This document shows positions 1 to 64,000 of a stretch of 64,000 nucleotides of DNA, in pieces. The notes beneath the pieces are model-generated. The model searched no databases and had not been told where the DNA came from. It saw nothing but the letters and a program-made list of their open reading frames with translations. A program made the translations under genes and the position numbers. Origin of the DNA: Streptomyces sp. 11x1 (GTDB lineage Bacteria; Actinomycetota; Actinomycetes; Streptomycetales; Streptomycetaceae); contig NZ_CP122458.1 of the NCBI RefSeq assembly GCF_032598905.1, positions 9,449,001 through 9,513,000 on the forward strand, in the 5' to 3' direction. The number at the start of each line of letters is the position of its first letter. Position 1 is the stretch's first letter.

Positions 1-57
1 CCGGGTGTAGTGGGGCAGTCGCTCGCTGCGCTGCCAGTCGGTGATCCAGTGTTTCAT
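1..57 (-). CDS. PEP-utilising enzyme, N-terminal 19 residues (partial)
   Basis: Only the first 19 codons lie in the window; the gene runs off the left edge. The peptide begins MKHWITDW and continues to an LPHYTR stretch, which resembles the start of large actinobacterial proteins carrying a phosphohistidine/PEP-utilising mobile domain. That match is from memory of the family and rests on few residues. It starts 32 bp after the stop of the SDR gene on the same strand, so it is probably the third gene of the Rieske-SDR operon. If correct, the island has two PEP-dependent phosphotransfer enzymes, the other being the PPDK-like gene at 11798-14407. Confidence 0.5.
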   Translation of the reverse strand, partial: MKHWITDWQRSERLPHYTR

Positions 58-89
58 GGCGAGGGGGTTCCCTCCGTCCGCTCCGGCGC

Positions 90-881
90 TCACCACTGCG
101 CCGTTCCGCCGTCGACGCTGATCAGCGTGCCCGTGATGCCCGCGCCGGCGTCGCTCGCGAGCAGCGAGGCGACGCTCGCGATCTGTTCCACGGTGGTGAT
201 CTTCTTGGTAGCGGCGTGCTCGGCGAACCGGGCCAGCCACTCCTCGTACGAGATGCCCTCGGCCTCGGCCGCGGCAGGCCCGGCGGCCCGCATCAGGTCG
301 GTGTCGACGGCGCCGGGGCAGATCGCGTTGCAGGTGATGCCCATGGTGCCGTACTCGAAGGCGGTCGCCTTGGTCAGACCGTGGATGGCGTGCTTGTTGG
401 TGATGTAGTGGCTGATCGCGGGCTTGTTGGCCTGCTTGCCCTCGACCGAGGAGATGTTGATGACCCGGCCCCAGCCACCTTCCAGCATGGGCCTCAGCGC
501 ACGGCGGGTGCCGTAGAAGTAGGCGTTCAGATTGAGGTCGAGCGCTTTGTGCCACGCCTCGTCACTCAGCTCGTGGACCGGGGCGAAGCCCTCGGTGCCT
601 CCGACGTTGTTGACCATGACGTCCAGTCGACCGAAGCGCTCGACCGTCCAGTCGACCAGCGCCTCGATGTCCGACTGGCGGCTCGAGTCGCAGGCGTGGA
701 AGACGGCCTTGTCGCCGGCCTGGAGTTCTTCCAGGGCCTGCTTGCCCTTGATCTCGGAGCGGCCGCTGAGCACGACCGTGGCTCCGTCGGCCAGGAAGGC
801 CTCGGCGATGGCGCGGCCGATACTGCGCGTGCTGCCCGTGATCACCGCGACACGTCCGTCGAGGCTGCCCGTAGCCACCAT
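90..881 (-). CDS. SDR family NAD(P)-dependent oxidoreductase
   Basis: A 263-residue classical short-chain dehydrogenase. Visible are the cofactor motif GSTRSIG in the first strand-turn-helix, the NNVGG motif (the usual NNAG), the catalytic Ser in NISSVEG and the Y-x-x-x-K pair in YITNK. The C terminus (GTLISVDGG) is typical. The start at 881 is chosen because AGGAG sits about seven bases upstream; an in-frame ATG at 914 overlaps the stop of the Rieske gene as ATGA and would add 11 residues. The family oxidises or reduces hydroxyl/keto groups, often on acyl-CoA or ring diols. Next to a Rieske oxygenase, dehydrogenation of a hydroxylated product is a reasonable inference. Confidence 0.88.
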   Translation of the reverse strand: MVATGSLDGRVAVITGSTRSIGRAIAEAFLADGATVVLSGRSEIKGKQALEELQAGDKAVFHACDSSRQSDIEALVDWTVERFGRLDVMVNNVGGTEGFAPVHELSDEAWHKALDLNLNAYFYGTRRALRPMLEGGWGRVINISSVEGKQANKPAISHYITNKHAIHGLTKATAFEYGTMGITCNAICPGAVDTDLMRAAGPAAAEAEGISYEEWLARFAEHAATKKITTVEQIASVASLLASDAGAGITGTLISVDGGTAQW

Positions 882-910
882 GTTGTTCTCCTGCGGTTTC
901 TGAGGGTTCG

Positions 911-2176
911 TCATCTGGACGCTTCGTCCAGGAGGCGGTGGATGGTGCGGTGGAAGTGCTGCAGTCCGGGTTCGTTGCGTCCGAAGACGAAGTCGGTCCC
1001 GGCGAGGGCCTTCAGCCCCCGTTGGACTCCGTAGGTGGTCGCGTAGTCCTCGTCGCGGACCACCTCGTAGAACCACTCGCCGAACTGGTCGGCGGCGTGG
1101 CGCTCCTCCTCGGTGACGGCCGGTTCGCGCAGCAGGATGATCTGCTGGGTGACTGATTCCGTGGCCGTACGGGGGATCACGATGGAGACGGCGATCTTGT
1201 TGCGCCAGGTGCCGGCGATGGCCAGGCCGGGGAAGAGCCAGTAGATGGCTCCGACGATGTCGCCGGGGTCACGCTTGTCCGCGGGCAGGTCCACCAAGTC
1301 GGCGACGGGCCGCAGGGCCGCCGCGAGACGCTGGTGGGGCCCCCAGGTGTCGTGGGCCATCATGTTGGAGAAGTTCGTCTCGAAGACCGTCTTCGTGTGC
1401 AGCGAGGCGAAGTGGTACGTCTCCAGGTACCCGTCCAGGGTGACCTTCCAGTTCGGGCTGGTCAGCTCCCGGGTCGCGTAGTGGTGGCAGTCCGCGAAGC
1501 GGAGCCCCTCCAGCAGTGGCTGCAGATCTCCCAGCCAGGCGTCCAGGTCGTGCTCGGCGTTCGGATCGAGCGATACGAAGACGATGCCGGCGCGCTCACC
1601 GACGGGGAGCTGGATCAGGCCGCGCTTCTCGCGTGGTACGTCGCCGAAGGTCTTCTCGGCGTACACGCCGCGCAGTTCCCCCGACAGGTCGTAGGACCAG
1701 GCGTGGTACGGGCAGGTGATCCGCTTCGCCACGCCGCAGCCCGGCTCGACCAGCTCGGCGCCACGGTGCCGGCAGGCGTTGATCATCGCGTGGACTGCGC
1801 CCTGGCGGTCCCGCGTGATCAGGATGGGGATGCCGAGCACGTCCAGTGCCTTGTAGGTCCCGGGCTTGGGGAGCTCGGACGACATGGCGAGCGGCAGCGG
1901 GACGCTCCGGTGGACGGCGTCCATCTCACGCAGCCAGCGGTCGACGTCGAGGTAGTTGTCGACGGGTTCCGTCCACTGCTCCTCGGCCTCATGCGTCGTG
2001 TTGTTCCGGTAGTGCTCGATGACACGCTCGGCAAGGTCGGCCGCATCCTGCCGCATCGCCTTGCCCGCGTCATCGCTGGAGCGGTCCTGGCCGATCCATG
2101 AGTGGTATTCCGGGGCGGGGGGCGGCAAGGGGCGCTCGTCGCCTGCCGCTCGGGTCTCCGGTGAGATCTGGACCAC
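911..2176 (-). CDS. Rieske [2Fe-2S] aromatic ring-hydroxylating oxygenase, alpha subunit
   Basis: A 421-residue oxygenase. The N-terminal half carries the Rieske cluster ligands C135-x-H137 and C155-x2-H158. The C-terminal half has the mononuclear iron site pattern D248...E252...H255...H260 in the stretch DGYLETYHFASLH. These enzymes insert O2 into aromatic rings, methyl groups or quaternary amines and need a separate reductase, which is not seen here. The start is GTG at 2176 with GAGGA just upstream. The gene overlaps an in-frame upstream ATG of the SDR (ATGA), so the two are probably co-transcribed. A candidate operator (2257-2281) lies about 80 bp upstream. The substrate cannot be read from the sequence. 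Confidence 0.9.
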   Translation of the reverse strand: MVQISPETRAAGDERPLPPPAPEYHSWIGQDRSSDDAGKAMRQDAADLAERVIEHYRNNTTHEAEEQWTEPVDNYLDVDRWLREMDAVHRSVPLPLAMSSELPKPGTYKALDVLGIPILITRDRQGAVHAMINACRHRGAELVEPGCGVAKRITCPYHAWSYDLSGELRGVYAEKTFGDVPREKRGLIQLPVGERAGIVFVSLDPNAEHDLDAWLGDLQPLLEGLRFADCHHYATRELTSPNWKVTLDGYLETYHFASLHTKTVFETNFSNMMAHDTWGPHQRLAAALRPVADLVDLPADKRDPGDIVGAIYWLFPGLAIAGTWRNKIAVSIVIPRTATESVTQQIILLREPAVTEEERHAADQFGEWFYEVVRDEDYATTYGVQRGLKALAGTDFVFGRNEPGLQHFHRTIHRLLDEASR

Positions 2177-2256
2177 GATGTCCTCAATCCTCCCAGTCGC
2201 GAGCTGGTGAAGGGTGCCTGTGCTTCAGCTCCGCTGTGACCGCCACAACAACAGGA

Positions 2257-2281
2257 GTTAGTGTTGTGTGTCAATAGAAAG
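2257..2281 (+). promoter_or_regulatory. Candidate operator, GTTAGTG-N11-TAGAAAG (copy C)
   Basis: It lies between the divergent Rieske (-) and VOC (+) genes. It shares half-site positions and the exact 11-nt spacing with copies at 2991, 7607 and 16013. The 12 bases CAATAGAAAGTC (2272-2283) are identical to those of the copy before E1 alpha. This is the least symmetric copy. Which regulator binds is unknown; the TetR at 7673 is the first candidate. Confidence 0.45.
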
Positions 2282-2469
2282 TCGCGAAGTTTGGATGTGC
2301 GGCATTGCGCAGGTCACCTTCGCTTTCCGTTGCGAGGGTAACCGCCGCTCAGGTCGATCTTTCTGGGGATCGGCTCCAGCTGAAGGGTGGGTGCGGGTGG
2401 TGAGTGGGCGGAAGGGGTCCAGTGGTCGATGAGATGGCCGAGCCGGCTCGGGTGGCCCGAGAAGTGGCG

Positions 2470-2976
2470 ATGACCCAGCCCTTCGAGGTCGGTGTCGTGG
2501 TGCGCGACCTGGAGGTGTCGGAGCGCTTCTATCGCGAGGTGCTCGGCTGCGTTCCGGTGCACCGCTCGCACATCCCGGACACCATCGGCGGCCCGGCCGG
2601 ATTGGGTGGGCCCCTGTCGGTCGTCTGGCTTCAGGTGCCGTCCGGGGGCCGGATCAAGCTGATACGACTTCAGGCGGATGCGGATGCGGATGCGGATGCG
2701 GATGCTGAGGCGCGGCCGTGCGCCGCACCGCTGGCCGCACGCCGCGGCTTGTCCTATGTCACCTTTCACTTCGACGACATCGTGCCGGTCGTCGCCGCCC
2801 TGTCGGCCGCCGGCGCCCGGCCGCTGTCGTCCCCGGTCGTCGTGGTGGCGCGGGACCGGCGGATCAGCTTCTGGGCGGATCCGGAGGGCAACGTCCTCGA
2901 ACTGGTGGACCGGCGAGGCGGTGACCAGGAGACCCGTTGGACCCGGCCCATAGTAATTAGAGAACCTCTTCAGTAA
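2470..2976 (+). CDS. VOC (glyoxalase/dioxygenase-fold) family protein
   Basis: About 168 residues covering two beta-alpha-beta-beta-beta modules. FEVGVVVRDLEVSERFYREVLG opens the first module. VTFHFDD and FWADPEGNVLELVD in the second supply the usual His and Glu metal ligands. The family includes glyoxalases, extradiol dioxygenases and epimerases, so no reaction is assigned. The start is uncertain: ATG 2470 fits the domain boundary, while ATG 2434 or GTG 2404 would add residues without homology. An (Ala-Asp)5 run encoded by a hexanucleotide repeat sits in the loop between modules. It is divergent from the Rieske gene and precedes the dehydrogenase operon, so it probably acts in the same pathway. 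Confidence 0.75.
   Translation: MTQPFEVGVVVRDLEVSERFYREVLGCVPVHRSHIPDTIGGPAGLGGPLSVVWLQVPSGGRIKLIRLQADADADADADAEARPCAAPLAARRGLSYVTFHFDDIVPVVAALSAAGARPLSSPVVVVARDRRISFWADPEGNVLELVDRRGGDQETRWTRPIVIREPLQ
2674..2703 (+). repeat. Hexanucleotide tandem repeat (GCGGAT)x5
   Basis: Five perfect copies of GCGGAT lie inside the VOC gene and encode five Ala-Asp pairs, followed by Ala-Glu. Copy-number change in steps of six would keep the frame and only lengthen or shorten an acidic loop. Confidence 0.9.
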
Positions 2977-2990
2977 GGTGCGCCCTGCTG

Positions 2991-3015
2991 GTTACTGTAG
3001 ACCGGCAATAGAAAG
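2991..3015 (+). promoter_or_regulatory. Candidate operator, GTTACTG-N11-TAGAAAG (copy A)
   Basis: It sits 44 bp before the ATG of E1 alpha. The left half-site GTTACTG is identical to copy B (7607). The right half is identical to copy C (2257). The spacer is 11 nt in all four copies. Its position in the 5' region of the dehydrogenase operon fits a repressor site. Confidence 0.5.
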
Positions 3016-3058
3016 TCCGATCGGTTGGAAACCTCGCAACGGGGCGAAGGGGCGGACG

Positions 3059-4069
3059 ATGGTTCAAAAGGCACCGCGGAAGTCGGCCGCGAAGACCACA
3101 CACCCAGCATCCGCGCAGGTCATCAAGGACCTGCACGAACGCATGGTGCGCATCAGGCTGTTCGAGACCGAGGCGGGAAAACTTATGGAGGCCGGGAAGC
3201 TGCCCGGCTTCCTGCACCTCTACGTCGGCCAGGAAGCCGTGGCCGCAGGCGTGATGGCGGCTCTGCGCGACGACGACCAGATCACCTCCACCCACCGAGG
3301 CCACGGGCACGCCGTGGCCAAGGGCGTCGGCTTCCGCGAGATGTACTCCGAGCTGTACGGCCGGGTCACCGGCGCCTGCCTCGGCCGCGGCGGGAGCATG
3401 CACATCAACGACCTCACCCGCGGCATGCTAGGCGCCAACGGCATCGTCGGGGCCGGCGTCCCGATCGCCGTCGGCGCGGCCTTCGCCGCCCGGTACAAGG
3501 GCGAGGACAACATCGCGGTGACCTTCTTCGGGGACGGCGCCACCAACATCGGCGCCTGGCACGAGGGCGCCAACATGGCCGCGATCCTGGACCTGCCCGT
3601 GGTCTTCGTCTGCGAGAACAACGGCTACGCGGAGTTCACCCCGCAGTCCGCTCACATGCTGATCACCGACGTCGCGGACCGGGCCGCCGCCTACGGCATG
3701 CCGAGCGTGATCGTCGACGGCATGGACGCCGTCGCCGTCCACCGGGCCGCCACCGAGGCCGTCGAACGGGCCCGGTCCGGCGCGGGCCCGATGATGATCG
3801 AGGCCAAGACCTACCGCTACTTCGACCACCAGGGCGTCAAGGGCCTGCGGCACCCCTACCGCTCGGACGAGGAGGTCGCCGAGTGGAAGTCGCGCGACCC
3901 CATCGACCTGATCGAGGCCCGGGCCGTCGCCGACGGCACCGCCACCCGTGCGGAGCTGGACGAGGTGTGGCAGCGCACGCGCGACGAGATCGCCGAGGCC
4001 ATCGTGTACGCCGAGTCGAGTCCGCTGCCCGACCCCGCCGACATGCTCCTCAACGTCTATTCGGGATGA
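3059..4069 (+). CDS. Thiamine-diphosphate-dependent 2-oxoacid (acetoin/pyruvate-type) dehydrogenase E1 alpha
   Basis: A 336-residue E1 alpha of the heterotetrameric type. The TPP motif starts at GDGATNIG and ends at the ENN about 26 residues later; the LYVGQEAVAAG and GRGGSMH stretches are typical of the family. It binds TPP with E1 beta and decarboxylates a 2-oxo acid (or cleaves acetoin), passing the acyl group to the E2 lipoyl arm. The start at 3059 has AAGGGG about six bases upstream and drops an unconserved 27-residue extension. Its stop overlaps the E1 beta start (ATGA), so the three genes form one operon. Which oxo acid is used is not visible. Confidence 0.9.
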   Translation: MVQKAPRKSAAKTTHPASAQVIKDLHERMVRIRLFETEAGKLMEAGKLPGFLHLYVGQEAVAAGVMAALRDDDQITSTHRGHGHAVAKGVGFREMYSELYGRVTGACLGRGGSMHINDLTRGMLGANGIVGAGVPIAVGAAFAARYKGEDNIAVTFFGDGATNIGAWHEGANMAAILDLPVVFVCENNGYAEFTPQSAHMLITDVADRAAAYGMPSVIVDGMDAVAVHRAATEAVERARSGAGPMMIEAKTYRYFDHQGVKGLRHPYRSDEEVAEWKSRDPIDLIEARAVADGTATRAELDEVWQRTRDEIAEAIVYAESSPLPDPADMLLNVYSG

Positions 4070-5100
4070 CCGCCATGACCCTCACCACCGAAGCACCGGC
4101 CGGCGTCCCGGTCGCAGCCGCCCGCAGACTGTCCTACGTCAAGGCCTTCAACGAAGGCCTCGCGCAGGTCATGCGCGAGGACGAGAACGTCTTCGTCGCC
4201 GGCGAGGACGTGGCCGGATACGGCGGCGTGTTCCGCATGTTCGACAACCTGCTCGACGAGTTCGGCCCCCGCCGCATGATCGACACCCCGATCTCCGAAG
4301 CCGCCCTGGTCGGCCTGGGGGTGGGCGCCGCCGCCCGGGGTCTGCGCCCCGTCGTCGACCTGATGTTCATGGACTTCATCGGCGTCTGCCTCGACCAGAT
4401 CGTCAACCAGGCAGCCAAGATGAAGTACATGTTCGGCGGCGGGTTGTCCGTGCCGCTGACCATCACCACCGCCTCCGGCGCCGGCCTCGGTGCCGCCGCA
4501 CAGCACAGCCAGAGCCTGGAGGCCTGGCTGGCCCACGTGCCCGGCCTCAAGGTGGTCATGCCGAGTGACGCCTACACCGCCAAAGGCCTGACCGTCTCGG
4601 CCATCCGGGACGACAACCCGGTCGTCGTCATGCTCAACAAGGTCCTGCTCGGCAGCACCAGCGAAGTGCCCGAGGAGATCTACGGCATCCCGCTGGGCCA
4701 GGCGCACACCGCGCGACAGGGCTCCGACGTCACCGTGATCGCTCTCGGCCGCATGGTGGGGGAGGCCCTCGCGGCCGCCGACGAACTCGCCGCCGAGGGC
4801 GTGGAGATCGAGGTGATCGACCCCCGCACCGTGCAGCCCCTGGACACCGAGACGATGTTCGCCTCCGTCCGCCGCACCAACCGGGTGCTCGTGGTGCACG
4901 AGGCCGTCACCTTCGGGGGCCTCGGAGCGGAGATCGCCGCCCAGATCCAGGACGTCGTCTTCGACTATCTGGACGCGCCGGTCCTGCGCATCGGCGCCCC
5001 CTTCTCCCCGGTTCCCTTCTCACCGGTCCTGGAGAAGGCGTACGTGCCCGATCGCGCCCGTATCGCCCAGGGCTGCCGGCGTCTCCTCGAAAGGTCGTGA
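4066..5100 (+). CDS. 2-oxoacid/acetoin dehydrogenase E1 beta
   Basis: A 344-residue transketolase-type subunit: a Pyr domain (FNEGLAQVMREDENVFVAGEDVAGYGG) followed by a C-terminal domain (VIDPRTVQPLD, VVHEAVTFGG). The sequence RMIDTPISEAALVGLGVG is the conserved cofactor and interface region. The start is ATG 4066, overlapping the E1 alpha stop as ATGA; ATG 4075 is a possible alternative. It assembles with E1 alpha into an alpha2-beta2 decarboxylase. Its stop overlaps the GTG start of E2, which suggests translational coupling through the whole operon. Confidence 0.92.
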   Translation: MTAMTLTTEAPAGVPVAAARRLSYVKAFNEGLAQVMREDENVFVAGEDVAGYGGVFRMFDNLLDEFGPRRMIDTPISEAALVGLGVGAAARGLRPVVDLMFMDFIGVCLDQIVNQAAKMKYMFGGGLSVPLTITTASGAGLGAAAQHSQSLEAWLAHVPGLKVVMPSDAYTAKGLTVSAIRDDNPVVVMLNKVLLGSTSEVPEEIYGIPLGQAHTARQGSDVTVIALGRMVGEALAAADELAAEGVEIEVIDPRTVQPLDTETMFASVRRTNRVLVVHEAVTFGGLGAEIAAQIQDVVFDYLDAPVLRIGAPFSPVPFSPVLEKAYVPDRARIAQGCRRLLERS

Positions 5101-6557
5101 CGGACGTGGCGGTCGAGGTTCTGCTGCCGAAGATCGGCCTGACCATGCAGGAAGGCACGATCGACGAATGGCTGGTGGCCACCGGCGCGGCCGTCGCGGA
5201 GGGCGACGCACTGCTGCGGCTGGCCACCGACAAGGTCGACGTGGACGTCGAGGCGGAGGCCGGGGGACTGTTCCACCCGGTGGTCCCGGCCGGGACCACC
5301 GTCCCCGCCGGAGCCCTCATCGGCTGGCTGCTCGCCGAGGGCGAGCAGCCACCGGACCCGGGGGGTACGCCGATGACTCCCGGGTCCGGATCCGGCGCAG
5401 GTGTGGCGGTCGTGCCCGCCCTGGACGGCGGCGCGGCAACGACCCTCGTGCCCGCTCCCGCCGGCGGTGCGGCTCGGGCCGTCCAGTCGGCGCTCACCGG
5501 CACCGCCGCGGCCCTCGACGCCGGGGTGCCCTCCGCCAACGGCACCGGCGACCGGCTGCCGTCCTCACCGAACGCTCGAAGGGTCGCCGCCGACGCCGAC
5601 GTGGACCTCACCGCCGTACGCGGTACGGGGCCGGGCGGCCGGATCGTCTCCGAGGACGTGGAGGAGTTCCTCACCGCCCTCGCCGACGACCTCGTCACGT
5701 CGGCCGCGCCGGTCGGCGCCCCTTCCTCGCCCCTGGTCCGCAAGCTCGCCAAGGAGCGGGGCATCGACCTCTCCGAGGTGAACGGCACCGGCCTCGGCGG
5801 CCGGGTCCGCCGCTCCGACCTCGACGCCGTCGCTCCCGCGCCTGCTCGCCGGAACGCGGTCCCCCGGCCCGGCGACGTCATTCCCCTCACCGGGATGCGC
5901 GGCACCATCGCGCGCAGGATGCACGCCAGCCTCCAGGAGATGGCGCAGCTGACGCACGGCTACGAGGTGCGGATGGACGCCGTGGTGTCCCTGCGGGAGC
6001 GGCTCAGACAGGAGTGGGCCGACAGCGACCTGCCGGTGCCCAGCCTCAACGACTTCCTGCTGAAGGCCGCCGCCCTGGCCCTGCGTGAGCACCCGCTGCT
6101 CAACGCGACGGTGCGGGAGGACGGCATCCATCTGCTCGACGGCATCCACCTGGGCTTCGCGGTGGCCGTCCCGGGCGGCCTGATGGTGCCCGTGATCGAG
6201 GACGCGGTGACACTGCCGCTGCCCGAGATCGCGCGCCGGTCGAGGACTCTGGCCGAGGCCGCGCGCGAGGGGCGGATCTCCCCCGCCCAGCTGGAAGGGG
6301 CCACCTTCACCGTCACCTCCCTCGGCGGATACGGCGTGGACTTCTTCACCCCCGTGATCAACCCCGGCAATGTCGCGATCCTCGGGGTGGGCAGGCTCAG
6401 GGACGGCGTGGAGTGGGACGACGACCGGCCGCTGCGGACACGGGTGCTCACCCTGAGCCTCACCTTCGACCACCGTGCCGTCGACGGGGCTCCCGCCGCC
6501 GAGTATCTGCGCACGGTCGGTGAGTTGCTGCGCAAGCCGCTCCGTCTCCTGGTGTGA
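5097..6557 (+). CDS. Dihydrolipoamide acyltransferase E2 with two subunit-binding domains
   Basis: A 486-residue E2. The order is a lipoyl domain (residues about 4-80, lipoylated Lys46 in TDKVDVD), an Ala/Pro-rich linker, two peripheral-subunit-binding domains (about 156-192 with GTGPGGRI, and about 209-246 with GTGLGGRV) and a catalytic domain ending in the active-site motif FDHRAVDG (about 457). Most E2s have a single binding domain, so the tandem pair is unusual. The start GTG overlaps the E1 beta TGA. No dihydrolipoamide dehydrogenase (E3) gene follows, so the complex must borrow one from elsewhere. A 12-bp hairpin terminator at 6860 closes the operon. Confidence 0.92.
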   Translation: MTDVAVEVLLPKIGLTMQEGTIDEWLVATGAAVAEGDALLRLATDKVDVDVEAEAGGLFHPVVPAGTTVPAGALIGWLLAEGEQPPDPGGTPMTPGSGSGAGVAVVPALDGGAATTLVPAPAGGAARAVQSALTGTAAALDAGVPSANGTGDRLPSSPNARRVAADADVDLTAVRGTGPGGRIVSEDVEEFLTALADDLVTSAAPVGAPSSPLVRKLAKERGIDLSEVNGTGLGGRVRRSDLDAVAPAPARRNAVPRPGDVIPLTGMRGTIARRMHASLQEMAQLTHGYEVRMDAVVSLRERLRQEWADSDLPVPSLNDFLLKAAALALREHPLLNATVREDGIHLLDGIHLGFAVAVPGGLMVPVIEDAVTLPLPEIARRSRTLAEAAREGRISPAQLEGATFTVTSLGGYGVDFFTPVINPGNVAILGVGRLRDGVEWDDDRPLRTRVLTLSLTFDHRAVDGAPAAEYLRTVGELLRKPLRLLV

Positions 6558-6859
6558 GCCGTCGGGGCGGGGTGGCTCGACCGCGGCCGTGGGAAGCCGA
6601 TGCGAGGACTGCGCACCGGGACCGCCTGTCGCGGTCGGTGCCCGCACGCGCGGGCGCACCACCCATGCCGAACACGATGCGGGGCCTCGCCGACGAGCGC
6701 AGTCACCCACTGGTCGGCCAGGCACGTTCCCGGCCTCCCGCTGATCGCGGGACGGCATCGCGGCCGATATGCCCACGCGCCGTTGCGCTGCTGTGCGCCC
6801 TGTGGCGAGGCGACGACTACAGTGCCGTGTCGTTGCCGTGACCCTGACTCCGTCCGGGC
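6558..6859. other. Intergenic stretch, no supported gene
   Basis: About 300 bp separate the E2 stop from the terminator. Short open frames exist on both strands, but none has a good ribosome binding site or a recognisable product. It probably forms a long 3' untranslated region of the dehydrogenase operon. Confidence 0.5.
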
Positions 6860-6895
6860 GAGAGGCCCCTCCCACTTGAGTGCGAGGGGCCTCTC
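6860..6895. terminator. Hairpin terminator between convergent operons
   Basis: A perfect 12-bp stem, GAGAGGCCCCTC paired with GAGGGGCCTCTC, with a 12-nt loop. It lies between the E2 gene (+) and the TetR gene ending at 6927 (-), so it can stop transcription from both sides. No long T-run follows, as is usual in Streptomyces. Confidence 0.8.
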
Positions 6896-6926
6896 CCCAT
6901 GCCCGCGCCCTTGCTGCGGACGCTCT

Positions 6927-7532
6927 CTAGGCGGTCGGGTCGGCGATGCGTTCTGCCAGCGCGGCGACCTCGCGGACGAACGAGCGGTGCCCCAGCGACC
7001 GGTAGACGTCGTCGCCCCGGACCTGTGAGATCGCCGCCGTCTCCAGGAGCGCCAGCAGGCCCAGGCCGATCACCGCCGCCTCGGCGTCGGAGACGGACTC
7101 GCGGGCCTTGCGGATCAACCGCATCACCTCCTGGAGCAGCTCGGCGCGGCTTTCCTGGCGCAGTGCCTCCGCGTCCTGGCTCATGCCGGCCGACGACACG
7201 AAGAACACGGTGGCGGCGGATCGGTGCTCGCCCATCCAGGCCAGCAGCACGGTGACCGCCGCCGCGATGTCCGAGCCGGGTTCGTGTGCCTCCGTGAGTG
7301 CCCGCAACTGCTCACGCAGCGCTGTGGCGAACGCCCGCATCCCCTCTGCCAGGACCTGGTCCTTGGAGGAGAAGTGGTAGTACACCGCTGCCGAGGTCAT
7401 CTCGGCGCGAGCGGCGATGTCGGCCACCGTCACCTCGTCGGGCGGCTGGGTGGCGAACAACTCGGTGGCTGCTTCGATCACCCACTGCTTGCGCGACGGA
7501 CGATGAGCGGCTCGGGTCCGGGAGGTCGTCAT
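6927..7532 (-). CDS. TetR family transcriptional regulator
   Basis: A 201-residue repressor-type protein. The N-terminal helix-turn-helix is clear (VTVADIAARAEMTSAAVYYHFSSKDQVL, about residues 35-62). The C-terminal ligand domain is not assignable to a known effector. It is divergent from the second TetR gene at 7673, and the 140-bp gap contains two inverted repeats and one copy of the shared operator. A role in controlling the flanking catabolic operons, probably with a CoA thioester or pathway intermediate as ligand, is inferred from position only. Confidence 0.9.
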   Translation of the reverse strand: MTTSRTRAAHRPSRKQWVIEAATELFATQPPDEVTVADIAARAEMTSAAVYYHFSSKDQVLAEGMRAFATALREQLRALTEAHEPGSDIAAAVTVLLAWMGEHRSAATVFFVSSAGMSQDAEALRQESRAELLQEVMRLIRKARESVSDAEAAVIGLGLLALLETAAISQVRGDDVYRSLGHRSFVREVAALAERIADPTA

Positions 7533-7545
7533 GGTGTCAAGTATG

Positions 7546-7565
7546 CCGGGATCCGAAGGTCCCGG
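7546..7565. promoter_or_regulatory. Inverted repeat near the TetR (-) start
   Basis: CCGGGA-TCCGAAGG-TCCCGG lies 14-33 bp upstream of the minus-strand TetR gene. The position and the 6-bp arms fit an autoregulatory operator, but GC-rich arms arise easily by chance in this genome. Confidence 0.3.
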
Positions 7566-7570
7566 AGCCC

Positions 7571-7590
7571 CATAATCAGCAGGAATTATG
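7571..7590. promoter_or_regulatory. AT-rich palindrome CATAAT-N8-ATTATG
   Basis: A perfect 6-bp inverted repeat in the TetR-TetR divergent region. AT-rich arms are rare in this sequence, which makes it a better operator candidate than its GC-rich neighbour at 7546. Confidence 0.4.
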
Positions 7591-7606
7591 TCAACCAGCG
7601 GTGCTA

Positions 7607-7631
7607 GTTACTGCATAGAATGGTCAGTACG
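7607..7631. promoter_or_regulatory. Candidate operator, GTTACTG-N11-CAGTACG (copy B)
   Basis: The most symmetric copy of the shared motif: TACTG (7609-7613) and CAGTA (7625-7629) are exact inverse complements 11 nt apart. It lies about 40 bp upstream of the TetR gene at 7673, which fits autoregulation by that protein. Confidence 0.5.
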
Positions 7632-7672
7632 CAGGGCCCACGGACGCGGGTTCACGGCAGTCGGCAGGGAGC

Positions 7673-8350
7673 ATGATGGCCACCACGAAAAACGGCAAGC
7701 AGCCCGCCCACCGGCCCTCGCGACGGCAGCACATCATCACCGCCGCCGTCCGGGTGTTCGGCCGCAACGGATTCGCTGAGACCAGCATCCAGGACATCGC
7801 GGACGAGGCGCAGGTGGTGCCGACGGCCGTCTACTACCACTTCGACGGCAAGGAGGAGCTGCTCGAACTCGCCATGCGCCGGGTCTTCGACCAGCTCAAC
7901 GCGGTCGTGGAGGCGGCCCGGCCGGAGTCCGAGCCGGGTGACGCGGAGGGTCTGGTCCGCGTCATCGACGCCGTGTGGGACTGGGTGGAGAAGAACCCGG
8001 ACGAGGCCCGCCTGTACCAGGTCCAGGTCGCCTCGGCCAACGGCAGTGTCAAGGTGCTGCGGGACGAGTTCGAACAGCGGCACATCCAGCGCGGCTACGA
8101 CTATCTGCCGGAGAGCACCACCCGCAGCCCCCGGGCGGCGAAGACCCGGCACGCGGCACAGGCGCTCGCGGTCCGCACACTGATCAGTACGACCATGCTC
8201 GTCACCGCGCTGCGGGCGGAGGGCGGCCCGCTGTCCCAGTTGCCCTCCCGGTCCGTGCTGGAGGCGGTCAGGGAGCTGGCACTGCGTATCGTCGCCACCG
8301 AACGGAACCCGGCGAAGACAGCGTCGGCTCCGGCGACGTCACCGAGCTGA
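7673..8350 (+). CDS. TetR family transcriptional regulator
   Basis: A 225-residue TetR protein with its helix-turn-helix at about residues 30-60 (TSIQDIADEAQVVPTAVYYHFDGKEELL). Two adjacent ATGs exist (7673 and 7676); AGGGAG upstream fits the second slightly better. Copy B of the island operator lies in its promoter, so it is the leading candidate for the regulator of the four-site regulon. It ends only six bases before the convergent SDR gene. Confidence 0.9.
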   Translation: MMATTKNGKQPAHRPSRRQHIITAAVRVFGRNGFAETSIQDIADEAQVVPTAVYYHFDGKEELLELAMRRVFDQLNAVVEAARPESEPGDAEGLVRVIDAVWDWVEKNPDEARLYQVQVASANGSVKVLRDEFEQRHIQRGYDYLPESTTRSPRAAKTRHAAQALAVRTLISTTMLVTALRAEGGPLSQLPSRSVLEAVRELALRIVATERNPAKTASAPATSPS

Positions 8351-8356
8351 GGCGGT

Positions 8357-9061
8357 TCACCAGGGCAGTGGCCGGCGCTCGGCGAACAGCCCGCCCGTCG
8401 TCAGGTCGCCCTCGGGAAGGGTCGCCAGCCAGACCGTGGTGTCCGCACCCTCCTCCGGCCCGCGCGGAGCGGACGGGCCGCCCATGCCGCTGCGGGTCCA
8501 GCCGGGGTCGGCGGCGTTGACCAGGACACCCGTGCCGGCCAGTTCGGCTGCGAGCATCCGGGTCAGGGCGTTGAGCGCCGTCTTGGAGATGCGGTAGGCG
8601 GGGTGCCGGCCGGAGTCCATCAGCGCCAGTGAACCGTACGAGCTGGTCACGTTCACGACCCGGCCGTAGCCGGCCTCCACCATGCCCGGGACGACAGCCT
8701 CCGCCACGCGCCAGGCGCCCGTGAGGTTCGTGTCCAGGGTCGAACGCAGAATGTCCTCGTCGATGTACGGGGGCCGCAGTTCCCCGTCGAGAGACACTCC
8801 CGCGTTGTTCACCAGGACGTCGATCCCGCCGGTCAGCTCCCGTGCCTCCCGCACCGCTTCGGTGACGCTCTTCGCGGAGGTCACGTCCAGCGCCAGGGGC
8901 AGCGCCGACCGGCCGATGGCGCGGCACGCCTCCTCAGCCGCCGCCCGTTGCCGCGCCCCGACCAGGACCCGTAGCCCCCGGTCCGCGAGCTGTCGGCCGA
9001 TCTCCAGGCCGATGCCGCGTGCCCCGCCGGTCACCAGCGCTGTTCTGCCGTCGTGCCCCAT
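8357..9061 (-). CDS. SDR family oxidoreductase
   Basis: A 234-residue short-chain dehydrogenase with the cofactor motif TGGARGIG, NNAG, the catalytic Ser in NVTSSYG and Y-x-x-x-K in YRISK. It is the last gene of the minus-strand acyl-CoA operon, 17 bp after the thiolase-fold gene. The start at 9061 places the Rossmann motif about nine residues in, as usual; the open frame continues upstream without homology. It may act as a 3-hydroxyacyl-CoA or carbonyl reductase; the substrate is unassigned. No terminator was seen between it and the convergent TetR gene. Confidence 0.88.
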   Translation of the reverse strand: MGHDGRTALVTGGARGIGLEIGRQLADRGLRVLVGARQRAAAEEACRAIGRSALPLALDVTSAKSVTEAVREARELTGGIDVLVNNAGVSLDGELRPPYIDEDILRSTLDTNLTGAWRVAEAVVPGMVEAGYGRVVNVTSSYGSLALMDSGRHPAYRISKTALNALTRMLAAELAGTGVLVNAADPGWTRSGMGGPSAPRGPEEGADTTVWLATLPEGDLTTGGLFAERRPLPW

Positions 9062-9078
9062 GATGTGCGGGCCGCCTC

Positions 9079-10233
9079 TCACACCGTCAGGATCGAGCAG
9101 GCGCTGATTCCGGGCGCCCCGTACACATGGGTGAAGCCCACCCGGGGGGCGCCCGGCACCTGCACACCGGGTGCCCGGCCCTGCAACTGTCGTACGACCT
9201 CGTGGAACTGCCGTAGCCCGGAGGCGCCGACGGGCTCCCCGCCGGCCAGGCATCCGCCGTCGGTGTTGACCGGTATCCGGCCCGTGGCTTCGGTGGCCCC
9301 GGCGGCCAGCAACGCCTCCTGCTCGCCATGGGCGCACAGCCCGGTCTCCGCCAGGTGGATCAGTTCCGAGCCGCTGTCGGTGTCCTGCAACTGGGCGACA
9401 CCCACGTCGGCGGGCCGCACCCCCGCCGTGCGGAAGACCGCCTCCGCGGCGTCGACGCTGGGGCTGCGGTGCGGCCCCGGCGGCAGCCAGGGCGAGAACA
9501 CCTCGAAGGAACCGAACCGCCTGGTCCGGAAGGCCAGTGACGCCAGCCTGACCGGTCGCTCGCACAGGTCGAACGCACGGTCGCCGAGGGCCAGGACCAA
9601 GGCCGCCGCGCCCTGTCCGGGGGAACAGAACATGTACTGGGTGAGCGGGGGACTGACCTCGGCGGAGTCCAGGATCTCCTGCTCGGTCAACGGCTTGCGC
9701 CGCCAGGCCAGGGGATGGTGCGAGCCGTTGCGGAAGGCTCGCGCGGCGACCATCGCCAGCGCCCGCTCAGAGATCCCGTGCTCGTACAGGTACCGCTGGG
9801 TCTTCAGCGCGAAGAACTGGGTGGTGAGCATCATGCCGGTCTCGGCGTACCAGTCGCCCAGTCCGTAGCGGGCCGCGGAGACGTGGAACGCGCCTCGCTC
9901 GTGCTTGTCGAACCCCACCGCGAGCCCCAGCGAGGCCTCGCCCGCGCGCAGCGCGTTCGCCACCGTGAGCACGGTGGAGGCGCCGGTCGCGCAGCCGTTC
10001 TGCACGTTGACGAACGGCACTCCGGTCAGGCCCAGACGGCCCACCAACGTGTCGGGCTTGCCGGACACGTCGGAGCCGCCGGCCGCGTAGCCGATGTCCT
10101 CCCAGGCGACGCCCGCGTCGGCCAGCGCCTCTCGCACCGCGTGCTCGGCCATGTCCATTCCGGTGACGCTCTCGTCGCGGCCGAAGGCATGCATCCCGCA
10201 TCCGACCACGTACACGTCGTTCGACCCGCTCAT
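9079..10233 (-). CDS. Thiolase-fold acyltransferase/aldolase (lipid-transfer protein type)
   Basis: A 384-residue thiolase-superfamily protein. The nucleophile region is NGCATGAS (Cys81). The C-terminal thiolase motif, normally N-x-x-GG-x-x-x-x-GHPxGA, reads NTDGGCLAGGEPVGASG, so the His of the HP pair is replaced by Glu. It overlaps the DUF35 gene upstream (ATGA). Thiolase-fold and DUF35 proteins form heteromeric complexes that act as thiolases or as retro-aldolases in steroid side-chain removal (Ltp2/ChsH2 type). The altered motif and the partner favour a non-classical reaction, but thiolysis is not excluded. Confidence 0.85.
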   Translation of the reverse strand: MSGSNDVYVVGCGMHAFGRDESVTGMDMAEHAVREALADAGVAWEDIGYAAGGSDVSGKPDTLVGRLGLTGVPFVNVQNGCATGASTVLTVANALRAGEASLGLAVGFDKHERGAFHVSAARYGLGDWYAETGMMLTTQFFALKTQRYLYEHGISERALAMVAARAFRNGSHHPLAWRRKPLTEQEILDSAEVSPPLTQYMFCSPGQGAAALVLALGDRAFDLCERPVRLASLAFRTRRFGSFEVFSPWLPPGPHRSPSVDAAEAVFRTAGVRPADVGVAQLQDTDSGSELIHLAETGLCAHGEQEALLAAGATEATGRIPVNTDGGCLAGGEPVGASGLRQFHEVVRQLQGRAPGVQVPGAPRVGFTHVYGAPGISACSILTV

Positions 10234-10664
10234 CGCTCCCCGTCCCGTTCCGGGCGGAACGCGAAGGTCACCACCTCGGTTCCGTCCTCGTCCTGGTAGG
10301 CGGGCATGGTGGTGAGCCGGACCGGCAGGCCGATCCGGATCTCCGCGCGGGGCACCGCGAGCCGCGCTTCGACCAGCACCTCACCGAGGTCCACATAGCC
10401 CACGTGGTACGGCCGGTGGCCGCCGGCCGGCACCCGGTACGGCGACTTCGGCGGGAACGCCTGAAGCGTCCACGACCACACCCGCCCGCTCACCGGCAGT
10501 ACCCGCGGCGTCATCGTCCCCTCCGAACACCTGGGGCACGAGTCCTGCCGGGGGAAGACCACGGTGGCGCAGCCGGAGCAGCGGGCGCCCACGAGACGCG
10601 GTGGATCCCCGTCGCCGTACTCCCCGTTCTCGAACAGGGACTCGTCGATGAGTCTGGTGGCCAT
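10230..10664 (-). CDS. OB-fold / DUF35 zinc-ribbon protein
   Basis: A 144-residue protein with a rubredoxin-like zinc ribbon, CSGC at about residues 30-33 and CPRC about 13 residues later, followed by an OB-fold domain (VWSWTLQAFPPKSPYRVP). DUF35 proteins bind the acyl-CoA for a thiolase-fold partner. The stop overlaps the start of the thiolase-fold gene (ATGA), which supports complex formation and equal expression. It starts 18 bp after the acyl-CoA dehydrogenase stop. Confidence 0.88.
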   Translation of the reverse strand: MATRLIDESLFENGEYGDGDPPRLVGARCSGCATVVFPRQDSCPRCSEGTMTPRVLPVSGRVWSWTLQAFPPKSPYRVPAGGHRPYHVGYVDLGEVLVEARLAVPRAEIRIGLPVRLTTMPAYQDEDGTEVVTFAFRPERDGER

Positions 10665-10682
10665 GCCGTCCCGCCTTCCATG

Positions 10683-11801
10683 TCACCAGCCGAGCAGCCC
10701 GGCCAGCCGTTCCCGATGGTGTGCGGCGCCGCCCAGCAGGACCGCGTCCGACTGGGCGCGCCGGAAGTACAGGTGCGCGTCGTGCTCCCAGGTGAAGCCC
10801 ATCCCGCCGTGGAACTGCACGCACTCGGCGGCGACGGAGACGAACGCCTCGCCGCACCACGCCTGTGCCACTGCTGCCGCCTCGGCCAGCGCCACCGGCG
10901 ATCCGTCCGCCCGGACCGCGCGGACCACGGCGGACCGGGCGGCCTCGACCTGGAGCAGCATGTCGGCGCAGGCGTGCTTGACGGCCTGGAAGCCGCCGAT
11001 CGCCCTGCCGAACTGGGTCCGCTCGCGCACATGGGCCACCGTCATGTCCAAGGCGGCCTGCGCTCCGCCCAGTTGCTCGGCGGCCAGAGCCACCAGGGCC
11101 ACGTCCAGGGCGCGGGAGACGATGTCCGCCCCCTCGCCGCCGACGGTCAGCGGCCGTGCCCGGGCAGCGGAGAAGGTGATCACCGCCTGGCCCCGGCTGA
11201 GGTCCAGAGTGGGCACCCGGCGCACGGTGACTCCCGGCTCACGCGGGTCGGCCAGGAACACGTCCACACCGTCGGGCCCGGCCGCGGCCACCACCAGCGC
11301 CTCGGCGTCGGCGCCGTCGAGGACGAACGGCGCGGTGCCGTCCAGCAGCGGGACGCCGCCCCGCCAGGAGACGGCCACCGGCACGGCGTCCGCCCGCCAC
11401 GCCCCGTCGGGCGCGGCCACCGCCAGCGCGTGCACGGTGCCCTCGGCCAGCGCGGCCGACGCCTCGTCGGCGGTGCCGCAGCCGGCCAGCACCTGCCCGG
11501 CCAGCACGGTGGAGGACAGCAGCGGTACGGGTGCCAGTGTCCTGCCCAACTCCTCGCAGACGGCGGCGATCTCGGCGAGGCCGCCGATGCCTCCGGCCGA
11601 CTCGGGCAGGCCGAGGGCCGCGAGGCCGACCTGTCGGCCGAGGGTGTCCCACAACTCGGCGTCGATGCCGGGCGCGTCCTCGGACAGCCGGCGTACCGCG
11701 GCGGTGCCGCCGGTATCCGCGCACACCGAGCGAACGGTCTCGCGCAGGTCCGCCAGCTCGGTCTCCGACAGGGCCGTGGTCTCGGTCATGGTGCTCGTCA
11801 T
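10683..11801 (-). CDS. Acyl-CoA dehydrogenase
   Basis: A 372-residue acyl-CoA dehydrogenase family flavoprotein. The C-terminal helical domain is clear (RTQFGRAIGGFQAVKHACADMLLQVEAARS and the final QFHGGMGFTWEHDAHLYFRRAQ). The middle beta domain is poorly conserved, as in the shorter, often heteromeric actinobacterial subunits. The family introduces an alpha-beta double bond into acyl-CoA with FAD. It overlaps the PPDK-like gene upstream (ATGA). With the divergent dehydrogenase at 16087 it could form an alpha2-beta2 enzyme of the steroid-catabolism type; that is an inference. Confidence 0.88.
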   Translation of the reverse strand: MTSTMTETTALSETELADLRETVRSVCADTGGTAAVRRLSEDAPGIDAELWDTLGRQVGLAALGLPESAGGIGGLAEIAAVCEELGRTLAPVPLLSSTVLAGQVLAGCGTADEASAALAEGTVHALAVAAPDGAWRADAVPVAVSWRGGVPLLDGTAPFVLDGADAEALVVAAAGPDGVDVFLADPREPGVTVRRVPTLDLSRGQAVITFSAARARPLTVGGEGADIVSRALDVALVALAAEQLGGAQAALDMTVAHVRERTQFGRAIGGFQAVKHACADMLLQVEAARSAVVRAVRADGSPVALAEAAAVAQAWCGEAFVSVAAECVQFHGGMGFTWEHDAHLYFRRAQSDAVLLGGAAHHRERLAGLLGW

Positions 11802-14407
11802 CGTGTGCTCCCGCTCTCGTCGCGCCGCTCGGCGTCCTGCCGTCGGCCCAGGGCACTGTGCGCGGCCGCCATCCGGGCCACCGGCACGCGGTGCGCGGAA
11901 CAGGAGACGTAGTCGAGGCCGAGGTCGTCGCAGAACGCGATCGACTCCGGATCCCCACCGTGCTCACCGCACACGCCAAGCTTGATACCGGGCCGCACGT
12001 CCCGTGCCTGCTCGGCGGCCAGGCGGATCAGGGCCCCCACCCCGTGCGGGTCGAGCCGCGCGAACGGGCTGGCGGTCAGGAGCCCGCGTTCCTGGTACGA
12101 CACGAGCACCTGCCGTTCGACGTCGTCCCGGGAGAACCCGTAGGTGAGCTGCGTGAGGTCGTTGGTGCCGAAGGAGAAGAACTCGGCGTGCTCGGCGAGT
12201 TCACCGGCCAGGAGTGCGGCGCGCGGAGTCTCGATCATCGTGCCGAGCCGGTACGGGACCCGCACCCCGGTGCGGGCGGCGACCGTGTCGGCGGCATCCC
12301 GTACGTACGCGGCGGCGGCCGCCAGTTCCTCCGGCAGGCTGACGAGCGGGATCATCACCTCCAGCTCCGGCCGGACCCCGGTGGCGGCGACATCCGCCCA
12401 GGCGGCGAAGAGGGCCTCGGCCTGCGCCGGGTAGAGCCTCTCGTGCAGCAGTGCCAGCCGCACACCGCGCAGCCCGAGCATCGGGTTCGCCTCGCGCAGC
12501 GCGGCGGCCCGCTGCTCCTCGGCCGCGTCCAGGGCCTGCCCGGGGGCGGGCAGGAACTCGTGCAGCGGGGCATCCAGCAGGCGCACGGTCACCGGGCGGT
12601 TCCCGACCGCGGCCAGCAGCGCGCGGAAGTCCTCGTGCTGGGCGCGCTCCAGCGCCGTCAGCGCCTCGTCGCGGGCGGCCGGGTCGGCGGCCAGGAGCAC
12701 TCGCCTGATCAGCGGCAGCCGCTCGCCGAGGAACTGGTGCTCCGTACGGCACAGCCCCACACCCTCCGCGCCCAGGGCCAGGGCCGTGTCCACCTCGGCG
12801 GCCGTGTCGGCGTTGACCCGCACGCCCAGTCGGCGCATGCCGTCCGCCCACTCCAGCAAGGTGGACAGTTCGGGTGGCGGTCCGGCCACACTGACTCGCA
12901 GCGTCCCCGCGTACACGGCGCCGCTGCGGCCGTCCAGCGAGATCGGGTCGCCCTCACGCAGTACCCGCTCCCCGATGCGGACCGTCCCGGCGGCGAGGTC
13001 CACGCGCAGCCCCTCCGCGCCGCACACCGCGGGCGTGCCGGCTCCCCGCGCCACGACGGCGGCATGCGAGGCGATACCGCCACTGCCGGTCAGCACGGCG
13101 GCGGAGACCAGCATCCCGGGGACGTCCGCCGGGGTCGTCTCACCGGCCACGAGCACGACCCGCGTGCCGTCCGCGGCCAGTTCGAGGGCACGTTCACTGG
13201 ACAGCACGACCGCGCCGGTCGCCGCCCCCGGGGACGCGGGCAGCCCCTTCGCCAGGAGCTCCTCCCCACCGGTCAGCCGTAGTTGGGGGTGCAGCAGTTC
13301 CTGCACCTGCGCGGGCGTGATCCGCCGGACGGCCTCCTCGCGGCCGAGCGCCCCGTCCCGGGCCAGGTCCGTGGCCAGGCACACCGAGGCCCGGAGCGGC
13401 GGGCGGGATTGCGGCGAGGCGGCGAGCAGGGAGATCTCGTCGTCGCGCACCTCGAAGTCGACCGACACCGGCGCGCGCAGATGCCGCTCCAGGGTGAGCA
13501 GGGAGTGCTCAAGGAGTGCGGTGCCACCCGCGAGCCGGTCCAGTGGTTCTCCGGTGTTCGGCGGCGGGGCGCTGCGGCGCACTCCTCGGAAGAAGGAGCC
13601 CTGCGGGGAGAGACGCCCGGTCTCGGGGTCGCGGCTGGTCGCCGTGCCGTAGCCGGAGTGGTCGGCCGGGCCGATGCGCAGGGCCTGGACATGCAGGGCG
13701 ACGGCCAGGTCGGCGGGGAGCCGCTGGGCGCGGCGGGATCTTCTCGCACGCGGCGAGTCCCACCGGGCGAGGAGGGCACGGGCGGCCAGCGCGAGCTGCT
13801 GCGCCGGCTCGTCGGGGAAGGGGCCGGAGCCGTGTTCCGCCGTCAGCGACAGCAGTGCCTCCACCCGTACCCGTGGCGTCGGCGTGTCCAGGAGGGCGTC
13901 GTCGAGCACCGCGCCGGGCACGTCCAGGGCGTACTCGGCGATCATGCGTACGGTGGCGGCCCACACCTCGTACAGCGCGTCCGCACGCCCGATGAGGGCG
14001 CACAGGTCGTCGGCACGGGCGGGAGTGACGCCGAGACAGGCCAGGTCGGGCGGCAGTCCGGCGATCTCGGTCGGCGCGCTCGCCGACAGGCGCAGCAGCA
14101 GCGGCCGGGCCGCGTCCTCGATACGCCGGCCCGAGAGCTGTTCGACCAGGTCCACGGCGGCCTGGGCGGTGTCGGGATCGCACAGCGACGCGGCGGCGCC
14201 GGCGGGCACGGTGAGCCCCGGCACGACCGGCAGACCGAGGGCCACCAGGCCGTCCACCGCCGCCCCGTGCGCGCCCAGTTCGTCGGCTTCGAGGCCCCGG
14301 GTGCGTCCCTGTCCGTAGGGCACCATGAGCCGGCCGGGGGTTCCGGACGGCGCGACGGACATCCGGGACTGTGCGAGCGGCCCTACTTCGCGGTCGGTGA
14401 CGCTCAC
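11798..14407 (-). CDS. Pyruvate,phosphate dikinase-like PEP-utilising enzyme with degenerate ATP-binding half
   Basis: An 869-residue protein of PPDK length. The phosphohistidine domain is intact (GGIASHAAVVARG, His near 448). So is the PEP/pyruvate barrel: GLCRTEH near 556, GTMIETPRAAL near 722, FSFGTND near 747 and GVCGEHGGD near 815. The N-terminal nucleotide domain is only faintly PPDK-like: the usual SVRSGA motif is LRLSASAP, and the GVAFTRNP motif reads GTATSRDP. ATP use may be altered or lost. The GTG start at 14407 has AAGGAG upstream and overlaps the upstream gene (GTGA). In an acyl-CoA operon, phosphoryl activation of a substrate, as in phenylphosphate synthase, is a possible role. 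Confidence 0.85.
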   Translation of the reverse strand: MSVTDREVGPLAQSRMSVAPSGTPGRLMVPYGQGRTRGLEADELGAHGAAVDGLVALGLPVVPGLTVPAGAAASLCDPDTAQAAVDLVEQLSGRRIEDAARPLLLRLSASAPTEIAGLPPDLACLGVTPARADDLCALIGRADALYEVWAATVRMIAEYALDVPGAVLDDALLDTPTPRVRVEALLSLTAEHGSGPFPDEPAQQLALAARALLARWDSPRARRSRRAQRLPADLAVALHVQALRIGPADHSGYGTATSRDPETGRLSPQGSFFRGVRRSAPPPNTGEPLDRLAGGTALLEHSLLTLERHLRAPVSVDFEVRDDEISLLAASPQSRPPLRASVCLATDLARDGALGREEAVRRITPAQVQELLHPQLRLTGGEELLAKGLPASPGAATGAVVLSSERALELAADGTRVVLVAGETTPADVPGMLVSAAVLTGSGGIASHAAVVARGAGTPAVCGAEGLRVDLAAGTVRIGERVLREGDPISLDGRSGAVYAGTLRVSVAGPPPELSTLLEWADGMRRLGVRVNADTAAEVDTALALGAEGVGLCRTEHQFLGERLPLIRRVLLAADPAARDEALTALERAQHEDFRALLAAVGNRPVTVRLLDAPLHEFLPAPGQALDAAEEQRAAALREANPMLGLRGVRLALLHERLYPAQAEALFAAWADVAATGVRPELEVMIPLVSLPEELAAAAAYVRDAADTVAARTGVRVPYRLGTMIETPRAALLAGELAEHAEFFSFGTNDLTQLTYGFSRDDVERQVLVSYQERGLLTASPFARLDPHGVGALIRLAAEQARDVRPGIKLGVCGEHGGDPESIAFCDDLGLDYVSCSAHRVPVARMAAAHSALGRRQDAERRDESGSTR

Positions 14408-15036
14408 CCTCTGCTCCTTGTGACAAGCTCCTCTTCGAGAGCCTCGTCCTCGGCCCTGCTGATGCCCAGGACGAGCAGCAGCTCCTGGTGCAGCCGCATC
14501 CACACGGTGTGGTACGAGTCGCACAGCGGCGAGGCCAGCCACTGCGGCGCGCCGTCGTCGAAGCGGTCGAGGGCCTCCTCCAGGGCCGTCAGGTACCGTC
14601 CGCTGCCGGCGAGCACCGGGTCCAGCCTGCGCAGCACGGGCTGGATCGCCTCGTGCACGTCTTCCAGCGACTCGCGCACCCCGGCGTCGTACACCTCGTC
14701 GGAGTGGTCGTTGACCGAGCCGTCGGGGCGGCACTGCCAGGCCGTGCAGACGTCGCGGATCTTGCGGTTGACCGGCAGGAACGCCTCGTACGCCGCGGTG
14801 ATCCGGCCCTCCTGCTCGGAGCCCGGGGGGACCCGCAGGATCCGCGCGGCGACGGTCTTGGCGCGCTCGGTCGGCAGCACCACCGGCCCCTTCACCATCG
14901 CCAGTCCGGCGTCGACCAGCGGGCGGTGCTCGGACTCCGGCCGGCCACGCCACATACCGCGCAGAACGAGGTCGACGGCGCCTTCGGTGAGGGTCTCGTC
15001 GAATGCGTCCGGAACGTCCACGGCAGCAGATTGCAT
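14404..15036 (-). CDS. Conserved hypothetical protein coupled to the PPDK-like enzyme
   Basis: A 210-residue, mostly helical, charged protein with no signal peptide or membrane segment. It contains an N-terminal stretch DETLTEGAVDLVLRGMWRGRP and a central AWQCRPDGSVNDHSDEVYDAGVRE. I do not recognise the family. Its stop overlaps the start of the PPDK-like gene (GTGA), so it is likely a partner subunit or regulator of that enzyme. The start is ATG 15036; a GTG six bases upstream is possible, and neither has a strong ribosome binding site. Confidence 0.75.
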   Translation of the reverse strand: MQSAAVDVPDAFDETLTEGAVDLVLRGMWRGRPESEHRPLVDAGLAMVKGPVVLPTERAKTVAARILRVPPGSEQEGRITAAYEAFLPVNRKIRDVCTAWQCRPDGSVNDHSDEVYDAGVRESLEDVHEAIQPVLRRLDPVLAGSGRYLTALEEALDRFDDGAPQWLASPLCDSYHTVWMRLHQELLLVLGISRAEDEALEEELVTRSRG

Positions 15037-15130
15037 CGCCACACCATTTCCCCGGTTCTGTGGTGACCGGTTCCTCGGTCCTGTGTTGCCCGGAGGTTAC
15101 GCCCCGGCGGGCCCGTTAGTGAAGAGGGAC

Positions 15131-15967
15131 TCAAGAAACACTTTCCGCTTGCCTGGTCCCGGCCCGGCCGTCAGCGGCCTTCGGGCGGCTGCCCGCGGCG
15201 AGGAACGCCGCCATGCGGTCCTGCGCCTGACGGCCGTCGGCGAGGGCGGCGATCAGCCTTGCCTCCTCGGCGAGGTGGCGGCGCAGCTCCTCGCCGGTGC
15301 CGACGCGCAACAGGCCCTTCGAGGCCCGCAGCGCGTCCCCGGCGCCGGCGGCCAGATCGGCCGCGATCCGATGCGCCGCGTCGTCCAGTTCCCCGTCGTC
15401 CACCGACCGGGAGACCAGGCCCCAGAGTTCGGCGTCGTCGCCGGTCAGGACGCGATTGGTCAGGATCAGGTCCGCCGCCCTGCGGGGGCCCAGCAGCCGT
15501 GGCAGGAGCCACGAGGCCCCGCAGTCCGGTGTGAGTCCGATCGCCGTGTACGCCAGCCGGAACCGTGCCGAGCGAGCCGCCAGAACGATGTCACCCACCA
15601 CGGCGAGGCCGATCCCCCCGCCCGCGGCCGCTCCGCGCACCGCCGTCACCAGCGGCACCGGCAGTTCGTACAGGGCCTGTATCGCGGCGTGCGCGGCGCT
15701 CGCCACGGCGTGCACGTAGGCGCCGGTCCCCGCACCGAGACCGGCGAAGGCGCGCAGGTCACCGCCCACGCAGAAGCTGCCGCCCGTCGACCGCAGCAGG
15801 ACCGCGCCGCCCGGGTCCGCGGCCACCTCGGCGGCCGTGTCCCGCAGCGCCTCGGCCGTCCCCAGATCCAGGGCGTTTCCCCGGCCGGGATCGTCCAGCC
15901 TCAACTCCACGACCCCGTCGGGGTGCCGGACGATCCGGACCGGCTCGGTACTCGCTGGGACGCTCAT
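15131..15967 (-). CDS. Enoyl-CoA hydratase/isomerase family protein
   Basis: A 278-residue crotonase-fold protein. The oxyanion-hole regions are SFCVGGDLRAFA and RGAAAGGGIGLAVVGDIVLAA, and the usual second acid position lies near LTPDCGASWLLPRLLG. The crotonase family hydrates 2-enoyl-CoA, isomerises double bonds or cleaves rings; the Asp in TPDCG is compatible with hydratase or isomerase. ATG 15967 has AGGAG seven bases upstream, so the extra 29 upstream codons are dropped. It heads the minus-strand acyl-CoA operon and is divergent from the acyl-CoA dehydrogenase at 16087, with operator copy D between them. Confidence 0.9.
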   Translation of the reverse strand: MSVPASTEPVRIVRHPDGVVELRLDDPGRGNALDLGTAEALRDTAAEVAADPGGAVLLRSTGGSFCVGGDLRAFAGLGAGTGAYVHAVASAAHAAIQALYELPVPLVTAVRGAAAGGGIGLAVVGDIVLAARSARFRLAYTAIGLTPDCGASWLLPRLLGPRRAADLILTNRVLTGDDAELWGLVSRSVDDGELDDAAHRIAADLAAGAGDALRASKGLLRVGTGEELRRHLAEEARLIAALADGRQAQDRMAAFLAAGSRPKAADGRAGTRQAESVS

Positions 15968-16012
15968 CACGCTTCTCCTGCCGTCTTCCCGTCGCCGGGT
16001 GCTTCCCGGCAA

Positions 16013-16037
16013 GATACTGAAGACGCTATACAGTTTC
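16013..16037. promoter_or_regulatory. Candidate operator, GATACTG-N11-CAGTTTC (copy D)
   Basis: An inverted TACTG / CAGT pair with the same 11-nt spacer as the other copies, centred in the 119-bp divergent region between the enoyl-CoA hydratase and acyl-CoA dehydrogenase genes. It could control both directions. Confidence 0.5.
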
Positions 16038-16086
16038 CAGGACGCGGCGGGCACCGATGCCCGTACGCCCGTCGGCGGGAGGCCAC

Positions 16087-17304
16087 GTGCCCATCCAGTT
16101 CGATATCGATCCGGCTGTCGCGCATCTCGCCGCGTCCACCGCCGAGTTCGTGCGCGAGGTCGTCATTCCGGCCGAGCGCGAGTGCGGCGGGTCCGTGCAC
16201 GACGCCCCCGAGGCACTGCGCGAAACTCTGCAGAAAGCCGCCCGGGAGGCGGGAGTGTTCGCTCCGCACGTACCCACGCGCTGGGGCGGACACGGGCTCG
16301 ACCTGCGCGGCCAGGCAGTGGTGTTCGAAGCGGCGGGCTACTCGCTGCTCGGACCGCTGGCGCTGAACTGCGCGGCCCCCGACGAGGGCAACATGCACCT
16401 GTTGGAGAAGGTGGCCACCGACGAGCAGAAGCAGAGGTATCTGGCTCCGCTCGCCGCGGGCGAGACCCGCTCCTGCTTCGCCATGACCGAACCCGCTCCG
16501 GGAGCCGGCGCCGATCCCCGCGCCCTGCGGACCACCGCGACCCGGGTGCCCGGCGGCTGGCGCATCGACGGGCGCAAATGGTTCATCACCGGTGCCCACG
16601 GCGCCGACTTCGCCATCGTCATGGCCCGGACCTCCGGCAGCCCCGGCGACCCGGGCGGCGCCACCATGTTCCTGGTCGACGCGGACACCCCCGGCATGCG
16701 TCTCGTCCGGTCCATCGAGACCCTGGACGAGTCGCTCTTCGCCGGACACAGCGAGATCCTCTTCGAGGACTGCGTGGTGGGGGAGGACCAGGTGCTCGGC
16801 GCGGTGGACCGCGGCTTCGAAGGCGCCCAGGTCCGGCTCGGACCCGCCCGGATGACCCACTGCATGCGCTGGCTGGGAGCCGCCCGCCGCGCCCAGGACG
16901 TCGCACTGGAGCGGGCGGGCAGCCGGATGGCCTTCGGCTCGGCGCTGGGAGACCTCGGCATGGTCCAGCAGATGCTGGCCGACTCCGAGATCGACATCGA
17001 GGCGAGCCGCGCACTGATCCTGCGCACCGCCTGGGAACTGGACACCGGCTCCGCCGCCGCCTCTCAGCTGACCTCGGTGTCCAAGACCTTCGTGGCGGAG
17101 GCGGTGAACCGGGTGGTGGACCGGGCGGTGCAGATCTGCGGAGCGCTCGGCATCTCGGCCGCCGACGCCCCGCTGGCCCGCCTCTACAGGGAGGTCCGGC
17201 CGTTCCGGATCTACGACGGCCCCTCGGAGACCCACCGTTTCGCCATCGCGCGCCGCGCGGTACGGCCCTACCGACAGCCACGCCCGACCACCGCCGACGG
17301 CTGA
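16087..17304 (+). CDS. Acyl-CoA dehydrogenase
   Basis: A 405-residue, full-length acyl-CoA dehydrogenase. FAMTEPAPGAGADP matches the FAD/substrate motif, WFITGAHGADFAIVMARTS the beta domain, and the C-terminal domain has RMAFGSALGDLGMVQQMLADSEIDIEASR and QICGALGISADAP. The start is GTG 16087 with GGGAGG just upstream; ATG 16057 has no ribosome binding site. It is divergent from the enoyl-CoA hydratase and stands alone on the plus strand. Its C-terminal region resembles long- or branched-chain enzymes, but the substrate is not assigned. Confidence 0.92.
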   Translation: MPIQFDIDPAVAHLAASTAEFVREVVIPAERECGGSVHDAPEALRETLQKAAREAGVFAPHVPTRWGGHGLDLRGQAVVFEAAGYSLLGPLALNCAAPDEGNMHLLEKVATDEQKQRYLAPLAAGETRSCFAMTEPAPGAGADPRALRTTATRVPGGWRIDGRKWFITGAHGADFAIVMARTSGSPGDPGGATMFLVDADTPGMRLVRSIETLDESLFAGHSEILFEDCVVGEDQVLGAVDRGFEGAQVRLGPARMTHCMRWLGAARRAQDVALERAGSRMAFGSALGDLGMVQQMLADSEIDIEASRALILRTAWELDTGSAAASQLTSVSKTFVAEAVNRVVDRAVQICGALGISAADAPLARLYREVRPFRIYDGPSETHRFAIARRAVRPYRQPRPTTADG

Positions 17305-17444
17305 CCGTGCCGCGGGGCGCCTGACGGGAGCTTTGCCCGGTCGACCGAGGTGATGTTTCCCCGCATCACCGAAGCCCGGCTCGTCCGCCGTGGCGCACCA
17401 GGTGACCCGGTGCGCCTGGAGCGCTGACGTGGTCGCGTGACCCG

Positions 17445-17473
17445 GGCGGGCTCGGCCTTCCACCGAGCCCGCC
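17445..17473. terminator. Hairpin terminator between convergent genes
   Basis: GGCGGGCTCGG pairs perfectly with CCGAGCCCGCC (11 bp, 7-nt loop), between the acyl-CoA dehydrogenase (+) and the GH62 gene (-). A second hairpin follows at 17477. Confidence 0.75.
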
Positions 17474-17476
17474 ACG

Positions 17477-17500
17477 CCGGCTCCCTCCTCCCGGAGCCGG
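17477..17500. terminator. Second hairpin of a tandem terminator
   Basis: CCGGCTCC and GGAGCCGG form a perfect 8-bp stem four bases after the first hairpin and 16 bases from the stop of the GH62 gene. With 17445-17473 it probably forms a bidirectional tandem terminator. Confidence 0.65.
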
Positions 17501-17515
17501 ACTCGTGTCACGCCG

Positions 17516-18991
17516 TCAGCGCTGCAGTGTCAGCAGACCCGGACGGTAGGGCAGGAGGCCGTAGTCGCCGCCGGAGTTGGGGTTGCGCCCCTGGTAGAGC
17601 AACTGCAGATTGCAGGGATCGACGGTCATGGTCTGGTCGGCGCTGGTGCGGATCAGTTCGCCATGGCTGATGTCGTTGGTCCAGGTGGCGCCACTGTTGG
17701 CCTTGCCGGCGAAGGGGTTGCTCTCGGTCGCGGCCTGGGGTGTCCAGGAGCCGTTCAGACTGGTGGCCGTGAACGAGCGGAAGTACCGGCCCTGCGAGCC
17801 GATCGCCTCGACGATCATGAGGTAGCGGTTCTGGCCCTGGAGCTTGTAGACCTGCGGGGCCTCGAACAGGTTGTTCGTCGTGTCGCTCATGATCGTCGTG
17901 TACGAGGATCCGAAGCTGCCCGGGAAGTTCCCGATCGGCATACTGGCCCGGTAGATCTTGCCGTTGTCGCCGGCGAAGAACAGGTACATGTTCGTCCCGT
18001 CGGCGATGAGCGTCTGGTCGATGGGGCCGGTTCCGGAGCCGGAGATGCTTCCGGTGAAGAGCGGCTGCTCGGCGGACCAGCCGTTGGGGTTGGTCGGGTC
18101 GCTCGACGTCCGGTAGGAGAAGGCGGTCCTGCCCCACTGGTAGGCGAGCACCCAGATGTTCTTCGGCGCGAAGTAGAAGAGCGTGGGTGCGACGGTGGAA
18201 GTCGACATCGTGTTCTGGCTGGCCGAGGCCATCTCCGACCAGTTGGTGAACGGGGTGAAGTTCATCGAGCCCCAGGCCCTTCCCGTTCCCGCGGCGCCGT
18301 GTGTCGTCGCATAGACGAGCTGCTTGCCGTTGTAGGGGGCGACGGTGAAGTCCTTGAGTGAGGCCCACCCGGCCTTGGGCTGGGCCAGCGCGCCCGTCGA
18401 CGACCAGCGGTACGACGACGGAAGGTCGCACTGGCCGGGGGTGCCGGCACCGACCTTGACGAGCTGCCACTGCTGGTTGGTGCCGCCCCAGTCGTCGTAC
18501 TGGACGATGTTGGCGTTGTCCGCGGTGGAGGAGCCCTGCACTTCGAGGGCCTTGTTGCTGTGGCGCGAGATGAGCCGGACGTAGCCGTCCGAGCTGTCGG
18601 CCAGCCGCCACTGCTGGTTGGCGGCGTTCAGGTCGGTCCACTGGACGATCGAGCCGCCGTTGGAAGTGGACCAGTTGTAGAGGTCCAGCACCTTGCCCGA
18701 GTGGCGGGACTTGATGCGGTAGTAGCCGCTCCCGGCATCGACGAACTGCCACTGCTGCTGGCTCTGATCGTTTCTGGTCCACTGGGTGATGCGGGCGCCG
18801 TCACTGGTCGCCATGTTGTATACGTCCAGGGCCTTGCCACTGTTGCGGTTGACCAGCACGTACGAGGCGTTGGGGTCGACGGTCGCCGCGCTCGCGGGCT
18901 GGGCGCCGAGGAAGGTGACCACCAGCAGCAGAGGCGCGAGAGCAGCGAATAAGCGTCTCACAGGGACCGGGGAGGGGCGGCGAAACCGCAT
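17516..18991 (-). CDS. Secreted GH62 alpha-L-arabinofuranosidase with N-terminal CBM13
   Basis: A 491-residue secreted enzyme that removes arabinose side chains from arabinoxylan. An Arg-rich signal peptide ends near PASAA. A ricin-type CBM13 with three QxW-type repeats (QQQWQF, NQQWRL, NQQWQL) occupies about residues 37-170. The GH62 five-blade catalytic domain follows, with candidate acids in [13 protein letters not shown] (Asp), [11 protein letters not shown] (Asp) and [10 protein letters not shown] (Glu). ATG 18991 has AAGGAGG eight bases upstream, so a longer N-terminal frame is rejected. It is divergent from the xylanase gene. Its CBM13 is highly similar to that of the esterase at 21219. 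Confidence 0.92.
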
Positions 18992-19064
18992 CAGGGGGGC
19001 CTCCTTAGGGGCGGGGTGAGGTGACGCCGATGAACCGCGGAGCGGCCGTATCGAAGGCAAGAGA

Positions 19065-19074
19065 GTTTCGAAAC
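19065..19074. promoter_or_regulatory. Palindrome GTTTCGAAAC, possible xylanolytic operator
   Basis: A perfect 10-bp palindrome about 75 bp upstream of the GH62 start. CGAAA/TTTCG-type palindromes are known upstream of Streptomyces xylanase genes; the match here is by eye. Confidence 0.4.
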
Positions 19075-19288
19075 ATTCGAAGCTATTCCCGAACCTTGTC
19101 GGCACAAGCTAGGAATGCAAAGCCCTCCGGTCAACCCCTGTCGCCGATCTGACCACAAACCGATCCTCTGTTTCGGGCGGCACGGGTCGACGCTCCGAAA
19201 GGGATCGCCCCGGATGTCCACGGCACCGCTCGCCCTGGCGAAGGCCGCACTGAGCGGCGAAGGGCCGACTGGCCCGGTGATCGCAACC

Positions 19289-19318
19289 GAAAGTTGCGGA
19301 CAATGAGCGGAAACTTTC
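19289..19318. promoter_or_regulatory. Inverted repeat GAAAGTT-N16-AACTTTC
   Basis: Exact 7-bp arms, 16 nt apart, in the divergent GH62/GH10 region. GAAAGTTT-like arms recur in Streptomyces xylanase promoters, so regulation by a xylo-oligosaccharide-responsive repressor is plausible. Confidence 0.45.
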
Positions 19319-19331
19319 TCGTTACCGAGTA

Positions 19332-19349
19332 TTGACGATCCACCGTCAA
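19332..19349. promoter_or_regulatory. Inverted repeat TTGACG-N6-CGTCAA
   Basis: Perfect 6-bp arms 13 bases after the previous repeat. The left arm also resembles a -35 hexamer, so it may be a promoter element rather than an operator. Confidence 0.3.
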
Positions 19350-19738
19350 TCCCTCAATCATCCCTCTCTGGGCGACCGGACGCAGTTCGAGATGCCGAAC
19401 CGTCTCGACCCCGGGCTCACCAGTGGCCGCACGCAAGAACCACACCCCCCACAGATCAGCGCATGGCGCCACCCGCACCACCCCGTTCCGTCCCGGCGAG
19501 GCTCGCACCAGGGCATCCGGGCCCTTCATACGTGACACCCACCGCTGAACCGCGATGAAGTGCCCGCGCCACAGCGCTGCCCCGCCGTGCCCCACCCGAC
19601 GGCGGACCGGGCGCCGTCCCGGCACCGCGGCTGCCGGTGAGGTCCGTGCTGCGCGGGTTCCGGCCCGCCCCACAGGTCCGCCGCGAAGGCACGACCGCCG
19701 CTTCCCCGAGCTCCCGCCCTATCCGCGCATATCCGTGA

Positions 19739-21187
<1,449 letters not shown>

Positions 21188-21218
21188 TGGGGCCTGCCAC
21201 GGACGAAAGGGCGATTCG

Positions 21219-22604
21219 ATGAAGACCTCCGGTGCGGCTTCCCCCGCCCCTCCACACAGACATCGTTGGTGGTCCCGGGTCGCGGCCGTGGTGGCGGCGA
21301 CCCTCGCGATCGGCATGCTGGCCGCGGTGAATCCGGCGCCCGCCGAGGCGGCGACGGTGGACCCCAATGCCTGGTACGCCCTGGTCAATCGCAACAGCGG
21401 CAAGGCGCTGGACGTCTCCGGCACGTCCACCGCCGACGGCGCGCGGGTCACCCAGTGGACGCGTAACGACGCAGCCGCCAACCAGCAGTGGCAGTTCGTG
21501 GACTCCGGCGGCGGCTTCTACCGCCTCAAGGCCCGGCATTCGGGCAAGGTTCTCGACGTGGCCGGCGCCTCGACCGCGGACGGCGCCGCGATCCAGCAGT
21601 GGGCCGACCACAACGGGGCCAACCAGCAGTTCCGCCTGGCCGACTCCGACGGGGGCCATGTCCGGCTGATCAACCGCACCAGCAGCAAGGCGGTGGAGGT
21701 GCAGGGCGCCTCCACCGCAGACGGCGGCAACGTCGTCCAGTACACCGACTGGGGCGGCGCCAACCAGCAATGGCAGATGGTCAAGCTGTCGTCCGGTGGT
21801 GGCGGCGGTGGTGGCGGCGGATGCGGCAGCGCCCCGACTCTGACGAGCGGTACGCACACGATTCAGAGCGGCGGCAAGAGCCGCAGCTTCATCCTCAGGG
21901 TTCCCGCCAACTACGACAACAGCCGCCCCTACCGGCTGATCTTCGCGTTCCACTGGCGGGGCGGAACCGCCGGCGACGTCGCCTCGGGCGGCACGAGCGG
22001 GAGCGCCTGGTCCTACTACGGCCAACAGGAACAGTCCAACAACGGCGCGATCCTCGTCGCCCCCCAGGGCCTCGGCAACGGCTGGGCCAATTCCGGCGGT
22101 GAGGACATCACCTTCGTCGACGACATGATCCGGCGGATCGAGGGCGGCCTCTGTGTCAACCCGGCACAGCGCTTCGCCACGGGATTCAGCTGGGGCGGCG
22201 GCATGAGCTACGCACTCGCATGCAGCCGGGCGAACGTCTTCAGGGCTGTCGCGGTCATCTCCGGCGCCCAGATCAGCGGGTGCAGCGGCGGCACCCAGCC
22301 CATCGCCTACTTCGGAATCCACGGCATCAGCGACTCCGTCCTCAACATCGGGCAAGGACGGTCCCTGCGCGACACGTTCGTCAGGAACAACGGCTGCACC
22401 TCCCAGAGCCCGCGCGAGCCCGCGCCGGGCAGCCGAACGCACATCACCACCACCTACTCGGGCTGCCGTGCCGGATACCCGGTCCAATGGGCCGCGTTCG
22501 ACGGAGGCCACATACCCGGTCCGGTCGACGGTTCCACCAACGAAAGCGGCGTCACCACCTGGACCAAGGCAGAGATCTGGAGGTTCTTCGCACAGTTCCA
22601 GTGA
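21219..22604 (+). CDS. Secreted CBM13-feruloyl/acetyl xylan esterase-like hydrolase
   Basis: A 461-residue secreted protein. The signal peptide ends near PAEAA, followed by a CBM13 (residues about 46-190), a poly-Gly linker and an LpqC/feruloyl-esterase alpha/beta-hydrolase domain. The nucleophile Ser324 is in GFSWGGGMS and the catalytic His is about 431 in FDGGHIPGP. The family cleaves ferulate or acetate esters of xylan; the exact ester is not decided by sequence. It follows xlnA by 31 bp with GAAAGG upstream. A strong terminator at 22619 ends the unit. The CBM13 is almost a copy of the one in the GH62 enzyme but unlike that of the xylanase. Confidence 0.88.
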   Translation: MKTSGAASPAPPHRHRWWSRVAAVVAATLAIGMLAAVNPAPAEAATVDPNAWYALVNRNSGKALDVSGTSTADGARVTQWTRNDAAANQQWQFVDSGGGFYRLKARHSGKVLDVAGASTADGAAIQQWADHNGANQQFRLADSDGGHVRLINRTSSKAVEVQGASTADGGNVVQYTDWGGANQQWQMVKLSSGGGGGGGGGCGSAPTLTSGTHTIQSGGKSRSFILRVPANYDNSRPYRLIFAFHWRGGTAGDVASGGTSGSAWSYYGQQEQSNNGAILVAPQGLGNGWANSGGEDITFVDDMIRRIEGGLCVNPAQRFATGFSWGGGMSYALACSRANVFRAVAVISGAQISGCSGGTQPIAYFGIHGISDSVLNIGQGRSLRDTFVRNNGCTSQSPREPAPGSRTHITTTYSGCRAGYPVQWAAFDGGHIPGPVDGSTNESGVTTWTKAEIWRFFAQFQ

Positions 22605-22618
22605 CACGCCCGCACCAT

Positions 22619-22651
22619 GGGGTGGAGCCAGGATGAACCTGGCTCCACCCC
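22619..22651 (+). terminator. Strong hairpin terminator after the xylanase-esterase unit
   Basis: GGGGTGGAGCCAGG pairs perfectly with CCTGGCTCCACCCC (14 bp) around a 5-nt loop, 15 bases after the esterase stop. Confidence 0.88.
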
Positions 22652-22732
22652 GTCGACGTCTGTCCCACTCAGTCTGTCCCACTGCGACGGCCCTCGAAGA
22701 GCTGGTGCAGTTGTGCGGAGGCCCCGACTGGC

Positions 22733-23210
22733 CTGGCTGCAGCTCGGCCAGCCAGCCGCGCGCGACCAGACGCTTCGCCTTCGACCGCAACGCCTCCACC
22801 TTGGCCGGCACTGTGAGCTGATCGACCAACACGGCCAACTCCTGGCAGGTCAGCGGCCCTTGATGGAGCCGGTCCCGGTCGGCGAGCGCCCCAAGGATGC
22901 GCTGGTAGTTCACCGACAGCACCGACCAGGCCAGCCCCTCACGCCACACCGGCACCTGCGACCTCGCCCTCGCCGCCTGCCGGGACGTCGAGCCCGCGAC
23001 CGGGCCGGGGACGACCTCCTCTACGGCGATGCTGCCGCCGTCCGGAGCCAGGACCGTGCCCACTCGCCTGCGGGCGATCGCCCACTCCTGCCATTCCTCC
23101 TCGGCCGCGGCCAGCTCGGCCTGGATGCGATCGGCTTCCTCACGCAACCCCTCGACACGACGACGAGCAGCGAGCTCGTGCTGTTCCAGCAGTCCGGCCA
23201 CCGACGGCAT
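22733..23210 (-). pseudogene. Truncated Streptomyces protein of unknown function
   Basis: The first 160 codons read as a normal coiled-coil/helical Streptomyces protein (GLLEQHELAARRRVEGLREEADRIQAELA near the start, then RILGALADRDR and RSKAKRLVARGWLAE). ATG 23210 has GGGAGG six bases upstream. After about residue 160 the homology I recognise stops and the frame only continues open antisense to the esterase, so the natural C terminus appears lost or out of frame. I recall similar proteins next to mobile elements in Streptomyces but cannot name the family. It probably marks an old insertion boundary. Confidence 0.5.
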
Positions 23211-23387
23211 CCGCGACCTCCCGGGGAGCGACGACACGACACGCCACCACTCCCACCGAATCGCCGACCCTATGCCTGACCAGCGAAAACATCGCCCTCA
23301 GATTCGGAACGACAACAGCTTCTTACGCCCATCGGTTCGTGCGCCTCTTCCGTTTCTCACCTATCAGTGCTGTTCCCCAATCTACAG

Positions 23388-23404
23388 ATGGAAACGGTTT
23401 CCAT
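23388..23404. promoter_or_regulatory. Zur-like palindrome, orphan copy
   Basis: ATGGAAACGGTTTCCAT is a perfect palindrome apart from its centre base and matches the 15-bp pattern TGRAAAYSRWWTYCA shared by the boxes at 28225, 29530 and 33645. It lies just after the stop of the aminotransferase gene, not before any intact gene. A controlled gene may have been lost to the right, where only the truncated gene at 22733 remains. Confidence 0.5.
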
Positions 23405-23411
23405 TTGTGTT

Positions 23412-24617
23412 TCAGTCCAACGATCCGAGGACGGACAGCAGGCAGTCGACCTCCTTCGCCGTGTTGTAGACGTGGAGGCTGATGCGCACCGCACCGTCCC
23501 GGGGGTCCGCGCCGGCCTGGCACAGGCTGTCCGCCCGCACCATGAATCCATGGCTGAACAGGATGAACCCGAGATCGTCGGAGGGGATGTCGTGGTGCCT
23601 GAAGGTGACGATGCCGTGGCGCCGCTGCACGGGTGAGTCGGCTGCCAGACCTGCCTGGCAGCCCAGGATCTCGTAGGAGGTCAGGTGGCGGAGCCGGTCG
23701 GTGAACCGGGCGGTGAGGGCGGTGGTCCAGCGCGCGATCCGGCCCGTACCCGCGGCGTCCAACCAGTCGAGCGCGGCTTCAAGGGTGGCGATGCCGACGG
23801 TGTTGGGGGTGCCGTGCCAGCCGCCGGGCCGGAACTGCGGCCCGCGTGCGTTGCGGGCCCAGACGGATCCGGAGCCGGGCAGAGCCAGTGCCTTGTGCCC
23901 GGAGAAGACCACGAAGTCCACGTCGAGTTCGCCCACGGACACGGGCCGATGACCGACGCTCTGGGCGGCGTCGAGACAGATCGGCACGTCGGGGCCGACG
24001 GCCTCCCTGATGCGGTGGACGTTCATGTCGCCGCCGTAGACGTGGTGGATGTGCGTGGCGGCGACGAAGCGGGTGCGCGGGTTGACCATCCCGGTCAGGG
24101 CCCGGTGGTCGTAGTCTCCGGAGGCCGTCTGGTACGGCAGAGCGCGCAGGCGCACGGTGATGCCGCGCTGTTCGAGCAGCCGCTGGGTCTCCAGCCAGGG
24201 TTCCAGGTTCGCCTGGTGGTCGGCGAAGGGGACGATGATCTCGTCGCCGTCGGTCAGCTGGTCGGCAAGCCAGTCGCGGGCGACAGCCCGCAGCCCCTCC
24301 GTGGTACCGCTGGTGAAGTGGACGCCGGAGCGCTCGGGGGCGGGGTCGCCGAGGAAAACCTTGACGCGCTGTCGGGTGCGTTCGACCATCGCCGTCGTCC
24401 CGTTGGCCCACGGGTAGGTTCCTCGCCCGGCATTGGCGTTGGCCGTCGTCAGATACGTCTGCGCGGCGGCGAGGACGGCGCGTGGCTTCTGCGAGGTGGC
24501 CGCGCTGTCCAGATACACCAGCTCCGGATGGCCAGTGATGATGGGGAACTGTTCCCGCAGTTCCCGCTGCCAGTCTGCCAGTTCCCGCAGTTCATGGGTG
24601 AGTCCGTCGTGGAGCAT
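23412..24617 (-). CDS. Class V aminotransferase / cysteine desulfurase-like PLP enzyme
   Basis: A 401-residue fold-type I PLP enzyme of the SufS/CsdA branch. VYLDSAATSQKP, FTSGTTEGLRAVA, CLDAAQSVGHRP and the PLP lysine in SGHKALALPGSG are present. The Cys of SufS enzymes maps to DSLCQAG, though the local sequence differs from the usual RxGHHCA. It could be a desulfurase, selenocysteine-lyase-like or a dedicated lyase/aminotransferase. It is the third gene of the PLP operon, four bases after the cysteine-synthase/rhodanese gene. That neighbour's sulfur-carrying rhodanese domain would suit a sulfur-transfer role. Confidence 0.88.
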   Translation of the reverse strand: MLHDGLTHELRELADWQRELREQFPIITGHPELVYLDSAATSQKPRAVLAAAQTYLTTANANAGRGTYPWANGTTAMVERTRQRVKVFLGDPAPERSGVHFTSGTTEGLRAVARDWLADQLTDGDEIIVPFADHQANLEPWLETQRLLEQRGITVRLRALPYQTASGDYDHRALTGMVNPRTRFVAATHIHHVYGGDMNVHRIREAVGPDVPICLDAAQSVGHRPVSVGELDVDFVVFSGHKALALPGSGSVWARNARGPQFRPGGWHGTPNTVGIATLEAALDWLDAAGTGRIARWTTALTARFTDRLRHLTSYEILGCQAGLAADSPVQRRHGIVTFRHHDIPSDDLGFILFSHGFMVRADSLCQAGADPRDGAVRISLHVYNTAKEVDCLLSVLGSLD

Positions 24618-24621
24618 GAGG

Positions 24622-25965
24622 TCAGTCCCGCACCAGTGGGGCGCCCGCGTCCCGCCAGGCGACGATGCCGCCGGACAGGCTGCGCACGTCCGGATGGCCC
24701 ATGCGGGTCAGCAGCGCGGCGTAGCGGGCGGACTTCTCGCCGACCGGGCAGGCCAGCAGCACCGGCTGTCGCTTGCTGAACGGTAGACCGCCCCGTACGA
24801 GTTCGTCGAACAGTTCGTCCACGATGTTGACCGATCCGTCGATGTGCAGCGCGGCAAACGCCCGCGGCCCGCGCAGGTCGATCACCAGCGGCCGGGGCCG
24901 CCCGTCCGCGATCCAGCGCAAGGCGTCGTCGGTGTCGACGACCTGTGCCCGCGCCTGTACCTCGGCTTCGGTGAGCGCTCTCGCCGAGTTCTTCTGGGGC
25001 GGCCGGCCCAGGAGTTCGGGGCGGCGCTGCCGTACGTAGCTCAGATAGCTTTCCGCCCGGTCGCAGACGATGAAGACCGCCGTCCGGCGATCGGCCGTTC
25101 CGGACTCTTCCAACTCCGCGTCCATGGCACGCAGATGTCGTACCGCGCCGTGATAGGCGGCGCCTCCGGTGGGTCCGGCCAGCAGCCCGCAGTGGCGGAT
25201 CAGGGTCAGCATGCCGTCGATGGCCTGGTCGGCGGTCACCGACTCCATCGTGTCGTACGTCGCCGGGTCGAAGAGTCCGACCTGGTGGACCTCGTCGATG
25301 GTGCGGATGCCGGGGATGAAGTCCGACTTGTGGGCGACCAGTCCTACCACGCGTACCCCGGGGTCATGCTCGCGCAGCGCCCGGGCCACCCCGGTCGACG
25401 AGCCGGCGGTGCCCACGCACGCGATGAACCAGTCAGGTGCCCGTCCGTCCAGGTCCTTGACGATCTCCGGTCCGGTGCCCGCCGCGTGCGCTTCGGTGTT
25501 GCGCGGGTTGAAGTACTGGTCGGTGTGCAGATATGCGCTGCCGTCCTCGGCGAGGGCCTGGTGGAAGCGGGTCAGCGGGTCCTCGGTGTCGGTCGGGTCG
25601 AGGCACTCGCTCTGCCCGGGCAACTCCTCGATCTCCGCGCCCAGCAGCAGAAGCAGGTCCTTGATCTCCGGTACCCGCATCCGGTTGGTGACGCTCTTGA
25701 AGCGCAGCCCGTGCATCCCCGCGAGCAGAGCCAGGGCCTTTGCGGTGTTGCCGCTCGACAGTTCCACGACGGTCGCCCCGCGCTCCGCTGCCTCGGCCAG
25801 ACCGGGGCGTGCCATGTTCCACGCGGCTCGGTCCTTGACCGAGCCGAAGGGGTTGAGCATCTCCAGTTTGGCGTACAGGTCGATGCGGCGCAGGCCGTGC
25901 ACGGCCGGATCGATGCGTACCAGCGGCGTGTTGCCGATTGCCTCCGTGATGCTGTCGTACCTCAT
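24622..25965 (-). CDS. Cysteine synthase-like PLP enzyme fused to a rhodanese domain
   Basis: A 447-residue fusion. Residues about 1-320 are a cysteine-synthase/SbnA-type fold: IGNTPLVRI, the PLP lysine in NPFGSVKDRAAW, SSGNTAKALA and GTAGSSTGVAR. Residues about 345-447 are a rhodanese domain (VIDLRGPRAFAALHIDGSVNI) whose active-site Cys is in LACPVGEKSARY. The first half could use an O-activated serine with a sulfur or amine nucleophile, as in diaminopropionate-forming SbnA. The ATG overlaps the stop of the Y4yA-type gene (ATGA). The product is unknown. Confidence 0.88.
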   Translation of the reverse strand: MRYDSITEAIGNTPLVRIDPAVHGLRRIDLYAKLEMLNPFGSVKDRAAWNMARPGLAEAAERGATVVELSSGNTAKALALLAGMHGLRFKSVTNRMRVPEIKDLLLLLGAEIEELPGQSECLDPTDTEDPLTRFHQALAEDGSAYLHTDQYFNPRNTEAHAAGTGPEIVKDLDGRAPDWFIACVGTAGSSTGVARALREHDPGVRVVGLVAHKSDFIPGIRTIDEVHQVGLFDPATYDTMESVTADQAIDGMLTLIRHCGLLAGPTGGAAYHGAVRHLRAMDAELEESGTADRRTAVFIVCDRAESYLSYVRQRRPELLGRPPQKNSARALTEAEVQARAQVVDTDDALRWIADGRPRPLVIDLRGPRAFAALHIDGSVNIVDELFDELVRGGLPFSKRQPVLLACPVGEKSARYAALLTRMGHPDVRSLSGGIVAWRDAGAPLVRD

Positions 25966-27491
25966 GACACCGGTCCTCTCGGCCGTGTGGTCGGCCAGTA
26001 CCCCTCGTCCGGACACCAGCGCCAGGAGTCCCCGTCGCGTACGACGGCGACCGTCCGGGCGGTCGGCTGCCGCTGCGCTCGGTGAGCGTGGAAGTCCATG
26101 GCGTAGCCCGCGGTGTTGGCGAACGCCAGCAGGTCGCCGGCGTGTGGCAGCCGGGGCAGGAACACCTTTCTGCGTGTGATCAGGTCGGCCTCCAGGCACA
26201 GATTGCCGACCAGGTAGACCCCCACCGGCCCGTCGGCGCCGACGTCTTCCGTTGCGGCCGTTCCGGTGCGGGGGAGAAGGACGGGATCGACGAGGACGCC
26301 GTGCTCCTCCAGGCTCACGTCGCCGGCGTTCATGCCGAGGCGCACCAGGAGGTCACCGGAGTCCGGGCCGGCAGGGCGCACGTCGAGCACCCGCGCCAGC
26401 GAGAGCCCGCACTGGTCGACGAGCGCCCGCCCCGGCTCGCAGTACAGGTCGTAGAGGTGTTCCAGGAGGAGGGCGCCGAGTGGGCGGCCCGAGGAGGGGG
26501 CGGGGTGGGAGAGGAGCTCGTCGAGATAGCCGGGGCCGGCCGTGGGGCGATGGGCCGGATAGAGCGCCGGCGCCCCGCGCAGCGTGCCGCCTTCGTTGCG
26601 CAGACCGTAGCCGTGTCCGCGCCAGGTCAGGGCGGGGCGGGTGCCCAGCACCGCGCCCGCCAGCTCGGTGGTGTAGCGCTCCCACTGGCCGGCGTCCGCG
26701 AGATAGCCGACCCCGAAGCCGCCGCCGATGTCGATGACGCGCGGGTCCAGTCCGCGGGCGCGGCACTCGTCCATGACGGCGACACATTGCTCCAGCGCGG
26801 TCGCCTTCTCCGCCAGGCCGGTCGTGTCCAGGTGGTAGGCGACACCGGTCAGCCGGACGGTGTCCTGGTGCCGTTCAACCGTGTCGAGGAGAGGGCCCAC
26901 CTCCCGCAACGGTGTGCCGAAGCGGCTGCGGCGCGAGAGCGTCTTCACCCCGGAGGCACCGGGGCCGGTGGCTGCCTCGAACTCGGACAGCCGCAGTAGG
27001 ACATCGGCCCGGGGCAGGGAGAAATCTCGTATGAGCCTGGCCAGTTGTTCGAGCTCGCCAGGCGAGTCGATGTTCACGGTGACGCCGGTACGGGCGGCGA
27101 GCCACAGGAACTCCGGGTCCTTGGGCCCGGTGGCCATGATCCGGTCCGGGGTGACGCCGCATCCCAGGACGTGTCGCAGCTCACCCAGGGAGGCGACGTC
27201 GACGCCGACCGCCGAGGGTTCGGCCGCGGCCAACCTGCGTACCAGGGAGCTGGACTGGTTTGCCTTGTGTGCGAAGTACACCCGCCCGGTGAGGTGGTGC
27301 TTGCGGTAGACACTGTGGAAATCGCCCGCGTTCTTGGCGATGCGGTCGGGCAGCAGCACATCGAGCGGGGAGCCGAGCGCGTCGACGAGGGAGTGGAGGA
27401 AGGGCACGTCGTCCAGTAACGAGCTGAGCGGCGGTTCCAATCGTGGTTGCAGATACAAGGGCACACGCACGACAGGCCCCTCCCCGTCCAC
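25962..27491 (-). CDS. Y4yA-type PLP-dependent decarboxylase (DapDC/ODC fold type III)
   Basis: A 509-residue alanine-racemase-barrel PLP enzyme. The PLP lysine lies in VYFAHKANQSSSLVRRLA. The glycine-rich phosphate site is DIGGGFGVGYL and the second active-site region is YDLYCEPGRALVDQCG. It is longer than diaminopimelate decarboxylase, and the barrel has an insert around GLRNEGGTLRGAPALYP, consistent with the Y4yA subgroup. It heads a three-gene PLP operon. Within a Zur-marked locus it may decarboxylate an amino-acid adduct made by the next enzyme, but this is inference. GTG or ATG starts nearby cannot be separated. Confidence 0.88.
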   Translation of the reverse strand: MDGEGPVVRVPLYLQPRLEPPLSSLLDDVPFLHSLVDALGSPLDVLLPDRIAKNAGDFHSVYRKHHLTGRVYFAHKANQSSSLVRRLAAAEPSAVGVDVASLGELRHVLGCGVTPDRIMATGPKDPEFLWLAARTGVTVNIDSPGELEQLARLIRDFSLPRADVLLRLSEFEAATGPGASGVKTLSRRSRFGTPLREVGPLLDTVERHQDTVRLTGVAYHLDTTGLAEKATALEQCVAVMDECRARGLDPRVIDIGGGFGVGYLADAGQWERYTTELAGAVLGTRPALTWRGHGYGLRNEGGTLRGAPALYPAHRPTAGPGYLDELLSHPAPSSGRPLGALLLEHLYDLYCEPGRALVDQCGLSLARVLDVRPAGPDSGDLLVRLGMNAGDVSLEEHGVLVDPVLLPRTGTAATEDVGADGPVGVYLVGNLCLEADLITRRKVFLPRLPHAGDLLAFANTAGYAMDFHAHRAQRQPTARTVAVVRDGDSWRWCPDEGYWPTTRPRGPVS

Positions 27492-27570
27492 CGGCGGCTG
27501 CGGCTCCCGGCGGTTGAGCGACGCAGCAGTGGGGGCACCGGCAACCGCTCGGACGACCGTTCGGGGATCA

Positions 27571-28188
27571 TCATTTCCCGTTACATGTGTACTTAAGCCA
27601 TGGCTTGCCTTTGTGATGAGGTCGGCGACTCATCTGCTCCGCATCCAGCCGCCCCGGCGGGCCCGGCGGCAGGTCCACGACGTGCCGTACCTCTGCGTCC
27701 GTCAGGAAGGGCAGAACGGCCTCGGCGGCGAAGAAGTGCGGGCCGCCGGCCTGTGAGGCCACTGCCGAGGTTCATGCCCCGTCCGTGACCGACGCGGCGA
27801 TCATCGTCCGGCGCGGGGTGTTCACGAAGAAGGCGCGGCGCAGCTCGATCACGTCGTGCAGGTCGAGGTCGAACCAGTGCGCCTGGCCGTTGTCGACGCG
27901 TTCGTGGCGGGTGTTGAGCCCGGTGCCGATCTCCACCACGGTGCCGGTGTGATGGGTGGCGAGGAAGTCCGCCACCCATCGGTCGAACAGGCTCGTACGC
28001 AGGACGGTGCCGATCAGGCTGGGCAGGTTGTCGAAGCGGGTGAAGTCGTAGTCGATCGACGCCGTGATCTCCTCGGCCCGAGGGCCGCGCAGGGCCGCGT
28101 CGCGCTTGCGACTCTCCACGGCCCGCCCGTACAGGGGGATGAGAAGCGTCTCCTGGACCGTGCCCAGGCGCGCGGTGCGCTCTGTCAT
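27571..28188 (-). pseudogene. LCMT-type SAM methyltransferase, nonsense mutation and truncated C terminus
   Basis: Codons 1-138 read as a leucine-carboxyl-methyltransferase-family enzyme (COG3315 type): ETLLIPLYGRAVESR, VVEIGTGLNTRHERVDN and WFDLDLHDVIELRR. TGA follows at 27772-27774. The same frame then continues into PHFFAAEAVLPFLTDAEVRHVVDL, the next conserved block of the family. The stop stands where relatives have Trp, so TGG to TGA is the likely change. The C-terminal 80 or so residues are also missing. ATG 28188 has GGGAG upstream, and a Zur-like box lies 37 bp before it. A sequencing error at the TGA is possible, but not for the lost C terminus. Confidence 0.75.
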
Positions 28189-28224
28189 GGCTGCTCCCTC
28201 TCCTGTGGGAGCCTTCGACGCTAT

Positions 28225-28241
28225 ATGAAAATGGATTCCAT
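28225..28241. promoter_or_regulatory. Zur-like box before the methyltransferase pseudogene
   Basis: ATGAAAATGGATTCCAT, 37 bp upstream of the methyltransferase ATG. It matches TGRAAAYSRWWTYCA with imperfect symmetry. The position suits repression of the minus-strand gene. Confidence 0.5.
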
Positions 28242-28303
28242 TGTGAGGGTATGGACTCGTGAGCTCGCCGGCCCCGTGCCGGCCGCGAGGCGCAGCTTGG
28301 CTG

Positions 28304-29503
28304 TCAGCGGCCCACGGGATCGCCTTCGGCGCCGTCGGTCTGCGTGCGAAGGATCATGTGGCCGCCGTGGCCCAGGGGGGTGTCCAGTTTCAATCGGGCT
28401 GTTTCACTGCCGGTTCGGGCGTCGAAGACGTGGACTTCACCGTGACCGCCGCGAGTGACGGCGACCCAGTCGGAACCCGGCGAGGCGGCCACCGCGCGCC
28501 GCTGGACGCCCTCCCAGGGGGTGCCGCCGCGGCGGGGTGCGCCGTCCATGGCGGGAAGTGGGACGCGGCGGGTGGTGTCGTCGGCGTCCAGGAGGACCAG
28601 TTCGTCGCCGTCCGGGTGAATGCGGGTGAACGCGGTGTGCTGTCGGGCGAGGGCCAGCCGGAAGACCAGGCCGGGGCCGAGTTCTGTCAGAGTGGTGCGG
28701 TTCGTCTCCAGGTCGTGGAGCCATGCCTGGTTGGTCCATTCCGGCCACCGCAGGGGGTCCGCGAGGCCGCCCCGCAGCGTCGACCACAGCGCCCGTCGTC
28801 GAGGGTCGAGTCGCAGGTACCAGCCCCGGGCAGGTGAATCCCAGGGGATCGTCTGCTCGGGGACAAGTGCGTCGCCCTCGCGGCGTGCCCTGTGCACGCC
28901 GTCACCCGTGGCCGCGAACACGTGCCCGAGGTACGGGTCTTGAGCGTCCCCGTGTCCGTCGTCCGGCAGCGGAAGGTGCGCGTGGGGCGTGACCGGAGGG
29001 CAGCCGGGCGGGGCCGCGAGCAGGTCGGCGAACCGGTGGACGGCCACCGTGCCGGGCTCCCGGTGCCGTAGGACGACCAGCGGATCACCGTGGCCCAGAA
29101 CCGTCACACCCGGTTCGCCGACACGCGTGCGTACCCGCGCGGCGTCTCCCGTCGTGAGGTCGACGACCGTCAGCAGGTCCGACCACGGCTCGCCGTTCTC
29201 GCCCAGGCCCGTTGTCACGGCGACCCACCGGCCCGACGGGTCGCAGGCCAGGTGTTCGGCCGGCACGGCGACCGGGATCGCGGTCTCCACCAGCTCGTCG
29301 CCGAAGGGATCGAGCACCAGCAACTCGCCCCTGCGGTCGTCGACGCAGGCCGCTCGCCCGCCCGGCAGTGCCAGGAACCCGGCATGTTCCGAGAGGTGAC
29401 GGCCGGTGAGGCGGCCCGTCTCGGTGCCGTCCGGCACGGTCAGCACGTGAATGGATCCCTGTACGTGGTCGGAGACGAGCAGTAGGGCAAGCGTGGCTGT
29501 CAT
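28304..29503 (-). CDS. Beta-propeller (WD40/YVTN-like) protein
   Basis: A 399-residue protein built from repeated blade-like segments (VLDPFGDELVETAIPV, VVDLTTGDAARV, VFDARTGSETARL). No signal peptide or membrane helix is visible from ATG 29503, which has GGAGG five bases upstream; an earlier ATG at 29515 adds four residues. Propellers near zinc or metallophore transporters can act as metallochaperones or binding proteins, but the lack of an export signal argues against the periplasmic AztD role. It is divergent from the importer operon and shares a Zur-like box with it, so it is probably induced together with zinc uptake. Confidence 0.75.
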   Translation of the reverse strand: MTATLALLLVSDHVQGSIHVLTVPDGTETGRLTGRHLSEHAGFLALPGGRAACVDDRRGELLVLDPFGDELVETAIPVAVPAEHLACDPSGRWVAVTTGLGENGEPWSDLLTVVDLTTGDAARVRTRVGEPGVTVLGHGDPLVVLRHREPGTVAVHRFADLLAAPPGCPPVTPHAHLPLPDDGHGDAQDPYLGHVFAATGDGVHRARREGDALVPEQTIPWDSPARGWYLRLDPRRRALWSTLRGGLADPLRWPEWTNQAWLHDLETNRTTLTELGPGLVFRLALARQHTAFTRIHPDGDELVLLDADDTTRRVPLPAMDGAPRRGGTPWEGVQRRAVAASPGSDWVAVTRGGHGEVHVFDARTGSETARLKLDTPLGHGGHMILRTQTDGAEGDPVGR

Positions 29504-29529
29504 CGGGGCCTCCATGAAAAGCGGATCTA

Positions 29530-29546
29530 TTGAAAACGATTATCAT
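29530..29546. promoter_or_regulatory. Zur-like box in the divergent propeller/importer promoter
   Basis: TTGAAAACGATTATCAT, whose core TGAAAACGATTATCA is close to actinobacterial Zur sites. It is 27 bp upstream of the propeller start and about 48 bp upstream of the substrate-binding protein start, so it could repress both directions. Confidence 0.6.
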
Positions 29547-29593
29547 GTATCTTCGGTGCGTTCCCGGGTCCATGAGAAGAAGCGAGGGCATCG

Positions 29594-30571
29594 ATGCTGC
29601 GCTCACCGTCGAGATTCGTCCGAAGCTGGATCACCGCAGCGCTAGTGGGCTCGGCGCTGGTCGGGTGTGGATCGTCCGCCGAACCGGCGAGTGAGAAGGC
29701 CGCCGCGGCCGGTCCGAAGACCGACGTCACCGTCGAACCCATCAAGGCCACACGGGCGTTGACCGACGCGGGCGGCGTCAAGATCTCTCTCGAGAAGGAG
29801 CCCGAGCGCATCGTCTGCCTGTTCGCGCTCTGCGACGACATCCTGACCGAGCTGGGCATCGTCCCCACGGCCACCAACAGCGCACTCCTCGCCCAGCCCG
29901 ACTTCCTGGGGGAGGAGAAGGCGAAGAAGGTCGACGTCATCCCCGGTGGGTTCATCGCGCCCGAGGTGGAGGTGATCCTCTCCCACAAGCCCGACCTCGT
30001 GATCGGCCTGGAGGACACCCACGGCAAGCTCGCCCCGGCCCTGAAGGACGCCACCACGTTCTGGCCCATGCAGCCCGAGACGTGGGAGGACAGCGTGGGT
30101 TACCTGCGTGATGTGGCCGCACTGACCGGCCGTGCCGCCGAGGGCGAGAAGGCCGAGAAGGCCTTCCGCACCAAGCTCGCCGAAGCCGAGAAGACCAGGA
30201 GCGACAAGACCGCGCTCATCATCTACGGCAGCGACGAGAACTTCGGCGTCGCCACCCCGGAGACCGACGTGGGCGCCAGCCTCTTCCCGAAGCTCGCCGA
30301 CTACCCTTGGAAGTCCCGGGGAGTGGAGGGCAGTTACAGCCTCGAAGAGATCCTCGCGGCGGACGTGGGCGTGCTGTTCGTCGAGACACTGAGCTTCGGC
30401 GAGGCGGACGGCAAGCTGTCGGAGAAGCTGGCGAAGAACCCCTTGTGGGGCAAGATCCCGGCGGTGAAGAACGGCGACGTCCACGAGGTGAACTCCGAGG
30501 TGTGGGCCAAGGGGCGCGGTACTCGTTCGCTGGGCATCATCCTCGATGAGGCCACGGCCGCACTGCGGTGA
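29594..30571 (+). CDS. ABC transporter substrate-binding lipoprotein (FecB/metallophore type)
   Basis: A 325-residue lipoprotein with an Arg-bearing signal peptide and lipobox LVGC (Cys25). The body is a helical-backbone periplasmic-binding fold (ERIVCLFALCDDILTELGI near the N-terminal lobe, ILSHKPDLVIGLED, and a C-terminal NGDVHEVNSEVW). This class binds ferric siderophores, haem, cobalamin or other chelates. It is not the ZnuA class that binds free zinc. It overlaps the permease gene (GTGA). With the Zur-like box, uptake of a zinc chelate is inferred. Confidence 0.9.
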   Translation: MLRSPSRFVRSWITAALVGSALVGCGSSAEPASEKAAAAGPKTDVTVEPIKATRALTDAGGVKISLEKEPERIVCLFALCDDILTELGIVPTATNSALLAQPDFLGEEKAKKVDVIPGGFIAPEVEVILSHKPDLVIGLEDTHGKLAPALKDATTFWPMQPETWEDSVGYLRDVAALTGRAAEGEKAEKAFRTKLAEAEKTRSDKTALIIYGSDENFGVATPETDVGASLFPKLADYPWKSRGVEGSYSLEEILAADVGVLFVETLSFGEADGKLSEKLAKNPLWGKIPAVKNGDVHEVNSEVWAKGRGTRSLGIILDEATAALR

Positions 30572-31818
30572 GAGCGCCCGTCACGACGCACACCGCGGAA
30601 GGCGACGCGACATCGGGCCCTCGGTGGTCGGTGCGCTTCGCAAGGGGATGGCAACCGCCCGTGGTGGTGACCCTGTTGGTCGCCGCCTCGGCCTGCGCGT
30701 TGAGCCTGGGCACGCCCTATGTCCCGCTGCACCGGCTGCCCGGTGCGCTGATGGACGCGGACAGCACGCTCGCCGGGATCGTCGTCACCGAGCTGCGGGT
30801 GCCCCGGCTGGTGCTGGCGCTTGTCGCCGGGGCCTGTCTGGGTGCGGCGGGGCTCGTGCTGCAGGAGGCGCTGCGCAACCCCTTGGCCGTTCCCGAGATG
30901 CTGGGTGTGTCGTCCGGTGCCGCGCTCGGGGTGGCCGCGCCACTGGTGCTGTCGGTGTCCCTCCCTGCCGCTGTCCAGCCCTTGCCGGCCATCGGCGGTG
31001 CCGCGCTCGGCGGCGGGATCACGCTGCTCGCCGCGGGGCTGGGGCGCAGTCCGTCCGCCGTGCTGCTCACCGGCGCCGCGGTCGCCGCCGCGTTGCAGGC
31101 CGCGCTGCTCGTGCTGATGGTGATGGCCGACCAGCTCGACCTCCAGCTGATCTACCGCTACCTGCTCGGCTCGCTCTCCGCCCGCACCTGGGACGACGTC
31201 ACCGGGCTGTGGCCGTGGCTGCTCGTCGCGGTCCCCGCGCTCGTGCTGTGCGCACCGGTGCTCTCGGTGTTGCGGCTCGGGGACGAGGACGCCGAGGCGC
31301 TGGGTGTGCGCGCCCAGCGGGCCCGGTTGGCCGCGCTGGCCATCGCCGTCGTGCTGATCGCACCCGTGACGGCCGTGTGCGGGCCGGTGGCGTGGGTCGG
31401 GTTCCTCGCTCCGCACCTGGCGCGGTGGTTCCATCCCGCGGCGGACGCGGTGCGCTGGCTGCCCTGGTCTGCCGCGTGGGGCGCTGTCGTCGTGGTCGTC
31501 GCCGATGTCCCGGCCCGCCTTGCGCTGGCGCCCGTGGAGACGCCGGTCGGCGCGTGGACGGCTCTGGTCGGGGTGCCCGCCGGGGTCGCCCTGCTCCGGT
31601 CGGGCAGCCGCAGGCCGACGGCCCGGAGCCGGGCGGCGGGCACCGCTGCCGCGGGCTCGGCGCCGCAGGGCGCTCACGCCATGCCGTCCAGTCCTTCGGA
31701 GGAGGAGCCTTCCATGGGGGCCCGGGAATGTGTCCGTCGAGGAGATCCGGGGAGCGACAGCCCTTCCGGTGTTTCCGCCGCACGCGGTGAGGCGACCGGG
31801 GCCGAGGAGGTCCGGTGA
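30568..31818 (+). CDS. FecCD-family ABC transporter permease
   Basis: A 416-residue permease with about nine to ten hydrophobic helices. It carries the BtuC/FecC signatures VPRLVLALVAGACLGAAGLVLQEALRNPLAVPEMLGVSSGA and GPVAWVGFLAPHLAR. The last 70 or so residues are a hydrophilic, Ser/Arg/Gly-rich cytoplasmic tail unusual for the family. Translation starts at a GTG overlapping the binding-protein stop, and the stop overlaps the next permease start. It forms a heterodimeric channel with the 31815 product for chelate import. Confidence 0.92.
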   Translation: MRAPVTTHTAEGDATSGPRWSVRFARGWQPPVVVTLLVAASACALSLGTPYVPLHRLPGALMDADSTLAGIVVTELRVPRLVLALVAGACLGAAGLVLQEALRNPLAVPEMLGVSSGAALGVAAPLVLSVSLPAAVQPLPAIGGAALGGGITLLAAGLGRSPSAVLLTGAAVAAALQAALLVLMVMADQLDLQLIYRYLLGSLSARTWDDVTGLWPWLLVAVPALVLCAPVLSVLRLGDEDAEALGVRAQRARLAALAIAVVLIAPVTAVCGPVAWVGFLAPHLARWFHPAADAVRWLPWSAAWGAVVVVVADVPARLALAPVETPVGAWTALVGVPAGVALLRSGSRRPTARSRAAGTAAAGSAPQGAHAMPSSPSEEEPSMGARECVRRGDPGSDSPSGVSAARGEATGAEEVR

Positions 31819-32822
31819 GCCGACGTTTCGCGGTACTCGGCGCAGTCACCGTCGTGTGCGCCGGCGTCGAACTGGTGGCCGGGCGCGGCATCTCCCCGGC
31901 CGTGGTCTGGGACGTCCTCGGCGGGGGCGGTGATGCGACGGAACGGCACATTCTGCTCCAACTCCGGCTGCCCCGCCTCCTGGTGGCCCTCGGCGCGGGG
32001 GCGTGCCTCGGTGTGGCGGGCCTGGTGCTGCAGTCGGCGCTGCGCAACCCGCTGGCCGGACCCGAGGTGACGGGTGTGACGCCGGGCGCCGTGCTCGGTG
32101 CCGTCGCCGCGACCGGTCTCGGACTCGCGGGGTGGCAATCGCCCCTCGCCGTGGTCGTCGCCGCGTGCGTGGGCGGCTGCGCCGGTGCCGCGCTGCTGTG
32201 GCTGCTCGCCGGACGCGGCAGCGGTGATCCCGCGCAGACAGCCGTGCACGGGGTGCTGGTGTCGGCGGTGCTCGGCGGACTCACCGCCATGGTGCTGCTC
32301 GTCGCACCGGGCGAACTCGGCAGCGTCGTGCAGTGGCTCGTCGGCACCACGGAGGGCCGGGTGTGGCAGCACTGGCACCTGTTGTGGCCGTGGGCGCTCG
32401 GCTGGGGTGCCGCGGCCTGGTTGCTGGCCGGGCCGCTGACCCTGCTGCGCTGCGGGGACGACATCGCCCGCGCCGCCGGGCTGTCCGCCGCCCGCGCCCG
32501 GGCACTCGCCCTGCTGTGCGCGGTGGCGCTGACAGCGGGTGCGGTGGCCGCCGTGGGGGCGCTGGGATTCGTCGGGCTGCTCGTGCCGCACCTCGCCCTG
32601 GCCGCCTTCGGCGCCGACCTGAGGGTGACCCTGCCCGGGGTCGCCCTCGTGGGCGCGGCCGTGGTGTGCGGGGCGGACGCGACGGCGCAGTTGTCCTCGC
32701 GGCTGCTGGCGGCCGCGCTGGACTCCGGGCGGCTCACGCTGCCGGTCGGGGCCCTCACCGCTTGCCTCGGGGCCGCCCTGCTGCTGCTCGTCGTGCGCCG
32801 CGCGCCGAGCCGTACGTTCTGA
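31815..32822 (+). CDS. FecCD-family ABC transporter permease
   Basis: A 335-residue permease of normal length. LRLPRLLVALGAGACLGVAGLVLQ, ALRNPLAGPEVTGVTPGA and GALGFVGLLVPHLA are the family signatures. GTG start overlapping the previous stop (GTGA). It pairs with the 30568 permease and is energised by the ATPase that follows. Confidence 0.92.
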   Translation: MSRRFAVLGAVTVVCAGVELVAGRGISPAVVWDVLGGGGDATERHILLQLRLPRLLVALGAGACLGVAGLVLQSALRNPLAGPEVTGVTPGAVLGAVAATGLGLAGWQSPLAVVVAACVGGCAGAALLWLLAGRGSGDPAQTAVHGVLVSAVLGGLTAMVLLVAPGELGSVVQWLVGTTEGRVWQHWHLLWPWALGWGAAAWLLAGPLTLLRCGDDIARAAGLSAARARALALLCAVALTAGAVAAVGALGFVGLLVPHLALAAFGADLRVTLPGVALVGAAVVCGADATAQLSSRLLAAALDSGRLTLPVGALTACLGAALLLLVVRRAPSRTF

Positions 32823-32842
32823 TGTCGACTGAAGGACAGAGC

Positions 32843-33664
32843 ATGACCGAGTCCGTGGGGATCCGCGCCGAGGGGGTCCACTTCGGCTACCCCGGCCAAC
32901 CCGTGTTGCGCGGCGTCGACATGACCGTCGAACCGGGTGAGCTGACCGCCCTCATCGGCCTCAACGGCTGTGGGAAGTCAACCCTGTTGCGGCTCGCCGC
33001 CGGGCTGCTGCGGCCGGACGAGGGGCGTGTGCTGCTCGCCGGGGACGACCTCGCCCGGCTGTCCCGGCGTGCCACCGCCCGACGGGTCGCGCTGCTGCAC
33101 CAGTCGGCTCCGGCCGTCCCGGGCATGACCGTACGTCAGCTCGTCCGGCAGGGGCGCTACGCGGCGCGCGGCCCGCTCGGCATGCTGCGCGAGGGCGACG
33201 ACCCCGTCGTACGCCGCGTACTGCGCGACGTAGGTGTGGAGCAGTGGGCCGAGCGTGATGTCGACGCGCTGTCCGGGGGCGAGCGGCAGCGGGTGCGGCT
33301 CGCGATGGCGCTCGCCCAGGGCACCCGGGTCCTGTTGCTGGACGAGCCGACCACCTACCTGGACCTGCACCACCAGCTCGACGTGCTGCAGACGGTGGTC
33401 CGGCTGCGTGAGGAACGCGGCCTCACCGTGGTGATGGTGCTGCACGACCTGGCCCACGCCGCCCGGTTCGCCGAGCGGATCGTCGCGCTGCGCGACGGCC
33501 GGGTGGTGGCCGACGGCACGCCGAAGGAGGTCGTCACCCCGGGACTGCTCGCAGAGGTCCTCCGGGTGGCCGGCCGGGTCGGCCGGGATCCCGAAGGCGG
33601 CTGGCCCGTGTGTTACCCAGATCACCCTCTCCCGGCTCTAGAATATGAAAATCATATTCATTAG
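32843..33664 (+). CDS. FecE-type ABC transporter ATP-binding protein
   Basis: A 273-residue ATPase: Walker A GLNGCGKST, Q-loop LLHQSAP, signature LSGGERQRVRLA, Walker B VLLLDEPTTYLD and the switch His in VMVLHDLAHA. ATG 32843 has AAGGA six bases upstream; ATG 32822, overlapping the permease stop, is a possible longer start. The last codons (LEYENHIH) are encoded by the Zur-like palindrome at 33645, so the operator for the downstream RiPP genes sits inside the end of this gene. Confidence 0.93.
   Translation: MTESVGIRAEGVHFGYPGQPVLRGVDMTVEPGELTALIGLNGCGKSTLLRLAAGLLRPDEGRVLLAGDDLARLSRRATARRVALLHQSAPAVPGMTVRQLVRQGRYAARGPLGMLREGDDPVVRRVLRDVGVEQWAERDVDALSGGERQRVRLAMALAQGTRVLLLDEPTTYLDLHHQLDVLQTVVRLREERGLTVVMVLHDLAHAARFAERIVALRDGRVVADGTPKEVVTPGLLAEVLRVAGRVGRDPEGGWPVCYPDHPLPALEYENHIH
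33645..33661. promoter_or_regulatory. Zur-like box before the RiPP precursor gene
   Basis: ATGAAAATCATATTCAT lies within the perfect 8-bp inverted repeat GAATATGA-AAA-TCATATTC (33641-33659). Its core TGAAAATCATATTCA differs at one base from the Streptomyces Zur consensus I recall (TGAAAATCATTTTCA). It overlaps the 3' end of the ATPase gene and ends 61 bp before the precursor ATG. This is the best of the four boxes. Confidence 0.7.
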
Positions 33665-33722
33665 AGTTCCTGGTGCGGCGCTCACCAGAACGCCGTATCT
33701 CCCTGATGAAGAAGGAGAGTTC

Positions 33723-33836
33723 ATGAACACCGAGAAGGTCTTCGCACCGATCGCCGACCCCGGTCAGCTGGCTCACGCCTCGGCCACGCACTCCAACGCC
33801 CTCGTCGAGAACCCCTTCGAGGACACCGAGGAGTAG
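33723..33836 (+). CDS. Putative RiPP (azol(in)e) precursor peptide, 37 residues
   Basis: A short gene with an excellent ribosome binding site (AAGGAG) starting at ATG 33723. The product opens MNTEKVFAPIADPGQ. It then has an Ala/His/Ser/Thr segment, A17-H-A-S-A-T-H-S-N25, and ends in an acidic tail. Ser20, Thr22 and Ser24 alternate with Ala and His and are candidate oxazoline/oxazole sites; there is no Cys. His18, His23 and the acidic tail are potential metal ligands. It lies directly before RRE/E1-like, YcaO and SagB-type genes, and has its own Zur-like box upstream and an attenuator downstream. I do not recognise the peptide family. Leader/core boundary and modifications are inferred. Confidence 0.8.
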   Translation: MNTEKVFAPIADPGQLAHASATHSNALVENPFEDTEE

Positions 33837-33858
33837 ACGAGGCCCAGCGCCCTCGTGA

Positions 33859-33892
33859 GTGGGCCCGCCCGTCACCTTGCGGGCGGGCCCAC
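33859..33892 (+). terminator. Attenuator-type hairpin between precursor and modification genes
   Basis: GTGGGCCCGCCC pairs perfectly with GGGCGGGCCCAC (12 bp, extendable by one G-C pair), with a short loop, 22 bases after the precursor stop. Partial termination here would give many precursor transcripts per enzyme transcript, a common RiPP arrangement. Confidence 0.75.
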
Positions 33893-33928
33893 GCCCTTCC
33901 AAGGCCCCCTTTCTCCAGGAGGATCGAC

Positions 33929-34771
33929 GTGTCCCGCAGCCAGCTCGTGCCCGGTGTCGAGGTCGTCGCCGTACCCGGGCGGGGTCTCGCCGTCCGCACG
34001 GTCCAGGGTGAGTTCCTCAGCGTCAGGACGGGCGACGCGGACGTGGAGGCCCTGCTGTCCCGCCTCTCCGGTACGGCCGCGGACGAGCCGGACGACGAAC
34101 TCGACCGCATCGTCCGAGCCTTCGAGGGCGCGGGGTACCTCGCGGGTGAAGCGCGGCGCCCGCGCTGGCCCGCCGATCGCCGTGACATCCGGCTGCTGGG
34201 GGACACGGTCCTGACCGAACCACTGGCCGCACTCCTGCGTGCGCTGGGCGCCGAGCCGCGCACGGCCGCGCACGGCAGCACGTCACCGTCACCTGACGAC
34301 CTGTCCACCGGAGATCCCGCCGCCGTCGTGTGGTGTCTCGACGGGCCCGTGCCCGAAGGGCTGTGGGACACAGCCGACCGGCTGCCCGAGCGCGGCATCG
34401 CCTGGCTGCGCTGCCACCGGGAGGGCTGGCAGGCATACATCGAGCCCCTCGCGGCCGCTGCCGGGGACGTCACCTCGGCACACGTCCGGGCCCGTCGGCT
34501 CGCCGCCACCCCCGCGCACCGGGAGCTGGCCGCCTACTGGAGCGGACCTCGTACGTCCGGTGCGCCGGTTCACCTCACCGCGCCCGCCGCCGGGCTGCTG
34601 GCCGCCCTGCTCGCCGACGACCTCAGCCGGTGGATCACCGGCGCGACCGACACGGACGCCCTCCCCGCCCGGCGCCGGCTCCGGCGCGTCGACCTGCGCA
34701 CGCTGACCGTCACCGAGCACCCCGTGCTGCCCGTCCCCGACGTCGCCCGCATGCCGAAGCAGGCCGGATGA
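33929..34771 (+). CDS. TOMM E1-like / leader-peptide-binding protein
   Basis: A 280-residue protein. The first 85 or so residues form a RiPP-recognition-element-like module (PGVEVVAVPGRGLAVRTVQGEFLSV, then a helical segment). The rest is a divergent, short E1/ThiF-like region without the CxxC zinc motifs or an obvious nucleotide site. In thiazole/oxazole-modified microcin pathways such proteins bind the leader and present the core to YcaO. GTG 33929 has AGGAGG upstream, and the stop overlaps the hydrolase start (ATGA). Assignment rests on the N-terminal pattern and the YcaO/SagB context. Confidence 0.7.
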   Translation: MSRSQLVPGVEVVAVPGRGLAVRTVQGEFLSVRTGDADVEALLSRLSGTAADEPDDELDRIVRAFEGAGYLAGEARRPRWPADRRDIRLLGDTVLTEPLAALLRALGAEPRTAAHGSTSPSPDDLSTGDPAAVVWCLDGPVPEGLWDTADRLPERGIAWLRCHREGWQAYIEPLAAAAGDVTSAHVRARRLAATPAHRELAAYWSGPRTSGAPVHLTAPAAGLLAALLADDLSRWITGATDTDALPARRRLRRVDLRTLTVTEHPVLPVPDVARMPKQAG

Positions 34772-36249
34772 CGCCGTCCACGACGGCCGTCGAAGGGCTC
34801 GCCACCGACACCCACCTCCCGGACGGCGACGGCCCCTTTCCGGCCGTCCTCATCCGCACGCCCTACGACCGGACACGACACCGCGCCGAGCTGCGCGGCT
34901 GGGCCCGCCGCGGGTTCGCCGCACTGGTCCAGGACGTACGGGGCCGACACGCGTCGCCGGGGGAGTGGCACCCGTACGAGAACGAGGCCGCCGACGGAGC
35001 GGCGACCGTCCGCTGGATCCGCCGACAGCCATGGAGCGACGGGCGGTTGGTCGCCGTCGGCGCCTCCTACGCCGCCCACTGCGCGCTCGCGCTCGCGCTC
35101 GACGCGCCCGTGGACGCCCGGCCCGACGCCGTCATCGCAGCCGTGCCCGCGCTGGGCACCGCCGAGACGGCCCGCGAGCCCGCCGGCGTGGAACGGCTGC
35201 TGGCCCGCGCCGGATGGTGGGCGGCCCACGGCGACCGGCCGGACTCCGACGACAACGCCCTGGACAAGGCCCTCGCCGCGGACCCCGGCCTGCTCACCCA
35301 TCTGCCGCTGACCGGCCTCCCCGAGCGGCTCGGCCGGAGCCTGCCGTCGTGGCCCGGCCTGTGGAGCCACCGCGAACGCGGCCGGCTTCTCTCGGGAGCG
35401 GAGCACGCCGGGATGCCCCTGCTCGCGGTGGGCGGCCACCACGACCACTTCACCGAGGACACCGTGGCGCTGTGGCGCCGCTGGGGCGGTTCGTCGGCCC
35501 GGCTGTTGCTGGGACCCTGGGGGCACGGCCTCGTCGCCGAGCCCGGACCCGACGCCGATCCGGCGCACGGGGTGAGTCTCGGTGAGCTTTACGTGCGATG
35601 GTCCCGCCGCGCTCTCGCCGGGGATCTCGCTCCCGGGACCGGTGGCGTGGTCGGCCTGGGCGGCAGCCCTCTGTGGGTGCCCGCCGACGCAGAGGGAGAG
35701 CCGCGCACGCACAACGTACGTCTGCTGCACGGCTCCTCCTTCACGGCCGATCCCGAACACCCCGTGTCGTCCGAGAACCTGGCCGTCCCCGAGAACGGTC
35801 CGCCCGACCGCTGTCTGCTGGTGACTCCGCCGCTGCCGCGTCCGCTGGACGTGGTCGGCCCCGCGGAGGTGCGGCTGCGTGCCACCGCGCACACGCCGTC
35901 CGCCGACTGGGCCGTCCGGCTCGTCGCACTCACCCCCGAGGGGGTGGCCCAGCGGCTCGCCGTCGGCGTCGTCCGGCGCGAGGAACCACCAGGAAGTCAG
36001 GCCGAGTTCACCGTAGGACTCGGCCGGCTCGCACGGCGGCTGCCGGCGGGCACCCGGCTCCGCCTGGAGATCGCCGGGCACCACTTCCCGGCCCACGCCC
36101 GCAACCCCCACACCGGCGACAACCCGGTCACGGCCACCCGGCTGCTCCCCTCCCGGCGCGAGATCGACGCCGGGAGCGTGGCGCTCCGGCTGCCCGTGCT
36201 CCGTTCCCGTCCCACGCCCGCCCTTCCCGCAGAGGAGATCCCGCGATGA
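34768..36249 (+). CDS. CocE/NonD family alpha/beta hydrolase (X-Pro dipeptidyl-peptidase-like)
   Basis: A 493-residue hydrolase: PFPAVLIRTPYDRT opens the catalytic domain, GRHASPGEWHPYENEAADGAATVRWIRRQPWSDGR is the family signature, the nucleophile Ser is in VGASYAAHC, and His is in GPWGHG. The C terminus is the jelly-roll domain. The family cleaves esters, acyl amides or Xaa-Pro dipeptides. Here it could trim the leader, whose Ala8-Pro9 and Asp12-Pro13 pairs are of interest, but this is speculation. It overlaps both neighbours by ATGA. Confidence 0.88.
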   Translation: MTPSTTAVEGLATDTHLPDGDGPFPAVLIRTPYDRTRHRAELRGWARRGFAALVQDVRGRHASPGEWHPYENEAADGAATVRWIRRQPWSDGRLVAVGASYAAHCALALALDAPVDARPDAVIAAVPALGTAETAREPAGVERLLARAGWWAAHGDRPDSDDNALDKALAADPGLLTHLPLTGLPERLGRSLPSWPGLWSHRERGRLLSGAEHAGMPLLAVGGHHDHFTEDTVALWRRWGGSSARLLLGPWGHGLVAEPGPDADPAHGVSLGELYVRWSRRALAGDLAPGTGGVVGLGGSPLWVPADAEGEPRTHNVRLLHGSSFTADPEHPVSSENLAVPENGPPDRCLLVTPPLPRPLDVVGPAEVRLRATAHTPSADWAVRLVALTPEGVAQRLAVGVVRREEPPGSQAEFTVGLGRLARRLPAGTRLRLEIAGHHFPAHARNPHTGDNPVTATRLLPSRREIDAGSVALRLPVLRSRPTPALPAEEIPR

Positions 36250-37625
36250 CAGCGCTGCCGCTGGAAGCTCTCGTCGACCCCGTCTGCGGCATAGTCCGCG
36301 ACGTCAAGCCCGTCGAGCACCCCGTGGGCGCACCGCCCCGCTACACCGCGCTCACCGCCGAGATCGCCGACGCCCGCAGACTCGGCCTGTGGCCCGCCGA
36401 CCGGGTGTCGCTGGGCACCACCTTCGGCGACCCCGAAGGCGCGCGCACAGCCGCGATAGCGGAAGGGATAGAGAGATACTGCGGCAACCGGGTGCCGCCG
36501 CCCGGCCACCCCGACGCCCCCCTGCGTGCCACGGCCGCCGAACTGGCCGAGAAGGGGCTGCGGCTGTACGGGCCGGACGAACTGCCGGCCTACGCCGACT
36601 GGCAGTACGCCCGGGAGAGGTTCCCCTACCGCCGGCTCACCGCCGACACGCCGTCGTTGTGGGCGCGTGGCACCGAGCGGCTGCCCGAGGGCCGGACCGC
36701 CGAGGTCTGGGCGCCCGTCGCCCTCACCCACCTCAACTGGCGTCAGGGAGAGCTGCGCTCGCTGCCGCGCACCCACCACCTCAACTACGCGGGCATCGCC
36801 ACCGGGCAGGGCTTCGACGACGCGGCCGAGCGCGGCCTGCTGGAGATCGTCGAACGCGACGCGCTCGAACTGTGGTGGCACCTCGACGGCCCTGCCCGCG
36901 GCATCGACCCGGGTACCGTGCCAGGCCTCACCGACGACCTCGCCGGATCCGCGCTCGACGTCCACCTCGTCGAGATGCCTTCCGAGTTCGCCCCCTGCAT
37001 GGCCGCGCTCGTGCACGACCCCCGGCTCGGCCTGTACGCCTCCGGTTTCGCCTGCAAGTACGACCCGGCCGAGGCCGCCCGCAAGGCCGTCCTCGAAGCC
37101 GCCCACACCTGGGTGTTCACCCGAGGTCTCACCGACCCCGACGGCTGGGTGTTCCAGGCCGTCGAGGCCGGGCTGCTCGCGCGCGGGCTGTACCTGGACC
37201 ACCGCGAGGACGGCCGCTACCTCGACGTGTGCGGCGAACAGTTCGAGCACGTACGGGACCTGGGCGCGCACGTCCAGGTGTGGCTGGACGAACGGATGGC
37301 GCCCGAGGCCCGGCGGTTCACCGACCCCGCGCTCGGGACCGTCTCCATCGACGCGGTCGAGCCCGGCAGCCGGGACCGGCTGGAACGCGTGCTCCACGAG
37401 GGCGGCCACCGCGTCATGACGTTCGACCTCACCACCGAGGACGTGGCCGAGACGTCCCTGCGCGTCGCCCGGGTCCTCGTCTCCGGGCTCCTGCCCAACG
37501 CCCCCGCCGCCTTCGGCTACTTCGGCTGCCCGCGCCTGGCCGACGCCGCCGTCGCCCGCGGCTGGCGGACGACCCCACCGAGCGCACCGGAGGACTTCAC
37601 GCTGGCTCCTCCGCCGCACATGTGA
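36246..37625 (+). CDS. YcaO-domain cyclodehydratase-type enzyme
   Basis: A 459-residue YcaO protein. ATP/Mg-binding acidic residues are visible in AIAEGIERYCG (Glu73, Glu76) and ERGLLEIVERDALELWW (about 195-212). YcaO enzymes activate the peptide backbone amide with ATP to form thiazolines, oxazolines, amidines or thioamides. The C terminus ends in a proline-rich tail, PPPHM, not the PxPxP end of many azoline-forming members, so the reaction type is open. ATG overlaps the hydrolase stop, and the stop overlaps the dehydrogenase start. The partners around it (RRE/E1-like, SagB-type) favour azoline formation on the precursor at 33723. Confidence 0.92.
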   Translation: MTALPLEALVDPVCGIVRDVKPVEHPVGAPPRYTALTAEIADARRLGLWPADRVSLGTTFGDPEGARTAAIAEGIERYCGNRVPPPGHPDAPLRATAAELAEKGLRLYGPDELPAYADWQYARERFPYRRLTADTPSLWARGTERLPEGRTAEVWAPVALTHLNWRQGELRSLPRTHHLNYAGIATGQGFDDAAERGLLEIVERDALELWWHLDGPARGIDPGTVPGLTDDLAGSALDVHLVEMPSEFAPCMAALVHDPRLGLYASGFACKYDPAEAARKAVLEAAHTWVFTRGLTDPDGWVFQAVEAGLLARGLYLDHREDGRYLDVCGEQFEHVRDLGAHVQVWLDERMAPEARRFTDPALGTVSIDAVEPGSRDRLERVLHEGGHRVMTFDLTTEDVAETSLRVARVLVSGLLPNAPAAFGYFGCPRLADAAVARGWRTTPPSAPEDFTLAPPPHM

Positions 37626-38782
37626 AGGGCCTCCTCCCCGTGGACCTCCTTCCCGAGCGCGTGGACCTCGTCACCGCCCTCGCCCGCGCCCGTTCGCCCG
37701 AGCCGCCTGGCCCGGACACGTCCCCCGGTCCCGTCGTCCGCGCCTGGCCGGGACCGCCGCACGCCCTGCCGCAGGCCGCCCCCGGGCAGCTGGACCTGGA
37801 CCGGCTGCTCCGCCTCTCCCTGGCCGCATCGGACGGCTCCGGGCGGCTGCGGCCCGCCCCCTCCGCCGGCGGGCTGCACCCGGTGGACGCCGAACTCGTC
37901 GTGGGCACCGGCTGCCCGCTGCCACCCGGGCGCTACGGCTACGACCCGCTGCGCCACCGGGTGCACCGCGTCGGTTCCGAAGGTTCCGAAGTCGGCGGCA
38001 CGCTGCCCGGGGCGACCGTCGAACTGTCCGTCACCCCACGGCGCACGGTGTCCCACTACGGCCACCGCGCCTGGCCGCTGATGCTGCTGGACACCGGACA
38101 CGTCGCCGCTGCGCTGTGGCTCGCGGCCCGTGCGCTGGACATGGCGGAGCCCGCACTCCGCTTGGACGGGCTGAACGAGAACCCAATGGCCGCACTGCAC
38201 TTCCTCCTGCCTCAGAGAGCAGGCCGGGTTTCTCGGCCCGAGGGGGCGAGCCCGCCCATGGACGTGCCCGCCCCCGGCGAGCTGCTGGCCCGCCGCAGCG
38301 CAGCGCCACCGCTCACCGGCACCCCGTCGCGGGACGTTCTGCGTGCGGTGCTCGCCACCGCCGTCCAGGCGAGCGCCGGTGAGTTCGCCTGGTGCGCGGC
38401 CGTCGGCGAACCGCAGCCCGAACTGGTCGAGCCGGCCCCCGACGGCACCCTTCGGCGGCTCGCAGCGGGCGAGGCCCGACCGACACTCGCCGTATGGGCC
38501 GCAGGCCAGGCGTGGATCGCGGACGCGGGCGCCGTCCTCCTCGCCTACGGCTGCCCGGCAGACGCCGACGCCGCGCTGATCCGCCGAACGCACCTACGAG
38601 CCGGCTTCGCCGTCCACCTCGCCCACCTGACCGCCGTACGGCGTGGGCTGGACGCCCGCCCCGTCGGCTCCTGGCAGCAGGCAGACCTGGGCGCCGCCCT
38701 CGGCGCCCCACCGGGCCGGGACTGGATCGTCCACGGCCTGGCCCTCGGCACCACCCACCCCGACGAGGAGAAGCCCTCGTGA
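37622..38782 (+). CDS. SagB-type FMN nitroreductase-family dehydrogenase
   Basis: A 386-residue protein in SagB style. The FMN motif RPAPSAGGLHPVDAELVV is clear, the middle has VSHYGHRAWPLMLLDTGHVAAAL, and a second nitroreductase-like half follows (GQAWIADAGAVLLAYG). SagB enzymes oxidise azolines to aromatic azoles using FMN. Its presence implies at least one stable oxazole in the product. GTG 37622 overlaps the YcaO stop. It overlaps the first ABC exporter gene at its end. Confidence 0.88.
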   Translation: MKGLLPVDLLPERVDLVTALARARSPEPPGPDTSPGPVVRAWPGPPHALPQAAPGQLDLDRLLRLSLAASDGSGRLRPAPSAGGLHPVDAELVVGTGCPLPPGRYGYDPLRHRVHRVGSEGSEVGGTLPGATVELSVTPRRTVSHYGHRAWPLMLLDTGHVAAALWLAARALDMAEPALRLDGLNENPMAALHFLLPQRAGRVSRPEGASPPMDVPAPGELLARRSAAPPLTGTPSRDVLRAVLATAVQASAGEFAWCAAVGEPQPELVEPAPDGTLRRLAAGEARPTLAVWAAGQAWIADAGAVLLAYGCPADADAALIRRTHLRAGFAVHLAHLTAVRRGLDARPVGSWQQADLGAALGAPPGRDWIVHGLALGTTHPDEEKPS

Positions 38783-40518
38783 TCGTCCACCCCGAGCTGC
38801 GCCGTGCCGCACGGCACGCACGGCGCCCCCTGCTCGCGGCCACCCTCCTGCAGGCGGCCGTCACCCTCACCCACCTCGCGCAGGCCGTACTGCTGGCAGT
38901 GACCCTCGCCGACCTGGCCCGTGGCGAAACGGACCGGCTCCCGATACTCCTCGGCGCGGCGCTCGGCGTCGTCGCCGTACGCGCCGGGCTCGGCAACTGG
39001 CAACGGCGCACCGCCACCCGAGCCGGGGCCGGAGTCAGGATCGCTCTGCGGGACGAACTCCTCACCCGCCTCGGACGGCTGGGCCCCGCGCACCTGACCA
39101 CCGCCCGCGCCGGAGCCGTCCGCACCACCCTCGTCGACGGCGTGGAGGGCGTCGACGCCTACGTCTCCCGCTACCTGCCCCAGCTCCTGCTCACCCTCAC
39201 CGTGCCGCCCCTGCTGCTCGCAGCCCTGGTGGTCATCGAACCGGCCGCCCTCCTCGGCCTCGTACCCGCCCTCCTGCTAGCCCTCTTCGGACCCCGCGCC
39301 TGGGACCGGCTCCTGGCCCAGCGTGGCAAGGAACACTGGGACACCTACGAGGAACTGGGCGCCGACTACCTCGAAGCACTGCAGGGCATGCCCGCCCTGC
39401 GGGCCTCAGGTGCCGTCGGGCGCACCCGGGAGAGGCTGGAGAAGCGGTCGGCGGCGCTGCACCGGGCCACCGTCGCCAAGCTGCGCGTGTCCCTCGTCGA
39501 CACCGGCCTCACCGACCTGGCGATCCAGGGCGGCACCGCGGCAGCCGCGCTGCTGGCCTGCTGGTCGGCCATCACCGGATCCACCACGGCGACCGGCACC
39601 TACCTGGTGCTGCTCCTGGCCTCCGAGTGCTTCCGACCGGTCCGCGACCTGTCCCGCGAATGGCACGCCGGCTACCTGGGCGTATCGGCCGCCGACGGGC
39701 TCGCGGCGCTGCGCAACGCCGAACCCGCCGTCCCCGACACGGGAACGGCACCTGCCCACCGGTCGGACCCGCCCGAACTGCGCTTCGAGAACGTCCAGTT
39801 CACCTACGACAGCGCCGAGACACCCGCGCTCCGCGGCGTCACCTTCACCGCCGAGGCGGGACGCACGACCGCGATCGTCGGCCCGTCCGGCGCCGGCAAG
39901 TCCACGCTCCTCGCCCTGCTCCTGCGCCACCACGACCCGCAGGACGGCCGGATCACCCTCGACGGCCACGACGTGACCGCGTACGCGCTCGACTCACTGC
40001 GGCAGGGCATCGCCGTCGTCTCCCAGGAGACCTACCTCTTCCACGCCACCATCGCCGACAACCTGCGCCTGGCCCGGCCGGACGCCACGGACGACGAGCT
40101 GACACACGCCACACGAACCGCCGGCATCCACGACGAGATCACCGCCCTCCCCGACGGCTACGCCACCGTCCTAGGCGAACGGGGCGCCACCCTGTCCGGC
40201 GGCCAGCGCCAACGGCTCGCCCTCGCCCGCGCCCTCCTGGCCGACGCTCCGGTGCTCGTCCTCGACGAGGCCACCAGCGCGGTCGACGAACGCCGCGAGG
40301 CGGACATCATCCGCGACCTGCTCGACGCCGCAGGCGGCCGGACCATCCTGGTGGTCGCCCACCGGCTCGCCGCCGTCCGGCACGCCGACCGCATCGTGGT
40401 GCTGGACGGCGGACGCGTGGACGCCCTCGGCGAGCACACCACCCTCGTCGAAGCCGGGGGCGTCTACGCCAAGCTCGTCACGGCGGGCGACGCTCACCAG
40501 GAAGGGCTCGCCGCATGA
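38779..40518 (+). CDS. ABC transporter, fused permease-ATPase (exporter type, first half)
   Basis: A 579-residue half-transporter: six hydrophobic helices (residues about 15-310), then an ATPase with Walker A GPSGAGKST, signature LSGGQRQRLALA and Walker B VLVLDEATSAVD. GTG start overlaps the SagB-type stop. It resembles CydD/CydC-like and peptide exporters and probably forms a heterodimer with the next gene. Export of the modified peptide is inferred from operon position. Confidence 0.9.
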   Translation: MIVHPELRRAARHARRPLLAATLLQAAVTLTHLAQAVLLAVTLADLARGETDRLPILLGAALGVVAVRAGLGNWQRRTATRAGAGVRIALRDELLTRLGRLGPAHLTTARAGAVRTTLVDGVEGVDAYVSRYLPQLLLTLTVPPLLLAALVVIEPAALLGLVPALLLALFGPRAWDRLLAQRGKEHWDTYEELGADYLEALQGMPALRASGAVGRTRERLEKRSAALHRATVAKLRVSLVDTGLTDLAIQGGTAAAALLACWSAITGSTTATGTYLVLLLASECFRPVRDLSREWHAGYLGVSAADGLAALRNAEPAVPDTGTAPAHRSDPPELRFENVQFTYDSAETPALRGVTFTAEAGRTTAIVGPSGAGKSTLLALLLRHHDPQDGRITLDGHDVTAYALDSLRQGIAVVSQETYLFHATIADNLRLARPDATDDELTHATRTAGIHDEITALPDGYATVLGERGATLSGGQRQRLALARALLADAPVLVLDEATSAVDERREADIIRDLLDAAGGRTILVVAHRLAAVRHADRIVVLDGGRVDALGEHTTLVEAGGVYAKLVTAGDAHQEGLAA

Positions 40519-42266
40519 GCACCACCACCGACCGCGGTAGCGCCGACACCCCCGCACGCGGCTCACTGCGCGCCCTGCTCCCCGCCCTCGCCGGGCACCG
40601 GCTCATGATGGCCCGCACGTGCGGCGCCGCACTCATCGAACAGGGCACACTCGTCACGTTGCTGACGCTGGCCGCTCACACCGTCGGAACCGCCGTCATC
40701 GAGGACCGCGCCCCCTCAGCCGGTACGGTCACCGCGCTCATCGTCCTCGTCCTCGTACGCGCCTTGATGACCTGGCGCGAGATGGACCTCAGCCACGACC
40801 TGGCCTACCGGGTGCTGGCCGAACTGCGCGTGCGGGTCTTCGACGGGCTCGCCCGCAGCGCGCCCGCCCGCGTCGCCGGCCGGCGCAGCGGGGACCTTGC
40901 CGCCACCGCCATGGCCGACGTGGAGGCACTGGAGTTCTTCTACGCCCACACCACGGCCCAACTTCTCGCCTCCGGGGCGGTGTTCACCGGCGGCGCCGTT
41001 GTTCTGGCCACGCTGGAGGCATGGCTGCTGGCGGCGGTGCTGCCGGTCGCCGCGCTGCTCGCCGTGGCGCCCTTCGCCGACATGCCCGGACGCGCGGCGC
41101 GCGGAGCCCGCACCCGGGCGGCCGCCGCCAAGCTGTCGGCCGACACCGTGGAGACCGTCGACGGGCTGCGTGAGCTGCTCGCCTTCGGAGGGCTGACCGA
41201 GCGGCGCCGCCGACTCGCCGAACAGGGCCGACAGGTGGGGGAGGCCCAGAGGGCCGAGGCCACTTGGGAGGCCATGGCCGCCGCGGTCCGCGACCTCCTC
41301 ATCGTGCTCGCGGTCCTCGGCGTGGTGGCCACCGCGGCACAGTCCGTGACCTCCGGGCGGCTGCACGGCGCGTGGGCCCCGGCGGCGATGGCGCTGGCCC
41401 TGTCGGTGCTGGGCCCCGTCGCCGAGTCGGCCAGGGCACTGAGCCAGGCAGTGGGACTGCGCGCCGCGGCCGCCCGCGTCGGCGCGGCCGTGCGGGCCCC
41501 CGCCCTCGCCCCCCCGCCCGCCTCACCCCGCCCCCTTCCCTCCGGCCCGCTGGGCGTCCGGCTGCACCAGGTGAGCTTCGACTACGGCGGTCAACCCGTG
41601 CTCAACGGAGTCGAGCTGACAGTCCACGCAGGACAGACACTCGCCCTGGTCGGTGTCTCGGGGGCAGGCAAGTCGACCTGCGCCCACCTGCTGGCCCGCT
41701 TCTGGGACCCGTCCAAGGGCGCCGTCCACCTGATACCCGGCGACGGCGAGCCTGTCGACGTACGGGACCTGAGCGATGCCGAACTCCGACGAGCCGTCGC
41801 CGTGGTGGGCCAGGACACCCCCCTCTTCCACGGAACCCTCGCCGACAACCTGCGGCTCGCCGTACCAGAGGCGGACGACGGCCTCCTCGCCGCAACCGCC
41901 CGGCTGTGCGGCGTCGACCGCATCGCCACCATGGACACCCTCGTCGGCGAGCGCGGCTCCACCCTCTCCGGCGGCCAGCGCGCCCGGATCGCCCTCGCCC
42001 GCGCGCTGCTCGCGCAGCCCCGAGTCCTCGTCCTCGACGAGACCACCGCCCACCTCGACAACGCAGGCGACGCCCAACTCGCCACCGCGCTCGGCAAGGA
42101 GAGCCGCACCACGATCGTCATCGCCCACCGCCCCGCCACCATCCGCCGCGCCGACCGCATCGCCGTCCTCGAAGCCGGCCGCATCACGGAGGAAGGCACC
42201 TGGGACGAACTCACCACCCGCCCCGACAGCGCACTGGGCCGTGTCCTAGCCGTCACCCCCTCCTGA
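40515..42266 (+). CDS. ABC transporter, fused permease-ATPase (exporter type, second half)
   Basis: A 583-residue half-transporter with a helical membrane domain and an ATPase: Walker A GVSGAGKST, signature LSGGQRARIALA, Walker B VLVLDETTAHLD. The residue after the Walker B Glu region differs from the first half, as in heterodimeric exporters. ATG overlaps the previous stop (ATGA). It is the last gene of the operon that starts with the importer; a hairpin terminator follows 268 bp downstream. Confidence 0.9.
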   Translation: MSTTTDRGSADTPARGSLRALLPALAGHRLMMARTCGAALIEQGTLVTLLTLAAHTVGTAVIEDRAPSAGTVTALIVLVLVRALMTWREMDLSHDLAYRVLAELRVRVFDGLARSAPARVAGRRSGDLAATAMADVEALEFFYAHTTAQLLASGAVFTGGAVVLATLEAWLLAAVLPVAALLAVAPFADMPGRAARGARTRAAAAKLSADTVETVDGLRELLAFGGLTERRRRLAEQGRQVGEAQRAEATWEAMAAAVRDLLIVLAVLGVVATAAQSVTSGRLHGAWAPAAMALALSVLGPVAESARALSQAVGLRAAAARVGAAVRAPALAPPPASPRPLPSGPLGVRLHQVSFDYGGQPVLNGVELTVHAGQTLALVGVSGAGKSTCAHLLARFWDPSKGAVHLIPGDGEPVDVRDLSDAELRRAVAVVGQDTPLFHGTLADNLRLAVPEADDGLLAATARLCGVDRIATMDTLVGERGSTLSGGQRARIALARALLAQPRVLVLDETTAHLDNAGDAQLATALGKESRTTIVIAHRPATIRRADRIAVLEAGRITEEGTWDELTTRPDSALGRVLAVTPS

Positions 42267-42533
42267 ACCCGGACCAGTGCATGGCGCGACGGGGTGGTGC
42301 CGGTCCTCGACCCGTTGGCCGTACTGACCGCCCGGGGGCGGTCGTCCCCGGCCCACCTGTGAATCCCGCTCACCGCTCCCGCAGGGGGAAGCGGGCGGGC
42401 AACGGCATTGAAGGCGGGCCAGTCCGGTTCTGGCCCGGGCATACCCCGGAACAGCTGGTCAGACGTGGGGCAGCGATGGGGCATATCGGGGCAAGGTCAT
42501 ATTTCGGCTCACAGTTCAAGTGTGCCCCCTCAA

Positions 42534-42569
42534 GGGCGCCTGACGGGCATCTGCCCAAGTCAGGCGCCC
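42534..42569 (+). terminator. Hairpin terminator downstream of the RiPP/exporter operon
   Basis: GGGCGCCTGAC pairs perfectly with GTCAGGCGCCC (11 bp). A nested GGGC/GCCC pair lies in the loop, and the stem is followed by an ATTTCTCT stretch. Confidence 0.75.
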
Positions 42570-43534
42570 ATTTCTCTGCGCCTGGAAGAAGCCGAGTTTC
42601 TTCGGCGAGTACGACACCAGCAGGTTCTTGGTCTGCTGGTGGTACACGCTCACCGTCGCCTCTGACGCGTAAATAGGTCCAGGTCAGGGTGGGTGTGGGC
42701 AGGGCTGGGTGCCCGGTGGTCGTCGCGGCCGCCGGGTGCGCCGTTCCGGGAGGACCAGGGCGAATCAGGAATTCTGACGCACGTGCTTCGCAGCAGCACT
42801 CCACGGTTCCCGTGGGCGGTCCCCAGCACCATGCTGACCTGCGAGCTCACCGGCATCACAGAGGCTTCGGTTTCGGCCGGAACGAACCAGCTCAGCGTCC
42901 CGTACCCCCATCAGCCCACGTCAGGGCAGACAGAAGCACCCCCGGCGCGCGCCACGGCATTTACCACGCCCCCGGCGCGCACCGAAGGTGCGCTGGATCG
43001 CGGCCCTGTGACAAACGGTGGAATCGTCTGCTGCTGAGCCGACTTGGTCCGCACCTGGTCCGGGTCTTGGTCCGTGATCTGTGGTGTTGGCGTGCGAGTC
43101 CTGCGGTACGACATGGCACAGGTAGTCAGAACCGTCTTCTGGCGTCCACGTGGTACGAAACGGTGCGGTTGCGTGGGCGGAATCTTTGAGATCCGGGAGC
43201 GTTCTACGGGGTTGGTGACACCGGCGTGACATCTGAGGTGCTTCTGCCGCCGTGCACCGACGGGGAGTCTGCGTGGACGGGGACCTGATGCGACGGGCAT
43301 CGCGGGGCTGCTCCGGCGATGCCCGTCGTGCAGTTGGACAAGGCGCCCCGGCAGGACCAGTCTGTGCAGCTCGTGCCGATCGATGCCGTTTCCTGGCTCG
43401 CATTCCCTGATGTGCTCTTGGGGCCCGCTCACCAGCGGGCGCCCTGCTCGGCTGACGGACTGGGCGTCGGAGGTGTCGCGGCCAGGTGCACACGCGTCTT
43501 GGTGCTGATGGCACGAGGTTCCGTCGTTACGGCA
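42570..43534. other. Decayed intergenic region without a supported gene
   Basis: Nearly 1 kb of lower-GC, non-coding-looking DNA. Open frames on either strand are short or have atypical codon use. Together with the remnant at 43535 it looks like the scar of an integrated or deleted element. Confidence 0.55.
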
Positions 43535-43799
43535 GTTGCGTAGCTGTCGGACGGCATCGATCACCTTGCCGGGTCGGTAGACGGTTTCCAAGAGGGCGTA
43601 TCGCTTGAGTTCTGGGATGGCTCGCCCGTCGGGAGCTTCGGAGATGAAGTCGCGCAGGATGCGTCGCAGCGGACCCGTATCGGGTTCGAATACGAGGTTC
43701 AGCATCTGCTGTTGGGTGTCCCTGGGGTCGCGGCGGCGGACTTCCGTAGGAAGGGTCCACCTTCCACACGGCGTCTTTCATCTTCTCCAGCCCCAGCTC
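43535..43799 (-). pseudogene. C-terminal remnant of a TcmP-like (three-Cys-motif partner) protein
   Basis: Reading leftward, LEKMKDAVWKVDPSYG (from about 43799) is in one frame. The continuation, DTQQQMLNLVFEPDTGPLRR then ALLETVYRPGKVIDAVRQLRN, is in another, so a one-base frameshift lies near 43735. The order matches the C-terminal third of TcmP-family proteins as I remember them. The N-terminal part is absent: the sequence abuts the methyltransferase terminator. TcmP genes belong to defence or mobile islands. Confidence 0.45.
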
Positions 43800-43811
43800 G
43801 TGCTGGGCTGG
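43787..43811 (-). terminator. Hairpin after the methyltransferase stop
   Basis: CCAGCCCCAGC pairs with GCTGGGCTGG with one bulged base, directly after the stop codon of the methyltransferase. It would end the polyketide/lipid operon, although part of it may derive from the TcmP-like coding sequence. Confidence 0.5.
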
Positions 43812-44927
43812 TCACTCCTCGCGGCGGGCGATCACCCGGAAGGCGTTGGAGAAGCGGCTGCGGCGGATCAGCGGGGCGAGGAGCCGGTCCAGGGCGTACA
43901 TCGGGAAGCAGAACGGTATGCCCGCCCAGAAGACCGTCTTCGTGACCGCGGCGCCGAGACGGCCCGGGGGCTCGGGCAGCCAGGGCTCGTCGCGGAACGG
44001 CAGCAGCCGCAGCACGCACAGCCCTACGAGCGCGGTGAAGTCCACGGGGATATGGGACTCCTCGCGGTCCGTCGCCACCACCGTGAAGCCCAGCTCGGTG
44101 AGGGCCCGGCGCAGGTTCCCCATGGTCACGAAGTGCTGGTGCTGAGGCTGGAACCACGGCAGCCAGTACCGGCCGAAGAGGCGGCCGAAGGGCGACTCCG
44201 GGTTGGGTACCTCGATGATCAGGTGGCCGCCGGGGCGGAGCACGGTGTGAACCGCGGCCAGTTGGGCCTGCGGGTCCGTGGTGTGCTCCAGGCAGTGGAA
44301 CATGCTCACCGCGTCGTACTGGCCGGCGAGTTCGTCCGCGAGGTCGGGCAGAAAGCCCTGGTAGGCCCGCTCGATGCGCCCCGACCGCTGCGCCCCGAGC
44401 ACATGGGCGCCGATGTCGAGCCCGTCGAAGGAGGTGCCGGGCAGTGCTTCCTTGGCCGCCAGGCAGAAGTCACCGCCCGCCGTGCCGACGTCCAGCCAGC
44501 GCTTCGGCCGGGCGTGCCGCCGCATGGCCGCGGCCCGGTCGTGGTTGCGTTTCCTCGCGGCGTCGCTGTCCAGGGCGCCGCCGATCTTCTCGGCGTACAG
44601 GCCGTCGTAGAAGTCCCGGTAGTAGAAGTCCAGTCCGGCCGCGCTGAGCTGCGGGTTCTGGAAGGTGTGTCCGCAGTCGCGGCACTGGTCCAGGGTGAAG
44701 GTGCCGGGCTTTCGCTGCAGGTGGTCCTTGGTGCGCAGGCGGCGACGCAGCTGCCGCGCGCCGCACCAGGGGCAGTCGGTGCGGCGTGGCTCGAAGAACC
44801 GGGCGATGCCGTCGGCCAGCTCTGCCTGGTACGCAGGGCGCAGGCGGGCGACGCGTTCGGCGTCGGAAGCCGGGGGCGGTGGGGCGGGTGTGTCGGGGGT
44901 GTCAGGGGGCCGGTTCGTGGTGGCCAT
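43812..44927 (-). CDS. Class I SAM methyltransferase with N-terminal zinc ribbon
   Basis: A 371-residue protein. An N-terminal zinc ribbon (CPWCGARQ ... CRDCGHTF, about residues 50-95) precedes a Rossmann methyltransferase fold: LDVGTAGGDFCLAAKE, DAVSMFHCLEHTTDP and LRPGGHLIIEVPNP. Near the C terminus two hydrophobic stretches (VGLCVLRLLPF, VFWAGIPFCFPMYALDRLL) may associate with membranes, which would suit a lipid substrate. ATG 44927 has AGGAG upstream. It follows the glycosyltransferase by 59 bp and is probably the last gene of the operon. Confidence 0.88.
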   Translation of the reverse strand: MATTNRPPDTPDTPAPPPPASDAERVARLRPAYQAELADGIARFFEPRRTDCPWCGARQLRRRLRTKDHLQRKPGTFTLDQCRDCGHTFQNPQLSAAGLDFYYRDFYDGLYAEKIGGALDSDAARKRNHDRAAAMRRHARPKRWLDVGTAGGDFCLAAKEALPGTSFDGLDIGAHVLGAQRSGRIERAYQGFLPDLADELAGQYDAVSMFHCLEHTTDPQAQLAAVHTVLRPGGHLIIEVPNPESPFGRLFGRYWLPWFQPQHQHFVTMGNLRRALTELGFTVVATDREESHIPVDFTALVGLCVLRLLPFRDEPWLPEPPGRLGAAVTKTVFWAGIPFCFPMYALDRLLAPLIRRSRFSNAFRVIARREE

Positions 44928-44986
44928 GTCCGTGGTCTCCTCTCGTTCCACTCTTCGGCACAGCGGTCGCCGTGCCGGTCGGTCGC

Positions 44987-46171
44987 TCACCGCTCCCGTG
45001 ACTCCTGCGGCTCCCGTGGCTTCTGTGCCGCGAACTTCTCCAGGTACGCCGCAGCAGCAGCCGCCCCGCCCGCCGCACGGAAGGAGTCCCCGACGCGCCG
45101 GGCCGCCGCGCGGTAGGCGGGCCCGTCGAGTACGGCGTCGAGGGCGGCACCGATCCGCCGGCGGTCGGCGTGCCCGAAGCGCACCCGCACTCCGGCGCCG
45201 GCGCCGGTGACCTGGCCGGCGATCAGTGGCTGGTCGTCCCGGATGGGCGCGACCACCAGCGGTACGCCGTGCCACAGGCACTCGGCGACGGTGTTCTGCC
45301 CGGCGTGGCTGACCATCGCGGACGCCCGGCGCAGGAGCGGCAGTTGGGGGATTCGGGGCAGCACCAGGAGGTCGGCGTCGGACTTTTGGTCGAGGACACC
45401 CCCGGGGTCGGCGACCACCGCCTGCAGCCGCCGCCCGCGCTCCCGCGCGGCGGCCGCGCACTCGGCGAGGAAACGCGCCCCCAGGCCGGTGTTGGCGGTG
45501 CCGAGTGAGACCAGGACGGTGGCCCGGTGCTCGTCGAGCCACTCCCAGGGGAAGTCGGCGGCCGGGCGCCGGGTGAAGGCCGGACCGACGTACCGCAGCT
45601 GCGGCAGCTGAGGGCCCGGGCCCGCGAGTTCGGGGGTGGTGAAGGAGAGCACCAGGTCGGGGGAGAAGCGCGGATCGTGGGTGCGCCCCGGGTCGCCGAG
45701 GCGGGCGCGCAGATCCGCGACGAGCCCGGCGGTCCACCGAGCCACCTTCGGCATGCCGTCCAGGGCGTCGCTGAACTCCGCCGGGGTGGTCGACGCGGTG
45801 GCGTACGGCACCCCGAGGCGCTCGGCGACGAGGGCACCGGCGAGGGTCTGCTGGTCGGCGACGACGACATCGGGCCGGAACCCCTCGACCGCGCGGCGCA
45901 CACCGGGCGCCATCGCCCCGGCGAGCGGCACGAGGAACTCCTCCCACAGGAAGCGCAAGGCTGCGGCACCGCGCAGGGCGGCAGGACGTTCCGGGAGCGT
46001 GGGCACGTCGCACGGGTACACCTCGGCGTCGGGCCCGGCCAGTTCCCCGACGAACCCGGGCAGTCCGGCCCAGGCGGCCCGGTGCCCGCATCCGGTCAGC
46101 TCGGCGGCCACGCTGACCGCCGGGTTGACGTGCCCGACCAGGGGCGGCACGACGAACAGAAAGCGGCTCAC
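44987..46171 (-). CDS. GT1-family (UGT/MGT-type) glycosyltransferase
   Basis: A 394-residue GT-B enzyme. The N terminus has FVVPPLVGHVNPAVSVAAEL (acceptor domain). The nucleotide-sugar motif is SHAGQNTVAECLWHGVPLVVAPIRDDQPL. Such enzymes transfer a sugar from an NDP donor to a natural product or lipid. GTG 46171 overlaps the hydrolase stop (GTGA). No NDP-sugar biosynthesis genes lie near, so a common donor such as UDP-glucose is likely. In this operon the acceptor is probably the PKS product. Confidence 0.92.
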   Translation of the reverse strand: MSRFLFVVPPLVGHVNPAVSVAAELTGCGHRAAWAGLPGFVGELAGPDAEVYPCDVPTLPERPAALRGAAALRFLWEEFLVPLAGAMAPGVRRAVEGFRPDVVVADQQTLAGALVAERLGVPYATASTTPAEFSDALDGMPKVARWTAGLVADLRARLGDPGRTHDPRFSPDLVLSFTTPELAGPGPQLPQLRYVGPAFTRRPAADFPWEWLDEHRATVLVSLGTANTGLGARFLAECAAAARERGRRLQAVVADPGGVLDQKSDADLLVLPRIPQLPLLRRASAMVSHAGQNTVAECLWHGVPLVVAPIRDDQPLIAGQVTGAGAGVRVRFGHADRRRIGAALDAVLDGPAYRAAARRVGDSFRAAGGAAAAAAYLEKFAAQKPREPQESRER

Positions 46172-46977
46172 GGCGCGACCAGCTCCCGGTGGCCGTCCCG
46201 TAGCCAGTCGAGCAGCAGCGGGACGACCGTCTCGGGGGTGCCGACGAGCACGGAGTGCCCGTGCCCGGGCACCGTCACGGTGCGGCAGCGGGGCAGCAGC
46301 GATTCCAGCCAGGGCGCCGTGTCGGCCAGGTCGGAGGCAGCGCCGTATACCGCGCAGACCGGCACGTGCAGGCTCTGCCAGGACTCCTCGGCGGGGACGG
46401 GGCAGGACGCGATGTCCTCGGCGATGGAGGTGCCGTGCAGCAGCCGGGTGGCCCAGCGCACCAGGCGGGCCTCGTGGCGGCCGTAGGTCTCCTCGATCCA
46501 CGGCAGGGTGCGCTCGTCGTGGAGCTGGTGGGCGGAGCCGGCCAGGATGCCGCTCATCTTCTTGGCCCAGGCGGCGGTCGGCGGCTCGGACTCGAGCATC
46601 AGGATGCCGGCGACCCGCTCCGGGCGGCGCAGCGCGTAGGCGAGGGCGACGGTGCCGCCGAAGGAGTTGCCGATCAGGTGGACGGGTTCTTTCAGGGCGA
46701 GGGCGTCGAGCAGCGCGTCCAGGTCGCTGCTGAAGTCCTCGACACCGTAGCCGCGCGGCGGTCGGGAGCTGCGGCCGTGGCCGCGCTGGTCGTACATCAG
46801 GACGTCGTGTCCGGCTGCGGCGAGCGCGGGCGCGATGGTGAAGTAGTAGCTGGTCAGGTTGTCGGTGGCGATGCCGTGCACGAGGACGACCGTCTGGGGC
46901 GGGCCCGGTGCCGGGGTGGGTGCGCCGCTCAGCCGCTCCACGTTCAGCCGGATCCCGCCCGCCTCGATCGTGGTCAC
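46168..46977 (-). CDS. Alpha/beta hydrolase, possible thioesterase or chain-release enzyme
   Basis: About 269 residues. VVLVHGIATDNLTSYYF carries the oxyanion region, the nucleophile Ser is in HLIGNSFGGTVALAYAL, the acid is probably the Asp in CAVYGAASDL, and His is in VPGHGHSVLV. The start is GTG 46977, overlapping the ACP stop as GTGA; a GTG at 46986 is the alternative. Since neither megaenzyme has a thioesterase domain, this protein may release the chain. Ester hydrolysis or transfer on a later intermediate is also possible. Confidence 0.85.
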   Translation of the reverse strand: MTTIEAGGIRLNVERLSGAPTPAPGPPQTVVLVHGIATDNLTSYYFTIAPALAAAGHDVLMYDQRGHGRSSRPPRGYGVEDFSSDLDALLDALALKEPVHLIGNSFGGTVALAYALRRPERVAGILMLESEPPTAAWAKKMSGILAGSAHQLHDERTLPWIEETYGRHEARLVRWATRLLHGTSIAEDIASCPVPAEESWQSLHVPVCAVYGAASDLADTAPWLESLLPRCRTVTVPGHGHSVLVGTPETVVPLLLDWLRDGHRELVAP

Positions 46978-47273
46978 CGCAGGCACCCCGCGATGTACTG
47001 GACGAGTTGTCCGACGGTCAGTCCGATGATGTCGGAGAGTTCGAGCGAGGCGAACCAGGCGGGGAAGTCGACCCGGTCGCCGTAGCGCCCGCCCAGCTCG
47101 GCGGTGAGCGTGACCAGGTCGATGGACTCCAGGTCGAGGTCCTCCACGAAGCGGGTGTCGGAGGTGATCGGGGTGTCGTCCAGTTCGAGGTCGTCGAGGA
47201 CCGTGTGCAGCGCGTCGGTGATATCGGAGAGGACGGCGGCGTACGCTGGGCCGGTGGTGGCGGGGCTGGTCAT
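46974..47273 (-). CDS. Stand-alone acyl carrier protein
   Basis: A 99-residue ACP with the phosphopantetheine site in FVEDLDLESIDLVTL (Ser) and the usual four-helix pattern. Its start overlaps the stop of the KS-AT-DH-PPTase gene (ATGA). It may receive the finished chain from the megasynthases for the hydrolase or glycosyltransferase, or act as an extra carrier for the second megaenzyme, which has no ACP domain of its own. Confidence 0.9.
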   Translation of the reverse strand: MTSPATTGPAYAAVLSDITDALHTVLDDLELDDTPITSDTRFVEDLDLESIDLVTLTAELGGRYGDRVDFPAWFASLELSDIIGLTVGQLVQYIAGCLR

Positions 47274-50200
47274 GATGGGCTCTCCTCGGTCCAAGCGACG
47301 GTGTAGGTACGGGTGGGCAGCCCCGGCGGGTTGGTCACATCGGTGAGCCGGATGCGCCGCAGCCGGCCGGAGGGCGCCCGGACCGTGAGGGCACGGGCGC
47401 CGTCTTCGACCTCGACCGCCGTGAAGTCCCGCGGTCGTCCGCCCAGTCCGGTGCCCTCGGCCTTGGCCGCGGCTTCCTTGGCGGCCCAGAACCGGGTCAG
47501 CGGGCCGGGGCCGCCGCCGAGCCCGGTGAAGAGCGCCCGCTCGTCCGGGGCGAGGATGGCGTCGTAGGCCGTTTCGGGGCGCTCGACGATCTCCTCGATG
47601 TCGATGCCGGTGCCGGTGCCGGTGCCAGGGCTGTCGGCGGCGGGGTGGACGAGTGCGACGGCGGCCTCCCGGCAGTGCGCCAGCGACAGTTCCAGAGGCG
47701 GGAGTTCTCTGCCGTGTGCGCCCTCGGGGCGCGGTCTGCCGCCAGGGTCGTTGGCGACCCGTATCTCGGCAGGGAAGACGGGGCCGGCGCCGTGCGCCCA
47801 CAGGTGGCGGCGTACGGCGTCCTTGGCGGCGATACGGCCGAGCAGCCACTGGCGCCGGCCGCGCGGGGGGTGTCCGGCGTACTGCTCGCGCTCAGGGCCC
47901 GCGAGCTGGCTGCGCATGTATATCTCGCGGGATGCGGGGTCGGGCCAGCGTTCGAAGACCAGCTGCCAACCGCCCTCCTGGGTGACCGACAGAGTGTTGT
48001 GCTCGGGCCATCGTTTGACCGGATCGACCTCGGGCGGCGAGTCGAAGCGCCGGTCCCGCCAGCCGCGGATCTCGGCCCAGACCTCGCCGTCGCGGGCGAG
48101 TTGCGCGTCAGCCACCAGGGCGGTGTCCGTCACGGTGGTGACCCTGATGTGGCAGTCGAGTGCGGTGCCCTGTTCCGGTGGCGGGCCGTGGAAACGGATC
48201 TCCTCGACGCCCGTCGGGAAGACGACGGTGCGGTCGGGGTGCGTGGCCATCAGCCAGTAGCCCAGCAGCTGACCGACGTTGTCGAGGAGCGCGCCGGGCG
48301 CGGACGGGGTGGTCAGGACACCGCGGACGTGCCGTTCGCCGAGCGCGCCGATCTCGGTGACGCCGCGGAACCGCGGCCCGTGGAACATCCAGCGGTCGTC
48401 GTACATCTGCCGCGCGGACACGGCCGGACGGCTCTCCGGGGCGTCCGTCCGCCACGGCCGTGGGCGGGGCGCGGTGTCGTGCCCGTGGGCGGTCTCGACC
48501 GTGGCGCGGGCGTGGCGCCCGAACTCCACGGCGTACCGCCCCTGTCCCTCGGGCCGGACCGTGACCGTGGCCTCGGTGGGCGGGGCGGCGACGGTCCACT
48601 GCAGGAACCGGGCGTCGTGCACGGCCACGGCCCTCCCTGGGCCGGGCACGGCGTCGATCATGTGCTGCACCAGGGTGGTGGCGGGCACCACGGGCCAGCG
48701 GTCGGCGATCTCGGGCCAGTGCGCGGGCTGCCGGAAGAAACAGTGGTCGGCGAGGTACGGCATGGTGTCGAGTGCGATGCGCAGGGTGATGGCGCGGGGG
48801 GTGGCGGCAGGCGGCACCGCCCCGGTCGCCGAGGGCTCGGGGGGCGGCGCCGCGGGCGCGGTGCGGCGCGGGGCCGCTGCCGCGGCGAACAGCTCCGCCA
48901 GTTCCGCCGCCGTGTCCGCCGTCTCGCCGAGCAGCGAGCGCAGTTCGGCCGCCACGGGGCTCCGCGCGGCCACGGCCGCGAGCCGGTCCATCCCGGGTGC
49001 GGGTGCCGCGCGCAGGGTGCTGCGGAGCCGGTCCCGGGTGGCGGCGTCGAGCGAGACGAGCCCGGAGCCGAGGGTGAGGGGGACGGTGACGGGGGCGGGG
49101 ACGGCTCGCGGGCTCTCCGCGGCCGTACGGACGGTCTCCGCCGTACGGGCAGGCGCCGCCGTCGACCGAGGCGTGGCCCCCGCCCGCAGCGCCGCGAAGT
49201 CCGGCTCGGCACCGTGCGACCAGAGTCCGGCCGCCACCCGGTACAGCTGCGAAAGCCCTCTGTACCGGGGTGTGTCGGCGCTGAGCGTCAGGCACGCGCG
49301 GCTGGTGAGGGTGTCGTCCACGAGAGCCGGCAGCTGGCCCTGGCCCAGCTGTACGAAGGCCCGGAACCCGGCGTCGTACAGGGCCGTGGTGAGCTGCCGG
49401 AAGCGGACCGGTTCGAGCAGGTGGCGCAGGAAGAGCGCGCGCGCCGCGGCCTCGTCGGCCGGGAAGGGCGCGGCGGTCGTGGCGGACCAGACGGGCACCC
49501 GGGGCGGGTGCAGCGTGAAGCCGCGCGCGGCCTTCTCGATGGAGGTGAGGTACGGGGCGAGCATCGGCGTGTGGAAGCCGGACTCGAAGGGCAGCAGCCG
49601 ACCGAGCACTCCCGCGCCGCGCAGCCGCCCGATGAGCGCCTCGACCTGGTCGTGAGGCCCGCAGACGACGGTCTGGTGGGGTGCGTTGTCGTGCGAGACG
49701 ACGACGTCCGGGTACGCCGCGAGCTCGGCATCCACCTGGTCCGCACCGGTGCCGAACGCGGCGAAGGCGAGCCCGGGGACGCGCAGCGTGGCCGGGTCGA
49801 AGTCCCGCAGGAAGGCGTCGACCTCGGCGTCCGCGTACATCCCGCCGACCGCCATCGCCGTCCATTCCCCCACACTGTGCCCGGCCAGCGCGTCCGGCCG
49901 GACGCCGATCCGGGCGAGCGCTCCGGCGAGCAGCCGGCCGAGGCCGACGACGGCCGCGCCGTGCCGGGCGACGTCGCCCACGTGGGCGTCCGGCCAGTGC
50001 GGCGCCGGCAGGTCGAAGTGGCGGGCGACGTCCTCGGCCCGCGGCTCGAACTCGGCCTCCAGCCCTGGGCAGAGGAAGGCGATCTTCCCGCCGCCCATGC
50101 CGAGTACCGGCCGGGGCGCGCACCAGACGTCGCTCCGGCCGCCCCATGTCCGGGCGCGGGCGACTGCCTTGCGGGCCAGGGCGAGGCGGCGGTCGGTGGG

Positions 50201-51925
50201 GTCCAGGACGGCGACGCGGGCGCCCCCGGCTCCCCTCGCTCCGCCCTCGGCGGCGGCCGCGCGCAGCTCGGTGTCGTCGGCGTCGAGCAGTTCGGCGAGG
50301 TCCTGCGGGGTCGCGGCGGCGAGCCGCAACAGCCGGGGCGGCTCGGCCACTTCGGCACGGTCCGCGGAGGCAGCAGGCCCAGCGCCCGGGCGGCCGGGTG
50401 CCGGGGCCGCAGGCGCGACGGCCGGAGCCGATGCCGGTGCGGGAGACGACGCCGGGGCAGGCGCCCATGCGGGGGCAGGTACGGGCTCCGGTACCGACTC
50501 CAGGACGACGTGGGCGTTGATCCCGCCGAAGCCGAAGGCGCTGACGGCGGCACGTCGGACGTCCCCGTGCCAGGTCCGGGCCTGCTGGGCCGGAGCGAAG
50601 CGGGTGACGCGGAGCGCCGGGTGCGGGTCGTCGCAGTGCAGGGTCGGCAGGAGCATGCCGTGGTGCACCGCCAGGGCCGCCTTGACGAGGCCCGCCACAC
50701 CCGCCGCCGGCATCGTGTGGCCGATCATCGACTTCACGGAGCCGATCACGGCGTCGGGCCCGGCGTCCGGGTCCGGCGGCCCGAACACCTCGGCCAGCGC
50801 GGCCAGTTCGGCCCGGTCGCCGCCGGGGGTTCCGGTGCCGTGCGCCTCCAGGAGGCCGAGCGACCCCGGTGCCGCCGGGTCGAGCCCCGCCTCCGCCCAG
50901 GCGAGCCGGACGGCGCGGGCCTGGCCGCCGGGGTCCGGGTTGACCAGGGAGCCGGCCCGGCCGTCGCCGGCCACGCCGACGCCGCGGACCACGGCGTAGA
51001 TCCGGTCGCCGTCGCGCCGCGCGTCCGCGAGCCGTTTCAGTACGACCACGCCGGTGCCCTCGCCCATCAGCACGCCGTCCGCGTCCCGGTGGAACGGGCG
51101 GATCCGCTGGGACGGCGACAGCGCCCGCAGCCGGCTGAAGACGGACCAGAGCGTGATGTCGTGGCAGTGGTGTACGCCCCCCGCGAGCATCACGTCGCAG
51201 CTGCCCGCGGCGAGCGCGCCGACGGCCTGGTCGAGTGCGACGAGCGAGGAGGCGCAGGCCGCGTCCACGGTGTAGGCGGGGCCACGCAGATCGAGCCGGT
51301 TGGCGACCCGGGACGCCGCGAAGTTGGGCACGAGGCCGATCACCGACTCGGGGCTCTGCTCCCCGCCGAGCGCTGCCGTGAACGCCATCCGTACCGCGTC
51401 TAGCCGCTCGCCGTCCAGCTCCGGCAGTAACTCGTGCAGGGTGCGCACCAGTTGGGCGGACGTACGCACCTGCTGGTCGAGTCGGGCGAGCCCGTCGCTC
51501 AGATAACCGCCGCGGCCGAGCACGACACCGACCCGGGAGCGGTCTTCGGGCAGTGCGGCCTCCCCCGCGTCGGCGAGCGCGGCCGCGGCGGTGCGCAGTG
51601 CGATCAGCTGGTCGGGTTCGGTGCCGGGGACGGAGTCCGGCATGAGTCCGAAGACGGTCGGGTCGAAGGCGGCGAGCGCGTCGAGCCCGTCGACGAAGCC
51701 GCCGCGGCGGCAGTAGACGCCATCGAGGCCGCGCCGTCCGTCCGGGTCGTAGTAGGTGTCCGCGTCCCAGCGGGCCTTGGGCACCTCGGATATGGCGTCA
51801 GCGCCGGTGACGAGGTTGTGCCAGAACGCGGCCAGGTCACAGGCGCCGGGCAGGGTCACCGCCATGCCGACGATGGCGACGGGCTGCCGCTGCTGCGGGG
51901 CGGTCGGTCGCATCGTGGGGCTCAC
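47270..51925 (-). CDS. Iterative PKS/PUFA-synthase-like megaenzyme: KS-AT-DH-PPTase
   Basis: 1551 residues. The KS (about 18-475) is complete: active Cys in DAACASS near 220, His in AHGTGTPGGD and in IGHTMPAAG. The AT (about 620-890) has GHSVGEW. A hot-dog DH-like region follows (DTMPYLADHCFF near 1057, FHGPRFRGV near 1182). The C terminus is a fused 4'-phosphopantetheinyl transferase (GIDIEEIVERPE near 1443, FWAAKEAAAKAEGTG near 1483). It can therefore activate the pathway carrier proteins itself. GTG 51925 overlaps the stop of the upstream megaenzyme (GTGA); ATG 51913 is possible. A KS with all catalytic residues here, not a chain-length factor, is notable. Confidence 0.9.
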   Translation of the reverse strand: MSPTMRPTAPQQRQPVAIVGMAVTLPGACDLAAFWHNLVTGADAISEVPKARWDADTYYDPDGRRGLDGVYCRRGGFVDGLDALAAFDPTVFGLMPDSVPGTEPDQLIALRTAAAALADAGEAALPEDRSRVGVVLGRGGYLSDGLARLDQQVRTSAQLVRTLHELLPELDGERLDAVRMAFTAALGGEQSPESVIGLVPNFAASRVANRLDLRGPAYTVDAACASSLVALDQAVGALAAGSCDVMLAGGVHHCHDITLWSVFSRLRALSPSQRIRPFHRDADGVLMGEGTGVVVLKRLADARRDGDRIYAVVRGVGVAGDGRAGSLVNPDPGGQARAVRLAWAEAGLDPAAPGSLGLLEAHGTGTPGGDRAELAALAEVFGPPDPDAGPDAVIGSVKSMIGHTMPAAGVAGLVKAALAVHHGMLLPTLHCDDPHPALRVTRFAPAQQARTWHGDVRRAAVSAFGFGGINAHVVLESVPEPVPAPAWAPAPASSPAPASAPAVAPAAPAPGRPGAGPAASADRAEVAEPPRLLRLAAATPQDLAELLDADDTELRAAAAEGGARGAGGARVAVLDPTDRRLALARKAVARARTWGGRSDVWCAPRPVLGMGGGKIAFLCPGLEAEFEPRAEDVARHFDLPAPHWPDAHVGDVARHGAAVVGLGRLLAGALARIGVRPDALAGHSVGEWTAMAVGGMYADAEVDAFLRDFDPATLRVPGLAFAAFGTGADQVDAELAAYPDVVVSHDNAPHQTVVCGPHDQVEALIGRLRGAGVLGRLLPFESGFHTPMLAPYLTSIEKAARGFTLHPPRVPVWSATTAAPFPADEAAARALFLRHLLEPVRFRQLTTALYDAGFRAFVQLGQGQLPALVDDTLTSRACLTLSADTPRYRGLSQLYRVAAGLWSHGAEPDFAALRAGATPRSTAAPARTAETVRTAAESPRAVPAPVTVPLTLGSGLVSLDAATRDRLRSTLRAAPAPGMDRLAAVAARSPVAAELRSLLGETADTAAELAELFAAAAAPRRTAPAAPPPEPSATGAVPPAATPRAITLRIALDTMPYLADHCFFRQPAHWPEIADRWPVVPATTLVQHMIDAVPGPGRAVAVHDARFLQWTVAAPPTEATVTVRPEGQGRYAVEFGRHARATVETAHGHDTAPRPRPWRTDAPESRPAVSARQMYDDRWMFHGPRFRGVTEIGALGERHVRGVLTTPSAPGALLDNVGQLLGYWLMATHPDRTVVFPTGVEEIRFHGPPPEQGTALDCHIRVTTVTDTALVADAQLARDGEVWAEIRGWRDRRFDSPPEVDPVKRWPEHNTLSVTQEGGWQLVFERWPDPASREIYMRSQLAGPEREQYAGHPPRGRRQWLLGRIAAKDAVRRHLWAHGAGPVFPAEIRVANDPGGRPRPEGAHGRELPPLELSLAHCREAAVALVHPAADSPGTGTGTGIDIEEIVERPETAYDAILAPDERALFTGLGGGPGPLTRFWAAKEAAAKAEGTGLGGRPRDFTAVEVEDGARALTVRAPSGRLRRIRLTDVTNPPGLPTRTYTVAWTEESPS

Positions 51926-54900
51926 CGGCCCGACGCCGTCAGGACGACCTCGTCGGTCTCCGGCTCGCCCCAGGCCAGCTCCCGCAGCAGCGCGAGCACG
52001 CCCTCCTCCGGGTCGATCAGCTCGATGCCGCGGCGCGCGTACTCCCGGCCCAGCTCAGGGCCGACCATGCCGCCGTGCGCCCCGGCCGGCGCCCACGGGC
52101 CCCAGTGCACGGTGACGGTACGGCTGCCGGTGCCGGCGCGCCAGAGGCGGCCGAGGCGGGCGAGTGCGTCGTTGGCTGCGGCGTAGTCGGCCTGGCCGCG
52201 GTTGCCGTACACCGCCGAGACGGAGCCGAACATGACGGTGAAGGCGGGCAGTTGGGGAAGTCGCCGGAGAGCCGAGAGCAGTGCGCGGGCGCCGTCCACC
52301 TTGGTGCCGTAGACCCGTTCGAAGGAGACGGGGTCCTTCTCGGCGAGCAGCCGGTCCTCGATCACTCCGGCGGCGTGTACGACCCCGTCGATCCGGCCGT
52401 ACGTCGCGTACGTCTCCTTGACCGCCTGCTGCACGGCCTCCGCGTCCCGCAGGTCGAGTGCCCGGTACCTGGCCCGGCCGCCCGCGTCGTGTACCTCGGC
52501 CAGGGTCGCGGCGATCTCGCGGCGGGCCAGGACCCGGCCCGCTTCGCGCTCGATCTCGGCGGTGCTCAGACCGCCCCGGGCGGCGAGCGCCGCACGCAGC
52601 GCGGGCAGGTCGGTGGCGTGCGCCAGCTCGTGGTGCCCGCCCGTGCCGTCGTCGAGCGGCGTACGCCCGAGCAGTTCGACCCGGCAGCGTGCGGCGGCGG
52701 CAAGGGCGAGGGTGAACCGGGCTGTGATGCCGCGCGCGCCGCCCGCGAGGACGACGACCGACTCCGGGCCGAGCCCGAGTGCCGCGACTGCGGCGGCGCC
52801 GGAGGAGACGGGCGGGCCCAGAGGGCTCTCGTACGGTACGGGGGCGCGGCGGACGCCGCAGGTGCGCAGCACGACGGGCTCCTGGTCGGGCGCCAGCAGT
52901 TCCCCGACGAGTGCCTCGGCCTGCTCGGTGGCGGGCTCGTCGGGGTCGAGCTCCACGGCGCGGACCACGGTGCCGGGGTATTCGCGGGCCACGGTGCGCA
53001 CGAAGCCGTCGAGGCCGCTGGTGTCGTCGGGGAGGCGGGGGCAGAGCAGCCGGAGCGGGCCGCGCAGCAGCAGTTCCTGGAGCACGGTGAGCTTGGCGGG
53101 CAGCAGTTGTTGTTCCGTACCCGTGAGAGCGCCCAGGTGCAGCACTCCGTCGACCGGGCCGGTGTGCCCGGCGAGCTGTGCCGTGTCCGGGCCGCCACGG
53201 GCGGCGAGCGCGCCGAGTGCGGTGAGCCGGGTGACGAGTGCCCGTGCGAGTGGCGTGTCGTCCGCGACGATCAGGAACCGCTTCCCGCGCAGCTGTGCCG
53301 CGCCTTCGGCGCCGGGCACGGGCGCCGGGTCGAGCGGGGCGGGCCGCAGCAGATAGCGGTGGGGAGCCTGGCCGGTGAGCGGGGCGGGGGACTCCTCGGC
53401 GACGGGGGCCGAGGTGGCGAGGGCGGGTGCCGGGTCCGGGTCGGCGAGCGCCTTCGCGCGGGCCCGCAGCCAGTCGGCGATCCCGGCGGCGGTGCGCTCC
53501 CGGGTCAGCTCCTCCAGGTCCGCGTCCGGCAACGACCGCAGATCCGCACCCGAGCCCAGCAGCCGCCGTCCCAGCTCCCCGGCGATCTCCGTCCGCTTGA
53601 TCGAATCCACACTCAGATCCGCCTCCAGATCCGACTCCGCCCCCACCATCTCCACCGGATATCCCGTACGTTCCGCGATCACCGCCAGCACCTCGGCCAG
53701 CACATCCACCCCCACCGGAGCGGGAGCGGGGGCCGGAGCCGCAGCGAGAGCGGCCGGAGCCGGGGCCGGAAGGGGTTCGGGGGTCGGCAAAGCCGCCTGC
53801 GGCGCGGGCGGAGCCCCGAGGTAGCCGAGGAGCACGTCCCGTTGTGCGGCCAGCATCTCCCGGCTGTTGCGCAGGAACTCCCGGAGCAGTTCTTCCCGTT
53901 CGCCCGTCGTCGTCGCATCACTGGTCCGCTCTCCGGCCCGCGGGATGCCCGAGATGCGCCGGGCCGGGCGCAGCGCTCCCGGCACCGGCCGGCCGTCCGC
54001 CGTGCGTACAAGGTGACCGTCGACCGTCCAGCCGGGCCGCTCCGGCACGGCGGCCGGGTCGGCGAGTGCCGTGTCGCGTCCGCTGAAGAGCCGTGCGGGC
54101 GCCACCGGGACACCGGCCGCGGCGAGCCGGGCCAGGGCTTCCAGGTGGCCGCGCAGGCCCGAGTCGGGGCGGGGTTCGAACGGGACGGCGACGTGCGGCC
54201 GGTCGCCGAGGATCTGGCCGACCAGACCGGTGAGCACGGTGCCGGGCCCGCACTCGACGAAGATCCGCGCCCCGGCGTCGTACATCGCCTCGATCTGCTC
54301 GGCGAAACGGACGGGGGCGGCGATCTGCTCGGCGAGGTCGGTCCGTATCCGGGCGGGGTCCCCGGCATAGCGGGTGCCGGTGAGATTGGCCCAGACCGGG
54401 AACTCCGGGCCGCGCACGGTGTACGCCGTCAGGATCTCGGCGAAACGGGACACGGCCCCGGCGACCAGCGGGCTGTGGAAGGCGCAGGCGACGGGCAGCG
54501 GGCGGACGGCGAACCCGGCGTCGGTGAGCGCGTCGACGGCTTCGGCGACGGCGTCCCTCGGGCCCGAGAGCACGCTCTGCGCGGGCGCGTTGTGGTTGGC
54601 GACGACGACCCGCTCGGCCAGGCCTGCCCCGGCGAGCACCCGGGTCACCTGCTCGGAGGAGGCCGCGGCGGCGGCCATGGTGCCGGGATCGGGCCCCTGT
54701 GCGCCGGTCGCGGCGAGGATCGCCTCGGCCCGCTCCCGGCTGAGGTCACCGAGCGTGTCGGGGTCGAGGGCGCCCGCGGCGCAGAGCGCGACGAGTTCGC
54801 CGTAGGAGTGCCCTGCGGCCATGTCGGGGCGGACACCGACCGCGGTGAGGGTGTCGTACGCGGCGAGGCCGACCGCCCCGAGCGCGGGCTGGGCGTGGCG

Positions 54901-57900
54901 GGTGTCGGTGAGCCGGGCGACCTGTGCGGCGCGTTCGGCGGCGTCGAAGGCGGCGGGCGGGAAGAGGGCGGCGGCCGGGGCGTGGTACAGGTGGCGGCCG
55001 AGTTCGGGGAAGGCGGTGAACAGCTCGGCGAACATGCCGGGGCGCTGGCTGCCCTGGCCGGGGAAGAGGAACGCCACCTTGCCACCGTCGTTGCTTTCGC
55101 CGTCGCCGTCGGCCGCCCCGGCGGGGGCGCCTGTGGCCGGGAACACTCCGCTTCTCCCGGGCGTGCCGTCGAGGAGGTCCCGTATCAGGTGCGGGAGTTC
55201 GGTGACGGACTCGGCGACCACGGCACCGAGGAGCGGGCCCGGGCCGGTCTCCGCGCGCTGTGCGGCGGTACGCGCCAGGTCCCGCAGCCGCCAGTGGCCG
55301 CTCGCCGCGAGGCCGGCGAGTTCCTCGGCCGCCGCGCGGGTGCGGAAGACGAACAGCTCGGCGGGCCAGACGTCGTGGCTCTGGCGCGGCGGCGCTCCGG
55401 CGTCGGCGTGGGCCCGCAGCACCACGTGGAAGTTGGTGCCGCCGAATCCGAAGGCGCTCACCCCGGCGACGCGGCGGGCGGCGGGCTCGGCCCAGGGCCG
55501 GGCCTCGCTGTGGAAGACGAATGGGCTGTCGGGGCCGGTCCAGACGGGGTTGGGCACGTCGATATGCAGGGTGGGCGGGCGCACGCCGGTATGCAGGGCG
55601 AGCGCGGTCTTGATCAGTCCGGCGAGACCGGCGGCGCACTTGGTGTGCCCGATCTGGGACTTGACGGAGCCCACGACGCAGTTGCCGGGCGCGGCCCCGG
55701 CCTCCTCGAACAGCCGGGTGAGCGTGCTGAGTTCGGTGCGGTCGCCGACGACGGTCCCGGTGCCGTGGGCCTCGATCAGGCCGACCTCGGCGGGCGAGAC
55801 GCGGGCCTGCGCGTAGGCGCGTTCCAGGGCGGCGCGCTGGCCCTCGGGGCGGGGCGCGGTCAGGCCGAGGGAGCGGCCGTCGCTGGCGCTGCCGACGCCC
55901 TCGATGACGGCGTAGATCCGGTCGCCGTCCCGCTCGGCGTCGGCGCGGCGCTTGAGTACGAGACAGGCGACGCCCTCGCCGAGTGCGATGCCGTCGGCGG
56001 CCGCGTCGAACGTACGGCAGCGGCCGGTGGGCGACAGCGCGTGCGCGGAGGAGAAGAGCAGGTAGTCGTTGATGCCGTTGTGCAGGTCGGCGCCGCCGCA
56101 CAGGGCCACGTCGGCGGCACCGAAGGCCAGTTCCTTGCAGGCGGCGTCGACGGCGGCCAGGGAGGAGGCGCAGGCGGCGTCGACGGTGTAGTTGGCGCCG
56201 CCGAGGTCGAGCCGGTTGGCGATCCGGCCGGCGATGACGTTGGCGAGCATGCCGGGGAAGGAGTCCTCGGTGAGCTTCGGGAGCTGCTCCTCCAGGTCCT
56301 CGGGAAGACGGCCGATGTACGAGGGCAGGACGCCGCGCAGCGTCGCGGCGCCGGAGATGTCGCTGCCCGCCTCGGCACCGAAGACGACGCAGGTCCGCTC
56401 GCGCGGGAAGGCCCGGCGGTCGAGCCCGGCGTCGGCGAGCGCCCGCCTGGCCGCCTCCAGGGCGAGGAGCTGGACGGGTTCGATGGCGGCCAGGGAGGCG
56501 GGCGGGATTCCGTAGGCCAGCGGGTCGAAGGGGATCGGAGGCAGAAAACCGCCCCACTTGGACGCGGACACGTCGTCCGCCTCGGCGTCCGCGCCGAAGT
56601 GCAGCGCGGGATCCCAGCGGGTGTCCGGGACCTCGGTGATCGCGTCGGCGCCGGCGAGCACCTGGGCCCAGTAGGCGGGCAGGTCGGCGGCGCCGGGGAA
56701 CATGCTGGCCATGCCGACGACGGCGATGTCGAGCGGTTCGGGAGCGGGGGCCGGGTTCCGCTCGGGTACCGTACCGCCCGCGTGGCGGACGTCAGCGGCG
56801 AGTTCGGCGGTGCGGCGCCCGTAGAAGTCGGCGGCCCCGTCGGTGACCGCGTGGTGCAGGGCGTCGACGGTGGTGACGGCGGAGCGGAGCACGGCGACCT
56901 CGCCGGCCATGAACATGCCCGCTTCGCGCTGGCGCTCCTCGTCGACGTCGAGCAGCTCGTGGCCGACCCGCTCGACGCCCTTGCTGGCGATGCGCAGGCG
57001 GCCGACGTTGAGCCGCTCCAGCTCCTGCCAGACCTGCCGCTCGGGTATCCCCTGAGTCCGCAGCTCGTCCTTGACCTCCTGGTACGTGTCGCTGAACGCG
57101 CTGGGCAGGCAGCGGGTGGTGTGGCCGGGCGCGGTGTGCAGGAGCGTGGTCGACGTGGCGTCCAAGACCGCGCGCTGGAACAGCGGCCGGATGGCGCCGC
57201 ACTCGACGGCCTCCTCGGTGAAGAGGTAGCCGGTGCCCATCAGAACGCCGACGACGGCACCGCGGGTGGTGAGCGGGGCGGCGAGCGCGGAGACCATGGC
57301 GGCAGAGCGCTCGTCGTGGATGCCGCCCGCGAACAGCACCTGTACGTCCTGTGGGTCGGCGGCGTCACCGCCATCGGTGTGCCCGTCGTCGGCCGCCGCG
57401 TCGAGGAAGTCCTCCAGGACGGCCAGTTGCGCCTCCCAGAGAGGGAAGCTGTTGCGCGGCCCGATGTGCCCGCCGCACTCGGCGCCCTCGAAGACGAAGC
57501 GCCGGACGCCGGCCGCCAGGAACTGGCCGAGCAGCCCGGGTGACGGCACGTGCAGAAAGGTACGGATGCCCTCGGCCTCCAGAGCGGCCGCCTGGGAGGG
57601 ACGGCCGCCCGCGATGACGGCGTGGCTGGGGCGCAGCTCACGGATGGCCTCCAGTTGGGCGGTGCGTATCTCTTCCGGAACGAAGCCGAGGATGCCGACA
57701 CCCCAGGAGCGGCCGCCGAGCGCGGACCTGGTCTGCTCTAGCAGGGTGCGGGTCTGCTCGGGCCCGGCCAGGGCGAGCGCGACGACCGGCAGTCCGCCGC
57801 CGTCCGCGACGGCCGCCGCGAACCGCGCCTGGTCGCTGACCCGGGTCATCGGGCCCTGGACGACCGGCAGCGCGGTGCCGAGCGCCCGGCACATCGGCGA

Positions 57901-58776
57901 GCCGCCGCGCAGCACGGCGCCGTCGTCCGCCACGGCGGCGTCGATGCCCTCCGTGACGGCGGCGAGGGCGCGGTCCACGGTGCCGTACCGCTCGGCGAAC
58001 CGGGCGGCGAGAAAGGCATCCTGGCCCAGCGGCAGGGGCCGGTCGCGCAGGACGGCCGGGAGGCCGGGGCGGCTCCGGTCGAGCACCCGGCAGCCGTCGA
58101 CGACGACGGTCTCGGTGCCGTCGGCGGCGCGCAGCAGACCGGCGGCCGCAGGGGCCGTACCGGCCTCGTCGAGCAGTGCGAGCTGGATGTCCAGTACGAC
58201 TCCGCGGGCGCCCGCGAGCACGGCGGCGGCCGCGGTGTGCGGCCCGATGCCGCCGCAGGCCCACACCGGCAGGTCGGCCGGTACGGCGCCGAGGACACGC
58301 TGGAGCAGCACGAAGGTGGAGTGTTCGCCGCAGGGGCCGCCGGACTCCTCGCCGCGCACGACGAGCCCGGTGACACCGTCGGCCACGGCCCGGACGGCCT
58401 CGCCGGGGCCGCGGACCTCGGCGAGCACGGCGGGGTCCGCGGCGGCGGCGCGGGCGGCGGCCCGGACCTCGGCGACGGTCCAGGGCGCGTCGGGGGCGAG
58501 GAGCACGGTGCACGGTCCGGCGGCCGGGTCCGCGGTGCGCCGCGTTTCGGCGGGCGCCGGGGCCCACAGCTCTTCGGGGCGCAGCGCACAGTCGGCGGGG
58601 ACCCGCACGCCGTGGCGGCCGGGGGCCCACTGCCGCAAGAGGGTCAGGGCCTCGCGGGCGGCGCGGGCGCCCGGGCCGAGGTCGAGGACACCGGACCCAC
58701 CGGCCCGGCAGACGGCGGCGGCGAGGCGGGGGTCCGGTGCACCCAACGGGCTGACGCCGATAACGGTGTGCGTCAT
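51922..58776 (-). CDS. PUFA-synthase-like megaenzyme: PfaD-type ER-KS-AT-ACP-KR
   Basis: 2284 residues. The first 680 or so resemble PfaD, the flavin enoyl reductase of PUFA synthases (PVVQGPMTRVSD, FEGAECGGHIGPRNS, LFAGGIHDERSAAM). Then come a KS (about 683-1115, DAACASS), an AT (about 1235-1515, FPGQGSQ and GHSYGE), one ACP of PUFA type (DLSVDSIKRTE near 1725) and a KR (about 2010-2284, AGGARGI and YAAANDALARLG). PfaD is normally a separate protein; here it is fused to the front. ATG 58776 has GAGGAG about ten bases upstream. With the next gene it can extend, reduce and dehydrate a chain iteratively. Confidence 0.92.
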   Translation of the reverse strand: MTHTVIGVSPLGAPDPRLAAAVCRAGGSGVLDLGPGARAAREALTLLRQWAPGRHGVRVPADCALRPEELWAPAPAETRRTADPAAGPCTVLLAPDAPWTVAEVRAAARAAAADPAVLAEVRGPGEAVRAVADGVTGLVVRGEESGGPCGEHSTFVLLQRVLGAVPADLPVWACGGIGPHTAAAAVLAGARGVVLDIQLALLDEAGTAPAAAGLLRAADGTETVVVDGCRVLDRSRPGLPAVLRDRPLPLGQDAFLAARFAERYGTVDRALAAVTEGIDAAVADDGAVLRGGSPMCRALGTALPVVQGPMTRVSDQARFAAAVADGGGLPVVALALAGPEQTRTLLEQTRSALGGRSWGVGILGFVPEEIRTAQLEAIRELRPSHAVIAGGRPSQAAALEAEGIRTFLHVPSPGLLGQFLAAGVRRFVFEGAECGGHIGPRNSFPLWEAQLAVLEDFLDAAADDGHTDGGDAADPQDVQVLFAGGIHDERSAAMVSALAAPLTTRGAVVGVLMGTGYLFTEEAVECGAIRPLFQRAVLDATSTTLLHTAPGHTTRCLPSAFSDTYQEVKDELRTQGIPERQVWQELERLNVGRLRIASKGVERVGHELLDVDEERQREAGMFMAGEVAVLRSAVTTVDALHHAVTDGAADFYGRRTAELAADVRHAGGTVPERNPAPAPEPLDIAVVGMASMFPGAADLPAYWAQVLAGADAITEVPDTRWDPALHFGADAEADDVSASKWGGFLPPIPFDPLAYGIPPASLAAIEPVQLLALEAARRALADAGLDRRAFPRERTCVVFGAEAGSDISGAATLRGVLPSYIGRLPEDLEEQLPKLTEDSFPGMLANVIAGRIANRLDLGGANYTVDAACASSLAAVDAACKELAFGAADVALCGGADLHNGINDYLLFSSAHALSPTGRCRTFDAAADGIALGEGVACLVLKRRADAERDGDRIYAVIEGVGSASDGRSLGLTAPRPEGQRAALERAYAQARVSPAEVGLIEAHGTGTVVGDRTELSTLTRLFEEAGAAPGNCVVGSVKSQIGHTKCAAGLAGLIKTALALHTGVRPPTLHIDVPNPVWTGPDSPFVFHSEARPWAEPAARRVAGVSAFGFGGTNFHVVLRAHADAGAPPRQSHDVWPAELFVFRTRAAAEELAGLAASGHWRLRDLARTAAQRAETGPGPLLGAVVAESVTELPHLIRDLLDGTPGRSGVFPATGAPAGAADGDGESNDGGKVAFLFPGQGSQRPGMFAELFTAFPELGRHLYHAPAAALFPPAAFDAAERAAQVARLTDTRHAQPALGAVGLAAYDTLTAVGVRPDMAAGHSYGELVALCAAGALDPDTLGDLSRERAEAILAATGAQGPDPGTMAAAAASSEQVTRVLAGAGLAERVVVANHNAPAQSVLSGPRDAVAEAVDALTDAGFAVRPLPVACAFHSPLVAGAVSRFAEILTAYTVRGPEFPVWANLTGTRYAGDPARIRTDLAEQIAAPVRFAEQIEAMYDAGARIFVECGPGTVLTGLVGQILGDRPHVAVPFEPRPDSGLRGHLEALARLAAAGVPVAPARLFSGRDTALADPAAVPERPGWTVDGHLVRTADGRPVPGALRPARRISGIPRAGERTSDATTTGEREELLREFLRNSREMLAAQRDVLLGYLGAPPAPQAALPTPEPLPAPAPAALAAAPAPAPAPVGVDVLAEVLAVIAERTGYPVEMVGAESDLEADLSVDSIKRTEIAGELGRRLLGSGADLRSLPDADLEELTRERTAAGIADWLRARAKALADPDPAPALATSAPVAEESPAPLTGQAPHRYLLRPAPLDPAPVPGAEGAAQLRGKRFLIVADDTPLARALVTRLTALGALAARGGPDTAQLAGHTGPVDGVLHLGALTGTEQQLLPAKLTVLQELLLRGPLRLLCPRLPDDTSGLDGFVRTVAREYPGTVVRAVELDPDEPATEQAEALVGELLAPDQEPVVLRTCGVRRAPVPYESPLGPPVSSGAAAVAALGLGPESVVVLAGGARGITARFTLALAAAARCRVELLGRTPLDDGTGGHHELAHATDLPALRAALAARGGLSTAEIEREAGRVLARREIAATLAEVHDAGGRARYRALDLRDAEAVQQAVKETYATYGRIDGVVHAAGVIEDRLLAEKDPVSFERVYGTKVDGARALLSALRRLPQLPAFTVMFGSVSAVYGNRGQADYAAANDALARLGRLWRAGTGSRTVTVHWGPWAPAGAHGGMVGPELGREYARRGIELIDPEEGVLALLRELAWGEPETDEVVLTASGR

Positions 58777-59276
58777 GGGGGGAGGCTCCTCTGTGCGATC
58801 GAGGGGGGTGTGCGATCGGGACGAGCGGATTCGGCGCACGCCGCGCGCTCTGGAGCTGATGACCCGTCAGATACTAATGGGTAGTCAGTTATCTGGCTGC
58901 ACCCCCGACATCGATCGGTGAACAGGAGCCGCAATGAGTCGGACCCGGTCGCCGCAGAGCTCGGCCATGTCGTTGATGTCGGAAATCGGCATGACCGCCG
59001 GCCGTGACCGCACGCCTGTCCGCGCGGCCTCTCGTAGCTGACCTCGCCTCCTGCGTTGCCTCCCGCGGCGCGGTGTTGATCAAGGGCTACGGGGCGTTCG
59101 CCCTGCCCCCTTACCCGCCCCACCGCGGGCGGTGAAGCCGCCCTGGGTCGCTGACCTTGGACGATGGGACGTAAAGGTTCCATGTCACAGATCGGGAGAA
59201 CACCCGCGAGAGACCACGGACCCCTTCCGGGGCCGTGTCCGATTCGCCCCTGCCCGCCGCCGTCCTGGTCGCGTTC
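58777..59276. other. Promoter region of the lipid/polyketide operon
   Basis: About 500 bp without a supported gene. It must hold the promoter of the minus-strand megasynthase operon. CAGATA (58868-58873) and TATCTG (58890-58895) form an inverted repeat about 95 bp before the start codon, with further partial symmetry inside; it is a candidate operator in an otherwise featureless stretch. Confidence 0.5.
58868..58895. promoter_or_regulatory. Inverted repeat CAGATA-N16-TATCTG
   Basis: Exact 6-bp arms in an AT-rich patch upstream of the PfaD/KS megaenzyme gene. Inner bases are partly symmetric as well (ACTAAT and GTCAGT). It could bind a TetR-type repressor; none lies directly beside it. Confidence 0.4.
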
Positions 59277-59316
59277 GCGGCAGGCACGGATGACCGTGGG
59301 GGCCCGTGCCTGCCGC
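59277..59316 (-). terminator. Strong hairpin terminator after the polyester hydrolase
   Basis: GCGGCAGGCACGG pairs perfectly with CCGTGCCTGCCGC (13 bp, 14-nt loop), 28 bases beyond the stop of the minus-strand hydrolase. Confidence 0.85.
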
Positions 59317-59343
59317 ACTTGCGCTGGGTTGCATCCGCTGGGA

Positions 59344-60207
59344 TTACAGCGGGCAGGTGATCTGGAGGACGACCGTGTTGGGGTCGTTGGGGGTGGGGCA
59401 GAGGAACTGGTCGTAGCGGGTGTCGTTGTCGACGAAGCGCTTCAGCCAGGAAACGCTGTACTGGGCGATCGTGGTGTTCGGGTCGGTGAAGGTGAAGTGG
59501 TCGGTGTCCTTGAGCACGATGAGTGACTTGTCGGGGGCGTTGGCCAGCCCGTTGTAGAAGGGCAGGGCGAAGTCGTCGACGGAGGCGACGGTGTCACCGT
59601 CGGCGCCGAAGATCATGGTGGGGACCGTGATCCGGCTGGAGACGTTGCTGAGGTCCCACGGTGCCAGCGGGATGGCCGCCTTGAGCGACGGGCGGCTCGC
59701 CGCGCTCTGCAGCGAGCCGCCGCCGCCCATCGACCAGCCCATCACGGCCAGCCGGTCGGGGTCGATCCGGTTCTTCACCGTGCTCTGGGCCGTCAGATAG
59801 GTGAGTGCGGCGAGTTGCTGCCTACTGCGGTCGGTGGGGAAGTCCCACAGCGCATTGGTGTTCAGGGTCATCACCACGAAGCCCTGGGAAGCCAGCCGGG
59901 GTCCGTACCAGGCGATGTCCGACTGCGAGGCGAGGAAGCCGGGCATGATGACGATGGCACCGAAGGTGCCCTCGCTGGTGTCGGTGGGGTAGTAGACGGT
60001 GCCGCTGTTGAAGCCTTGGCCGCTGCCTGCCGGCACGGTGACCGAGCCGATGGCGAAGGGACCGGTTTCGGCGGTGATGCTCTCCAGGGTCGGGACCGGG
60101 CCGCGCTCGTAGGGGTTCTGGGAATCAGCCTGAGCCGGGGTGGCGAGGGCGGTCGCCATGACGACCGCGATGATCGCCGTGAGCGCTCGGAACGGGACCA
60201 GTTTCAC
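59344..60207 (-). CDS. Secreted polyester hydrolase / cutinase, PETase-like
   Basis: A 287-residue secreted enzyme of the bacterial cutinase/PET-hydrolase family, with a signal peptide ending near PAQA. Triad: Ser159 in GWSMGG, Asp205 in GADGDTVA and His237 in DTDHF. Trp158 before the nucleophile is the residue of Ideonella PETase, where most actinobacterial cutinases have His. Trp184 in APWD matches the wobbling Trp. The oxyanion aromatic is Phe91 in PGFLASQS in place of Tyr. Cys270 and Cys285 can form the C-terminal disulfide. The region WLKRFVDNDTRYDQFLCP is a family hallmark. It hydrolyses ester polymers such as cutin; activity on PET is only a possibility. Confidence 0.92.
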   Translation of the reverse strand: MKLVPFRALTAIIAVVMATALATPAQADSQNPYERGPVPTLESITAETGPFAIGSVTVPAGSGQGFNSGTVYYPTDTSEGTFGAIVIMPGFLASQSDIAWYGPRLASQGFVVMTLNTNALWDFPTDRSRQQLAALTYLTAQSTVKNRIDPDRLAVMGWSMGGGGSLQSAASRPSLKAAIPLAPWDLSNVSSRITVPTMIFGADGDTVASVDDFALPFYNGLANAPDKSLIVLKDTDHFTFTDPNTTIAQYSVSWLKRFVDNDTRYDQFLCPTPNDPNTVVLQITCPL

Positions 60208-60229
60208 GGGGTTCCTCTCGGACAGGCTG

Positions 60230-60892
60230 TCAGTTGGTGTAGACGGCGGGAGAGTCGCTGACGCTGCTGTCGACCACGGGGGCGTAGGTGGCGGTGAAGT
60301 AGCCGTTGGCCGTGCACAGCGCCGAGCCGGAGACCTTGGTGAACTTCTGGTTGGTGAAGGTCAGACCGTTGTCGCTGTTGGAGCTCACCGCGGAGAGGCT
60401 GGGCGCCTGGTAGACACAGGTGATGGAGCCCAGCAGAGTGGAGAGCGCCACCGTGGTCTGGATCGCCCTGCCCGGGGCCGCGGTCACCGTGACGGTGCCG
60501 TCGGAGGAGGCGGCTGTGTTGTAGGGCAGGTCATCGACGGTGATGCTCTGTACCCCGAAGACGCCGAAGACGTTGCTGGTGCAGCCGTTGAAGGTCTGTG
60601 AGGTCGCGGACTCGGTGGCGGTGCCCGGGGCGGCGGGGTTCGCCGTCACCGTGGCGGAGAGTGTCGATTCGGTGCAGGTGATGCCGGAGGTGCCGTTGCT
60701 GCTGGTGGCGAGGGTGGCGTTGGTGCCGCTCGCCAACGATGCGGTGAGTACGTCGCCGACGGAGACGGCGTTGCCGTCGGCACTGCCGTAGGTGAGCACG
60801 GCGGTGTCCGCCGGGGCGGCGGTGGCCGGGAGGATGGCCAGGGCCGTCGAGGCGGCTGTGGCGACCAGGGTGGAGACGGCGTATCTGCGCAT
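60230..60892 (-). CDS. Secreted protein of unknown function
   Basis: A 220-residue protein with a signal peptide (MRRYAVSTLVATAASTALA, cleavage near TAAPA). The mature part is Ser/Thr/Ala-rich and probably beta-rich, with four Cys (two pairs: TCTES and NGCTSN; ITCVYQ and SALCTA). I do not recognise an enzyme motif. It lies 22 bp upstream of the polyester hydrolase on the same strand, so the two are probably co-secreted; a surface-binding or accessory role is conceivable. GAGGA precedes the ATG. Confidence 0.8.
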   Translation of the reverse strand: MRRYAVSTLVATAASTALAILPATAAPADTAVLTYGSADGNAVSVGDVLTASLASGTNATLATSSNGTSGITCTESTLSATVTANPAAPGTATESATSQTFNGCTSNVFGVFGVQSITVDDLPYNTAASSDGTVTVTAAPGRAIQTTVALSTLLGSITCVYQAPSLSAVSSNSDNGLTFTNQKFTKVSGSALCTANGYFTATYAPVVDSSVSDSPAVYTN

Positions 60893-61125
60893 GCGGGTTC
60901 CTCTTCCACTTGCATGGGTGACGAGCAGGGTCGGGCCGCTGCCCCGGGGAGTGGGGCAGCGGATCGCGCATTGCCGTTCCCGAGTGAGATGGAACGGCCG
61001 ACCGGCCCGGTCCCTGACGTGGCGTCAGAGATTCGGTGCACTTGTTGCGGCCTTGCAGGGTGCGTGACACTGACGGCCCCGGCCGCTCTACGACCGCGGG
61101 CTGCACGAGAAGAAAACCTGTGAGA

Positions 61126-61154
61126 GTTGTAAACCTGACGGGTATTCAAGTCAA
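61126..61154 (-). promoter_or_regulatory. Candidate promoter for the secreted protein/hydrolase pair
   Basis: On the minus strand, TTGACT and TACAAC are separated by 17 bases, about 235 bp before the ATG at 60892. The -35 is good and the -10 is fair. The rest of the 310-bp divergent region (60893-61202) holds nothing else I can support. Confidence 0.4.
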
Positions 61155-61202
61155 GGCGCGCGTACAAGAAGGCGCGCGCCCAAGTTCGAGGAAGGATGCG
61201 GA

Positions 61203-61946
61203 ATGGCGGCAGGCTCGTCGGCACGGCCTCCACTGGTGCTGCCCGGTACCCGCGCGGGACGCGATCCGGAGCGTTCCCTGCGGCGTGGACCGCGCCGCAC
61301 CCCGCCCGAGGTGGTCGCCGCCAACCAGCGCGACCGGCTCCTGGACGGCTTCGTCCGCACCGTCGCCCAGGTCGGCTACGCCCGCACCCGGGTCAGCGAC
61401 ATCTGCCAGGCGGCAGGCGTGACCAGGCCGGTCTTCTACGAGCTGTTCAAGGGCAAGGAGGATGCCTTCCTAGCTGCCCACCAGTACGGCACCTCCCTGG
61501 TCTTCAACGCCATGGAGGAGGCCCACGCCCAGGCCTCCGACTGGCCGGGCCGGGTGCGCGCCGGGCTCGGCGCGCTGCTCGGCATCCTCGCCAACGCGCC
61601 CGACTTCGCCGCCATGGCCATCGTGGAGATCGACGCGGTCGGCCCAGCCGGGCGGAAGGCACGCGAGGAGCTGCTGGCCCGCTTCCGGGACTTCTTCACC
61701 GACCTGCCCAAGGCCGAACTTCCCATCCCGACCGAGGAGTTGGTCGACATGGTGATCGGCGGGGTGTACTCCGCGATCTACCGGCGGATCGCCGCCGACC
61801 GAACCGCCGAGCTGCCCGGCCTGCTGCCCGGCCTGGCCTTCTCCGTACTGGCCCCCTTCCTCGGCCCGGAACGCGCCGCCGCCTACCTCGCCGACCCGGC
61901 GCCCTCCGCCAACCTCGTCCCGGCCTGCCTGGCCCCGGAGACCTGA
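61203..61946 (+). CDS. TetR family transcriptional regulator
   Basis: A 247-residue TetR protein with a 35-residue basic N-terminal extension before the helix-turn-helix (TRVSDICQAAGVTRPVFYELFKGKEDAFLAA, about 60-92). It is divergent from the secreted protein/polyester hydrolase pair and is the natural candidate to control it. AGGAAGGA lies before ATG 61203. The ligand is unknown. Confidence 0.9.
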   Translation: MAAGSSARPPLVLPGTRAGRDPERSLRRGPRRTPPEVVAANQRDRLLDGFVRTVAQVGYARTRVSDICQAAGVTRPVFYELFKGKEDAFLAAHQYGTSLVFNAMEEAHAQASDWPGRVRAGLGALLGILANAPDFAAMAIVEIDAVGPAGRKAREELLARFRDFFTDLPKAELPIPTEELVDMVIGGVYSAIYRRIAADRTAELPGLLPGLAFSVLAPFLGPERAAAYLADPAPSANLVPACLAPET

Positions 61947-62069
61947 TTCCGAATGCAGCGGAAGATCGCGTCATCGCCCCGGAACGGTCCACGCCCGTCG
62001 CACGCGCAAGCTGTGACACGCGTCCACCGGAGCGATGACGTACCAGCCGTCCCAAGGCCCCGCACCCCA

Positions 62070-62640
62070 TGAGCGACTCCGCGCCGCATGTGGGATGGCC
62101 ACGTCGGGCCTGGCACAAGGCCCGATTGCGTGCGAACTGATCGCCGTGCAGCAAGACGGCCTGCTCAGCCCCGGCCGCGGCCCTTTCGTGCTGGTCGCGG
62201 TCTGCCCGCGCGAGGGCTTCGAGCCCGGCCGGTTCGGCGGGCGTTTGGAACTCCGGCCAGTGAGGATCGGCGTCGCTCGGCCCCTTGGCGTAGAGCCGGT
62301 GAGCACGCACGATCGCTTGATCTGTGGTGCTCGGGTCGCCCAGCAGCGCCAAGCCACCGGCCTCCCGCATCGCGAACAACGAGAGCATCCGCGCCGAGCC
62401 GTACGACTCACCGCTGTCTGCGTGCCCTGGGCTGCGGAGATCACCTCACGGGGACGGCCTGATGCCTTGGCCAGGAGCGAGACGCAGCCGAAGGCGTGCC
62501 CCGCAAGGCCCGGGTCGTGGGCGATCCGGGCGGCGGCCAACGCCTCGTTGTAGAGGCTGCGGGCGTCGGCGGGGCGGCCGGAATCGTAGGACAGCCACCC
62601 GGCCGCGATCGCCAGATGGCCCGTCGCCGACCGCAGCCGC
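62070..62640 (-). pseudogene. Remnant of a TPR-type (XRE-family) Streptomyces regulator
   Basis: Reading leftward from about 62640, one frame encodes RLRSATGHLAIAAGWLSYD, then SLYNEALAAARIAHDPGLAG and ISAAQGTQTAVSR. After a frameshift near 62396 another frame gives SARMLSLFAMREAGGLALLG and ERAAAGAEQAVLLHGDQFARN. This is the TPR half of the common Streptomyces XRE/TPR regulators. The helix-turn-helix half is absent and the C terminus is scrambled after ALCQAR. Confidence 0.65.
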
Positions 62641-62762
62641 CTGGGTCCGCAAGAACCGTACGACCCGGAATCGTTGGGCCACGTACCTCCCGGTCGGCGT
62701 CATGATCACCCCGGAGCCGGCCGGCACCGACGCGGCCCGTGTCGAAGGCTGGGACCCCGAGG

Positions 62763-62859
62763 CAGCAGCCGCTCGGCGACCTCGCGGACGAGTTCAAGAC
62801 CAATCCGCCGAACGTAGTGACTCAAGCAGGCGAAGCAGGTCATGCTGGGACAAGGCCAC
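62763..62859 (-). mobile_element. IS256-family transposase remnant (N-terminal tip)
   Basis: A GTG-led fragment reads ALSQHDLLRLLESLRSAD. After one extra base it continues as GLELVREVAERLL, together the N terminus of Streptomyces IS256/mutator transposases as I remember them. The homology then stops abruptly beside the regulator remnant. The DDE domain is gone, so the element is dead. Confidence 0.6.
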
Positions 62860-63385
62860 CGGGCACCCCCTTGGACCGAACTGGCAGTTCACCAAGGACA
62901 GTTGCACGGTGGCCTGCCCCGTTCTCAGGGAGCGTTCACCGGCAGTCGATGCACACGAGGGCACGGATACGGCGCACTTCCCAGCCAAGATCCGTTACAC
63001 CACTCCACGGTCACGCCAAGGGACGCCATCAGCCGCGCAGGGCAGGCAGCGGATGTGGCCTGCCGACGGAGAGGGCCTCCTGGGCGCAGTCGTGGATGAG
63101 GCTCAGGGCACGAAGCAGGCTCTTCGGTTGCTGTCAGTCGAGCACGACAGATCATTGGTGCTGCTGGCGAATGGCAATTCTCGTCGACTGTGGGTGTTCC
63201 AGGCAGTCCGGTCGGCCGTGAAACGGGTCGACGTCCGACAACACCCGACACTCCAACCACACCCGGCATTCTCGTCTCAGCGCACTCTCACCTGCTGATC
63301 CGTCAGGCGCTGCCAAGGTGACAGAGCGCTCTCTTTGCGTGCTGCTTGCTCTCCAGTGAGCTCGCTGCCGCATGGCGGCGGGACT
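62860..63385. other. Intergenic stretch between IS remnant and rpoA-like gene
   Basis: About 525 bp with no supported gene. Open frames on both strands have poor codon bias. No rplQ follows the rpoA-like gene here, and no strong terminator hairpin was found by eye. Confidence 0.5.
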
Positions 63386-64000
63386 TCAGGCAGTGCTCCC
63401 GAAGGTAGTGAGAGGTTCGGCACCGGGGCTGTCCTTGAAGGCCAGGCCCAGGTCGGCCAGTTTCGCCTTGACCTCGTCGATGGACTTCGTACCGAAGTTG
63501 CGGATGTCGAGCAGGTCGGCCTCGGAGCGGGCGACGAGTTCTTCCACGGAGTGGATGCCCTCGCGCTTGAGACAGTTGTAGGAGCGGACGGTGAGCTCCA
63601 GTTCCTCGATCGGCAGAGCCAGGTCGGCGGTGAGGGCGGCGTCCGTGGGGGACGGGCCCATGTCGATGCCTTCGGCGTCGATGTTGAGCTCGCGGACCAG
63701 GCCGAACAGCTCGACCAGGGTCTTACCGGCGGACGCCATGGCGTCACGGGGACGCATGGCCTGCTTGGTCTCGACATCGACGATCAGCTTGTCGAAGTCG
63801 GTGCGTTGCTCGACACGGGTAGCCTCGACCTTGTACGTGACGTTGAGTACAGGGCTGTAGATGGAGTCGACCGGGATACGGCCGATCTCCTGGCCCACCT
63901 GCTTGTTCTGTGCGGCGGAGACGTAACCGCGGCCACGCTCGACCGTGAACTCCATCTCCAGCTTGCCCTTGTCGTTCAGCGTGGCCAGGACCAGGTCGGG
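63386..64000 (-). CDS. rpoA: RNA polymerase alpha subunit, partial; probable second copy
   Basis: The last 204 codons of an RpoA; the N terminus lies beyond the right edge. Present are the end of the N-terminal dimerisation domain ([28 protein letters not shown]) and the alpha C-terminal domain ([36 protein letters not shown]). The core is near identical to Streptomyces RpoA as I recall it, but the end, [18 protein letters not shown], replaces the usual PPGFDPTAAADAFG acidic tail. Downstream is decayed DNA instead of rplQ. Both points suggest a paralogue or displaced duplicate rather than the ribosomal-operon gene. Confidence 0.85.

Follow-up and report, generated by a model that had tools for sequence, protein, structure and literature searches.

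The 64,000-nt stretch of Streptomyces sp. 11x1 analyzed here (NZ_CP122458.1, positions 9,449,001-9,513,000; assembly GCF_032598905.1; hereinafter the window, to which all coordinates refer) contains what is almost certainly a streptamidine-family (ami) RiPP cluster, and two conserved palindromes within it make control of this cluster by Zur highly probable. The new part is the regulation. The RiPP pathway itself is already known from Streptomyces albidoflavus J1074, whose streptamidine (ami) cluster (MIBiG BGC0002115; PMC8442711) has the same gene order and a precursor of the same family. The boxes suggest that the peptide is made when zinc runs short, and the complete explanation that we put forward, a Zur-regulon streptamidine cluster with a purpose in zinc acquisition, is one that we hold with modest confidence.

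Gene content and predicted product

A previous sequence-only reading of this DNA had described a Zur-marked operon that joins a FecBCD-type importer to a YcaO RiPP pathway with a 37-residue precursor, an RRE/E1-like protein, a hydrolase, a YcaO protein, a dehydrogenase and a transporter pair. All these genes and both palindromes are present (Table 1), the genes being recognized through profile matches, some of which lie below the curated cut-offs: AmiD scores 198.5 bits with the SagD-type YcaO model (cut-off 219.25), and AmiE, searched as 37625-38782, scores 48.4 bits with the SagB-like dehydrogenase model (cut-off 78.4). The importer genes are joined by 4-bp overlaps or a 20-bp gap and are followed by a 58-bp gap between amiF4 and amiA; by eye, AmiF1 has a lipobox-like LVGC motif.

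Table 1. Features of the ami locus in the window
Feature	Position	Strand	Evidence or remark
amiX, beta-propeller protein, divergent from amiF1	28304..29503	-	alternative start 29515
box 1, Zur-type palindrome between amiX and amiF1	29531..29545	.	13/15 to consensus
amiF1, FecB/FhuD-type substrate-binding lipoprotein	29594..30571	+	PF01497 (Peripla_BP_2) 55.2 bits
amiF2, permease	30568..31818	+	PF01032 (FecCD) 231.9 bits
amiF3, permease	31815..32822	+	PF01032 (FecCD) 223.6 bits
amiF4, import ATPase	32843..33664	+	PF00005 117.1 bits; best NCBIfam model FecE, below cut-off
box 2, Zur-type palindrome, 3' end of amiF4, before amiA	33647..33661	.	14/15 to consensus
amiA, 37-residue precursor	33723..33836	+	NF040714 63.8 bits, cut-off 40
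GC-rich hairpin between amiA and amiB	33859..33892	+	perfect-stem count and shuffles
amiB, RRE/E1-like partner, TOMM leader-binding-like	33929..34771	+	TIGR03882 25.7 bits, below cut-off 36.9
amiC, CocE/S15-type hydrolase	34768..36249	+	PF02129 120.0 bits
amiD, YcaO protein ending APPPHM	36246..37625	+	PF02624 132.3 bits
amiE, SagB-like dehydrogenase	37622..38782	+	PF00881 36.5 bits
amiT1, ABC half-transporter	38779..40518	+	PF00664 and PF00005
amiT2, ABC half-transporter	40515..42266	+	PF00664 and PF00005

In a profile search, AmiA exceeds the curated cut-off of NF040714, a match that names the family and rules out an undescribed RiPP class; the related precursor family NF040715, that of the motif B clusters (Frankia, Rhodococcus, Clavibacter), had no match in 396 genomes or in the controls. 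The published order amiF1-F4, A, B, C, D, E, T1, T2 is present in the window and in every Streptomyces locus that is long enough, except for one (L063) that lacks amiF1-F4, and the proline-rich C-terminus of AmiD includes four residues (P455, P457, H458 and M459) that are invariant in an alignment of 10 sequences. The J1074 cluster and the window share the genes, their order (with amiX upstream), the precursor family and the HxSxxH core frame, the core being HASATH in the window and HLSATH in streptamidine (PMC8442711). The pathway cannot be considered undescribed; the streptamidine authors already report more than 230 related clusters (PMC8442711). For a YcaO match on a second plasmid (32% identity), the gene table revealed no ami cluster.

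The predicted core comprises residues 18-23 of AmiA and is followed by the conserved SNALVENPF segment (51 precursors aligned); both core histidines are kept in 51/51 precursors, which we count in favor of our explanation. The core is short and contains no Cys, and is not the Ser/Thr/Cys-rich heterocyclized core that azole-forming (LAP) peptides require. The proposal that it yields an oxazole/imidazole zinc ligand set is contradicted by the characterized relative, streptamidine, which has an N-terminal six-membered amidine and no azole (PMC8442711); by analogy, azole ligands are unlikely in the product of this cluster. AmiB, the RRE/E1-like partner, AmiD and AmiE, with AmiC, for which leader removal has been proposed (PMC8442711), would act on the HASATH core to form an amidine between His and Ala, and AmiT1/T2 would export the resulting peptide. 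We infer that the window strain makes the Ala2 analogue of streptamidine, with a predicted [M+H]+ of approximately 605.279 (arithmetic from the published 647.326).

Zur-type boxes in the window and in related loci

Box 1 (TGAAAACGATTATCA) and box 2 (TGAAAATCATATTCA) both approach the consensus TGAAAATGATTTTCA, the motif that ChIP of Zur recovered in S. coelicolor. They had been placed before the importer and before the precursor, and both are there, except that box 2 has no spacer of its own: it is located inside the 3' end of amiF4, the stop codon of which ends at 33664. The same location within the amiF4 coding sequence is seen in 39/50 loci and counts against our explanation. Across all 10.67 Mb of the genome, the pattern TGANAANNATTNTCA has 4 matches, box 1 among them, and its backward control has none. 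Box 1 differs at two positions from the box of the genome's own znuA (TGGAAACGATTGTCA). In this genome, znuA, znuC and znuB stand in a row and are followed by a FUR-family gene, the product of which matches 3mwm (3.3e-78), which we take to be the S. coelicolor Zur. One exact match in the same genome (L032) is located between convergent gene ends, which speaks against our explanation and shows that matching the pattern does not by itself establish an operator.

Conservation of the boxes extends across Streptomyces and, on the amiA side, to other actinomycetes. A box is found between amiX and amiF1 in 49/49 assessable Streptomyces loci (within 250 bp in 47 and farther away in 2) and before amiA in 51/51; a second set, made up of named loci, has 24 loci in common with the first and gives 69/69 and 75/75, respectively. 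Outside Streptomyces, where the layout is different, a box precedes amiA in 9/10 loci. The sequence-only reading of a Zur-marked operon that links a metallophore-type importer to a YcaO RiPP pathway is supported. Chance occurrence is ruled out by scans with control patterns: the reversed pattern is found in 0/50 loci on the amiF1 side and in 0/51 on the amiA side, and of four further control 15-mers, three have no match on either side and one has none on the amiF1 side and 3/51 on the amiA side. As a positive control, the same scan returns exactly the two znuA boxes in 30/30 genomes. The off-promoter background of the window and 50 relatives (approximately 0.82 Mb) includes 29 positions that reach 11/15, 11 that reach 12 and 1 that reaches 13, some of these being the genuine boxes of L083 and L084, which stand farther from their genes; the information content is 1.7 bits in the box columns vs 0.3 upstream and 0.63 downstream.

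The znuA score range, the scarcity of importer-side boxes outside Streptomyces and the outcome of a promoter scan count against our explanation. Scored with a matrix built from znuA sites, only 25/50 amiF1 boxes equal or exceed the weakest znuA site, as do 45/51 amiA boxes. Outside Streptomyces, only two of the loci with importer genes, L090 (at the same place in L175) and L093, have a box close to them. In L208, no box precedes the importer genes; within the fetched stretch, none was detected upstream of the visible importer part in L215 or of the weak ATPase matches in L218 and L219, and no importer was seen in the stretch examined of L216 and L217. When AmiF1 was sought in three genomes without amiF1-F4 beside amiA, two (G762 and G521) gave none and the third (G118) gave one weak match with 29% identity. 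A consensus scan of 28200-42700 found no sigma-70-like promoter, including near the boxes, and the combined promoter and terminator scan was empty.

Taken as operators, the boxes imply a simple switch: in zinc-replete cells, Zur bound at the two sites would keep amiX, amiF1-F4 and amiA-amiT2 off, and under zinc starvation it would release them so that AmiX, the importer and the products of amiA-amiT2 would all be made. EDDS is a small aminocarboxylate of non-ribosomal origin. The EDDS pathway of Amycolatopsis japonicum and that of coelibactin in S. coelicolor are likewise Zur-controlled small-molecule pathways of actinomycetes with a proposed secretion-uptake cycle (PMC6103462); coelibactin is an NRPS product, in contrast to the ribosomal peptide considered here. 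The ami cluster further differs from both in that the product of a relative, streptamidine, has been tested and zinc binding was not found (PMC8442711). The word 'Zur' is absent from the main text of the streptamidine paper (PMC8442711), and our literature search, which covered main texts and few subscription papers, found no publication joining Zur regulation with YcaO. Nor does the text of the streptamidine paper describe Zur boxes, an AztD-like AmiX or a hairpin that separates amiA from amiB.

AmiX and the importer

Box 1 is common to amiF1 and the divergent amiX, a gene that was missing from the sequence-only reading. Matches to amiX were obtained by tblastn in all Streptomyces loci with a contig reaching that far and in all 10 loci outside this genus. 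No Pfam or NCBIfam family scores above the cut-off for AmiX, and a PDB sequence search yielded no relative below E 0.06. The structure model (pLDDT 87.8) is a beta-propeller, and its best PDB match is AztD, with a modest lead over other propellers. We count the likeness in favor of our explanation and the modest lead against it: because other propellers come close, the likeness is one of fold only. AztD is a zinc metallochaperone with a Cys214/Cys231 pair in P. denitrificans and a zinc site of three pore histidines (PMC6689063). Among 15 AmiX sequences, no cysteine is invariant, so that an AztD-type pair is not found; four histidines (40, 147, 184 and 354) are invariant. By eye, neither an export signal nor a lipobox is apparent at the start of the window's AmiX, and most of the aligned sequences are truncated at the N-terminus.

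Importers of the FecBCD class take up metal chelates, which we count in favor of our explanation. The best models for the importer proteins are Fe(3+)-dicitrate and hydroxamate transporters, all below the curated cut-offs, and the streptamidine paper names amiF1-F4 iron transporters (PMC8442711). Deletion of amiF1-F4 abolished streptamidine production (PMC8442711), which would be unexpected if these genes served uptake alone and which counts against our explanation, unless a promoter was lost. The position of box 2 offers such an alternative reading: with the box inside the 3' end of amiF4, the deletion may have removed the amiA promoter, in which case the importer need not be biosynthetic.

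A proposed role in zinc acquisition and its alternatives

Genes for biosynthesis, export and chelate-type import occur together here, the zinc control being predicted from the boxes, and zinc acquisition appears to be the most likely purpose, a role to which we give slightly better than even chances. The peptide would capture zinc through the two invariant histidines, AmiF1-F4 would take the zinc-peptide back in, and AmiX would handle zinc or the zinc-peptide, in a putative cycle of export, zinc binding and re-import. The importer genes had led the streptamidine authors themselves to suspect a link to metals, and their tests of it were negative: the purified compound showed no binding of the seven metal ions tried (Fe, Co, Cu, Mg, Mn, Ni and Zn), and an amiD mutant behaved like the wild type under metal starvation (PMC8442711), both results standing against our explanation. 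The zinc-binding form may, however, be longer or oxidized, with the isolated hexapeptide a trimmed remnant, so that the published zinc test would have used the wrong species. With rather less confidence than for the zinc-related role in general, we suggest that the streptamidine family may be a ribosomal zincophore system in which the active ligand is longer or more oxidized than the isolated hexapeptide. If this is true, the unexplained necessity of AmiE, the AztD-like AmiX, the invariant SNALVENPF segment and the C-terminally truncated by-products (dehydrated HLSAT and HLSA) all gain a reason. Methanobactin and bulbicupramide (PMC12538549) are likewise ribosomal peptides with a metal-handling role, with thiooxazole or oxazolone-thioamide ligands as opposed to the YcaO amidine pathway, zinc-type regulation and putative metal role of the ami cluster.

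Bacterial peptide importers can serve signals, and the strongest alternative, although unlikely in our judgment, is that a Zur-controlled, secreted amidine peptide chelates nothing and acts on kin or neighbors in zinc scarcity, with AmiF1-F4 as uptake for sensing or recycling. Under this alternative, Zur boxes are expected exactly as observed, and it agrees with the failure of streptamidine to bind metal and with the view of its authors, for whom the role is unknown and who consider signaling or development (PMC8442711). Against it stand the lack of antibacterial or antifungal activity (PMC8442711; the assays are not reported as zinc-limited), a FecBCD-type importer that would be unusual for a peptide signal, and the resemblance of AmiX to a zinc chaperone.

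A 7-1-7 A/T-rich palindrome is common to Fur-family boxes, so that the ami boxes could be operators of another regulator of this family (for peroxide, nickel or other), with no response to zinc. Some of them read TGATAATGATTATCA, the consensus for Bacillus Fur, and just half of the amiF1 boxes are within the znuA score range; given the agreement of the motif with Zur ChIP, the specificity of the scan for znuA boxes and the closeness of box 1 to the genome's own znuA box, we consider this improbable. An iron system, in which an iron chelate would enter through the importer with the peptide as the iron ligand, as the best importer models and the published name of these genes would have it, is very improbable indeed, considering that those models are matched below their cut-offs, that streptamidine gave negative results in the CAS assay and in iron-binding tests (PMC8442711), and that Zur-type boxes are present where the actinobacterial iron box is matched poorly (at best 8-10/19 before amiF1 and 8-11/19 before amiA), on which ground we reject iron control. 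The boxes name a likely cue, zinc shortage, and with it the conditions for retesting product, binding and phenotype.

The hairpin between amiA and amiB, which the sequence-only reading had missed, is strong: a perfect stem of at least 12 bp is found in 40/50 loci, and the longest in 500 shuffles is 11 bp. It is possibly an attenuator or an RNA stabilizer and, located 3' of amiA, would probably give more precursor message than enzyme message.

Gene content of the ami locus

Profile searches recovered the run of genes described in the sequence-only reading, namely an importer, a 37-residue precursor, an RRE/E1-like protein, a CocE-type hydrolase, a YcaO protein, a SagB-type dehydrogenase and an exporter, all closely packed in a single run. 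The 10.67 Mb genome comprises 2 contigs, and the window covers its 9.449-9.513 Mb interval. The precursor scores 63.8 bits against the NCBIfam streptamidine model (cut-off 40), and the gene set and order are identical to those given in the available text on the streptamidine cluster (amiF1-F4, amiA, B, C, D, E, T1 and T2, with amiX upstream; PMC8442711). Together, these matches assign the RiPP half of the system, by sequence, to an already known kind, the streptamidine family, for which the same text counts 237 precursors and more than 90 clusters with this layout (PMC8442711).

Features of the window and its ami locus
Feature	Coordinates	Strand	Description
Glycosidase set	17516-22604		GH62 and GH10 enzymes, one protein with ricin-type lectin domains
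PLP-enzyme genes	23412-27491	-	cysteine-desulfurase-like; cysteine-synthase/SbnA-like with rhodanese domain; diaminopimelate-decarboxylase-like
Box 1	29531-29545		Zur-type palindrome between amiX and amiF1
Importer (amiF1-F4)	29594-33664		binding protein, two FecCD permeases, FecE-type ATPase
Box 2	33647-33661		Zur-type palindrome at the 3' end of amiF4
amiA	33723-33836		precursor, 37 residues
amiB-E, amiT1/T2	end 42266		RRE/E1-like protein, CocE/S15 hydrolase, YcaO protein, SagB-like dehydrogenase, two ABC half-transporters
Hairpin	33859-33892		GC-rich, between amiA and amiB
Two long genes	47270-58839	-	first 1551 aa, with ketosynthase, acyltransferase, dehydratase and phosphopantetheinyl-transferase domains; second 2305 aa

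The precursor was found in 51 of 392 Streptomyces genomes, including the present one, and in 4 of 396 genomes of a phylum-wide sample, two of them outside Streptomyces. The two histidines of the core are invariant in all 51 Streptomyces precursors, as are Ser3 and the SNALVENPF segment. The second core residue is L, D, A or Q in Streptomyces, and E also occurs outside the genus; the product predicted here should be the Ala2 analogue of streptamidine. The PLP-enzyme genes adjoin amiX, and none scores above an NCBIfam cut-off.

Conservation of the Zur-type boxes

The available text of a ChIP study in S. coelicolor gives a 15-bp motif, tGaNNatSatNNtCa, for the zinc-sensing repressor Zur (PMC5472717). 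Every position of 50 ami loci from Streptomyces relatives and of the window was scored against TGAAAATGATTTTCA, with at least 11/15 defining a site. A site lies within 250 bp upstream of amiF1 in 47 of the 50 loci having this gene and upstream of amiA in 51/51. Of the three others, L056 reaches a contig edge 89 bp before amiF1, and L083 and L084 carry a site 265-305 bp upstream, still between amiX and amiF1; L063, the remaining one of the 51 loci, lacks amiF genes at that place. The palindromes noted before the importer and before the precursor are thus both kept across Streptomyces relatives. Elsewhere in these loci, 29 positions score at least 11/15 (11 at least 12, one at least 13), four of the 29 being the sites that L083 and L084 carry farther upstream. 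The amiF1 box columns carry 1.7 bits, compared with 0.3 upstream and 0.63 downstream. In a second set, the best 80 of 180 relatives (all titled Streptomyces save one Microtetraspora; 24 having an exact 150-mer in common with the first set), the box precedes amiF1 in 69/69 and amiA in 75/75 assessable loci, the others lacking the gene or being cut off, with 55 background positions of at least 11 in 1.53 Mb.

The reversed consensus gave no site before amiF1 (0/50) or amiA (0/51). Applied to the znuA loci of 30 ami-carrying genomes, the scan found exactly two sites per genome, and two are also given in the available published record (PMC5472717). When the scoring matrix is derived from the znuA sites, 45/51 amiA sites reach the weakest znuA site, as do only 25/50 amiF1 sites; a looser 10-bit threshold admits 51/51 and 47/50, respectively, and also 51 background positions across 0.82 Mb. 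The present genome has a strong box upstream of znuA, and the last gene of its znu operon is of the FUR family (match to structure 3mwm at 3.3e-78). Another stretch of this genome, L032, contains an exact match between convergent gene ends; single matches can therefore mean nothing, and the argument rests on conservation. Two further stretches carry strong boxes, one (L033, 3624-3638) upstream of an SBP_bac_5 binding-protein gene and the other (L031, 3633-3647) near a gene that, judged by eye, resembles it; both genes possibly belong to further importers of zinc or zinc chelates.

Box 2 lies fully within amiF4 in 39 of the 50 loci, spans the stop codon in 7 and follows it in 4, so that it might be kept merely as coding sequence. 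Loci outside Streptomyces answer this concern, because their boxes are intergenic. This sample comprises 10 ami loci from seven genomes in two families and a Rhodococcus rhodochrous plasmid with annotated amiA, and is partly related (L091-L093 come from one genome; L216/L217 and L218/L219 are pairs of genus mates). The layout differs, amiX and amiA being adjacent and divergent and the importer genes, where seen, located elsewhere. A box scoring 11-13/15 stands 80-106 bp upstream of amiA in 9/10 loci; shuffled sequence yields 0 to 0.006 boxes per 200 bp. The exception, L093, scores at best 8 before amiA, and its amiX is broken, with a stop inside one piece. The genome concerned (G521) carries the precursor three times, in ami loci that are nearly identical; two of these lie at contig ends, and the third has the broken amiX and lacks the box. 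The R. rhodochrous plasmid pNit (L208) encodes at 10706-11803 an amiX homologue with 43% identity that is not listed full-length in the gene table.

Proposed roles in zinc uptake or signaling

The cluster itself is of known kind; what is new is the conserved boxes, the predicted AztD-like structure of AmiX (AztD being a zinc chaperone) and the hairpin. The streptamidine paper has 0 occurrences of Zur in its main text (PMC8442711). As the sequence-only reading had supposed for YcaO peptides under Zur control, no report of such a link was found in the literature searched for streptamidine together with zinc or for Zur regulation together with YcaO, and the available text of work on metallophores and regulon mining does not name streptamidine.

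On the favored reading, Zur would leave the boxes under zinc scarcity, allowing production of the precursor, enzymes, exporter, importer and AmiX; an amidine peptide with two histidines would be exported, and the chelate-type importer would retake the peptide or its zinc complex. Against zinc uptake count two results in the available text: streptamidine showed no binding to any of the seven metal ions tested, and an amiD mutant showed no metal-starvation phenotype (PMC8442711). A serious rival explanation is that the peptide is a signal produced when zinc is scarce. With regard to uptake, other zinc importers could mask the mutant phenotype, and the active form might differ from the isolated hexapeptide, given that, in the same text, AmiE is required though no oxidation is seen in streptamidine, and HLSAT and HLSA were likewise detected in dehydrated form (PMC8442711). 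These points justify repeating the tests but are no evidence that zinc is bound. Deletion of amiF1-F4 is described there as abolishing production (PMC8442711); the amiA promoter is probably located with box 2 at the amiF4 end, so the deletion may have removed both.

The hairpin occupies the same place in all 50 relatives. Its perfect stem is at least 12 bp in 40/50 loci (the longest in 500 shuffles was 11 bp), and the stem letters vary among loci with base pairing retained. In the window the hairpin has no U tract. It is a possible attenuator or RNA stabilizer and may set the precursor:enzyme ratio.
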